From NCBI GenBank assembly GCA_900315125.1, contig OMXT01000057.1, positions 1 through 39,248 on the forward strand: a stretch of DNA of 39,248 nucleotides, given 5' to 3'. This document shows positions 1 to 39,248 of the stretch, one piece after another (positions within the stretch are counted from its first letter, which is position 1; every line of letters begins with the position of its first letter). The position numbers and the translations under genes are program-made. This DNA comes from an uncultured Eubacteriales bacterium (GTDB taxonomy: Bacteria; Bacillota; Clostridia; Peptostreptococcales; Anaerovoracaceae). Below the pieces are notes generated by a model, which searched no databases, had not been told where the DNA came from, and saw nothing but the letters and a program-made list of their open reading frames with translations.

Positions 1-2
1 AT

Positions 3-41
3 GAAGTCGCTGCTTTCATGAAGGGAAAGGCAGATATTTAA
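3..41 (+). CDS. Possible 3' end of a truncated upstream gene
   Basis: From base 3 a frame reads about a dozen residues ending ...FMKGKADI before a TAA at 39-41. It looks like the tail of a protein entering from outside the window, because the consensus promoter of the next operon starts only about 70 bases later. Nothing can be said about function, and the frame choice is a guess from composition. Confidence 0.3.
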   Translation, partial: EVAAFMKGKADI

Positions 42-108
42 GCTGCAAATGACGTTCGAGAGTTAAAAATTTGGGAAGTTAAGACTTTAATTTTCTCACT
101 TTTACCTG

Positions 109-137
109 TTGACAGGAAGTCGGTGGAGTATTACAAT
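109..137 (+). promoter_or_regulatory. Sigma-70 promoter of the metal-resistance operon
   Basis: TTGACA at 109-114, a 17-base spacer and TACAAT at 132-137 give a near-perfect vegetative promoter. It is about 155 bases upstream of the ArsR-family gene, and the only strong inverted repeat nearby lies immediately downstream of the -10 box. Confidence 0.85.
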
Positions 138-140
138 ACG

Positions 141-158
141 ATTGAATGATGATTCAAT
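141..158 (+). promoter_or_regulatory. Likely ArsR/SmtB-type operator
   Basis: The 18-base segment ATTGAATGATGATTCAAT is an inverted repeat with 9-base half-sites and one mismatch pair. It begins three bases after the -10 box, so it overlaps the expected transcription start. SmtB/CzrA-family repressors bind imperfect AT-rich palindromes in this position, and the first gene of the operon encodes such a repressor. Binding is inferred. Confidence 0.7.
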
Positions 159-294
159 TGAACAAGCGTGAATTTGAATGTGCTTCGAATGGAATGTCCT
201 GGGAACTGCGCATGCGCGGGATAAGGGGCAGTGCGGAGCGGAGGAAAGCAGAGCTTGATCGATTGGAAACGGAAACTACAGTCAGGAGGCGGAA

Positions 295-660
295 ATGACA
301 CGGATTTTTGATGAGGCAGACCGGTGCGACTGCAATGTGATCCACGAGGATGTGGTGAATCACGTGAGAAAACGCATGCCGGATGATAATGCGGTCATGG
401 ATCTCGGCGATCTGTTCAAGGTGTTCGCGGATTCTACGAGACTTAAGATTCTCTGTGCCCTCCGCAATTCTGAGATGTGCACCTGTGATTTGTCGGCATT
501 GCTGGGCATGACCCAGTCGGCGGTGTCCCATCAGCTGCGGGTGCTGAAGCAGAGCAACCTTGTGAAGAATCGCAGGGATGGAAAAGTTGTCTATTACTCT
601 ATTGCCGACGATCACGTGGAGACCATGATCGACAACGGCATGGAGCATGTTTTAGAGTAA
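295..660 (+). CDS. ArsR/SmtB-family metal-sensing repressor
   Basis: This 121-residue winged-helix repressor probably shuts off its own operon until Zn, Cd or a similar metal binds. A recognition helix region (QSAVSHQLRVLKQ, about 77-89) is followed by a beta-hairpin wing (RRDGKVVYYSI). Both metal sites known from SmtB are present with numbering shifted by one. The alpha-5 site is D105, H107, H118 and E121. The alpha-3N site is C13, H17, C62 and D65, with an extra C64 as in CadC-type sensors. AGGAGG at 284-289 fixes the ATG at 295. It is the first gene of an operon with an HMA protein and a P-type ATPase. Metal identity (Zn versus Cd/Pb) cannot be settled from sequence. Confidence 0.93.
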   Translation: MTRIFDEADRCDCNVIHEDVVNHVRKRMPDDNAVMDLGDLFKVFADSTRLKILCALRNSEMCTCDLSALLGMTQSAVSHQLRVLKQSNLVKNRRDGKVVYYSIADDHVETMIDNGMEHVLE

Positions 661-696
661 GCAAATGTTTATAGCAGCAGGAAAAGGAGAAAGACA

Positions 697-915
697 ATGA
701 AGAAGAAGTTCAAGATGCAGGACGTTGACTGTGCAAACTGTGCGGCGAAGATGGAGGATGCGATCAAGAAGATCGACGGCGTCAACGACGCGACCATCAG
801 CTTTATGACCCAGAGACTGACCATAGACGCAGATGATGATAAATTCGATGAGATCATGGCTAAAGCGCAGAAGTGCGTATCCAATGTAGACGAAGAGGCG
901 AAGATCCTTCTGTAA
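697..915 (+). CDS. Free-standing heavy-metal-associated (HMA) domain protein
   Basis: This 72-residue cytoplasmic ferredoxin-fold protein has the metal-binding motif DCANCAAKM (C12 and C15) and the HMA pattern GVNDATISFMTQRLTI. It probably hands a soft metal ion to the ATPase encoded 54 bases downstream, or serves as that pump's detached N-terminal domain, because the ATPase itself starts directly with membrane segments. An AAGGAG ribosome site precedes the ATG. The role as chaperone or regulatory domain is inferred from the family and from gene order. Confidence 0.9.
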   Translation: MKKKFKMQDVDCANCAAKMEDAIKKIDGVNDATISFMTQRLTIDADDDKFDEIMAKAQKCVSNVDEEAKILL

Positions 916-969
916 CAGCCGTGATACGGCAGGCCGGGGCTTTGTTCGAAAGGGAATAAGGGAATATTA

Positions 970-2967
970 ATGAAGACGTTGACGAAGAAACAAAGAAACA
1001 TGTTCTGGCGGATCATCATCGCGGGGATCATGTTTGCTGTTCTGGAAGTGCTGGAGCACACGGTACTGCAGCAGTGGCTGGGGGAGCATCCATGGTACGG
1101 CGTAGCGATTTACGCGGTGCCTTATCTGATTGTAGGATATGATGTGCTGAAGAAGGCGGTCCATAACATCCGCCACGGACAGGTGTTTGACGAAAACCTG
1201 CTGATGATCATCGCCACATTCGGGGCTTTCGGCGTGCAGGAGTTCAGCGAGGCGCTGGCGGTCATGCTCTTCTATCAGGTGGGCGAGCTGTTCCAGGGAT
1301 ACGCTGTGGGCAAGTCCCGGGCCAATATTTCGGAGCTGATGGATATCGTGCCGGAGTATGCCAATGTGGAGCAGGACGGCGTGCTCACAGAAGTGGATCC
1401 CGATGATGTGGAAGTCGGGACGGTGATCGTCGTCAAGCCCGGCGAGCGGATCCCGCTGGACGGCGTCGTACTGGAAGGGGAATCCATGGTCGACACGTCT
1501 GCTCTGACCGGAGAATCCGTACCCCGCAGGGTCCGGCCCGGGGATGATATCATCAGCGGATGCGTCAACGGCAGCCATTTGCTGCGGGTCCGGACGACAA
1601 GCGCCTTTGAGGATTCTACGGTGGCGAGGATCCTGGAACTTGTGGAAAATGCCAGCAGCAAGAAGGCAAGGGTAGAGAATTTCATCACCCGGTTCGCCCG
1701 GTATTATACGCCGGCAGTGACCATCGGTGCCGTGGCTCTGTGCCTGATCCCCACGCTGTTCTTCCACGGGCAGTTCACGGACTGGCTCCAGCGAGCCTGT
1801 GTATTCCTCGTTATCAGCTGCCCCTGCGCGCTGGTGATCTCTGTGCCCCTGGGTTTCTTCGGCGGCATCGGCGCTTCCTCCCGGATCGGCGTCCTTGTTA
1901 AGGGCGGCAATTATCTGGAAGCGGCGGCGGACCTGAAGACCTTGGTGTTTGACAAGACCGGGACACTGACGAAGGGCGAGTTCGTCGTTTCTTCCGCGGA
2001 GCCGGCAGATGGATTCAGCCGGGTGGAGCTTTTGGAGACAGCGGCGCTTGCAGAAGGGTATTCCACCCATCCCATTGCGGAATCCATCCGCAGCGCATGG
2101 TCGAAGGAGACGGGCAAGTCTCTGGATTCTCTGGATCTGTCCCGTGTCACAGATACGGAAGAAACGGCAGGTCACGGAATCCATACGAACATAGACGGCA
2201 GAGATGTGTGGGTCGGCAATGGAGCGCTGATGAAGCAGGCGCGGGTGGCAGCGCGGGAATCTCACAGCCCCTACACTGTAGTCTACGCAGCGGTGGACGG
2301 CCAGTTTGCCGGCACGATTACTATATCCGATACAGTCAAGCCGGGTGTAAAGGAGGCTCTCAGCGGGCTGAAGAGCGCCGGTGTGACGCGGACGGTCATG
2401 CTCACCGGAGACCGGCAGGCTGCGGCGGAGGCTGTGGCAGAAGAGGTAGGCGTCAGCGAGGTGCGGGCGGAGCTCCTTCCCGGGGACAAAGTCGCGGCTG
2501 TGGAAGAGATCCTCAGTCATGCCAGGGGGAAGGAGAAGACCGGATTCGTGGGCGACGGAATAAATGATGCTCCCGTCCTGACCCGTGCGGATATCGGATT
2601 CGCCATGGGCAGCATGGGTTCCGACGCGGCCATCGAGGCAGCGGATATCGTCATCATGGACGATGATCTGCGGCGGATCCCGGCGGTCATCCGGATCGCC
2701 CGGAAGACCATGCGGATCGTTCGGATGAATATCGTCTTCGCTTTAGGAGTAAAGGCCGTGGTGCTGGTACTGGGAGCATTGGGCCTGGCGAACATGTGGG
2801 CAGCCGTGTTTGCGGATGTAGGTGTGGCTGTTATAGCAATCCTGAATTCCATGCGGACGCTGAATGTGAACAGTGAGATCAGGAATCTGCCGCCTCTGGA
2901 AGCCCAGAGTGATGACGGTGCGGACACGGGCATATCGCAGGGGGATGGCGAGCGTCACATTGCTTAG
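970..2967 (+). CDS. zntA: P1B-type Zn/Cd-translocating ATPase
   Basis: This 665-residue integral membrane pump couples ATP hydrolysis to metal export. It has the actuator motif TGES (180-183), the intramembrane CPC motif (284-286), the phosphorylation loop DKTGT (328-332), the P1B-specific HP pair (STHPIAES), MLTGDR and GDGINDAP. The segment ADVGVAVIAILNSMR near the C-terminus carries the last-helix Asp typical of the Zn/Cd/Pb (P1B-2) subgroup. No HMA domain precedes the first membrane helix. That domain is encoded separately just upstream. The ArsR-family repressor in the same operon supports inducible Zn/Cd resistance. No convincing terminator was seen directly after the stop. Confidence 0.93.
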   Translation: MKTLTKKQRNMFWRIIIAGIMFAVLEVLEHTVLQQWLGEHPWYGVAIYAVPYLIVGYDVLKKAVHNIRHGQVFDENLLMIIATFGAFGVQEFSEALAVMLFYQVGELFQGYAVGKSRANISELMDIVPEYANVEQDGVLTEVDPDDVEVGTVIVVKPGERIPLDGVVLEGESMVDTSALTGESVPRRVRPGDDIISGCVNGSHLLRVRTTSAFEDSTVARILELVENASSKKARVENFITRFARYYTPAVTIGAVALCLIPTLFFHGQFTDWLQRACVFLVISCPCALVISVPLGFFGGIGASSRIGVLVKGGNYLEAAADLKTLVFDKTGTLTKGEFVVSSAEPADGFSRVELLETAALAEGYSTHPIAESIRSAWSKETGKSLDSLDLSRVTDTEETAGHGIHTNIDGRDVWVGNGALMKQARVAARESHSPYTVVYAAVDGQFAGTITISDTVKPGVKEALSGLKSAGVTRTVMLTGDRQAAAEAVAEEVGVSEVRAELLPGDKVAAVEEILSHARGKEKTGFVGDGINDAPVLTRADIGFAMGSMGSDAAIEAADIVIMDDDLRRIPAVIRIARKTMRIVRMNIVFALGVKAVVLVLGALGLANMWAAVFADVGVAVIAILNSMRTLNVNSEIRNLPPLEAQSDDGADTGISQGDGERHIA

Positions 2968-3056
2968 TATCTCATAATATGGTACGTCAGGAATTCAGAG
3001 AATACCAGATGTAGATGGCATGGCTGGGATTTTCCGGTGCTATTTGAAAGAATTCC

Positions 3057-3085
3057 TTGACGGCAGGTAATAAATAAGTTAGAAT
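3057..3085 (+). promoter_or_regulatory. Promoter of the cobalamin riboswitch unit
   Basis: TTGACG at 3057-3062, a 17-base spacer and TAGAAT at 3080-3085. Transcription would start near 3092, about 14 bases before the first riboswitch helix, so the riboswitch has its own promoter and does not depend on the ATPase operon. Confidence 0.75.
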
Positions 3086-3105
3086 TAATCTGCAATTGAA
3101 AATGC

Positions 3106-3270
3106 GTTTTACGTTCTTACATAGTAAGCTAAGAGGGAATCAGGTATAAGCCTGAGCGGTCCCGCCACTGTGATTGGGGAGCGTTGTTTTAGGACAGATG
3201 TCATCCACTGGGTAATACCGGGAAGGAAAAGCAATGCGATGATCCATAAGCCAGGAGACCTGCGTAGAAT
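3106..3270 (+). ncRNA. Cobalamin (AdoCbl-type) riboswitch
   Basis: Conserved blocks appear in the right order: AAGAGGGAAT (3131-3140), CCCGCCACTGTGA (3161-3173), CCACTGGG (3205-3212), CCGGGAAGG (3218-3226) and the B12-box-like AAGCCAGGAGACCTGC (3248-3263). The closing helix P1 pairs 3106-3113 (GTTTTACG) with 3263-3270 (CGTAGAAT). The family binds adenosyl- or other cobalamins and usually represses B12 synthesis or uptake genes. Here no such gene follows: hairpins and a terminator come next, then pcrA. The RNA itself is clear, but its target is not. Confidence 0.93.
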
Positions 3271-3322
3271 CGTTTCCATCCGGCGGTGAACCGGTGGTGG
3301 AGACATATGCATCAGCGAATAC

Positions 3323-3350
3323 GGGCTGTGGGCTTTCCACAGCCCTATTA
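3323..3350 (+). terminator. Strong hairpin after the riboswitch (probable expression-platform terminator)
   Basis: GGGCTGTGG (3323-3331) and CCACAGCCC (3337-3345) form a perfect 9-bp stem with a 5-base loop, followed by a T-rich but broken tract (TATTAGTTATAT). A second hairpin, GTTTCCA/TGGAGAC (3272-3304), sits between it and the aptamer and may take part in the switch. Confidence 0.65.
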
Positions 3351-3448
3351 GTTATATATCCGAGCGGCGAGACCCGCCAGATGTAGTGTTTCCTTAAGTA
3401 TAATAGAAGCACTGTGGAGCCCCAATTGCTTTTCATTCTTTTTTCATT

Positions 3449-3485
3449 AGAGGCAGGCCCCGTCAACCTGCCTCACTTTTTTATT
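3449..3485 (+). terminator. Intrinsic terminator before pcrA
   Basis: GAGGCAGG and CCTGCCTC form an 8-bp stem followed by ACTTTTTTATT. It closes the gene-less riboswitch unit and insulates pcrA. The stretch between the riboswitch and this site contains no credible reading frame with a ribosome site. Confidence 0.85.
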
Positions 3486-3624
3486 GCAGGTGAATTTGCT
3501 GTCGGGACAGGGGGCGGACGCAGAACTTTCGCCTTTTTTCATGTATCTGTGATATACTTAGTTTACGTGTCTGCGCGGGCGGGAACCGGGCAGAGCCAAG
3601 TCTTTGTAATATGAGGAGTAATGA

Positions 3625-5841
3625 ATGAGCCTTGAGAACTTGAATAAACAGCAGCAGGAGGCTGCCAGGCACGGGGAAGGTCCCCTGCTGATCCTGGCGG
3701 GCGCCGGGTCGGGCAAGACCAGCACTATGACCCACCGGATCGCTCAACTCGTTGAGTCGGGCATCCGGCCTTACCATATTCTTGCTGTTACATTTACGAA
3801 TAAGGCAGCTCGGGAAATGCGGGAGCGGGTAGAGGATCTGATCGGCGATACACGGGGCATGTGGATCATGACGTTCCATGCCATGTGCCTTCGGATGCTC
3901 CGGATGAACCCGGAGATCGTGGGGTATGATCCCAGCTTCGTCATATACGATACGACGGATCAGAAGACCCTGGTCAAGAATATCATGAAGGAACTGGGCA
4001 TTTCTGAGAAGGAGCATAAACCCCAGTATTTCCTTACGGTCATTTCTCACTGTAAGGAAAAAGAAATGACGCCGGATGCCTATCTTAAGGAAAATGAGGG
4101 CCACGACTACCGGGCGAAGCTGATCTGGCAGGTGTACAGCGAATATCAGGAGCAGCTGCTTAAGAATAATGCCATGGATTTCGACGATATCCTGTGGAAC
4201 TGCCTCCGCATGTTTCAGCTGGACGAGGAGGTCCTGCTGAAATACCAGGAGCGATTCCAGTACATCATGGTGGACGAATACCAGGATACGAACCACATCC
4301 AGTACGAACTGATCCGCTTCCTGGCGGACAGGCATCACAATCTCTGCGTTGTGGGTGATGATGACCAGTGCATATACCAGTGGCGGGGCGCGGATATCAC
4401 GAATATTCTGGATTTCCAGAAGGATTTCCCGGAAGCGAAGGTCATTAAGCTGGAGCAGAATTACCGTTCCAAAGGGAATATCCTTGCGGCGGCTCACTCC
4501 GTCATCCGCAACAACAGGGAGCGGATGAGCAAGAAGCTCTGGACCCAGGCGGAGAGCGGGGAGAAGATTCGCTATTATCGGGCAGAAAACGACCATGATG
4601 AGGCGAATTATGTGGCCCGGCAGATCGACCAGCTGCACCGGAAAGGGCGGCCCCTCACGGACTTCGCCATCCTGTACCGGACCAATGCCCAGTCAAGGCT
4701 TTTCGAGCAGAGCCTGACATACCAGGGGATCCCCTACCGGGTCCTCTCCGGGATGCGGTATTATGACCGGAAAGAAATAAAGGACGTTATGGCATACATG
4801 AGACTGGTGGTGAACCCCCAGGACGACCTGTCCTTTCTGCGGATCATCAATGAGCCAAAGCGGGGAATGGGCGCCAAGACTGTAGAGAAGATCCGGGCTT
4901 TTGCATCTGTCCGGGGGCAGAGCATGCTGCAGGCACTGCAGGATCCGGAGGTTCTGGACACGCTGCCCGGCCGTGCTTATGATAAGGTCCGGGATATGGT
5001 AGAAATACTGACGAAGTGCCGGGATAACCGGGATGATCTGACGGTTTCCTATATCTACGACCGGATCCTGGAGGGTACGGGTTATCTTCAGGCGCTGCAG
5101 GAGTCAAACACCGTGGAAGCAGAGAGCCGTCTGGATAACGTGATGGATTTTAAGACGGTCATCGCCGACTACGAGAGGGGCGCGGAAAATCCGACGGTGG
5201 AAGAGTTCATGGAGCAGCTCACGCTGGCGGCGGAAGTGGATAACTACGATGAGTCTCAGGATACAGTGACGCTGATGACCATGCACAGCGCCAAGGGTCT
5301 GGAGTTTCCTGTGGTGTTCATGCCGGGCCTGGAAGATGGTCTTTTCCCGGGGAACAAAGCCTTCGACAGCGAACAGGGCATGGAGGAGGAGCGGCGGCTC
5401 TGCTATGTAGGCATGACACGGGCGAAGGAACTGCTCTATCTCACCAGCGCGGAAGAGCGGACGAGATATGGGCGGACAGAATATACGAGGGAATCCCAGT
5501 TTCTCCGGGAAGTGGACAGCAAACTGCTGACAGGGGACGCGGTATATAAGAAGAAGACAGGGAGCAGCAGTCTCGGCGTGCCCACCGGCAGTCTGGACGG
5601 CTACGCCAGGGAACCTTACCGGCCCTATAAACCCTACGATGCTCTGAAACAGGCCCAGAAGGATACGGTGTCCCGACCTTCTGTCAGCGGAACGGAACTG
5701 AAGCCCGGAGATAAGGTAAAGCATATAAAATTCGGCGAGGGCCTGGTGATCGACGCCAATGACAAGGTGGTCACGGTGGCTTTCCGTTCGGAGGGAATAA
5801 AGAAACTGGCGAAGGACCTGGCGCCCATGAAGAAGATATAA
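3625..5841 (+). CDS. pcrA: ATP-dependent 3'-5' DNA helicase PcrA/UvrD
   Basis: This 738-residue superfamily 1A helicase acts in nucleotide excision repair, rolling-circle replication and removal of recombinase or stalled complexes. Motifs are in order: Q-motif region NKQQQEAA, Walker A GAGSGKT, TFTNKAAREM, DEYQDTN (Walker B), GDDDQCIYQWRGA, QNYRS, the late motif TMHSAKGLEFPVVF and GMTRAKELLY. The C-terminal segment (KPGDKVKHIKFGEGLVI...) is the UvrD/PcrA tail with a Tudor-like fold. GAGGAG at 3613-3618 supports the ATG at 3625 over the ATG four bases upstream in another frame. The next gene, ligA, starts 5 bases after the stop, a pairing common in Firmicutes. Confidence 0.96.
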   Translation: MSLENLNKQQQEAARHGEGPLLILAGAGSGKTSTMTHRIAQLVESGIRPYHILAVTFTNKAAREMRERVEDLIGDTRGMWIMTFHAMCLRMLRMNPEIVGYDPSFVIYDTTDQKTLVKNIMKELGISEKEHKPQYFLTVISHCKEKEMTPDAYLKENEGHDYRAKLIWQVYSEYQEQLLKNNAMDFDDILWNCLRMFQLDEEVLLKYQERFQYIMVDEYQDTNHIQYELIRFLADRHHNLCVVGDDDQCIYQWRGADITNILDFQKDFPEAKVIKLEQNYRSKGNILAAAHSVIRNNRERMSKKLWTQAESGEKIRYYRAENDHDEANYVARQIDQLHRKGRPLTDFAILYRTNAQSRLFEQSLTYQGIPYRVLSGMRYYDRKEIKDVMAYMRLVVNPQDDLSFLRIINEPKRGMGAKTVEKIRAFASVRGQSMLQALQDPEVLDTLPGRAYDKVRDMVEILTKCRDNRDDLTVSYIYDRILEGTGYLQALQESNTVEAESRLDNVMDFKTVIADYERGAENPTVEEFMEQLTLAAEVDNYDESQDTVTLMTMHSAKGLEFPVVFMPGLEDGLFPGNKAFDSEQGMEEERRLCYVGMTRAKELLYLTSAEERTRYGRTEYTRESQFLREVDSKLLTGDAVYKKKTGSSSLGVPTGSLDGYAREPYRPYKPYDALKQAQKDTVSRPSVSGTELKPGDKVKHIKFGEGLVIDANDKVVTVAFRSEGIKKLAKDLAPMKKI

Positions 5842-5846
5842 GGACT

Positions 5847-7826
5847 ATGAAAGACAGAACCAAGGAAATAAAAGAGAAGATCGATCTCCTGAACCGGGCT
5901 TCCCGCGCTTATTATCAGGAAGCAGAGGAGATCATGCCCAACATAGAATATGACCGGCTCTACGATGAACTGGAAACCCTGGAGAAGGAAACAGGGATTA
6001 TCTTTGCTAACAGCCCGACCCAGAATGTGGGTTATGAGGTGGTCTCACAGCTCCCGAAGGAGCGTCACCCGTCCCGTATGCTGTCCCTGAGCAAAACGAA
6101 GAGCCGTGAGGAGCTCCGGGACTGGCTGGGCAATCAGACCGGGCTCCTGTCCTGGAAGCTGGATGGGCTGACCGTTGTCCTGACTTATGAAGAGGGACAG
6201 CTTGTCAAGGCACTGACACGGGGCAACGGTGATGTTGGAGAGGTCATCACCGGCAACGCCCGGGCATTCGCCAATGTACCGGTCGCCATACCTTATCAGG
6301 GCCGTCTCGTGCTGCGGGGCGAGGCGATCATCACATACAGCCAGTTCCAGAAGATCAACGAGGAGATCGGCGACGCGGACGCGAAGTACAAGAACCCGAG
6401 GAACCTGTGCAGCGGTTCGGTCCGGCAGTTGGACCCCCGGATCACCCGGGAGCGAAACGTGCACTTTATCGCCTTCGCCCTGGTAGAGGCAGAGGGCGCG
6501 GACTTCGGCGGGAAACGGCACGGACAGTTTGAGTGGCTGGCATCTCAGGGATTCGATGTGGTGGGATACCGGCAGGTGGATCATGAAAATATCCTGGAGA
6601 CCGTACAGCAGTTTGAGGACCGGATCCCGGAAAATGACTTTCCTTCTGACGGCCTCGTCCTGAGTTATGACGACATCGCCTACGGTCAGTCCCTGGGTAC
6701 GACGGCCAAGTTCCCAAGGGATTCCATCGCCTTCAAATGGGCGGACCAGCAGGAGGAAACGATCCTGCGCGATGTGGAGTGGAGCGCGTCCCGCACCGGG
6801 CTCATCAATCCGGTGGCGGTCTTCGATCCTGTGGAACTGGAGGGCACGACAGTGAGCCGGGCGTCGGTGCATAACGTGAGCATCCTCCGGGAGCTTGCTC
6901 TCGGCGTCGGGGATCATATCATGGTGTACAAAGCCAACATGATCATTCCCCAGATTGCTGAGAATATCACCAGGAGCGGAAACCTTACAATACCGGAAAT
7001 CTGCCCTGTATGCGGAAAGAAGACAGAAATCCATAACGAAAACGGCGTAGAGACACTGTACTGCACCAATCCGGACTGTACGGCGAAACAGATAAAAAGT
7101 TTCAGCTTGTTCGTGTCCAGAGACGCTCTGAATATCGAGGGGCTCAGCGAGTCCACCCTGGAAAAGTTCATCGCCGCAGGGCTGGTCCACGAGTTCGCGG
7201 ATCTGTTCCGGCTGGCAGACCACCGGGAGACGATCACCGCCATGGAAGGATTCGGGGAAAAGTCGTTCCAGAAGCTGATAGAAGCGGCGGACAAAGCGTC
7301 TGGGACAACGCCGGACCGGCTTTTGTACGGGCTCGGGATCCCAGGGATCGGCGCCGCCAACGCAAGAGTGATCGCCCGTGCGGCTCATAACAGCTGGCAG
7401 CGGATGTCGTCTCTGACGAAGGATGAACTTCTGCAGATCGATGGCGTGGGCGATGTGCTGGCAGAGGCGTATACCGCATGGTTCGCGGAGCCGGAGCACC
7501 AGCGGATCGTTGCAGATCTGCTTGCGGTGCTGACGCTGGATGAGACAGAGGAGACCAGGGAGGATTTCCTGGCCGGTAAGACCTTCGTTATCACAGGATC
7601 TCTCCATGGGTACGGAAACCGGGAGGAACTGAAGGCAGCCATAGAGAAGGCCGGCGGAAAAGTGGCCGGATCGGTCAGCCGAAAAACCTCATACCTTATC
7701 AATAATGACGTGCATTCCACATCAGGAAAGAATAAGAAGGCAAGGGAGCTGGGCATTCCTATCATGGACGAAGACGCCATGACAGCCTGGCTGGAATCTG
7801 GTGTTGACACCCCGCCGGAAATCTAA
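5847..7826 (+). CDS. ligA: NAD-dependent DNA ligase LigA
   Basis: This 659-residue enzyme seals nicks using NAD+. The adenylated lysine is K104 in SWKLDG, followed by RGNGDVGE, LRGEAII and GSVRQLDP. Next come the OB fold, a four-cysteine zinc finger (CPVCG...CTNPDC), helix-hairpin-helix repeats (GIGAAN, IDGVGDVLAE) and a C-terminal BRCT domain (from about FLAGKTFVITGSL). The usual AFKFPAEE-type stretch reads AFKWADQQEE, and the CE..KIDG context reads SWKLDG, so the copy is somewhat divergent although all catalytic elements seem intact. No second ligase gene is visible here. It is cotranscribed with pcrA. Confidence 0.95.
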   Translation: MKDRTKEIKEKIDLLNRASRAYYQEAEEIMPNIEYDRLYDELETLEKETGIIFANSPTQNVGYEVVSQLPKERHPSRMLSLSKTKSREELRDWLGNQTGLLSWKLDGLTVVLTYEEGQLVKALTRGNGDVGEVITGNARAFANVPVAIPYQGRLVLRGEAIITYSQFQKINEEIGDADAKYKNPRNLCSGSVRQLDPRITRERNVHFIAFALVEAEGADFGGKRHGQFEWLASQGFDVVGYRQVDHENILETVQQFEDRIPENDFPSDGLVLSYDDIAYGQSLGTTAKFPRDSIAFKWADQQEETILRDVEWSASRTGLINPVAVFDPVELEGTTVSRASVHNVSILRELALGVGDHIMVYKANMIIPQIAENITRSGNLTIPEICPVCGKKTEIHNENGVETLYCTNPDCTAKQIKSFSLFVSRDALNIEGLSESTLEKFIAAGLVHEFADLFRLADHRETITAMEGFGEKSFQKLIEAADKASGTTPDRLLYGLGIPGIGAANARVIARAAHNSWQRMSSLTKDELLQIDGVGDVLAEAYTAWFAEPEHQRIVADLLAVLTLDETEETREDFLAGKTFVITGSLHGYGNREELKAAIEKAGGKVAGSVSRKTSYLINNDVHSTSGKNKKARELGIPIMDEDAMTAWLESGVDTPPEI

Positions 7827-7832
7827 TATAAT
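7804..7832 (+). promoter_or_regulatory. Consensus promoter for the SRP RNA
   Basis: TTGACA at 7804-7809, a 17-base spacer and TATAAT at 7827-7832 match the sigma-70 consensus exactly. The -35 box lies inside the ligA coding sequence and the -10 box begins right after the ligA stop codon. Confidence 0.88.
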
Positions 7833-7868
7833 TTAGCAATGGGCATTGCCCTTTCATAGCTTCGTGTG

Positions 7869-7970
7869 ATATGGTCTGGGTCCTGCGCAATAGGATGCCG
7901 TGAACCTTGTCAGGTCCGGAAGGAAGCAGCAATAAGCGGATTTTCCTATGTGCCGCAGATCAGCCTTTTC
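7869..7970 (+). ncRNA. ffs: Signal recognition particle RNA (small bacterial type)
   Basis: The conserved helix-8 core GTCAGGTCCGGAAGGAAGCA lies around 7909-7928, with the GGAA tetraloop and the downstream asymmetric loop AGCAGCAATAAG. Flanking bases GGTCTGGGTCCTGCGC and TATGTGCCGCAGATCAGCC pair to form the long stem, and CCTTTTCC follows. The size fits the short 4.5S-like form rather than the long Alu-containing Bacillus form. Exact ends are uncertain. The position just upstream of dnaX is the usual one in many Firmicutes. Confidence 0.92.
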
Positions 7971-8018
7971 CTACGTCACGCGGAGCTATTAAAGGGCAAT
8001 GTTTTTTTAGGAGGAACT

Positions 8019-9704
8019 ATGCAGCAGTATCGCGCATTATACAGAGAGAACCGGCCGGAGGTCTTCTCGGAGGTCGTCGGCCAGGAACATATCGTTAAGA
8101 TCCTCAGGCACCAGATCGCGACCAATACGGTGAGCCACGCCTATCTGTTCTGCGGCACCCGGGGTACGGGCAAGACCACCACGGCCCGGCTGCTTGCCAA
8201 GGCGGTGAACTGCACGGATGACAGCGGGGGCGAGAAGCCCTGCGGCGTCTGCGAGAACTGCCGTGCCATAGCGGAAGGGCGGTTCATCGACTGCATAGAG
8301 ATCGACGCAGCGTCCAATAACGGCGTTGACAGTATCCGGGAACTGCGGGAGAGCGTGAATTATCCACCGTCTGTTGGGAGAAAGAAGGTCTACATCATAG
8401 ACGAGGTCCACATGCTTTCTAACAGTGCCTTTAACGCGCTGCTCAAGACGCTGGAGGAACCGCCGGCGCACGTGATGTTCATCCTGGCTACCACCAATCC
8501 GGAGAAGCTGCCCCAGACGGTGCTGTCCCGGTGCATGCGCATGGATTTCCGCCGGGTCCCGGCGGGACAGATCCAGGAGAACATGCGCAGGATCTGCCAT
8601 AAACACGGAGTGGAGATCACGGACGACGCGCTGGCGCTGCTGGCGGCTAACGCAGACGGATCGATCCGCGATTCTCTCAGCCTGCTGGAGCAGTGCATGT
8701 CATCCGGCGAGACCCGGCTGGACCGGGATCTCGTCCTGGAATTTCTGGGAGCTGTTTCGGAAGAATTCTATATCGATCTGACAGAGAAAGTACTGACTCA
8801 CAATATTTCCGACGCGTTTCTGCTTCTGGATCAGGCGATCCGGGAAGGCAGCGATGTCCGTCAGCTCATGAGGGACTGGATGGCTCATTACCGCAGCCTT
8901 CTGATCACCAAGTTTGTCCGGGATCCCCAGGATATGCTGAATCTTTCGCTTGAGAATATAGAGAAGCTGAAGCGTCAGGCGGACCGGATCGAGACCGATG
9001 AGATCAACCGCAGCATCGTGACTCTGGCACGGACGATCAATGACGCCAGATATTCGCCTCAGGCGCGGATCCTCATGGAGGTGGCTATCGTTACCATCGC
9101 CAGCGGCCTGGAGTACGGACAGGCAGCGGAGAAACCGGGCAGAAGAACTGTCCAGGCGCCGCCGCTGCGTCCGGCGCAGCAGTTCCAGTCGGATCAGCAG
9201 TCTGCCGGCAGGCAGAGATCGCAGGCGGAAAGACCACCGGCGAAGGAGCCGGCGTCCGTAGAATGCGCTGAGCAAAATGCGGCAATGCATCCGGCGGTGC
9301 AGTCCCCGGCGGAGCAGTCCGCTGCTGCTGGATATGCAGAGGCTGCTGTTCCAGAGACCGTCGACGGAAGACAGAGCAGAGAGCAGCTGGATGACCTGTG
9401 GCGGGATGCCTTTGAAGAGGCGGAACAGATCAAGCCGAGCCTGAATGTCATGAGGCGGGCGCATCTTGCAGGAATGAACGCCCGGGAGTTCAAGCTGCTG
9501 GTAGACAGTTCTTTCGCCCAGGCAAGACTGGAAAGCGAGCGGGATCTGATCTGCGGCCTCATGGAGAAACGCACCGGCAGGCGGATGAAGATGGTCGTTC
9601 GGATGGAAGAGGATGACCAGCAGGACCGCCAGGAGGCGCGCAGCCTGGAGGACATCGCCCGGCAGGCAGAGAAGGTGCTGGGACATAAGGTAGAAATCAA
9701 ATAA
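8019..9704 (+). CDS. dnaX: DNA polymerase III subunit gamma/tau
   Basis: This 561-residue clamp-loader ATPase has Walker A GTRGTGKT, four zinc-binding cysteines (NC...CGVCENC), a DEVHMLS Walker B, the sensor region ILATTNPEKLPQTVLSRC and a C-terminal tau-like region. The segment of about 395-460 is a Gln/Ala/Pro-rich linker. The reading frame is open further upstream through the SRP RNA, but AGGAGG at 8009-8014 and the family N-terminus (MQQYRALYRENRPEVF) place the start at 8019. It is followed at short distance by ebfC and recR, the standard cluster. Confidence 0.95.
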   Translation: MQQYRALYRENRPEVFSEVVGQEHIVKILRHQIATNTVSHAYLFCGTRGTGKTTTARLLAKAVNCTDDSGGEKPCGVCENCRAIAEGRFIDCIEIDAASNNGVDSIRELRESVNYPPSVGRKKVYIIDEVHMLSNSAFNALLKTLEEPPAHVMFILATTNPEKLPQTVLSRCMRMDFRRVPAGQIQENMRRICHKHGVEITDDALALLAANADGSIRDSLSLLEQCMSSGETRLDRDLVLEFLGAVSEEFYIDLTEKVLTHNISDAFLLLDQAIREGSDVRQLMRDWMAHYRSLLITKFVRDPQDMLNLSLENIEKLKRQADRIETDEINRSIVTLARTINDARYSPQARILMEVAIVTIASGLEYGQAAEKPGRRTVQAPPLRPAQQFQSDQQSAGRQRSQAERPPAKEPASVECAEQNAAMHPAVQSPAEQSAAAGYAEAAVPETVDGRQSREQLDDLWRDAFEEAEQIKPSLNVMRRAHLAGMNAREFKLLVDSSFAQARLESERDLICGLMEKRTGRRMKMVVRMEEDDQQDRQEARSLEDIARQAEKVLGHKVEIK

Positions 9705-9745
9705 CGGTTAATAATAAGTATTTTGGATAATGGAGGATGAAAATT

Positions 9746-10108
9746 ATGGGAAGAGGAATGAAGGCAGGCAAGAGACCTAAGACCGGCGGTGGCGGCGGTC
9801 GCAAGGGACAGATGGCTCAGATCCAGCAGCTCCAGGCAATGCAGCGCCAGATGGAAGAGACGCAGGCGGAGCTGGAAGAGAAAGAGTACACCGCAACGGC
9901 CGGGGGCGGCGTGATCACTGCTAAGGTAAACGGCAAGAAGGAACTGCTGGAACTGCATATCGACAAGGATGTAGTGGATCCGGATGATGTGGAAACGCTG
10001 GAGGATCTGGTAATCGCTGCGGTCAATGAGGGGATCCGCCAGGCTGACGAAGACATAACAGAAGAAATGGGCAAGTTCACCGGCGGCCTGAACATCCCCG
10101 GAATGTAA
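9746..10108 (+). CDS. ebfC: YbaB/EbfC-family nucleoid-associated protein
   Basis: A small protein of 120 residues that binds DNA as a dimer. The family pattern is clear: MQRQMEETQAELEEKEYTATAGGGVITAKVNGKKELLELHI is the typical long helix followed by the beta layer. An ATG at 9737 is in frame but directly abuts the GGAGG (9732-9736). The ATG at 9746 has a 9-base spacing and is the better start. The N-terminus (GRGMKAGKRPKTGGGGGRKG) is Gly/Lys-rich. It lies between dnaX and recR, as in most Firmicutes. Confidence 0.93.
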   Translation: MGRGMKAGKRPKTGGGGGRKGQMAQIQQLQAMQRQMEETQAELEEKEYTATAGGGVITAKVNGKKELLELHIDKDVVDPDDVETLEDLVIAAVNEGIRQADEDITEEMGKFTGGLNIPGM

Positions 10109-10123
10109 TGTCCGGAGGACGGA

Positions 10124-10726
10124 ATGGCACAGTTTCCAAAACCTCTCGGGCGTCTGGTGGGAGAACTCTCCAAGCTCCCGGGCATCGGAAATAAGACGGC
10201 GCAGCGGCTGGCGTATTATATACTGTCCCTGCCGGACCAGGAGGCAGAGGCTCTGGCTTCATCCATTTCGGAGGCGAAGCATACCATGCATTACTGCTCT
10301 GTATGCGGCAACCTGACGGACAGGGATCCCTGTGAGATCTGCAGCGATCCGTCTCGGCGGGATGATGTGATCTGCGTGGTGGAAACGCCCCAGGACGTCA
10401 TGGCCATGGAGCGGATCCGGGAATACCAGGGTCAGTATCATGTGCTGAACGGCGTGATCTCACCTATGGAGGGTATTGGGCCGGAGGATATCAACCTACG
10501 ATCCCTGATCGTCCGCCTGCAGCAGCATCCGGAGATCACGGAGGTCATTCTGGCAACGAACCCCAATATAGAAGGGGAAGCGACAGCCATGTATATCGCC
10601 CGTCTTCTCAAACCCTCAGGCATCCGCGTGACCCGCATCGCTCACGGACTGCCCGTCGGCGGCGACCTGGAATACGCGGACGAGGTTACACTGCTCAAGG
10701 CAGTGGAAGGACGCACCGAACTCTAA
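10124..10726 (+). CDS. recR: Recombination mediator RecR
   Basis: This 200-residue protein acts with RecO (and RecF) to load RecA at gaps. It has the N-terminal helix-hairpin-helix ([17 protein letters not shown]), the zinc finger [16 protein letters not shown] and a Toprim domain ([13 protein letters not shown]...). The length is normal. The ribosome site TCCGGAGGAC lies in the 15-base gap after ebfC. A strong terminator follows. Confidence 0.95.
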
Positions 10727-10747
10727 TTTATTTTTGAACAAAGCCAA

Positions 10748-10797
10748 GGGCGCCCCGGAAGGTCAGATCGAACCTTCCGGAGCGCCCATTTATTTAT
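10748..10797. terminator. Bidirectional-type terminator between recR and the symporter gene
   Basis: GGGCGC-CCCGGAAGGT and ACCTTCCGG-AGCGCCC pair in a very stable stem (10748-10787), followed on the + strand by ATTTATTTAT. It sits between two convergent genes. The T tract is better on the + strand, so recR termination is the surer role. Confidence 0.85.
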
Positions 10798-10804
10798 CCG
10801 TATA

Positions 10805-12223
10805 TTATCCCATCAGTGCCTGATACCAGCCAGTATTGGAGAATACGAAGCTGGAGAACTGGACGAATACGACGACAGCCATGATAACTGGGCCGGCGTA
10901 TCGCCAGCAGAAATCGACGAAGGGCTTGGATTTATAAGCAGAACTGGCCCGGACCTCATCATCCAGATATCCCCTGCGGACCCAGCCAAGAAGGATAGCC
11001 ATGATCAGACCGCCCAGAGGCATCAGAACGCCTTCGCCTGCCAGGTCAAACACGTTGAGCCAGCTGTCCAGTCCGAAGGGTTTCCAGAAATCCGGATTGC
11101 CTCCCAGATGGTCGAAGCAGACAAGGGTGGAACCGATCAGCGTCGTGCATGTGATGAACAGGGTGACGCCAGGGCGGTTGATGCTCTTGCCCCGTTTCGC
11201 CCGATAATCCATCAGAGCGGAGATGCCGCCCTCCATCATACCAATAGAGGAAGAGAAAGAGGCCACGAATACCAGCGCATAGAATATGCTGCCGAAGAGG
11301 GCACCGAATCCCTTCATAGATTCAAATACCGTCTGCAGAGAGACGAACAGGAGTCCCGGGCCGCCGCTGGGAGCGATGCCCTCGGAGAACACCGCCGGAA
11401 ATACTGCCATAGCAGCCAGAAGGGCGGCGATCGTATCCATGACAGGGATAATAAAGGAATTCTGCTCCAGATTGTCTTCCTTCCTCATGTAGGATCCGTA
11501 GGCAATCAGTGCGCCGGAACCCAGCGAAATCGAGAAGAACAGCTGGCTTGCTGCTGTGGCGACCACCTTGAACCATCCGCCGTGGGCAAGCACAGAAAAG
11601 TCCGGCTTGAAAATGAATTCCAGTCCCGCAGAGGCGTGGGGCAGGGTGCAGCAGCGGATCACGGTGATGATCAGCATGACGAAGAGCAGCGGCATGCCGA
11701 CACTGCAGAACCGCTCGATGCCGCCTTCTATCCCGCGGAAGACAACATAGGACGTCAAGCCCAGGAATATGGCGGTAAAAAGAAATGACAGCGGAACGTT
11801 GGTTACAAACTTATTGAAGAATTCCTCGCTTCCCATGCCGTGAACTCCCCAGGAAGCGCCGAACATGTCGCCGATATTCGCAATAAGGTAGCGCAGGACG
11901 ATGCCCCCCAGAACACAGTAAAAGCAGAGCAGCAGAAAGGGTACCAGCGTCTCAAACACACCGTTGAAGGCAAACCGGGGATCTGCCGCCCGGTAGGCTT
12001 CTACGGCAGCCTTGCGGGTCTTGCGGCCCAGGGCCAGTTCCCCCACCAGCAGCGGATAGCCGATGACTACAGCCATGACAAGATAGATAATAAGGAAGAC
12101 GGCGCCGCCGTTGGCGCCCATTTTATACGGAAATCCCCAGATGTTGCCCAGACCGATGGCTACGCCCACCGCGGACATCAGGAAACCGAAGTTTGATCGG
12201 AAACTTCCCTTAGATTCACTCAT
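10805..12223 (-). CDS. Neurotransmitter:sodium symporter (NSS/SNF) family transporter
   Basis: This 472-residue multi-pass membrane protein is probably a Na+-coupled importer of an amino acid or amine. The family signature lies in the first helix (SAVGVAIGLGNIWGFPYKMGANGG), with further NSS helices throughout, including a SLGSGALIAYGSYMRKEDN segment near the middle. The position of the LeuT gate arginine in WRFPY is Gly here (G30, WGFPY), so extracellular gating must differ from LeuT. GGAGGGG precedes the start and a consensus promoter lies upstream on the same strand. The substrate cannot be called. Confidence 0.92.
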   Translation of the reverse strand: MSESKGSFRSNFGFLMSAVGVAIGLGNIWGFPYKMGANGGAVFLIIYLVMAVVIGYPLLVGELALGRKTRKAAVEAYRAADPRFAFNGVFETLVPFLLLCFYCVLGGIVLRYLIANIGDMFGASWGVHGMGSEEFFNKFVTNVPLSFLFTAIFLGLTSYVVFRGIEGGIERFCSVGMPLLFVMLIITVIRCCTLPHASAGLEFIFKPDFSVLAHGGWFKVVATAASQLFFSISLGSGALIAYGSYMRKEDNLEQNSFIIPVMDTIAALLAAMAVFPAVFSEGIAPSGGPGLLFVSLQTVFESMKGFGALFGSIFYALVFVASFSSSIGMMEGGISALMDYRAKRGKSINRPGVTLFITCTTLIGSTLVCFDHLGGNPDFWKPFGLDSWLNVFDLAGEGVLMPLGGLIMAILLGWVRRGYLDDEVRASSAYKSKPFVDFCWRYAGPVIMAVVVFVQFSSFVFSNTGWYQALMG

Positions 12224-12282
12224 ATTTAATTCCCCTCCAAATTTCGAAAAAAATAATAACGCGTAAAAATTACAGCACGAAA

Positions 12283-12311
12283 ATTATACAATCCAGAGGG
12301 TGCCATGTCAA
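12283..12311 (-). promoter_or_regulatory. Consensus promoter of the NSS transporter gene
   Basis: On the minus strand TTGACA (12311-12306), a 17-base spacer and TATAAT (12288-12283) match the sigma-70 consensus perfectly. The leader to the ATG is about 55 bases. Confidence 0.85.
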
Positions 12312-12319
12312 ATGATTCG

Positions 12320-12328
12320 TGTTACAAT
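12320..12328 (+). promoter_or_regulatory. Extended -10 promoter for the ybaK-yitT-folD direction
   Basis: TGTTACAAT forms an extended -10 element on the + strand. No good -35 is visible, because that position overlaps the divergent transporter promoter. It is about 45 bases upstream of the YbaK-family gene. Confidence 0.5.
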
Positions 12329-12372
12329 ACTGTCTGTGCAACCTGTAGTGTGTCAGAAAAGGGGAGATTTAC

Positions 12373-12879
12373 ATGTCATTTGAAAAAGCGAAGGAATATC
12401 TGGTATCCTGCGGCGTCGGAGATCGGATCCAGCAGTTCGACGTATCCAGCGCCACCGTGGATCTGGCGGCGAAAGCCGTCGGCGTAGAAGGAGCGAGGAT
12501 CTGCAAGACCCTTACATTTCAGGTTCCCGGTGATGAAAATGCCTGCATCATGATCCAGATGGCAGGGGATGCCAAACTGAATAACCAGAAGTTCAAGGCG
12601 ACGTTCCACCATAAGGGAAAGATGCTGACGCCCGACAAGGCGCTGGAGCTGACAGGACATGCCGTTGGAGGCGTATGCGCCTTCGGTGTGGACAATCCCA
12701 ATGTACGTATTTACTGTGACGAGTCGCTGAAGCGCTTCGATACGGTATTTCCGGCAGTAGGCGACGACGCCAGCGCGGTAGAGCTGACCTGCGATGAGCT
12801 CTACCGTTTCTCCAAAGCGATCGGGTGGATCGATGTGACGAAGATCCCGGAGCCGGCAGCGGAAGAAGGAAAGGCGTGA
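12373..12879 (+). CDS. YbaK/ProX-type aminoacyl-tRNA deacylase
   Basis: This 168-residue single-domain editing protein belongs to the family that hydrolyses mischarged Cys- or Ala-tRNA(Pro). The conserved lysine is K45 in ICKTLTFQV, and the later motif GHAVGGVCAFG is the typical substrate-pocket loop. AGGGGAG precedes the start. It is followed after 10 bases by a YitT-family gene. Which misacylated tRNA it clears cannot be told from sequence, and some relatives lack known activity. Confidence 0.88.
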   Translation: MSFEKAKEYLVSCGVGDRIQQFDVSSATVDLAAKAVGVEGARICKTLTFQVPGDENACIMIQMAGDAKLNNQKFKATFHHKGKMLTPDKALELTGHAVGGVCAFGVDNPNVRIYCDESLKRFDTVFPAVGDDASAVELTCDELYRFSKAIGWIDVTKIPEPAAEEGKA

Positions 12880-12889
12880 GGTAAAGACC

Positions 12890-13792
12890 ATGTTCAGACA
12901 ACAGCCCAGGAAAGTCGGAGAGCCGCTGACTCGCAGGGAATGGTTCCGCAGTGAAGCCGTCTGTTTCCTCTGCTGCTCCCTCGCTGCAGTGATCATGGCC
13001 TTCAATCTTAACAGCTTTATCGATACAGGGGATCTGTTCCCCGGCGGATTTGCGGGGGTCACGCTGCTGATCCTCCGTAGTCTGGAGAAATTTGCGGGGA
13101 TCACGCTGCCTTACTCGGCGATATTCCTTCCTCTGAACTCCGTGCCGATCTTCATCGGTCTGAAGTTCCTGGGACGGAAGTTTACGATGTATTCTATCTA
13201 TGTGACGATCCTGTCGTCCATATTGACAGATCTGCTGCCCTCGTTCCCTATTACATACGATATCCTGCTGATCTGCCTGTTCGGGGGCATCATAAACGGG
13301 GCGTCCATTTCCCTGTGCCTGCTGGTGGGAGCCAGCGGCGGGGGCACGGATTTCATTTCTATCTTCCTGTCGGAGAAGAAGGGGATCGACGCGTATAATT
13401 ACATATTCGCCGCGAACGTGGTGATCCTCACCGCAGCCGGACTGCTCTTCGGGTGGGACAAGGCTTTGTACTCCATCGTATATCAGTTCTGTACGACCCA
13501 GGTCATCCAGACGCTGTTCAAGCGCTATGACAAGACAACGCTGCTGATCATCACGGATCTGCCCAATGTGGTGTACGCCAGGATCACGGATTATACTAGG
13601 CACGACGCCACGCTGTTCCGGGGCGAGGGTCTGTATCAGGGAAAGGAAAAGACCATGCTGTATTCTGTGGTCAACAGCGATGAGGTGGACATGATGATCC
13701 GGCAGATCCGCATGGTGGATCCCCATGCATTTATCAACGTGCTGAAATCAGTGCAGATCTCCGGCCGCTTCTACAGCCGGCCGAAACAATGA
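12890..13792 (+). CDS. YitT-family membrane protein with C-terminal DUF2179
   Basis: This 300-residue protein has about five or six hydrophobic segments (about 22-220) containing the Gly-rich signature GDLFPGGFAGVTLL and VGASGGGTDFIS. A soluble C-terminal DUF2179 domain follows (about 222-290), ending in DPHAFINVLKSVQISGRF. Biochemical function is unknown for the family. It appears to be cotranscribed with ybaK-like and folD genes. Confidence 0.88.
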   Translation: MFRQQPRKVGEPLTRREWFRSEAVCFLCCSLAAVIMAFNLNSFIDTGDLFPGGFAGVTLLILRSLEKFAGITLPYSAIFLPLNSVPIFIGLKFLGRKFTMYSIYVTILSSILTDLLPSFPITYDILLICLFGGIINGASISLCLLVGASGGGTDFISIFLSEKKGIDAYNYIFAANVVILTAAGLLFGWDKALYSIVYQFCTTQVIQTLFKRYDKTTLLIITDLPNVVYARITDYTRHDATLFRGEGLYQGKEKTMLYSVVNSDEVDMMIRQIRMVDPHAFINVLKSVQISGRFYSRPKQ

Positions 13793-13804
13793 AAAGGAGA
13801 AAAA

Positions 13805-14668
13805 ATGGCGAAAGTCTTAAGTGGAAAAGAAGTTATCGCTTCGATGAAAGAGAAAATGACGGCGCGGACAGAGGCGCTGAAGGCACGGGGCGTCACGCCG
13901 TCCATGTGCATCATCCGTGTGGGAGCACGTCCCGACGACCTGGCTTATGAGCGGGGAGCCCGGAAGCGCATGGAGAGCGTCGGGGTGAAACTGGACGTGC
14001 TGGAGCTCCCTGAGGATATAGAACAAAGCCTGTTCCAGCGGGAATTTCAGAGAGTGAATGAAGATCCTGCCGTCCACGGGATCATGCTCTTTCGGCCGCT
14101 GCCTTCCCAGCTTTCTGACGAGCCCATCGCCCGGGCGATCGATCCGGTAAAAGATGTGGACTGCATGGGTCCTGTCAATATTGCGAAGGTATTCAGCGGC
14201 GATCCAACAGGCCACGCGCCCTGCACAGCGCAGGCGGTGATGGAAATGCTGGATCATTATGATGTGGATCTGACAGGAAAGAATGTCACGGTAGTCGGCC
14301 GGAGCATGGTTGTAGGCAAGCCTCTCTCCATGATGCTCCAGAAGAAAAATGCTACGGTGACCATGTGCCACACCAGGACTCTGGATCTGGCAGCGGAGTG
14401 CCGCAGGGCGGACATCATCTGCGCCGCAGCCGGACACGCCGGAATGATCACCGCGGATATGGTATCGACGGGCGCCATTGTCATAGACGTAGGCATCAAT
14501 GTAAATGAGGAAGGGAAACTCTGCGGCGACGTAGCATATGACGAGGTGGCTGCTAAACTTGGAGAGGCTGGAGCGGTAAGCCCCGTACCCGGAGGCGTGG
14601 GAGGCGTCACGTCCTCGGTGCTGACGGAGCACGTGATCCGGGCTGCGGAGATGATGTATGGAATTTAA
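13805..14668 (+). CDS. folD: Methylene-THF dehydrogenase (FolD family), cyclohydrolase lysine replaced
   Basis: This 287-residue cytoplasmic folate enzyme shows [12 protein letters not shown], the Rossmann motif [16 protein letters not shown] and the C-terminal [14 protein letters not shown], all diagnostic. The family's catalytic YxxxK motif reads YERGA (Y48...A52), so the lysine needed for the cyclohydrolase step in characterised enzymes (K54 in E. coli, K56 in human) is alanine. K54 is the only nearby lysine. The enzyme may act mainly as a dehydrogenase, with a separate cyclohydrolase (FchA type) elsewhere. AAAAGGAG precedes the ATG. The end overlaps uvrB by 11 bases. Confidence 0.92.
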
Positions 14669-16625
14669 ACTTCATTCGGATTACAAACCCATGGGGGATC
14701 AGCCCCAGGCAATAGAGAAACTGGTGGAAGGATTCCGAAGCGGCAAGCGATGCCAGACACTGCTGGGCGTCACCGGCTCGGGCAAGACCTTTACCATGGC
14801 CAATGTCATTCAGCAACTGCAGCGGCCGACGCTGGTCATTTCGCATAATAAAACGCTGGCGGCCCAGCTCCACGGGGAATTCCGGGAGTTTTTCCCGGAG
14901 AACGCTGTGGAGTACTTCGTTTCCTATTATGATTACTATCAGCCGGAGGCCTATGTTCCCTCTACGGATACGTACATAGAAAAGGATTCGGAGATCAACG
15001 ATGAGATCGATAAGCTGAGGCACAGCGCAACCGCGGCTTTGTTTGAGCGGAGAGATGTGATCATCGTCGCGTCGGTTTCCTGTATCTATGGACTGGGAAG
15101 TCCTCTGGATTATGAGGAGCAGATGCTGTCTCTGCGGCCGGGGATGGAAAAGTCGAGAGAAGATATCCTGCGCAAGCTGGTGGATATCCAGTACACCAGA
15201 AATGATATGGTCCTGGAGCGCTGCAGCTTCCGGGCCAGAGGGGATATCATCGATGTTTTCCCGGCAGGGGAGAATAACGCGGTCCGGATCGAGCTCTTTG
15301 GGGACGAGATCGAGTCCATCAAGGAGATGAATCCGCTGACGGGAGAGATCGTTGGATACCGGGATCATGTGGCGGTATTCCCGGCAACCCATTACATTAC
15401 GTCGCCTGAGAAGCTGCAGGTAGCCATGGGAACCATAGAGCAGGAGCTGGAGGAACGGATCCAGTGGTTCAAGGACCGGGGCAAGCTGCTGGAGGCCCAG
15501 CGAATCGAGCAGAGGACCCGGTACGATATGGAGATGCTCCGGGAGATCGGGACATGCAAGGGCGTAGAGAATTATTCCAGGCACCTGAACAACCTGCCTC
15601 CGGGGAGCAGGCCCTATACGCTGATCGATTATTTTCCGAAGGACTTTATCATCATGATAGACGAGTCCCACGTCATGCTCCCTCAGCTGCGGGCCATGTA
15701 CGCCGGGGACCGTTCCCGGAAACAGGCCCTGGTGGACTACGGGTTCCGTTTGCCCTCGGCGCTGGACAACCGGCCGCTGAAGTTTGAGGAGTTTGAGGGA
15801 CTGGTCAACCAGATCATGTTTGTCAGCGCTACGCCGGCGTCCTATGAACGGGAGAATTCCGGCGGCATCACTGCGGAACAGGTGATCCGTCCTACGGGGC
15901 TTTTGGATCCGCCCATCTATGTGCGGCCCACGGAGGGACAGATCGACGACCTGATCGGCGAGATCAATAAGACGATAGAAGCGGGGGAACGGGTCTTTGT
16001 TACAACCCTCACCAAGAAGATGGCGGAGAGCCTTACGGATTATCTCGTGGGCGCGGGGATCCGGGCGCGGTACCTCCATTCTGAGGTGGATACGCTGGAG
16101 CGGCTGGAGATCATACGGGATCTGCGGCTGGGTGAGTTCGACGTCCTGGTGGGCATCAACCTGCTGCGGGAAGGACTGGATATTCCGGAGGTTTCTCTTG
16201 TAGCGATACTTGACGCAGATAAAGAGGGATTTCTGAGGACGGAAACGTCGCTGATCCAGACCATCGGCCGGGCTGCCCGCAATGCCAACGGCCGGGTCGT
16301 CATGTACGGCGATGTGATCAGCAAGGCCATGCAGTCCGCCATTGATGAGACGGAGCGGCGCCGTTCCATCCAGATGAAATACAACGAGGAGCACGGGATC
16401 ACGCCCAAGACCATCGTCAAGTCCGTCCGCGAGGTGATCGAGGCGGTCAAGCCGGAAGAGAGTTCAGGATATAAGGGACGCAAGCCCTCCGAGCTTACGG
16501 CGAAGGAGCGGAAGGATTATATTGAGAATCTTACCAAGGAAATGCGTCAGGCGGCAGACGATCTGCAGTTTGAACGGGCTGCGGAACTCCGGGACCTGAT
16601 CCTGGAACTAAAATCGAAATACTGA
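14658..16625 (+). CDS. uvrB: Excinuclease ABC subunit B
   Basis: This 655-residue damage-verification helicase has Walker A GVTGSGKT, the Tyr-rich beta-hairpin segment [31 protein letters not shown], the [14 protein letters not shown] motif and [11 protein letters not shown]-terminal UVR domain ([16 protein letters not shown]) contacts UvrC. The start ATG overlaps the end of folD in another frame, which suggests translational coupling. uvrA follows after 18 bases. Confidence 0.96.
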
Positions 16626-16643
16626 TATAGAATAGGAAAAGAA

Positions 16644-19475
16644 ATGGCAAATGATATCGTTATAAGAGGCGCCAATGAAAATAATCTGAAGCATCTGAAC
16701 GTCCGGATCCCAAAGGACAAGCTTGTGGTGATCACCGGGCTTTCCGGATCCGGCAAATCGTCCCTCGCTTTTGATACGATCTATGCGGAGGGACAGCGCC
16801 GGTATGTGGAGAGCCTGTCGTCCTATGCAAGGCAGTTCCTGGGGCAGATGGACAAGCCGGATGTGGAATCCATCGACGGACTTTCGCCGGCTATTTCCAT
16901 AGACCAGAAGACGACGAGCAGGAACCCCAGATCTACGGTGGGGACGGTGACGGAGATTCACGACTATCTCCGTCTGCTCTATGCCAGAGTCGGCAAGCCC
17001 CACTGCCCCATATGCGGCCGGCCGATCTCCAGCCAGAGCATCGATCAGATGGTAGACGCGGTGATGGAGTATCCGGAGGGGACCCGGATCATGGTCATGG
17101 CGCCGATAGTCCGTCAGCGGAAGGGCGAGCATGTCAAGATACTGGAGCGGATCCAGAAGGACGGCTATACCCGGGTGCGGGTAGACGGTGAGATCCGTAT
17201 ACTGGGAGAGGACGAGATCAAGCTGGACAAGAAGTTCAAGCATACCATAGAGATCGTGGTAGACCGGATCGTTGTCCGTCCCGGCCAGGAAAGCAGGATC
17301 TCCGAGGCTATGGAACTCGCCATGCACGAAGGCGAGGGACTGGTCACAGTCTGGTTCAAGCACCAGGATTACGAAAAGGAGCAGGTGTTCTCCACCCAGC
17401 TGGCATGTCCGGAGCACGGGGTCAGCATAGAAGAGCTGGAGCCGAGAATGTTCTCCTTTAACAGCCCCTTCGGGGCCTGTCCCTCCTGCAGCGGCTTGGG
17501 TTTTACGGAGAAGATCGACCCCGATACGATTATTGATGAAAACAGGAGCCCTCTGAACGGAGCCTTCAAGAAGATCTACGGATCCATGGAATTTTCCGGC
17601 TTTTACCGCAACATGATCAATGTGCTTGCCCAGGAACACGGCGTGGACCTGACCCGGCCTTACAGGGATCTGCCGGAGGATTTCAAGAAAGAAGCCCTGT
17701 ACGGAACGGGACGCCGTCATCTGAAATACACCTATACCAGCAGAGAGGGGAAGACTCAGAAATTTGACCATCCCTTCGAAGGTCTTCTGAACAACGTGGA
17801 ACGGCGGTACCGGGAGACGGGCTCCGACTTCTTTAAAGAGCGGATGAGCAAGTACATGGTGATTCGGGAATGTCCGGACTGCCGGGGCAAGCGCCTGAAG
17901 CCGGAGGTCCTGGCGGTCACGGTTGGAGGAAAGAACATCGCGGAGCTTTCCGACATGTCTATCCGGGAAGCACTGGAGTTTATTGAACATCTGGATCTGT
18001 CGGAGAAGGACCAGATGATAGCGAAGCAGATCCTGAAGGAGATCCGGGAACGGCTGAAGTTTCTCGTAAATGTAGGCCTCGACTATCTGACTCTTTCCCG
18101 AGCGGCGGGCACGCTGTCCGGCGGGGAGGCTCAGCGGATCCGTCTGGCGACCCAGATCGGCAGCGGGCTGACGGGCGTTCTGTATATTCTGGATGAACCC
18201 AGTATCGGACTGCACCAGAAGGATAATGATAAACTGCTTGCCACCCTTCGCCACCTGACGGAACTGGGCAATACCCTCATCGTCGTCGAACACGATGAGG
18301 ACACCATGTACGCAGCGGACCAGATCATCGACATCGGTCCGGGGGCCGGTATTTACGGCGGCGAACTGGTTGCTCAGGGAACGGTGGAAGAAATAAAGGA
18401 GGTCCCGGAATCCATTACCGGTCAGTATCTGTCCGGGAAGAGAGCCATCGCTGTGCCCCTTGTAAGGCGTCCCGGCAATGGACAGAAGATTACCGTTAAG
18501 GGTGCTGCGGAGAACAACCTGAAACATATCGATGTGGACTTTCCCCTTGGGAAATTCATTTGCGTTACGGGGGTATCCGGTTCGGGCAAGAGCAGCCTGG
18601 TCAACCAGATCCTCTGCAAGGGCGCGTCCCGGATCATAAACCGGACCAAGGACGAAGCAGGAAAGTTCGATGAGATCCTCGGGCTGGAGAATATTGACAA
18701 GGTCATAGACATCGACCAGTCTCCCATCGGGCGGACGCCCCGGTCCAACCCGGCAACATACACAGGCATGTTCACCCATATCCGGGATCTGTTTGCTTCC
18801 CTGCCGGAGGCGAAGATGCGCGGATTCGACAAAGGCAGGTTCAGCTTCAATGTCAAAGGCGGCCGCTGCGAGGCCTGCCGGGGAGACGGCATCATCAAGA
18901 TCGAGATGCATTTCCTTCCGGATGTCTACGTTCCCTGCGAAGTCTGCCACGGCAGAAGATACAACCGGGAGACCCTGGAAGTGAAATATAAAGGGAAAAG
19001 CATATTCGACGTGCTGGATATGAGCGTGGCGGAAGCGCTGGATTTCTTTAAGAACATCCCTTCCATCAAGAGGCAGCTGGATACGCTGAATGAGGTTGGC
19101 CTGGACTATATCAAGCTGGGACAGCCTTCCACCCAGCTCTCCGGCGGAGAAGCGCAGAGAGTCAAGCTGGCGTCGGAACTGAGCCGGAGAAGTACAGGCA
19201 GGACTTTGTACATCCTGGATGAACCCACGACGGGTCTGCACTTCGCCGACGTGGACAAGCTCCTTGCGGTCCTCGATAAGCTGGTGGACAGCGGAAACAC
19301 GGTCGTTGTCATAGAGCACAACCTGGACGTCATAAAGAGGGCGGACTATATCATCGACCTGGGTCCGGACGGCGGCGACAGGGGAGGAACGATCGTGACG
19401 ACAGGCACACCGGAGGAGGTTGCGGGCTGCGAGGCGTCCTATACCGGTCAGTTCTTGAAAAAGATGCTGAAGTAA
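16644..19475 (+). CDS. uvrA: Excinuclease ABC subunit A
   Basis: This 943-residue DNA-damage sensor has two ABC ATPase halves. The N-terminal half has [14 protein letters not shown], a CPICG zinc segment and the signature [20 protein letters not shown]. The C-terminal half has [10 protein letters not shown], the CEACRGDGI...CEVCHGRRY zinc module and [16 protein letters not shown]. The length is normal. AGGAAAAG precedes the ATG, in an operon with uvrB. A long open frame lies opposite it on the minus strand, but it is a composition artefact. Confidence 0.97.
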
Positions 19476-19544
19476 TGTAGAATAAAGCAATACGGTCATT
19501 CCGCGAAATAATAAAAATTTTTATAAAATTAAGGAGATACTCTC

Positions 19545-20978
19545 ATGGTTAAGGAAAAGAACCTGACGATGCTGACGGATTTCTATGAACTCACGATGGC
19601 AAACGGTTATTTCAAGTCAGGGCTTACAGACGATATCGCTTATTTTGATCTCTTCTTCCGCCGCGTGCCGGATAACGGCGGTTATGCGATCATGGCAGGA
19701 CTGGAGCAGGTGATCAATTACCTGGATGAACTGGAATTTACGGATGAGGATATTGATTACCTCAGAAGCAAGGGAATTTTCAGTGAGGAGTTCCTGGACT
19801 ATCTGTCCAATTTCCACTTTGAATGCGATGTGTGGGCGATACCAGAGGGAACGCCGATCTTCCCCCATGAGCCGATCATTACAGTAAGGGGACCGGTGAT
19901 CCAGGCCCAGTTTATTGAGACGATGCTGCTGCTCACCATTAACCATCAGAGCCTGATTGCCACCAAGGCAAGCAGAATCTGCCGCGCCGCTCAGGGACGG
20001 GCGGTTATGGAGTTCGGATCCCGCAGAGCTCACGGAGCATCGGCGGCGAATTACGGTGCAAGAGCTGCCTATATCGGCGGATGCAGCGGGACGGCGTGCA
20101 CGATCACGGACAGAGATTATCATATCCCGGCACTGGGAACCATGGCTCACAGCTGGGTGCAGATGTTCCCCAGCGAGTATGACGCATTCCGCAAGTACGC
20201 AGAGATCTACCCGGATAACTGCGTGCTGCTGGTAGATACATATAATGTACTGAAGTCCGGTGTGCCCACGGCGATCCGGGTATTTAAGGAAATGAAGCCG
20301 AAGAGCATGGGCATCCGCATTGATTCCGGAGACATCGCCTATCTGACCAAGAGAGCCAGAAAGATGCTTGATGAGGCGGGACTGCAGGACTGCACGATCA
20401 CGATCTCCAATTCGCTGGACGAATACCTGATCCGCGACGTCATCATGGAGGGCGCCCAGATCGATTCCTTCGGCGTAGGCGAGCGCCTGATCACCGCAAG
20501 TTCCGAGCCGGTATTCGGCGGCGTATATAAGCTGTCTGCTCTGGAAGTGAACGGGAAGATCATTCCCAAGATCAAGATCTCCGAGAATGTGGAGAAGATC
20601 ACCAATCCGGGATTCAAGTCTCTTTACCGGCTGTATGATAAGGAAAGCGACAAGGCCCTGGCAGATGTGCTGACATTGCACGGCGAGACCATTCCTGAGA
20701 AGGACGGCTATGTGATCTTCGACCCCAACGCAGTATGGAAGAAGAAGACGCTGAATAATTTCTATGTCCGCGAACTGCTGGTGCCCATCTTCAAGAAGGG
20801 CAAACGGGTTTACGACAGCCCGGATATCCAGACGATCCGCCAGTACTGTGCAGACCAGATCGAGACCCTGTGGGAAGAGACGCTGCGCTTTGAGAATCCT
20901 CAGACGTATTACGTGGATCTTTCTCAGAAGCTCTGGAACGTTAAGAATGAGCTGATCGAGGAGCATAACGCGAAATAG
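19545..20978 (+). CDS. pncB: Nicotinate phosphoribosyltransferase
   Basis: This 477-residue enzyme of NAD salvage makes nicotinate mononucleotide from nicotinate and PRPP with ATP. Family motifs are the N-terminal LTMLTDFYELTMANGY, FGSRRAHG, GTMAHSWVQMF (carrying the His expected to be phosphorylated), LLVDTYNVLKSGV, IRIDSGDIAYL and FGVGERLITASSEPVFGGVYKL. AAGGAG lies at about 19531-19536. A terminator follows the stop by about 90 bases. Confidence 0.95.
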   Translation: MVKEKNLTMLTDFYELTMANGYFKSGLTDDIAYFDLFFRRVPDNGGYAIMAGLEQVINYLDELEFTDEDIDYLRSKGIFSEEFLDYLSNFHFECDVWAIPEGTPIFPHEPIITVRGPVIQAQFIETMLLLTINHQSLIATKASRICRAAQGRAVMEFGSRRAHGASAANYGARAAYIGGCSGTACTITDRDYHIPALGTMAHSWVQMFPSEYDAFRKYAEIYPDNCVLLVDTYNVLKSGVPTAIRVFKEMKPKSMGIRIDSGDIAYLTKRARKMLDEAGLQDCTITISNSLDEYLIRDVIMEGAQIDSFGVGERLITASSEPVFGGVYKLSALEVNGKIIPKIKISENVEKITNPGFKSLYRLYDKESDKALADVLTLHGETIPEKDGYVIFDPNAVWKKKTLNNFYVRELLVPIFKKGKRVYDSPDIQTIRQYCADQIETLWEETLRFENPQTYYVDLSQKLWNVKNELIEEHNAK

Positions 20979-21065
20979 GCGCGCGGACTGTGAAGATCAA
21001 GCGTTGACACGGAAAAGGCGCTGATCGATGCCTGCTATCTATAGTTTAACTCTAAACGGCGATGA

Positions 21066-21094
21066 GGCCCGGAACCTTGGGTTCCGGGCCTTTT
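21066..21094 (+). terminator. Terminator after pncB, abutting the next ribosome site
   Basis: GGCCCGGAAC and GTTCCGGGCC form a 10-bp stem followed by TTTT. The GGGAGG of the transporter gene follows at once. No promoter was found between this hairpin and the transporter start, so the hairpin may act as an attenuator on readthrough transcripts. Confidence 0.75.
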
Positions 21095-21106
21095 GGGAGG
21101 GACACC

Positions 21107-22093
21107 GTGCAGATCGACCGAAAGAAAGAACTGAGAGCAGATCTCATGCTGCTCATTATTACGCTTTGCTGGGGCGTGTCCTATTATCTGATGGACGTGT
21201 CTCTGACCCAGCTTTCTACTTTTACACTTAATGCCTATCGTTTCCTTGGCGCATTTGCTGTGGCAGTCATTTTCTCGCTGCCCAGGATGCGGCACATGAC
21301 GAAAGAAACGCTGCTGGCCGGTCTGGGGATCGGCGCGGTCCTTTCTTTTGTCTATATCGGCGCTACCGTAGGCGTCCAGAACACGACGCTGTCCAATTCT
21401 GCCTTTCTGTGCTGCACTACGGTTTTCTTCACGCCGATCCTTGATTTTTTGATTTTCAGAAAGCGTGCGTCGCGGAAAATTGTCCTGGCAGTGGTGCTGA
21501 GCCTGATTGGCATCGCGCTCATGACTCTTAAGGATGATTTTTCATTTAATATGGCGCATCTGAAAGGCGATCTTTTCAGCCTTTCCTGCGGCGTGACCTA
21601 TTCTCTCGATATTATTTTCACGTCCCGGGCGGTCCAGAACAATAAGGTGGATCCCTACCAGATGGGCGTCATGAGTCTCGGATCCTGCGGACTGATCATG
21701 CTCGTCCTGGCATGCATGACAGAAATGCCCATTGCTCACCCGACCAACGGAGCGGTCTGGTTCGCTGTGATATTCCTTTCCCTGTTCTGCACAGGAATGG
21801 CTTTCATACTGCAGCCCATAGCGCAGCAGTATACAGAGGCATCCCATGTAGGCATCATATTTTCGCTGGAGCCGGTATTTGCAGGCGTTACGGCATTCTT
21901 CCTTGCGGGAGAAGTGCTGACCGCCCGGGGATATATCGGGGAAGTGCTGATGATTGCAGCCCTGCTCTTTATGGAAATTGACTTTGGTGCGCTTCTTTCG
22001 GGGCGAACAAAGGCTTCCGAGTCAGTAAACTCCATGTCGGCTGAGGAATTGGGCGGCGGAGCGCCTGCAGAAAAAGATAACGAACGCAGATAG
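21107..22093 (+). CDS. EamA/DMT-family membrane transporter
   Basis: This 328-residue protein has about ten transmembrane segments in two EamA repeats (first about 10-140, second about 155-295), and a hydrophilic C-terminal tail of about 30 residues. The frame is open from 21062, but that part would run through a terminator hairpin. GGGAGG at 21095-21100 with a 6-base spacing points to the GTG at 21107 (protein starting VQIDRKKELRAD, read as Met). The family exports or imports small metabolites and the substrate is unknown. A strong terminator follows. Confidence 0.9.
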   Translation: MQIDRKKELRADLMLLIITLCWGVSYYLMDVSLTQLSTFTLNAYRFLGAFAVAVIFSLPRMRHMTKETLLAGLGIGAVLSFVYIGATVGVQNTTLSNSAFLCCTTVFFTPILDFLIFRKRASRKIVLAVVLSLIGIALMTLKDDFSFNMAHLKGDLFSLSCGVTYSLDIIFTSRAVQNNKVDPYQMGVMSLGSCGLIMLVLACMTEMPIAHPTNGAVWFAVIFLSLFCTGMAFILQPIAQQYTEASHVGIIFSLEPVFAGVTAFFLAGEVLTARGYIGEVLMIAALLFMEIDFGALLSGRTKASESVNSMSAEELGGGAPAEKDNERR

Positions 22094-22133
22094 AGTGGTA
22101 AATACCGATAGCTCTGACACAGTATGAATGAGG

Positions 22134-22175
22134 CAGCCGGAGAAAGTCGAAATTGACTTTCTCCGGCTGTTTTTG
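22134..22175 (+). terminator. Intrinsic terminator
   Basis: AGCCGGAGAAAGTC and GACTTTCTCCGGCT form a 14-bp stem with the loop GAAATT, followed by GTTTTTGT. It ends the transporter transcript. Confidence 0.93.
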
Positions 22176-22546
22176 TACTGGGGAGGTTGGCACATAATAG
22201 TGCGGCAGACCTGCCCAGATGCGTTTTGCGGCCGGCGGTAATCTACCCAAGCTCCGAAATAACGGCAGGGTTGACTAATATGCCGGTTACATATCTATTT
22301 TGTCCGTTCCACCACCTTATGGAAGGAAAACTACAGAAAACTAACATGCGCATTCTGGCACGTTTTTCGCTTCTTATTTAAAAAAGACGAAAAATGCCCT
22401 GTTTTGTTGCAGGATGGGCAGATTAACCAAACGGTGCTGCAGCAGAGAGTGCGGCGGACCGCCGTAAACAACGGCAAACAGGAATGCGGACAGGGACGAA
22501 AACAAGCGGAAACGATTGAAAACAAACGGAAACTGAGGGAGAGACA
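22176..22546 (+). other. Gene-free regulatory gap before the alcohol dehydrogenase
   Basis: This stretch holds a sigma-54 promoter match (22356-22371) and a leader of roughly 165 bases. Within the leader a half-site GTTGC (near 22408) and a TGCCC/GGGCA hairpin can be seen. The first 180 bases hold no promoter or reading frame that I can support. A TGGCAC sequence at about 22189 has the wrong spacing to its GC for sigma-54. Confidence 0.5.
22356..22371 (+). promoter_or_regulatory. Sigma-54 (-24/-12) promoter match, alcohol dehydrogenase
   Basis: TGGCACG-N4-TCGCT: the GG and GC dinucleotides have the obligatory spacing and only one base of the TTGC box differs from consensus. It is the weakest of three such sites in the window and has no full GTTGC-N6-GCAAC palindrome upstream within the gap. 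Confidence 0.6.
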
Positions 22547-23704
22547 ATGTACGACTTTAACATGTGCATCTCGACGGATATCCATTTTGGGCGGGATGCG
22601 GAGAAGGAAACCGGAAGGTTAATGGCGAAGTATGCAGACAGCGTACTGATCTTGTATGGCAGTGAACGCATATACAGGGATGGTCTGGGAGGCAAGCTGG
22701 AAAAATATCTCGAGAAGGAATCCTGCAGTGTGTGCCGGCTCGGCGGGGTGAAGCCCAATGCGGACTCCGCCAAGATCGATGAAGCGGTAGACATGGTTCG
22801 CCGCAGAAATATTAACGGAATTCTTGCAGTGGGCGGAGGCAGCGTCATAGATACGGCTAAAGCGGTGGCGGTCAGCGCATGCAGCGAAGCGCCTGCGGTA
22901 GAAATATTCCGGGGAATCGCAGAGCCGGGGCTTTGTCTTCCCGTAGGCGTCGTGCTGACGAATGCGGCCACAGGATCGGAGGCGAATCCCACGGCAGTCA
23001 TCGCGGATCAGGTAAACGGAGAAAAACTGCTGTTCAGCGATCAGAGGATGCGGCCGAAGTTTGCAATCCTGGATCCTGCGCTTACACTGAGCGTGCCTGC
23101 CGCGACGACAGCGGCAGGGGGGTTCGATATATTCTCCCATGCCTTTGAACGGTATTTCGACCTGACAAGGGACAGTTTGCTGCTGGACCAGATGACGGAA
23201 GGGGTCATGAGAACGGTGGCAAACGTGCTGCCTCGGACGATACAGGATCCGGGCAATTACCAGTTCCGGGCGGAACTGATGCTGGCGGCGACCGTGGCTC
23301 ACAGCGATATGATCGGACCGGGCGGGGATTTTGCCTGCCACAGCGTTTCCCATGTGATGACGGAAGTGTTCGGCATCGATCACGGAGCGGCTCTCGCCAT
23401 GATCATACCTGCCTGGTGCGAGGTCATGAGAGATCTGCATCCCGAGCGGTTCGACCAGTTCTTCCGCAATGTGTTCGGTGCGGATACCTTCGGCGAGGGA
23501 ATGGAAAAACTCAGGGAATTCGTCCGCAGCATCGGGCTTTCGGAGACAATGGGCAATAAGCAGAATATTACCCCTGAGGAGCTGGCGGATATGACTGTAG
23601 GCGAAGGGAAGTTTGCCGGCGCGGGCTATGCGGCGCTGACCCGGGAGCAGGCTGTGAAAATATACGGAAGAATGCTCGCAGAGGACAAAGAACAGACTGC
23701 CTGA
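22547..23704 (+). CDS. Iron-containing alcohol dehydrogenase
   Basis: This 385-residue cytoplasmic group III dehydrogenase has the NAD(P)-binding GGGS at 96-99 and metal ligands D194, H198, H265 and H279, a pattern like that of YqhD/butanol dehydrogenases. It probably interconverts a short-chain aldehyde and alcohol. With a 4-hydroxybutyryl-CoA dehydratase nearby, a 4-hydroxybutyrate dehydrogenase (succinate semialdehyde reducing) role is attractive, but the sequence does not prove it and butyraldehyde/butanol is the plain alternative. GGGAGAG precedes the ATG. A sigma-54 promoter match lies upstream. Confidence 0.9.
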   Translation: MYDFNMCISTDIHFGRDAEKETGRLMAKYADSVLILYGSERIYRDGLGGKLEKYLEKESCSVCRLGGVKPNADSAKIDEAVDMVRRRNINGILAVGGGSVIDTAKAVAVSACSEAPAVEIFRGIAEPGLCLPVGVVLTNAATGSEANPTAVIADQVNGEKLLFSDQRMRPKFAILDPALTLSVPAATTAAGGFDIFSHAFERYFDLTRDSLLLDQMTEGVMRTVANVLPRTIQDPGNYQFRAELMLAATVAHSDMIGPGGDFACHSVSHVMTEVFGIDHGAALAMIIPAWCEVMRDLHPERFDQFFRNVFGADTFGEGMEKLREFVRSIGLSETMGNKQNITPEELADMTVGEGKFAGAGYAALTREQAVKIYGRMLAEDKEQTA

Positions 23705-23782
23705 TTTCCGCGACGGAGTCTTTCTGAAGACGCATCCAAAACAGTTGAAGGATGTGGGGATGTGCGGGGGGCAAATATGCAT

Positions 23783-23798
23783 GTTGCGCCGCCGCAAC
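23783..23798. promoter_or_regulatory. Putative activator-binding site (UAS) of the DUF362 operon
   Basis: The palindrome GTTGC-N6-GCAAC lies about 80-90 bases upstream of the -24 element, with an extra GCAAC half-site at 23816-23820. The same arrangement occurs at 30786-30801. Enhancer-binding proteins with Fis-type helix-turn-helix domains bind such sites. Assignment to the activator encoded at 29210-30730 is inferred. Confidence 0.65.
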
Positions 23799-23872
23799 GG
23801 ACAGGCAGAAGGACTGCAACAATATTGACGAACAATTAACAAGGACGTGTTGAAAATACAGGATTCCATGTT

Positions 23873-23888
23873 TGGCACGCCTGTTGCT
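23873..23888 (+). promoter_or_regulatory. Sigma-54 (-24/-12) promoter of the DUF362 operon
   Basis: TGGCACG-CCTG-TTGCT matches the sigma-54 consensus at every conserved base. It lies 68 bases upstream of the DUF362 start codon. Confidence 0.88.
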
Positions 23889-23955
23889 TTAACTAAATTC
23901 GGTATTATGATCTATATTCATCAATAATAAATTTACCCAGAGGAAGGAGAACAGG

Positions 23956-25245
23956 ATGAGTAACAAATCACAGGTAGCCCTCGTGAAGAGGCCCGACATC
24001 CAGCAGGACGTCACTAAGGTGTTTGATCTGCTCGGCGGAGTAAAGAACCTGATCCATAAAGGTTCTGTCGTTATGCTCAAGCCTAACGCAGGTCATGCGG
24101 AACCGCCGGAAACATCCGTATGTACCAATCCGGAAGTTATCCGTGCGGTCATCCGCGAAGTAAAGAAGGCGGAGCCGAAGGAGATCGTCATTTGTGAGGC
24201 TGCGGCGATCGGCTGCGACACCGTAGAGTGCTTCGAAGTCAGCGGTATCGCAAAGATGGCAGAGGAAGAGGGCGTAGAGTGCTACGATATCAAGAGAGAT
24301 AAGGACCTTGTTAATGTAGCGGTCAGAGGATATAAGTCAAACCTCGATCATATCAAACTGCCCAGAAGACTGATGGAGGCGGATCACCTGATCAACCTGC
24401 CGATCCTGAAGGCTCATGCCAGCATGGTATTCTCCGGCGCACTGAAGAACATCAAGGGCGTTGTGCAGGATAAGGTCCACATGCAGATGCACCAGCAGAA
24501 CCTGACCATGGCAATGATGGATGTATGGTCCGTATGTAAGGCAGACCTGAACATCATGGACGCTTACAGAGCAGCCAGCGGATACAGCCCGCATATGCCG
24601 GTTCCTATCGAGTCCAACATGATCCTCGGATCCAAAGACCCGGTAGCGATCGACCGCGTTGCCTGCGAGGTTACCGGTATCGATACAAGCGGCGTAAGCT
24701 ACTTCAAGGTTGCGGAAGAGACCGGACTGGGCGCTTATGACATGGATCAGATCGAAGTCCTCGGAAACACCATCGAAGAGTGTTTCAAGCAGATGTGGAT
24801 CCCCTATGTCGGCGATATGAGCAAGAGATGGCCGGAATACGACGTAAAGTGCGACGGAGCATGCTCCAGCTGCCAGGCGCTTCTTGCCATCAACATGGAA
24901 GAGCTGAAGGCTGTTGATGAGTATGAGAAGAACAAAGGCATGACCATCGTGATCGGCGGAAAGAATGAGATCCCCAAGGATATCCCCGATGACAGGATCG
25001 TACTTCACGGGAACTGCACAAAGAAGTATCTGAAGGATCATCCGGGAGCATACTGGATCCTGGGATGCCCGCCGAATGAGCCGGCTCTGTACCTGACTGT
25101 ACAGCGGAAGGAAGTCATCAACGGCATGGGTGACCAGGAAGAGGAGATCATTCGTCCCTGCATGAAGAGAGACGAACCGGTATGGCGCGAATATGTATTT
25201 GAGAAAGCGGAAGAATATTATAAGGAACATCAGGAAGGAAAATAA
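23956..25245 (+). CDS. DUF362 domain-containing protein
   Basis: This 429-residue soluble protein is recognisable as DUF362 by KPNAGHAEPPETSVCTNPEVIRAVIREVKKAEPKEIVICEAA and LINLPILKAHASMVFSGALKNIKG in the N-terminal two-thirds. The C-terminal third has a Cys cluster, CDGACSSC, and further GNC and GCPP cysteines that could bind a metal or cluster. No ferredoxin domain is fused, unlike in some relatives. The biochemical function of the family is poorly defined. AGGAAGGAG precedes the ATG. It is the first gene of a sigma-54-driven operon with a small unknown protein, a carboxylate-type transporter and a thiolase, so a role in substrate processing is likely. Confidence 0.85.
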   Translation: MSNKSQVALVKRPDIQQDVTKVFDLLGGVKNLIHKGSVVMLKPNAGHAEPPETSVCTNPEVIRAVIREVKKAEPKEIVICEAAAIGCDTVECFEVSGIAKMAEEEGVECYDIKRDKDLVNVAVRGYKSNLDHIKLPRRLMEADHLINLPILKAHASMVFSGALKNIKGVVQDKVHMQMHQQNLTMAMMDVWSVCKADLNIMDAYRAASGYSPHMPVPIESNMILGSKDPVAIDRVACEVTGIDTSGVSYFKVAEETGLGAYDMDQIEVLGNTIEECFKQMWIPYVGDMSKRWPEYDVKCDGACSSCQALLAINMEELKAVDEYEKNKGMTIVIGGKNEIPKDIPDDRIVLHGNCTKKYLKDHPGAYWILGCPPNEPALYLTVQRKEVINGMGDQEEEIIRPCMKRDEPVWREYVFEKAEEYYKEHQEGK

Positions 25246-25248
25246 ACC

Positions 25249-25515
25249 ATGCTGAATGACTATGTATCCTATGACAACAACGATAAGTTCAAGAAGATCC
25301 TGGATGACGTGTTTACCGATGAGTTCATGCAGAAGTATACGAATCTGGAGAATTTTGAAGCGTTCAAGTATTCCAGCGCGGTGATCTGCGACTGGACACA
25401 GCCCAGGCTGGTATATTCGAAAACGCTCCTGGACGGCTTTGTCAGAGAAAGCACGCAGTTCAGGTCCTGGGATGAGATGGTCATGAGAGCAACTGATGAA
25501 CGGTATGGCGTTTAG
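25249..25515 (+). CDS. Small uncharacterised protein (88 aa)
   Basis: I do not recognise the family. The 88-residue product is soluble, rich in aromatic and acidic residues (e.g. NDYVSYDNNDKFKKILDDVF, CDWTQPRLVYSKTLLDGF) and has a single Cys, with no signal peptide or membrane segment. It starts 3 bases after the DUF362 stop. Its ribosome site AGGAAGGA lies inside the end of that gene, which argues for tight coupling and perhaps a subunit or partner of the DUF362 protein. Confidence 0.8.
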   Translation: MLNDYVSYDNNDKFKKILDDVFTDEFMQKYTNLENFEAFKYSSAVICDWTQPRLVYSKTLLDGFVRESTQFRSWDEMVMRATDERYGV

Positions 25516-25586
25516 GTAAAAGAGTGCGGGGGCATAAGCTGCCTACGCACCCAAAATAATAACGGGAAAACCCCGGGGAGTGTAGA

Positions 25587-26927
25587 ATGTCTGAAAACAA
25601 CAACGTAAAGCTGGCGTCGGAAAATACCAAGTCCAACTTTGGTAAAGGCTGGCTCATTATTTTCTACTGCATGATCATGTTCTGGTTCCTGATCGGATAT
25701 TCCATCGACGGACAGAATATCGTCATCAGCGTATTCGCAGAAAGTCACTGGAAGGCACTGGGATATGAGAACGTTACCGCGCTTCACGCTGAACTGCTGA
25801 ATCTGGCTATGTATGCCGGACTGATCGGCGTTATCGCATATTTCGTTATCGGCCGGATCTGCATGAAGATCGGAGGAAGAGCTCTCTCCGCGATCTGTCT
25901 TGCACTGGCTGGTATTTCTTACATTTATTATGGTCACGCGACCACAACAACTTCATATTTTATCGGACTGACTCTTGTTACGATCTTCATTAACGGCGCT
26001 GCTTACATCGGCGGCGGAAATCTGGTAACCCAGTGGTTCCCCAAGAAAAAGGGACTGGCTAACGGTTATACCACCATGGGTCATAACCTTGGTTCTGCTC
26101 TGTACGTTCCTCTGATCAGCGGACTGATCGGGGCTTACGGCATGGCTAAGGGCATGACCGTCACCGGTATCGCAGGAATCTGCGTAGCTATTGTCGCATA
26201 TATTGTCATCAGAAATACACCGCAGGAGAGAGGCATCTATCCTGACAACGTAACGAAAGAAGTATACGAGAGAGAGTATGCGCAGGTAAGCGATGAGGCG
26301 GAGAGCCGCTGGACGGTAGCCAAGCTGCTGAAGACAAAGGAAATGTGGCTCGTAGCCATCATCATCGGCATCAACCAGCTGGTAACCACCGGTGTAATGA
26401 GCCAGATGGTTCCCAGAAACATGGAACTGGGATTCACCCAGGGAAAGACCGTAGCCCTGATGACCGTATGCGCCATCGTCGGACTGGCTGGTTCTTACGG
26501 ATTCGGATTCATCGATCAGAAGATGGGCGTTAAGACAGCAGTAAGAGCATACCTGATCTGGTACGTCGTCGCACTGCTCGTCAATGTACTGCTGAACAAC
26601 AAGACCGGCGGATATATCTGCGTAGCCATGGTCGGTATCGCGATCGGCGCTGCCGCTAACTTCATGACATCACTGCCTGCCTCCGTATTCGGAAGACATA
26701 ACTTCGACCTTGTATATTCCATCTACTTCCCCATCATGGAGATCGTGCTGATGCTGAATAACAAGATCAATTCTATGGCACTGTCCATGACCGGAAGCCT
26801 CCGCGGAGCTTACTTCGTATTCATCGTGCTGCTGGCAGTAAATTTCGTGCTGATCTCCGTACTGAACACAAGAAAGTACAATCTGGACTATGCGAAGGAA
26901 GATCAGCTTACAGGAAAGGAAGCATAA
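25587..26927 (+). CDS. MFS transporter, oxalate/formate antiporter (OFA)-like
   Basis: This 446-residue protein has about 12 transmembrane segments and a central cytoplasmic loop (about 210-250, ERGIYPDNVTKEVYEREYAQVSDEAESRW). The OFA-like features are the N-terminal MIMFWFLIGYSIDGQNIVISVF and the segment GGGNLVTQWFPKKKGLANGYTTMGHNLGSALYVP. Such proteins usually carry monocarboxylates. Position in the operon suggests that it imports the growth substrate of the pathway or exports its product. GGGGAG precedes the ATG. Confidence 0.87.
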   Translation: MSENNNVKLASENTKSNFGKGWLIIFYCMIMFWFLIGYSIDGQNIVISVFAESHWKALGYENVTALHAELLNLAMYAGLIGVIAYFVIGRICMKIGGRALSAICLALAGISYIYYGHATTTTSYFIGLTLVTIFINGAAYIGGGNLVTQWFPKKKGLANGYTTMGHNLGSALYVPLISGLIGAYGMAKGMTVTGIAGICVAIVAYIVIRNTPQERGIYPDNVTKEVYEREYAQVSDEAESRWTVAKLLKTKEMWLVAIIIGINQLVTTGVMSQMVPRNMELGFTQGKTVALMTVCAIVGLAGSYGFGFIDQKMGVKTAVRAYLIWYVVALLVNVLLNNKTGGYICVAMVGIAIGAAANFMTSLPASVFGRHNFDLVYSIYFPIMEIVLMLNNKINSMALSMTGSLRGAYFVFIVLLAVNFVLISVLNTRKYNLDYAKEDQLTGKEA

Positions 26928-26930
26928 CTT

Positions 26931-28109
26931 ATGCGTAATGTAGTAATCGTTGCAGGGTGCAGAACACCGATCGGAAAGATCAACGGCATGTTCCACACCA
27001 TTACATCGCTGGATCTCTCGATTCCGGTGATGCAGAATCTGGTCAAGAGAGCCGGCATAGACCCGGCCATGATCGAGGATGTGCTGTGGGGCTGCAACTA
27101 TCAGAGAACATATAAGGAGAACAATCTGGCAAGAGTAGCGGCTGTCAAGGCAGGTCTGCCGGTATCTGTACCGGGGATCACGCTGCACAGAAACTGCACA
27201 TCTTCCATGTCTGCCATCCAGTTCGGCTACTACCAGATCAAGGCAGGCGAAGCGGACTGCATCATGGCAGGCGGCGCGGATTCTATGAGCACTGCGCCTC
27301 ACATGCTGTTTGGCGCAAGAGACGGAATCAAGTTCGGCGACATGCAGCTCCACGACTCCATGTGGGATTCCCTGACGAATTTGGGCGTCGGCCCGGCTAT
27401 GGGCATCACCGCAGAGAATGTGGCGGAGCAGTACAACGTCACAAGAGAAGAAATGGACCGTTATGCTCTCCGCTCCCAGCAGAGAGCCTGCGCGGCCATT
27501 GACGCCGGGAAGTTCAAGGATGAGATCATCCCTGTAACTGTTCACGGGAAGAAGGGCGATACCGTCATCGACACCGATGAGGGTCCCCGCCGGGATACAA
27601 CATATGAGAAGCTTTCTAAACTGAAACCGACGTTTAAGGAAGACGGCAAAGTCACAGCTGGAAACGCATCCGGCATGAACGACGCGGCATCCGGCGTCAT
27701 CCTCATGGAAGAGGAAAAGGCGAAGGAGCTGGGCGTTCCCATCATCTGCAGAATCAAAGCCGTATCTGTCATTGGCTGCCCGCCGGAGATCATGGGCATC
27801 GGACCCATCGGCGCATCGGAAAAGGCACTGGAGAAGGCGGAGCTGACCATGGACGACATGGATCTGGTTGAGATCAACGAGGCCTTTGCCGCTCAGGTAC
27901 TGGCATGCCAGAAGACGCTGGGCATCCCCGATGAGAAGCTGAATGTCAACGGCAGCGGCATCTCTCTGGGACATCCGGTAGGCGCTACCGGTTCCCGCCT
28001 CGTTGTCACCTGCATGTATGAGCTGATGAAGCGCAAGCAGAAATACGGTCTGTGCACCCTCTGCGCAGGAGGCGGCATGGGCACCGCAGTGATCATCGAA
28101 ATGGTCTAA
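26931..28109 (+). CDS. Thiolase (acetyl-CoA acetyltransferase family)
   Basis: This 392-residue enzyme should cleave or form a 3-oxoacyl-CoA, most simply acetoacetyl-CoA to two acetyl-CoA. Catalytic elements are the nucleophile C89 in HRNCTSS, NEAFAAQ, GHPVGATG (His) and CAGGGMG (Cys). The nucleophile context HRNCTSSM differs from the common NKVCGSG/NRFCASG of biosynthetic thiolases, so substrate preference may differ. It starts 3 bases after the transporter stop. A hairpin terminator follows. Confidence 0.92.
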   Translation: MRNVVIVAGCRTPIGKINGMFHTITSLDLSIPVMQNLVKRAGIDPAMIEDVLWGCNYQRTYKENNLARVAAVKAGLPVSVPGITLHRNCTSSMSAIQFGYYQIKAGEADCIMAGGADSMSTAPHMLFGARDGIKFGDMQLHDSMWDSLTNLGVGPAMGITAENVAEQYNVTREEMDRYALRSQQRACAAIDAGKFKDEIIPVTVHGKKGDTVIDTDEGPRRDTTYEKLSKLKPTFKEDGKVTAGNASGMNDAASGVILMEEEKAKELGVPIICRIKAVSVIGCPPEIMGIGPIGASEKALEKAELTMDDMDLVEINEAFAAQVLACQKTLGIPDEKLNVNGSGISLGHPVGATGSRLVVTCMYELMKRKQKYGLCTLCAGGGMGTAVIIEMV

Positions 28110-28148
28110 AATGGACTCCGGCGCATCCGGATGAAATATGGAACAAAG

Positions 28149-28199
28149 CAGGACTCGGACAGCCGGCGGCTTATGCTGCGGCGGCGGGTCCTGTTTTCT
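28149..28199 (+). terminator. Terminator of the DUF362-thiolase operon
   Basis: CAGGAC and GTCCTG close a long GC-rich stem (28149-28193, inner GCCGGCGGC/GCGGCGGC part imperfect), followed by TTTTCTGTT. Confidence 0.75.
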
Positions 28200-28274
28200 G
28201 TTAGCCTGACATATTTCGGGCTGTATTTCGGCAAATCAGAGTGGTAAGATAGCCGGTGGAGGCTTTGTTATATA

Positions 28275-29156
28275 ATGAACAGAAAACTGATCGGACAAAT
28301 GATTCTGCTCTACCTTCTGTGGGGCATGAACTGGGCAGTTATGACGGTAGTAAACCGGTATTTTCCGCCGGTCCTTTTCGTGGCTTACCGGTTTTCCATG
28401 GGCGCTGCAGTACTGGTGATTTTCTGCATGTTCCGGAGGATCCCGCTGCCGGAGCGGAAGTGCTGGCCATGGATCGCTCTCAGCGGTATCCTGCTCATGG
28501 CTGTGAATAACCTGATGGTGCAGATAGGGACGAAATACCTGGGCGCCGGCCTGGTGGCGGTGCTGGATTATACCATGTCTGTGTGGATGGCCATACTGGG
28601 CGTCCTTTTCCTGAAGGAGAAGATGACGGCTCACAAGGCAGCGGGTATTTCCATGGCAGTGGTCGGTCTGTGCATCCTCATGAATGTGGATGTGCGGGGC
28701 GAAACATGGGCCATCGTCATGATGATCGCCGCGGCTGTGATCTGGGCGCTGTCCAGCCTGATCGTCAAGGTGAAACTGGGCGGATGCAGTATGATCCCCA
28801 TGACCATGGGACAGATGATCTGTGCGGCTGTCGTCCTCGACATCTATGTGATGATATTCCCCCAGGGTTCGCCCCAGTGGTGTCTTCCCAGCGTCGCTTC
28901 GCTGTTGTATAACGGTATTCTCTGTTCCGCGCTGTGTTTCGTGATCTGGAGCCGGATGCTGGAACAGATGGAGGCCAGCACGGCTTCTGTTGCAGTGATG
29001 GCGGTGCCGGCCATCGGCGTCATGGCAGGGGTGATCTTCCTCCATGAACCCATGACCTGGGGCATAGCAGCGGGGATGGTGATCCTCTTCATCGGTATCC
29101 TGACGGTGCTGGGCGTGCGGATCCCGCTGCCCGGAAACAAAGATATCAATAAATAA
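28275..29156 (+). CDS. EamA/DMT-family membrane transporter
   Basis: This 293-residue protein has about ten transmembrane helices in two EamA repeats. It is distinct from the copy at 21107. The ATG at 28275 is 12 bases from GGTGGAGG, a little far. A TATAAT overlaps the start region, so leaderless initiation cannot be ruled out, although I saw no matching -35. Substrate unknown. It lies between two sigma-54-type operons but has no sigma-54 site of its own. Confidence 0.87.
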   Translation: MNRKLIGQMILLYLLWGMNWAVMTVVNRYFPPVLFVAYRFSMGAAVLVIFCMFRRIPLPERKCWPWIALSGILLMAVNNLMVQIGTKYLGAGLVAVLDYTMSVWMAILGVLFLKEKMTAHKAAGISMAVVGLCILMNVDVRGETWAIVMMIAAAVIWALSSLIVKVKLGGCSMIPMTMGQMICAAVVLDIYVMIFPQGSPQWCLPSVASLLYNGILCSALCFVIWSRMLEQMEASTASVAVMAVPAIGVMAGVIFLHEPMTWGIAAGMVILFIGILTVLGVRIPLPGNKDINK

Positions 29157-29158
29157 AA

Positions 29159-29180
29159 GGGCAGCCTGCGGCTGCCTCTT
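29159..29180. terminator. Bidirectional terminator between transporter and activator genes
   Basis: GGCAGCC-TGC-GGCTGCC forms a 7-bp stem. The minus strand continues CCTTTTATTT and the plus strand TCTTTAAT, so it can end both convergent transcripts. Confidence 0.8.
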
Positions 29181-29209
29181 TAATATGCGCTGTTGATCTC
29201 AAATTCTTA

Positions 29210-30730
29210 TCAGTTTTTCCCTTTGGGATATTCTATGCCGTACTGTTTGATTTTACGGGATATGGTAGAAGCGTTGACGCCCAGCTTCTCGCCGGCGTCC
29301 CTGAGACTGCGTGAGCTCCGCAGTACGGATTCTATGACGCTCTTCTCGTAATTCTCCACAGATTCTGCCAGGGTGAAGTTCTCCGGCGCCGCCGTGCCCT
29401 GGGAAATATCCAATACGCCCCGGATCATCTCCTCGTTTCCGCCATCCATGCTGGATGCGCAGATCGTAAGGTACTCTATGACATTTTCCAGTTCCCGGAC
29501 ATTGCCCGGCCAGCTGTAGGAGCGGAGCAGCTGCCTGTCGCCTTCCGTCAGTGTCAGATGACGTCCGTGTTTCTTGGAAAAAAGCTCAATAAAATGATCG
29601 CACAGCAGGTCGATATCCTCTACCCGGTCCCGCAGAGGCGGGATGTTGACAGGGATCACGTTCAGCCGGTAATAAAGATCCTGGCGAAACTCGCCGGCGG
29701 CGATCTTCGCTTTCAGGTCGCTGTTTGTTGCGGCAATGAAACGGATGTCCAGATCGATGGGCCGGGTACCGCCCACCCTCGTGATCTTCTTCTCCTGGAT
29801 GGCCCGCAGCAGCTTGACCTGCAGATCCATGGGCATGTCGCCGATCTCATCCAAAAGCAGTGTGCCGCCGTTTGCTGTCTCAAACAGTCCCGTCTTGCCG
29901 GAGGCGTTCGCCCCGGAGAAGGCGCCCTTCTCATAGCCGAAGAGCTCAGACTCCAGCAGGTTCGCCGGTATAGAAGCGCAGTTAACTTTTACATAGGTCT
30001 TGCCAACCCGCTTGCTGGCGTTATAAATCTCATTGGCGACGATCTCTTTCCCTACGCCGGATTCACCGGTGATCAGGACGGTAGCGTCAGTAGGAGCGGC
30101 AAGATCGATGGTGGTCGCGACCTTCTTCAGCGCAGGAGAGTTTCCGATCATGCGGCGGGTGATAGAATTTTTCTTAGTGATCTTTACCTGCTGCGTATCC
30201 CTGGCATTGCCGCTGCTGTCCAGGAAATGCTGGTAGTCTCTGCGCAGAGATTCCAGCGAAAGAACAGGACGGCTCGTGACAACGATCTGGTGGAGCTGTC
30301 CCTGGTCATCGAAAATGGGAACGCCGACAGTATATCCGACCCCGCTGGCGCCGTTCTTCGTTACGTTAGCCAGACGGAAGATCCGTGTCTTCTTCTCCAT
30401 GACGTCCAGGGTGGAACCGCCCGTGAAAAGATCCCCCTTCGCAACGATATCCGATGTGTACCGTCCAAGGACCTCCTCCGGGAGTATCCCGGTATTCTTC
30501 TGGTGAGCGGGATTGACGTAGAGAACCTTTCCCTCCGCATCGGTGATGTATACGCTGTCGTCCAGAGAATCTACAACGACCTTGTAGTCGATACCGTTCT
30601 GAAGAAACACATTCAGATCCCAGCGGATCTCCTTCAGAAGAGATACTGCGTCCTCCGTCAGTTCTGCGCTGCCGCCCAGAGCCCGGTCTATTTTCTCTAT
30701 AACTTGCTGAATTGCTAATGATTGCTCCAT
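29210..30730 (-). CDS. Sigma-54-dependent transcriptional activator with PAS domain
   Basis: This 506-residue enhancer-binding protein has a PAS-type sensor (about 50-155), a central AAA+ domain with Walker A GESGVGKE (222-229), the sigma-54 contact loop GAFSGA (269-274) and Walker B LLLDEIGD, then the R-finger region RFIAATNSDL and WPGNVRELENV. A C-terminal Fis-type helix-turn-helix reads RDAGEKLGVNASTISRKIKQYGI. The usual GAFTGA has Ser for Thr. The frame is open upstream, but GGGAGGAG three bases before the ATG at 30730 fixes the start. It is divergent from the cyclase operon and probably activates all three sigma-54 sites here. There is no receiver domain, so the signal is likely a small ligand. 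Confidence 0.92.
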   Translation of the reverse strand: MEQSLAIQQVIEKIDRALGGSAELTEDAVSLLKEIRWDLNVFLQNGIDYKVVVDSLDDSVYITDAEGKVLYVNPAHQKNTGILPEEVLGRYTSDIVAKGDLFTGGSTLDVMEKKTRIFRLANVTKNGASGVGYTVGVPIFDDQGQLHQIVVTSRPVLSLESLRRDYQHFLDSSGNARDTQQVKITKKNSITRRMIGNSPALKKVATTIDLAAPTDATVLITGESGVGKEIVANEIYNASKRVGKTYVKVNCASIPANLLESELFGYEKGAFSGANASGKTGLFETANGGTLLLDEIGDMPMDLQVKLLRAIQEKKITRVGGTRPIDLDIRFIAATNSDLKAKIAAGEFRQDLYYRLNVIPVNIPPLRDRVEDIDLLCDHFIELFSKKHGRHLTLTEGDRQLLRSYSWPGNVRELENVIEYLTICASSMDGGNEEMIRGVLDISQGTAAPENFTLAESVENYEKSVIESVLRSSRSLRDAGEKLGVNASTISRKIKQYGIEYPKGKN

Positions 30731-30750
30731 AGTCTCCTCCCATTGCCCAT

Positions 30751-30778
30751 ATTTTATCATAAAACTGAATGAATACAA
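30751..30778 (-). promoter_or_regulatory. Probable promoter of the activator gene
   Basis: On the minus strand TTGTAT (30778-30773), a 16-base spacer and TAAAAT (30756-30751). The palindrome at 30786-30801 sits directly upstream of this -35, so the activator could influence its own expression. Confidence 0.55.
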
Positions 30779-30785
30779 CTGGATT

Positions 30786-30801
30786 GTTGCCGGTCTGCAA
30801 C
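30786..30801. promoter_or_regulatory. Putative activator-binding site (UAS) of the cyclase operon
   Basis: The palindrome GTTGC-N6-GCAAC has an extra GCAAC at 30816-30820. The pattern repeats that at 23783-23798. It lies about 120-130 bases upstream of the -24 element and between the two divergent genes. Confidence 0.68.
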
Positions 30802-30919
30802 GTTTTCCGCCTTTTGCAACAAAGCCCTGACCGGCCGGCACCCGGACACTCCGACAGGAAAACCGCTCCATGCGTTGGAAACACGGGCAAACAGGACTTT
30901 GTTCAAAAAAAGATTAATT

Positions 30920-30935
30920 TGGCACACCCATTGCG
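30920..30935 (+). promoter_or_regulatory. Sigma-54 (-24/-12) promoter of the cyclase operon
   Basis: TGGCACA-CCCA-TTGCG matches the invariant GG and GC with correct spacing. It lies 59 bases upstream of the cyclase-family start codon. Confidence 0.86.
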
Positions 30936-30993
30936 TACTACTATGGCAGTTAATAAATAGCTCAGGCTGAAAATTATAAAAGGAGAAGAAACA

Positions 30994-31812
30994 ATGGGAA
31001 AACAGGTATTAGTAGATTTATCTCATCCGTTTGGTAACGGAAATCCGCTCTGGCCGTCCAACGGTGACTTCCACATCGACCGTGTACAGCACATGCCGAT
31101 GCATCGCCGTCTGCTCCAGACATTCAACGATTTCCACATGCATAACAGCACACATGCTGACTCTCCGTCACATGTTCTTCCGGAGACTCCTTATACACAC
31201 GAGCTGCCCCTGGAGAATTACTACGGACCGGCTGTATGTCTGGACATCCCCAAAAAGCACTGGGAACTGATCACTGTTGAGGATATCGACGAGGCTGCCA
31301 AGAAGGTTGAGGGCGGCATTCAGGAAGGCGACTGGGTCCTGATCTGCACAGGCATGAACAAGCGCTGGGGTGAGAATGACGATTACTTCATGTACAGCCC
31401 GGGAATGTCCATCGAGGGAGCAAAGCACCTGGTATTCGACCTGAAGGTAAAGGGCGTTGGTTTCGACCTGCAGGCGCTGGACCACATCCTGTACACCTAT
31501 GCTGCTCAGCACGGCCCCGGACCCTATGTCCCCAGAATCGTTGATGAGTATGTAAAGGAATTCGGTCATGAGCCGAAGGAAGACTTCCCTGAGTGGGAGC
31601 CGGTACACGAGATCCTGCTGGGCAACAACGTCATGGGTATCGAGAACCTGGGCGGAGATATCGAGAAGGTCAAGGGACAGAGATTCATGTTCTCCGCATT
31701 CCCTCTCCGCTGGTACATGGGAGACGGAACCATCGTAAGAGCCGTTGCCTTCATTGATGAGGACAAGCTGAACGATGTACCTGACCGTGTTTACAAGTAC
31801 GGCGTATATTGA
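30994..31812 (+). CDS. Cyclase-family (PF04199-type) metal-dependent hydrolase
   Basis: This 272-residue soluble protein belongs to the family of kynurenine formamidase and isatin hydrolase, which hydrolyse amides or open small rings using a metal. The motif HxxxHxDxPxH is intact as H50, H54, D56, P58 and H60 (HNSTHADSPSH). It may open a cyclic amide or lactone that yields the acid used by the following enzymes, but the substrate is unknown. AAGGAGAAG precedes the ATG. A stem with a T tract follows the stop, so this gene may be made in excess over the rest of the operon. Confidence 0.88.
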   Translation: MGKQVLVDLSHPFGNGNPLWPSNGDFHIDRVQHMPMHRRLLQTFNDFHMHNSTHADSPSHVLPETPYTHELPLENYYGPAVCLDIPKKHWELITVEDIDEAAKKVEGGIQEGDWVLICTGMNKRWGENDDYFMYSPGMSIEGAKHLVFDLKVKGVGFDLQALDHILYTYAAQHGPGPYVPRIVDEYVKEFGHEPKEDFPEWEPVHEILLGNNVMGIENLGGDIEKVKGQRFMFSAFPLRWYMGDGTIVRAVAFIDEDKLNDVPDRVYKYGVY

Positions 31813-31867
31813 TTCCAGCTGCAGAATGCAGTTGATAACAGAGTAGTGTACTGATTTGATGATTAAG

Positions 31868-31907
31868 GCGGGCGCGGGCTGACAGGTCCGCGCCCGCTGG
31901 TCTTTTT
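31868..31907 (+). terminator. Intra-operon hairpin with T tract
   Basis: GCGGGCGCGG and CCGCGCCCGC form a 10-bp stem followed by TGGTCTTTTT, between the cyclase and dehydrogenase genes. No promoter is visible after it, so it is likely a partial terminator that sets expression ratios. Confidence 0.75.
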
Positions 31908-31922
31908 GAGAGGTTATTTATT

Positions 31923-32867
31923 ATGAGTGATAAGAAAAAAGTAGCGGTGCTGGGCGCAGGCGTTATGGGCACCGGCATCGGCCAGACATTTGCTGAGGCA
32001 GGCCACGATGTCATGATGATCTATGTCTACGACGACATTACAAGAGGGGATCCGAGAGACCGGATGAAGAAGAACCTGGAGGATCTCTGCGAAATGGATG
32101 TCATTACGGAGGATCGGATTCCGGAGATCCTTTCCCACGTCAGCACCACAGAGAGCATTGAGGAAGCGGCGGAATTCGCGGACATCTTCTTCGAGTGCAT
32201 CGTAGAGAACATGGGCGTCAAGCAGGATTACTTTAAGAAGCTGGACGAGCTCTGCCCGGTTTCTACCATCCTCGCTACCAATACGTCTGTTATGAGCGTC
32301 ACGGAGATTGCCGAGAAGTCTGAGCATAAAGAGAGAATTATCGGGACGCACTTCTGGAAGCCGGCTTATCTCATGCCTCTGGTAGAGGTGGTCAAGACGA
32401 AGTACGTCTCTGAGGATGTAGTGAATGCTACATATGCACTGCTGGAAGAGGCAGGCAAGAGCCCGGTCATCGTTCAGAAGGATGTCCCGGGATTTCTGGC
32501 GAACCGCATGCAGCACGCGCTGTTCCGGGAGGCCATCTCTATCGTAGAAAACGGCATTGCTACGCCGGAGGACGTGGACAAAGCCATCAAGAACGGTTTC
32601 GGCATGCGCCTCGGCGTCATGGCGCCCTTTGAGACCATCGATTCCGGCGGTACCGATCTGACATACAGCATCCACGAGTATCTGTTCCCCCACATCGAGA
32701 ACTCCACAGAACCGTCTCCGCTGCTGAAGCAGAAGCTGGACGAGGGCAAGCTGGGATTCAAGAGCGGCGAGGGATTTGAGAAGTGGTCCCCGGAAAGAAT
32801 CGACGAATTCCAGAAAAATCTGAATGAAGGCCTTGTAAAGGTTGCAAGAGCTCTTGGAAAATTATAG
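31923..32867 (+). CDS. 3-hydroxyacyl-CoA dehydrogenase family protein
   Basis: This 314-residue NAD(P)-dependent enzyme resembles 3-hydroxybutyryl-CoA dehydrogenase. It has the Rossmann GAGVMGTGIG, catalytic residues in NTS, GTHF (His), LVEVV (Glu) and GFLANRM (Asn), and the C-terminal domain ending KLGFKSGEGFEKW. The usual HFFNP motif is HFWKP, and the strand after the Rossmann turn reads MMIYVYDD, both unlike standard enzymes. Oxidation of 3-hydroxybutyryl-CoA to acetoacetyl-CoA fits its neighbours, but another 3-hydroxy acid or thioester is possible. GAGAGGT precedes the ATG. Confidence 0.87.
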   Translation: MSDKKKVAVLGAGVMGTGIGQTFAEAGHDVMMIYVYDDITRGDPRDRMKKNLEDLCEMDVITEDRIPEILSHVSTTESIEEAAEFADIFFECIVENMGVKQDYFKKLDELCPVSTILATNTSVMSVTEIAEKSEHKERIIGTHFWKPAYLMPLVEVVKTKYVSEDVVNATYALLEEAGKSPVIVQKDVPGFLANRMQHALFREAISIVENGIATPEDVDKAIKNGFGMRLGVMAPFETIDSGGTDLTYSIHEYLFPHIENSTEPSPLLKQKLDEGKLGFKSGEGFEKWSPERIDEFQKNLNEGLVKVARALGKL

Positions 32868-32885
32868 AATATCTTTATCGGAATG

Positions 32886-32916
32886 AAGCGGCGCGGGTCT
32901 TGGATCCGCGCTGCTT
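32886..32916 (+). repeat. Intergenic hairpin without T tract
   Basis: AAGCGGCGCGG and CCGCGCTGCTT pair around a short loop between the dehydrogenase and dehydratase genes. It resembles the hairpin at 31868 in its GCGCGG stem but lacks a T run, so an mRNA-processing or stability element is more likely than a terminator. Confidence 0.55.
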
Positions 32917-32958
32917 CCTGGACCCGCAGCCCGGGCAGTAAGGAAAGGATACATTTAT

Positions 32959-34437
32959 ATGGCATTAATGACAGGAGCTCAGTACATTGAGAGTCTTCGG
33001 AAGCTGAACACGAGAGTTTACATGTTCGGAAAGAAAATCGACAACTGGGTAGATGATCCCATTATCCGCCCGTCGATCAACTGCGTGGCCATGACTTATG
33101 ATCTGGCCCAGGATCCCCAGTACGAGGATCTGATGACGGCGACGTCCAGCCTGACCGGAGAGAAGATCAACCGGTTCACCCATCTGCACCAGAGCACACA
33201 GGACCTGATCAAGAAGGTCAAGATGCAGCGTCTCCTGGGACAGAAGACCGGAAGCTGCTTCCAGCGCTGCGTCGGAATGGACGCCTTTAATGCGGTATAT
33301 TCTACAACATATGAGATTGATGAGAAGTACGGAACGAGTTATCAGAAGAACTTCATCGATTTCCTGAAGATGGTTCAGGAAAAGGATCTGGTCGTCGACG
33401 GAGCCATGACGGATCCCAAGGGCGACAGAGGGCTTGCTCCCCATGCACAGCCGGACGCGGACATGTACATGCATATCGTTGAGCGCCGCCCGGACGGTAT
33501 CGTTGTAAGAGGGGCCAAGGCCCACCAGACCGGTTCCATCAACTCTCACTGGCACATTATCATGCCGACGATCTCCATGAAGGAAGCGGATAAGGATTAC
33601 GCGGTATCCTTCGCATGTCCTACGGACGCGGAAGGTCTTTACATGGTTTACGGCCGTCAGTCCTGCGACACCAGAAAGATGGAGGAGCACGCCGGATTCG
33701 ACGTGGGCAACCCCAAGTTCGGCGGACAGGAAGCGCTGGTCGTATTTGACAACGTATTTATTCCGAATGAATATATCTTCATGGCCGGAGAGTATGAGTT
33801 CGCTGGCATGATGGTGGAGCGTTTCGCCGGATATCACCGCCAGAGCTACGGCGGATGCAAGGTAGGCGTAGGCGATGTGGTCATCGGTGCGGCCGCTCTC
33901 GCTGCGGAATACAACGGATGTGAGAAGGCGTCTCATATTAAGGACAAGCTTATTGAGATGACCCATCTCAACGAGACTTTGTACTCCTGCGGCATCGCCT
34001 GCTCCGCGGAAGGTCACCAGACCAAGGCGGGAAATTACCAGATCGACCTGCTGCTGGCTAATGTATGCAAGCAGAATATCACCCGGTTCCCCTATGAGAT
34101 CGTCCGTCTCGCAGAAGATATCGCAGGCGGTCTGATGGTCACCATGCCCTCCAACGTGGACTTCGATTCCGATCTTCCTGTTGGGAAGGAAGGGGAGACT
34201 ATCGGCGAGATCTGCAATAAGTTCTTTAAGACGAAGGAAGACGTTCCGACCAGGAACCGCATGAAGGTCCTCCGTCTCCTGGAGAACCTCTGCCTGGGAG
34301 CAGCGGCGGTAGGCTACCGGACGGAATCCATGCACGGCGCAGGTTCCCCGCAGGCGCAGCGTATCATGATCCAGCGCCAGGGCAACATCCAGGGAAAGAA
34401 GCAGCTTGCCAAAGATATCACCGGCATTGAGGACTGA
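32959..34437 (+). CDS. abfD: 4-hydroxybutyryl-CoA dehydratase / vinylacetyl-CoA isomerase
   Basis: This 492-residue enzyme uses FAD and a [4Fe-4S] cluster to dehydrate 4-hydroxybutyryl-CoA to crotonyl-CoA by a radical mechanism. The cluster ligands of the C. aminobutyricum enzyme (C99, C103, H292, C299) appear here as C100, C104, H293 and C300, all shifted by one. Long blocks such as MQRLLGQKTGSCFQRCVGMD and VERFAGYHRQSYGGCKVG match that enzyme as I remember it. This makes it the best-identified metabolic gene of the region. AGGAAAGGA precedes the ATG. It is the last gene of the sigma-54 operon. Confidence 0.95.
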   Translation: MALMTGAQYIESLRKLNTRVYMFGKKIDNWVDDPIIRPSINCVAMTYDLAQDPQYEDLMTATSSLTGEKINRFTHLHQSTQDLIKKVKMQRLLGQKTGSCFQRCVGMDAFNAVYSTTYEIDEKYGTSYQKNFIDFLKMVQEKDLVVDGAMTDPKGDRGLAPHAQPDADMYMHIVERRPDGIVVRGAKAHQTGSINSHWHIIMPTISMKEADKDYAVSFACPTDAEGLYMVYGRQSCDTRKMEEHAGFDVGNPKFGGQEALVVFDNVFIPNEYIFMAGEYEFAGMMVERFAGYHRQSYGGCKVGVGDVVIGAAALAAEYNGCEKASHIKDKLIEMTHLNETLYSCGIACSAEGHQTKAGNYQIDLLLANVCKQNITRFPYEIVRLAEDIAGGLMVTMPSNVDFDSDLPVGKEGETIGEICNKFFKTKEDVPTRNRMKVLRLLENLCLGAAAVGYRTESMHGAGSPQAQRIMIQRQGNIQGKKQLAKDITGIED

Positions 34438-34471
34438 TAAAGAAACCCATTGCAATTATATACAGAAGGGA

Positions 34472-34501
34472 CGGGGAAGCAGTATGCTCCCCGCCTTTTC
34501 T
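34472..34501 (+). terminator. Terminator after abfD
   Basis: CGGGGA and TCCCCG form a stem with a 10-base loop, followed by CCTTTTCTGT. Confidence 0.75.
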
Positions 34502-34572
34502 GTGTCATGGCCGAAACTGTCGGCGCATACGAAAACAATGGAAAAGTATTGTTAAAAAGACACAAAACCCTG

Positions 34573-34604
34573 TTGACAAACCGCAGCCGCTGATATAGTA
34601 TAAA
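34573..34604 (+). promoter_or_regulatory. Promoter of the T-box leader
   Basis: TTGACA at 34573-34578. The -10 is ambiguous between TATAGT (34594), TAGTAT (34596, 17-base spacing) and TATAAA (34599). Transcription should start close to 34608. Confidence 0.75.
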
Positions 34605-34605
34605 T

Positions 34606-34867
34606 ACAACTGAAAAGACCAAAGGCGTTGACGGAGACAGTAGACGCGCTGCAGAAGGTACAGCGAACCGGGGATGGTGTGAGCCCGGGGCCGAGGGAGC
34701 AGCCGGATCGAACATCACTCCTGAGCTGCAGAACTGAACGCGCAGGCAAGTAAGTGCTGACGGGCCTTCCCCGTGATCGGAAGTGCGTATGATGGTACGC
34801 AGAGTAGCAGGTGGTTTATAAGCGAGTCATGTACATCCTCGTCCTGATACGGACGGGGATTTTTTAT
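34606..34867 (+). ncRNA. T-box riboswitch, isoleucine type (specifier AUC)
   Basis: This is a tRNA-sensing leader. Stem I contains AGTAGACG-like and GGATGGTG elements, and then the specifier context GAAC-ATC-ACTCCTGAG (34710-34725), where ATC (34714-34716) reads as an Ile codon. Stem III is TGCGTA/TACGCA (about 34784-34799). The T-box bulge TGGT (34812-34815) would pair with the ACCA end, consistent with A73 of tRNA-Ile. The terminator CCTCGTCC/GGACGGGG (34837-34858) is followed by ATTTTTTAT. Bases after TGGT read TTATAAGCG instead of the usual ACCGCG, so the antiterminator is unusual. It should raise expression of the oxidoreductase genes when tRNA-Ile is uncharged. Confidence 0.88.
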
Positions 34868-34897
34868 GTACGGTTTCCAGATGGAGGGATATCCGAT

Positions 34898-35641
34898 ATG
34901 AGTGATAAAGAGAAAATGGAAAAGCAGAGCGGGGCAGCGCCGGAGACTGCTGCGGCAAACGCACCGGAGCATGGTGCAGCGGAAACGGCAGCGAATAGTG
35001 CAGAAGTGACAGCGGCGAATAACGCTGCAGAGACTGCAGCGGAAATGGCGCTGGAGCAGCAGCGGGAGCATACGGTGGAGATCCGCTGGCACGGCAGAGG
35101 CGGACAGGGAGCCAAGACCGCCTGTCTGCTCCTGGCAGACGCGGCATTCAGCTCCGGCAAACAGGTCCAGGGATTTCCCGAATACGGCCCGGAGCGCATG
35201 GGAGCGCCGATCACCGCATACAACAGGATCTCTGATACGGAGAATCTCGTTCACTCCAATATTTATGACCCGGATTACGTGGTCGTCGTCGATGAGACGC
35301 TGCTCCACACCGTGGATGTGACCGCAGGTCTGCGGGAAAATGGGGCCATCATCATCAACAGCACCAGGGAACCGGCGGAGCTGCGGCCCCTGCTGAAGGG
35401 GTACAAAGGCAGGGTCTGCACGGTAGACGCAAGGAAGATCTCTATGGAGACGCTGGGAAAGTACTTCCCGAACACGCCCATGCTGGCAGCGGTAGTCAGC
35501 GTCAGCGGCGTCATAGAGAAGGAGCGGTTCCTCAAGGATATGGAAAGTTCATTCAAACATAAATTCGCCACCAAGCCCGGGGTCATCGAGGGCAATATGA
35601 ATGCCCTGAAGATGTCCATGGATCAGGTTAGAGAGGGATAG
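34898..35641 (+). CDS. 2-oxoacid:ferredoxin oxidoreductase, gamma subunit
   Basis: This 247-residue subunit carries the POR gamma domain (about 59-240, beginning VEIRWHGRGGQGAKTACLLLADAAF, with QGFPEYGPERMGAPITAYNRIS). The first 55 or so residues are an unusual low-complexity Ala/Glu/Thr/Asn-rich extension. The frame is open from 34811, but GGAGGG at 34883-34888 and the terminator in the leader place the start at 34898. It is the first of four genes in the order gamma-delta-alpha-beta. The Ile T-box suggests a branched-chain 2-oxoacid substrate. Confidence 0.9.
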   Translation: MSDKEKMEKQSGAAPETAAANAPEHGAAETAANSAEVTAANNAAETAAEMALEQQREHTVEIRWHGRGGQGAKTACLLLADAAFSSGKQVQGFPEYGPERMGAPITAYNRISDTENLVHSNIYDPDYVVVVDETLLHTVDVTAGLRENGAIIINSTREPAELRPLLKGYKGRVCTVDARKISMETLGKYFPNTPMLAAVVSVSGVIEKERFLKDMESSFKHKFATKPGVIEGNMNALKMSMDQVREG

Positions 35642-35663
35642 CGAGGAGACAGAGAGGTAACAA

Positions 35664-35969
35664 ATGTTCAGATCAGCGAGATATATAAATGAAAAGACGC
35701 CCTGGCAGAAGCTGACGCCGGGAGCGGAAATCTACGAGCCGTCCACATCCCGTTTCGTTAAGACCGGGGAGTGGAGAACCATGACGCCGGTATTCGATCC
35801 GGATAAATGCAAGCAGTGTATGCTTTGTGTACCCTACTGCCCGGACGCGTCGATCCCTGTGATCCAGGGAAGACGCCAGGAAACGGATCTGGATCACTGC
35901 AAGGGCTGCGGCATCTGCGCCAAGGTCTGCCCCTTCAAGGCAATCACGATGGAAACGGAGGTAGAATAA
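35664..35969 (+). CDS. 2-oxoacid:ferredoxin oxidoreductase, delta subunit (2[4Fe-4S] ferredoxin)
   Basis: This 101-residue electron-transfer subunit has two cluster motifs, CKQCMLCVPYCPD and CKGCGICAKVCPF. The N-terminal part (TPWQKLTPGAEIYEPSTSRFVKTGEWR) is the typical delta-subunit lead-in. AGAGAGGT precedes the ATG. The stop overlaps the alpha-subunit start by one base (TAATG). Confidence 0.92.
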   Translation: MFRSARYINEKTPWQKLTPGAEIYEPSTSRFVKTGEWRTMTPVFDPDKCKQCMLCVPYCPDASIPVIQGRRQETDLDHCKGCGICAKVCPFKAITMETEVE

Positions 35970-37147
35970 TGGGCGTCAAGACAAGATTAAGCGGAAATGA
36001 AGCCGTCGCATACGCGATGAAGCAGATCGACCCGGATGTGATGGGAGCATTTCCAATCACCCCGTCTACAGAAATTCCCCAGTATTACGCGTCATATATC
36101 GCCAACGGCGAAGTCCATACGGAGTTCGTCCCGGTAGAGTCGGAGCATTCTGCCATGTCCACCTGCATCGGAGCATCTGCTGCGGGAGCACGGGCCGTCA
36201 CCGCCACATCCTCCGCCGGACTGGCGTTCATGTGGGAGCTCCTCTATGTGGCTGCTTCCAGCCGCCTGCCCATCGTCATGGCTGTGGTCAACCGGGCGCT
36301 GACCGGACCGATCAACATCAATAATGACCATTCGGACTCCATGGGCTGCCGGGATACGGGCTGGATCCAGATCTACGCGGAGAACAACCAGGAAGTCTAC
36401 GATAATTATGTGCAGGCCATGCCCATCGCGGAGCACTGCCGCCTGCCCATCATGATCTGCCAGGACGGCTTCATCACCAGCCACGCGCTGGCAAATATCG
36501 AACTGCTGGAGGATGAGAAGGTAAAGAATTTCGTCGGGGAATATGATCCGGAGCATTACCTGCTGAATCCCGATGAGACACTGGCTGTAGGCCCCTACGG
36601 CGTTTCGCCATATTATATGGAAATAAAGAAAGCCCAGGCGGAGGCTATGAAGGACGCCCGCCAGCGGATCATCCAGGTCGGTCAGGCCTTTGAGAAAATC
36701 AGCGGCAGAAGCTATGGGATGATAGAGAAGTACCAGATGGACGACGCCGAATATGCCTTTGTATGCATAGGCTCCTCCGCAGGAACCGGAAAGGCTGCAG
36801 TCAATGAGATGCGCGCCCGGGGCGTCAAGGCAGGGCTGGTCAAGATCCGCGTGTTCCGTCCCTTCCCGGCGGCAGAGCTTGCGGAGGCTCTCAGCGGCCT
36901 CAAGGCAGTGGCTGTCATGGATAAGTCGGAAGGATTCTCTGCCTGCGGCGGCCCGGTGTTCGCCGAGACCCGCAGCGCGCTGTACGACGTCAAGGACCGT
37001 CCGCTGATGATCAACTACGTCTACGGTCTGGGAGGCAGAGACGTGACAACGGATACGTTTGAAGAAATCTACAGGGCGCTGAAGGATGCCGCGGACAGCG
37101 GTGATCCCGGCGAAGTTTACAGACATATAGGCGTCAGGGAGGCATAA
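35969..37147 (+). CDS. 2-oxoacid:ferredoxin oxidoreductase, alpha subunit
   Basis: This 392-residue subunit has the POR alpha N-terminal motif LSGNEAVAYAMKQIDPDVMGAFPITPSTEI, the TATSSAGLAFMWE loop and the C-terminal transketolase-like domain (about 255-380). The open frame extends upstream, but the family N-terminus and the TAATG overlap set the start at 35969. Together with gamma, delta and beta it interconverts a 2-oxoacid plus CoA with an acyl-CoA plus CO2 and reduced ferredoxin. Confidence 0.93.
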   Translation: MGVKTRLSGNEAVAYAMKQIDPDVMGAFPITPSTEIPQYYASYIANGEVHTEFVPVESEHSAMSTCIGASAAGARAVTATSSAGLAFMWELLYVAASSRLPIVMAVVNRALTGPININNDHSDSMGCRDTGWIQIYAENNQEVYDNYVQAMPIAEHCRLPIMICQDGFITSHALANIELLEDEKVKNFVGEYDPEHYLLNPDETLAVGPYGVSPYYMEIKKAQAEAMKDARQRIIQVGQAFEKISGRSYGMIEKYQMDDAEYAFVCIGSSAGTGKAAVNEMRARGVKAGLVKIRVFRPFPAAELAEALSGLKAVAVMDKSEGFSACGGPVFAETRSALYDVKDRPLMINYVYGLGGRDVTTDTFEEIYRALKDAADSGDPGEVYRHIGVREA

Positions 37148-37149
37148 TC

Positions 37150-38079
37150 ATGGGATATAATCTGAGAAAAGAATTAAATAAAAAGCAGAGATTCGCCCCA
37201 GGCCACCGGCTGTGCGCGGGCTGCGGCGCGGGTCCGGCGATCCAGGGCGTGCTGAGGGCCCTTGACGAGGGGGACAAAGCCGTGATTGCCAATGCCACGG
37301 GATGTGTGGAAGTCTCTACATTTATATATCCGAATACGGCTTACGAAGACAGCTACATCCACAGTGCCTTTGAGAACGCGGCGGCAACCACCGGCGGTGT
37401 GGAGACAGCATACCGGGTGCTGAAAAAGAAGGGTAAGATCGAAGATAATTTTAAATTCATCTGCTTTGGAGGCGACGGCGGGACCTACGACATCGGACTC
37501 CAGTCTCTGTCCGGAGCCATGGAGCGTGGCCACGACATGGTCTACGTCTGCTATGATAATGAAGCGTACATGAATACAGGTATCCAGCGTTCTTCTTCCA
37601 CGCCCCGTTTCGCTGACGCTACGACGACGCCCGTTGGAACGGAAAGCTACGGAAAAACACAGAATAAGAAGGATCTGACTTCTATTATCGCCGCTCATAA
37701 TATTCCCTATGTTGCTCAGACCACGATGATCGGTGATTTCCGCGATCTGCACAGCAAGGCGCACCGGGCGATCTATACGCCGGGGCCCGCTTTTCTGAAC
37801 ATCATGGCTCCCTGCCCCAGAGGCTGGCGCTATGAGATGGAAGATCTGGCAGAGATCTGCAAGCTGGCTGTAGACACCTGCGTCTGGCCTCTTTATGAGG
37901 TAATAGAAGGTCAGTGGCATCTGAATTACGAGCCCCGCAAGAAGCTGCCCGTGGAGCAGTTCCTGGAGAAACAGGGCCGGTTCAGGCACATGTTCAAACC
38001 CGGGAACGAATGGATGATCCAGGAGGCCCAGGATTACGTGGACCAGAAGTGGGAGCAGCTGCTGGCGAAGTGCGAGTAA
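37150..38079 (+). CDS. 2-oxoacid:ferredoxin oxidoreductase, beta subunit (TPP-binding)
   Basis: This 309-residue subunit binds thiamine diphosphate (GGDGGTYDIGLQSLSGAMERG...CYDNEAYMNTG) and a [4Fe-4S] cluster through CAGCG, NATGC and MAPCPRGW cysteines. It starts 2 bases after the alpha stop, with GGGAGG inside that gene. It could be a pyruvate or a branched-chain (VOR-type) enzyme. The isoleucine T-box at the head of the operon favours the latter. It is convergent with ylmH, 10 bases apart. Confidence 0.93.
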   Translation: MGYNLRKELNKKQRFAPGHRLCAGCGAGPAIQGVLRALDEGDKAVIANATGCVEVSTFIYPNTAYEDSYIHSAFENAAATTGGVETAYRVLKKKGKIEDNFKFICFGGDGGTYDIGLQSLSGAMERGHDMVYVCYDNEAYMNTGIQRSSSTPRFADATTTPVGTESYGKTQNKKDLTSIIAAHNIPYVAQTTMIGDFRDLHSKAHRAIYTPGPAFLNIMAPCPRGWRYEMEDLAEICKLAVDTCVWPLYEVIEGQWHLNYEPRKKLPVEQFLEKQGRFRHMFKPGNEWMIQEAQDYVDQKWEQLLAKCE

Positions 38080-38089
38080 GCGAGAAAGA

Positions 38090-38899
38090 TTATCTCCGGT
38101 TCAGCGTGAATTCAACGTAGATCCGGTCTTTCCGGGAACGGCCGCCGACGGATGTGACTCTGGCGCGGCCCGACCGGCGCAGGGTGATCAGGTCGCCTTC
38201 TTCTACCGATGCGTCTGGTTTGCTGGCCTCCACATGGTTCACGAACACGAGGCCGGACTGAATGGCAAGTACAGCCTTCGTTCTCGGAATACCAAAGGCG
38301 GCGGATACCATGTTGTCCAGGCGCAGTGACGCGACGGTATCCCGGACAGCCTTTACTTTTGGCTCAGGTATGATCAGATCCGCAATGGAAACCTGCTCCG
38401 CAGAAAGATTGGTGCGGCCGGCCTTGCGGTATTCCCGCATTAAATAGTCTGACATCTCATCGAGGACGATAATGTCTGCTCCATCATCGCGTACGAGGAT
38501 GTCGCCGATCATTTCTCTTTTTATCCCCATGCCCATAAGGGATCCGAGGTAGTCCCGGTGGGTCAGCTGCTTTCCTTTGGATGAGCTTCCGGGACTCCTG
38601 GCAGCACCGATGCTGCCGCCGCCAATGGGGCGGACCCGGATCACCGTCAGAGGCTCTGCATTCTCCAGCGTCAGATAATCCGGAAGGCAAACAAGGACCA
38701 CCCGCTCCGCATCCGGGTATCCGCCATAAAATTCCAGAGAGCACCCATAACCGCCATGGGTGCTCTGGCGGGCGATGGCCTGGCGCAGCACGGACTGCTG
38801 GTGGGGGTCCAGGAATGACGTGGATGTCATATAACTTCTTTCTTCACATTGTCTTATTCTGTCCTCGGCTTGAGCGAGGATGAGCTTATCTTCATTCAT
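38090..38899 (-). CDS. ylmH: YlmH-family S4-domain RNA-binding protein
   Basis: This 269-residue protein has the YlmH N-terminal region (FLDPHQQSVLRQAI, GGYPDAERVVLVCLPDYL), a middle domain (HRDYLGSLMGMGIKREMIGDILV) and a C-terminal S4 RNA-binding domain (about 190-265). In Bacillus it acts at the cell-division dcw/yggT locus and on stalled ribosomes. No division genes flank it here. The frame is open to 39016, but the promoter box ends six bases before the ATG at 38899 and there is no ribosome site, so this start and a leaderless mRNA fit best. Confidence 0.88.
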   Translation of the reverse strand: MNEDKLILAQAEDRIRQCEERSYMTSTSFLDPHQQSVLRQAIARQSTHGGYGCSLEFYGGYPDAERVVLVCLPDYLTLENAEPLTVIRVRPIGGGSIGAARSPGSSSKGKQLTHRDYLGSLMGMGIKREMIGDILVRDDGADIIVLDEMSDYLMREYRKAGRTNLSAEQVSIADLIIPEPKVKAVRDTVASLRLDNMVSAAFGIPRTKAVLAIQSGLVFVNHVEASKPDASVEEGDLITLRRSGRARVTSVGGRSRKDRIYVEFTLNRR

Positions 38900-38905
38900 A
38901 ACGCT

Positions 38906-38935
38906 ATCATAGCAGATGTGGATAATGATTTCCAA
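38906..38935 (-). promoter_or_regulatory. Promoter of ylmH, giving a leaderless transcript
   Basis: On the minus strand TTGGAA (38935-38930), an 18-base spacer and TATGAT (38911-38906). The start codon begins six bases after the -10 box, so transcription would begin at or next to the ATG. Confidence 0.6.
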
Positions 38936-39024
38936 TGGTTTAGATAAAGCTGGAGCGGAAGTTCGCGAATCGCTCCAATCCAGAGGACGATACCAAGGAA
39001 AATAGTAGAGAGTCACCGTTTTCG

Positions 39025-39040
39025 CAATTCAACTGAATTG
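39025..39040. repeat. Short inverted repeat upstream of the tandem repeats
   Basis: CAATTC-AACT-GAATTG is a 16-base near-palindrome. It could be an operator or a small hairpin. A second hairpin, TGGAGCG/CGCTCCA, lies at about 38951-38977. Neither can be assigned. Confidence 0.45.
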
Positions 39041-39098
39041 AGTGCAACGAAATATAAGGGATCTTGAGGCGGCGCGAAAGGAAATCCGGTCGGACCGC

Positions 39099-39248
39099 AT
39101 CGCCACAAAAACCGACATGATTCGTGGCGATACAACCACCAGATCGGTGAGAACCAGGGATTTGCCCGCATGCCGGATCGAATCACCACGAAAACTACGG
39201 GGATCCGTGGTAATACAGCCACCCCGATGGTGAAAACCAGGGACTTGC
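39099..39248. repeat. 83-bp-period tandem structured repeat, cut by the window end
   Basis: Two units align with a period of exactly 83 bases: ATCGCCAC at 39099 and ATCACCAC at 39182, and CCAGGGA at 39154 and 39237. Each unit folds as a long stem (ATCGCCAC/GTGGCGAT, and ATCACCAC/GTGGTAAT) followed by a short CCACC/GGTG hairpin and the single-stranded-looking AACCAGGGA(T/C)TTGC. The stem differs between units by paired changes (G-C to A-T). The period is not a multiple of three and no gene runs through it, which argues for a non-coding role. I do not recognise the family. The strand is undecided. Confidence 0.7.

Follow-up and report, generated by a model that had tools for sequence, protein, structure and literature searches.

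The window, a 39,248-nucleotide stretch spanning contig OMXT01000057.1 of an uncultured Eubacteriales bacterium, carries a group of metabolic genes and sigma-54-type sites, and every gene and site named in an earlier note on this DNA is present in the sequence. The features are listed below; the EamA transporter gene and the 2-oxoacid:ferredoxin oxidoreductase set were absent from that note, and the gene that it called "unknown" is the 88-residue ORF.

22356..22370, +, weak -24/-12 site before Fe-ADH (TGGCACGTTTTTCGC, 1 mismatch; start codon 191 bases further)
22547..23704, +, iron-containing alcohol dehydrogenase (Fe-ADH; PF00465), accessory gene
23873..23887, +, sigma-54 site of the DUF362 operon (TGGCAC-N5-TTGC, exact; DUF362 start 83 bases further)
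23956..25245, +, DUF362 protein (PF04015), predicted LarA fold, putative nickel-pincer and iron-sulfur enzyme
25249..25515, +, 88-residue orphan ORF, probable DUF362 partner
25587..26927, +, MFS (OFA-like) transporter (PF07690)
26931..28109, +, thiolase (TIGR01930, over cut-off)
28275..29156, +, EamA transporter (PF00892), possibly accessory
29210..30871, -, PAS-containing sigma-54 activator (bEBP; PF00158, PF08448, HTH), divergent from the cyclase operon
30920..30934, +, sigma-54 site of the cyclase operon (TGGCAC-N5-TTGC, exact; cyclase start 74 bases further)
30994..31812, +, cyclase-family hydrolase (PF04199), by tree a sister clade of phloroglucinol-type (DPGC-like) cyclases
31923..32867, +, probable free-acid 3-hydroxycarboxylate dehydrogenase (TfD-like; the HBD-like protein), from its 3HCDH fold and residues
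32959..34437, +, 4-hydroxybutyryl-CoA dehydratase/vinylacetyl-CoA isomerase (AbfD), HpaB fold (phmmer against 1u8v)
34811-38079, 2-oxoacid:ferredoxin oxidoreductase set, outside the conserved cluster

The Fe-ADH family was found in 23 of 65 sources (the window counted), with an identity of only 53% between the window protein and its counterpart in the congener G002, and the EamA family was found in 3 of 65. The downstream 2-oxoacid:ferredoxin oxidoreductase genes were considered as pathway members and rejected, as they were not seen beside AbfD in relatives. The MFS protein gave sub-cut-off matches to family models of L-lactate and oxalate/formate carriers; the nearest NCBIfam model of the activator, whose gene may start at 30730, is PrdR, far under the cut-off.

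Window-type loci numbered 68 and were compared with 7 phloroglucinol-type loci. The 68 are not independent of one another: the pairs L030/L053, L032/L089, and L034/L110 each describe one place, L091 and L092 are two ends of one contig, L114 is a fragment in which no cyclase could be counted, and the loci from ruminant gut are closely related. Among the 68, a thiolase gene was present at 52, the 88-residue protein and the HBD-like protein at 45 each, DUF362 at 40, the MFS transporter at 31 (versus 2 of the 7), AbfD at 29, and CtfAB-type CoA-transferase genes at 4; any of LarB, LarC, and LarE was present at 29, the other 39 having no Lar gene within reach. DUF362, the 88-residue protein, and LarB/C/E were found at none of the 7 comparison loci. 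Phloroglucinol reductase (PGR; 45% identity) and a cupin were each found at 0/68 window-type versus 7/7 comparison loci, with queries drawn from L035, L036, L040, and L041, all among those seven; with self-matches excluded, the reductase at 45% or above was still found in six of the seven (39% in L041) and the cupin in all seven. A distant reductase-like gene (33-36%) occurs in two window-type loci, L106 and L109. Four loci (L068, L070, L087, and L102) carry the genes for the cyclase, the HBD-like protein, thiolase, and DUF362 on a single strand, interrupted by no genes from outside the cluster. Since the genes of both operons are found joined and rearranged in relatives, the two operons belong together, which bears out the earlier assumption that both serve one pathway. 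Among the hosts are flavonoid degraders, namely Eubacterium ramulus, Catenibacillus scindens, and Flavonifractor. No description of the cluster was found in the titles and abstract openings listed by topical searches of one open-access library.

The two exact -24/-12 sites are beyond chance, the expectation being ∼0.08 per 39 kb for both strands (an estimate from ten fixed bases and equal base use). With up to 2 mismatches allowed, the window contained 32 matches versus 34.8 expected from shuffling, and the one-mismatch Fe-ADH site is therefore unconvincing alone. Across the window and its relatives, sites with GG and GC ten bases apart were found upstream of operons: of the operon heads belonging to cluster families, 108 of 145 had one, versus 7 of 147 control heads. 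By family, they precede 19/21 DUF362 and 32/37 cyclase operon heads (the window counted in both), 7/10 AbfD gene heads, 10/13 LarC heads, and 4/5 LarB heads. Moreover, a sigma-54 activator gene (PF00158) is present at 55 of the 68 loci, and an rpoN-type gene was assigned by clustering in L062, L064, and L079 (the L064 copy was verified). Judged from these sequence patterns, the sigma-54 regulon with a dedicated activator is real, as had been suggested, and a single activator probably induces the cluster genes jointly.

AbfD aligns end to end with PDB entry 1u8v (912 bits, 488 residues, phmmer 6.6e-274), the AbfD of Clostridium aminobutyricum, and the segments bearing its cluster ligands are almost identical; by this alignment, the protein is a genuine 4-hydroxybutyryl-CoA dehydratase. 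The earlier note placed a 4-hydroxybutyrate-type fermentation at the core of the locus, with AbfD as the key enzyme and the cyclase opening a lactone or a ring amide. While the bona fide AbfD, the sigma-54 sites at its gene heads, and the inclusion in PF04199 of amide hydrolases such as isatin hydrolase fit such a fermentation, AbfD was not found in 39/68 loci, which places it behind thiolase, the 88-residue protein, the HBD-like protein, and DUF362, and the window genome carries a second AbfD (80% identical) in an apparently ordinary butyrate operon on contig C82. Further, the window cyclase shares 42-45% identity with the phloroglucinol-type cyclases, against a weak match to isatin hydrolase (E 4.5e-7), and the dehydrogenase resembles the free-acid type. 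We consider this fermentation quite improbable as the core of the cluster, and a lactone or lactam hydrolase feeding AbfD was set aside on the grouping of the cyclase and the free-acid likeness of the dehydrogenase. No 4-hydroxybutyrate CoA-transferase was present among the 15 window proteins scanned (22547 to 38830), so the reported lack of a CoA-transferase holds there but not in the four loci noted above; likewise, the reported lack of a crotonase is true of the window, whereas the genome has two. That AbfD would serve a substrate new to it is probably right.

In the tree, window-type cyclases form one branch (95/100) that is sister to the cyclases of the seven phloroglucinol-type loci (93/94); the window cyclase retains W20 and has S22 where CsDPGC has Y22. 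The HBD-like protein has lost the CoA-binding Lys56 and Asn221 of HBD and retains Ser117, His138, and Asn188, which is a signature that agrees with the one published for CsTfD. It is thus probably a TfD-like, free-acid 3-hydroxycarboxylate dehydrogenase, and the 3-hydroxyacyl-CoA oxidation proposed earlier is contradicted by its lost CoA-binding residues and its resemblance to the free-acid, triacetate-forming enzyme. A beta-keto-acid cleavage enzyme (BKACE) is encoded in the cluster at about half of the related loci, and the clustered copies share 54-80% identity (31 of 32; 43% for one) with those of the phloroglucinol-type loci. No BKACE was present among the window cluster proteins scanned; the window genome has six, of which two are TAL-like (81-85%) and lie outside the cluster. 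The sister cyclase, the free-acid dehydrogenase signature, and the BKACE in relatives together argue for a phloroglucinol-type ring opening.

One reading of this likeness is a PGR-independent route for phloroglucinol itself, in which DUF362 would replace phloroglucinol reductase on the same substrate. It fits the presence of the DUF362 module in place of the reductase and cupin, the TAL-type tryptophan kept in 5/32 clustered BKACE, and the lack of a PGR homologue (E ≤ 1e-30) in G000, G002, G007, and G008. None was found in the window genome at this cut-off. However, a close PGR is present in G006 and in the genomes of L058, L063, L070, L078, and L086, so a second phloroglucinol system would be redundant in several hosts. 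Moreover, the tryptophan position holds valine in 24/32 clustered BKACE (3/32 were unread), and the cyclase has serine for the Tyr22 of CsDPGC. We therefore regard phloroglucinol itself as an improbable substrate.

A Foldseek search with the predicted DUF362 model gave 18 PDB matches at E ≤ 0.001, every one to the LarA family; the TM-scores were low (0.31-0.43). The matches suggest a putative LarA fold. DUF362 and DUF2088 belong to the same Pfam clan (CL0471), and the window protein had no PF09861 match in a Pfam scan. In hhalign comparisons with LarA sequences chosen with a length filter, the cluster DUF362 family alone reached a probability of 3%, which rose to 62% once 8 other DUF362 proteins were added. 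In this alignment of modest probability, H154, K164, and H179 align with His174, Lys184, and His200 of LarA, whereas the first catalytic histidine of LarA, His108, has no DUF362 counterpart, leaving H154 (the equivalent of 174) as the only aligned member of the 108/174 pair. Single-histidine LarA proteins are described in PMC12611868, but the histidine that they lack is 174. The three residues, together with four cysteines, are invariant in 25 cluster DUF362 members and the 8 other DUF362 proteins. We assign K164 and H179, with modest probability, as a putative pair binding the nickel-pincer nucleotide (NPN) and nickel. That the eight other proteins share the K/H/H pattern counts against the nickel reading. 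PDB sequence searches with DUF362 and the 88-residue protein returned nothing useful, and for the latter neither Pfam (E ≤ 1) nor the PDB fold search (E ≤ 0.001) gave a match; it is probably the partner of DUF362.

The Lar genes near DUF362 in relatives bear on the cofactor. One cluster LarC, LarB, and LarE each pass curated cut-offs, the in-cluster LarC tested (L066) being the N-terminal LarC1 part only, and a CbiMQO-type importer lies in L079 (M verified; Q and O assigned by eye). LarC was found in 67/87 DUF362-bearing versus 3/22 other genomes (Fisher p 6e-8, confounded by ancestry), and of the 10 genomes that have LarC but gave no Lar_N match, 7 carry DUF362 and 3 lack it. The window genome has a LarE-LarB-LarC set on a separate contig (C41) and a partial LarA at the edge of contig C68, and its NPN may therefore serve LarA; the congeners G002 and G007 have such a set (named by likeness to the verified window-genome set) and no Lar_N match. 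These genes could also be explained if DUF362 were an ordinary, nickel-free iron-sulfur protein, with the Lar neighbors present because the pathway racemizes a 2-hydroxy acid through a LarA encoded elsewhere. Consistent with this, of the 26 genomes that have LarB or LarC in the cluster, 8 gave a full Lar_N match (the window genome gave a partial one), and DUF362 is widespread without LarC (20/87 DUF362-bearing genomes). On the other side, Lar_N was absent or weak (E ≥ 2.9e-5) in 17 of the 26, mostly draft or metagenome assemblies, with no match in Emergencia timonensis, and DUF362 shares with LarA its modeled fold and the K/H/H pattern. We judge a nickel-free DUF362 rather unlikely; the protein could, on its modeled fold and its nickel-cofactor gene neighbors in relatives, be a long-sought new user of the nickel-pincer cofactor.

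We infer the chemistry from the gene set, its conservation, promoters, and relationships, the residue signatures, and the predicted fold. On balance, we find it somewhat probable that the sigma-54 regulon serves to break down a cyclic 1,3-diketone anaerobically, one most likely derived from a reduced polyhydroxylated aromatic ring. By analogy, the steps would run as follows: (i) the MFS carrier would import the substrate; (ii) DUF362, with its 88-residue partner, would make or adjust the cyclic diketone, taking the place of phloroglucinol reductase and using NPN bound at K164/H179 together with an iron-sulfur site of four cysteines; (iii) the Mn-type cyclase would hydrolyze the ring in a retro-Claisen reaction to a free 3-hydroxy acid; (iv) the TfD-like dehydrogenase would oxidize this to a 3-oxo acid; (v) a BKACE, encoded elsewhere in the window genome, would convert the 3-oxo acid and acetyl-CoA to acetoacetate and an acyl-CoA; and (vi) thiolase, and in some strains AbfD, would carry the products to acetyl-CoA and to crotonyl-CoA for butyrate. 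The PAS domain of the activator would sense a pathway compound.

We propose that DUF362 is an enzyme of nickel-pincer and iron-sulfur type that supplies the cyclase, with a putative substrate and cofactor. More tentatively, and with some doubt, the DUF362 proteins of this clade may be the first non-LarA nickel-pincer enzymes, namely iron-sulfur oxidoreductases in which NPN acts as the hydride carrier and which, with the 88-residue partner, reduce or rearrange a polyhydroxylated ring. The ring might be a phloroglucinol with a further hydroxyl group, for example 1,2,3,5-tetrahydroxybenzene; its additional oxygen could reach 4-hydroxybutyryl-CoA, which would explain AbfD. PMC11796402 states that ∼15% of the genomes analyzed have larB, larE, and larC without larA, and infers unknown NPN-binding proteins. 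If our reading is true, this clade would account for some of these genomes. The regulon offers a concrete NPN-protein candidate with partners, promoters, and culturable hosts, as well as a second probable retro-Claisen ring-cleavage route in gut anaerobes to acetyl-CoA and probably butyrate.

Among known systems, DUF362 resembles LarA and other NPN enzymes (PMC11770544, PMC12611868, and PMC11796402) in its predicted fold, its equivalents of His174, Lys184, and His200, and the nearby LarB/LarC/LarE of relatives. Unlike LarA, it has no PF09861 match, no His108 equivalent, an extra four-cysteine site, and no known 2-hydroxy acid. AbfD differs from that of C. aminobutyricum in sitting among ring-cleavage genes, with no 4-hydroxybutyrate CoA-transferase in the cluster. 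In Family XIII loci, the neighbors of the cyclase and DUF362 include a homologue of the large subunit of pyrogallol-phloroglucinol transhydroxylase (PF21423); it is present in 5/68 loci (two being the same place) and is not in the window. The anaerobic phloroglucinol pathway of Clostridium scatologenes, which comprises PGR, DPGC, TfD, and TAL (PMC10470551), has in common with the cluster a cyclase-family ring opening, a free-acid 3-hydroxy dehydrogenase, a BKACE, a thiolase, and an MFS transporter; sigma-54 activators are also present in 4/7 phloroglucinol-type loci compared. Window-type loci differ in having neither the cupin nor a close PGR, in often adding DUF362, the 88-residue protein, LarB/C/E, and AbfD, and in a cyclase that forms its own sister clade and has S22 in place of Y22. 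By these sequence comparisons, the cluster, from gut-type bacteria, appears to encode an undescribed sister of the pathway that breaks down phloroglucinol.

The genes and sites named in the earlier note are all present in the window, which comes from contig 67 of a 2.3-Mb genome. Two exact -24/-12 sites lie 83 and 74 bases 5′ of the DUF362 and cyclase genes, respectively; the site 5′ of the iron alcohol dehydrogenase gene has one mismatch and alone is not convincing. The promoter scan covered 65 sources, namely the window (24 kb of it), 62 related loci, and two congener stretches. Sites were counted if they had no more than one mismatch and fell from 400 bases before to 60 after the start. They were found at 108 of 145 operon heads from 13 cluster families, against 7 of 147 other-gene heads (genes of ≥150 residues) and 2 of 54 activator genes, which bears out the proposed sigma-54 regulon. 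LarC heads (10/13) and LarB heads (4/5) carry sites, and an RpoN-type gene lies within three loci (L062, L064, and L079; the L064 copy was verified).

That the two operons serve one pathway, as had been proposed, is upheld by relatives, which keep both gene sets together in highly variable order; in four loci (L068, L070, L087, and L102), the cyclase, HBD-like, thiolase, and DUF362 genes lie on the same strand, and no gene from outside the cluster separates them. The Hornefia and Emergencia loci have a (LarC)-BKACE-cyclase-(HBD-like)-AbfD run opposite the activator (BKACE, beta-keto-acid cleavage enzyme; AbfD, 4-hydroxybutyryl-CoA dehydratase), interrupted by three further genes in Emergencia timonensis.

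Gene families at 68 window-type loci (tblastn; identity and coverage thresholds set by us for each family). The loci are not all independent, and several end at contig edges, where true presences may be higher.
Cyclase: 67/68
Activator: 55/68
Thiolase: 52/68
HBD-like dehydrogenase: 45/68
Small protein (88 residues): 45/68
DUF362: 40/68
BKACE: 33/68; none among the scanned window cluster proteins
MFS transporter: 31/68
AbfD: 29/68
LarC: 24/68
LarB: 8/68
Transhydroxylase: 5/68
LarE: 4/68
NCS2 carrier: 4/68
CoA-transferase: 4/68

The window-type cyclases form one branch (95/100) in a 35-row tree, and their sister group (93/94) consists of the cyclases from seven phloroglucinol-type loci. A further six cyclases from the order stand apart on long branches of their own, their placing unsure. 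The window cyclase and its counterpart in congener G002 share 92% identity. In PMC10470551, the C. scatologenes cyclase is shown to be a Mn-dependent retro-Claisen hydrolase, whose W20 and Y22 are Ile and Leu in isatin hydrolase; the window cyclase keeps W20 but has S22 in place of Y22. According to that study, triacetate-forming dehydrogenase (TfD) lacks Lys56 and Asn221, the CoA binders of 3-hydroxybutyryl-CoA dehydrogenase (HBD), and retains Ser117, His138, and Asn188. By our reading of the alignments, Val and Gly occupy the Lys56 and Asn221 positions of the window HBD-like protein, and all 44 family rows, likewise five TfD-like rows, keep the Ser, His, and Asn with Gly in the Asn221 column. 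The butyrate-operon HBD of the window genome also has Gly there, which calls for caution with this signature; its adjacent His-Pro is missing from the window type and TfD.

Among clustered BKACE proteins, 31 of 32 are 54-80% identical to BKACE from phloroglucinol-type loci and one (L072) is 43% identical; the CsTAL Trp16 position is Val in 24, Trp in 5, and not read in 3. Six BKACE genes, two of them TAL-like, lie elsewhere in the window genome. At L042 (G000:C97) in that genome, another sigma-54-type activator and an additional HBD-like gene with the free-acid pattern lie between two TAL-like BKACE genes (81-85%), an arrangement that looks like a further BKACE pathway. Opposed partial BKACE and activator copies on a 5.8-kb congener contig (L049, G007:C3) are possibly an assembly artefact. 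AbfD itself is genuine, as had been claimed, aligning end to end with 1u8v. A second AbfD (80% identical) on contig C82 of the window genome (L048, G000) sits in an operon with acyl-CoA dehydrogenase, Etf, crotonase, and CoA-transferase-like genes (most named by eye) that looks like the ordinary butyrate type.

Two further features of the window are as follows.
34811-38079: 2-oxoacid:ferredoxin oxidoreductase gamma, delta (ferredoxin), alpha, and beta genes 3′ of AbfD; none seen at that place in relatives
16608-19499, minus strand: 963-aa open frame antisense to UvrA
Further long antisense frames occur; they are probably a composition effect, and they mislead gene calling by length.

A fold search with the predicted DUF362 model (pLDDT 84) gave 18 PDB matches at E≤0.001, every one to lactate racemase (LarA), malate racemase, or a LarA-like protein; the following hit (7e-3) was unrelated. 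TM-scores to LarA-type chains ranged from 0.31 to 0.43, which is low and may reflect domain orientation. In the hhalign alignment, the partners of H154, K164, and H179 are LarA residues taken as His174, Lys184, and His200, at a probability against LarA of 62% with eight other DUF362 proteins added and 3% without them. PMC11770544 puts DUF362 and DUF2088 in one Pfam clan, with DUF362 serving there solely as an outgroup. Since C303, C306, C354, and C371 are invariant, and present in the eight other proteins, an iron-sulfur site is suggested. The small protein, modeled at high confidence (pLDDT 94.6), matched no known fold in a PDB fold search and no Pfam family.

Cluster representatives of LarB, LarC, and LarE exceed NCBIfam cut-offs, L079 includes a CbiM-type metal importer, and a metal-sensing repressor (family 24; L068 copy verified) occurs at six loci. 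The Lar-gene arrangements vary among lineages, which argues against one inherited accident. Five loci of ruminant and uncultured gut bacteria (L093, L094, L098, L099, and L101) have tandem LarC1-like genes, the second of which may have another role. Among 61 relatives, LarC occurs in all six genomes with window-type DUF362 and in 35 of the other 55; Lar_N, the LarA N-terminal domain model, had no match in five of those six and a contig-edge fragment in the window genome. In the 26 genomes searched whose clusters include LarB or LarC (L076 left out), many being metagenome assemblies in which absence is not proof, Lar_N matches were full in 8, partial in 1 (L070, 55-194, E 1e-13), weak only in 4 (E 2.9e-5 to 8.7e-4), and absent in 13; four further cluster genomes gave full (L063 and L086), partial (L055), and no (L053) matches. 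In 109 phylum genomes, LarC accompanies DUF362 in 67 of 87 versus 3 of 22 without DUF362. Because 20 of the 87 lack LarC, we propose the nickel link for the window-type DUF362 clade, not for DUF362 proteins in general.

Of 15 cluster genomes searched, 6 have a close phloroglucinol reductase (PGR; 81-100% identity), a seventh has a fragment, and another two show weaker matches. No match at E≤1e-30 was obtained in the window genome or in five more (two probably the same strain), so the window pathway seems independent of PGR; where a host has both systems, they probably act on different substrates. MFS and NCS2 transporters are found in both cluster types, which fits related substrates. In Family XIII loci, a pyrogallol hydroxytransferase-like gene (PF21423) adjoins the cyclase and DUF362, a neighborhood that points to trihydroxybenzenes as candidate substrates. 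Such a large subunit adjoins DUF362 at L121 (G021:C164), L106, L107, L109, and L110, most of which also have thiolase or old-yellow-enzyme reductases. Flavonifractor loci L055 and L058 have a TRAP transporter set flanked by two genes grouped with the cyclase. Plasmid loci of the aerobes Novosphingobium, Rhizorhabdus, and Mycobacterium riyadhense (L050, L051, and L052) have cyclase, cupin, and BKACE clusters, with an SDR in all three and an HBD-like gene in two; the RW1 cluster of this group lies near a hydroxyquinol dioxygenase.

The seven anaerobic comparison loci, classed as phloroglucinol-type from gene content rather than experiment, all have a cupin and a reductase, whereas none of the 68 window-type loci has a cupin at E≤0.001 or a reductase at 45% identity (L106 and L109 have a distant one, 33-36%). 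Conversely, DUF362, the small protein, and Lar genes were found in 0/7 phloroglucinol-type loci at E≤0.001, compared with 40/68, 45/68, and 29/68 (any Lar gene) window-type loci, and DUF362 is, by its position, a candidate for the step preceding ring opening.
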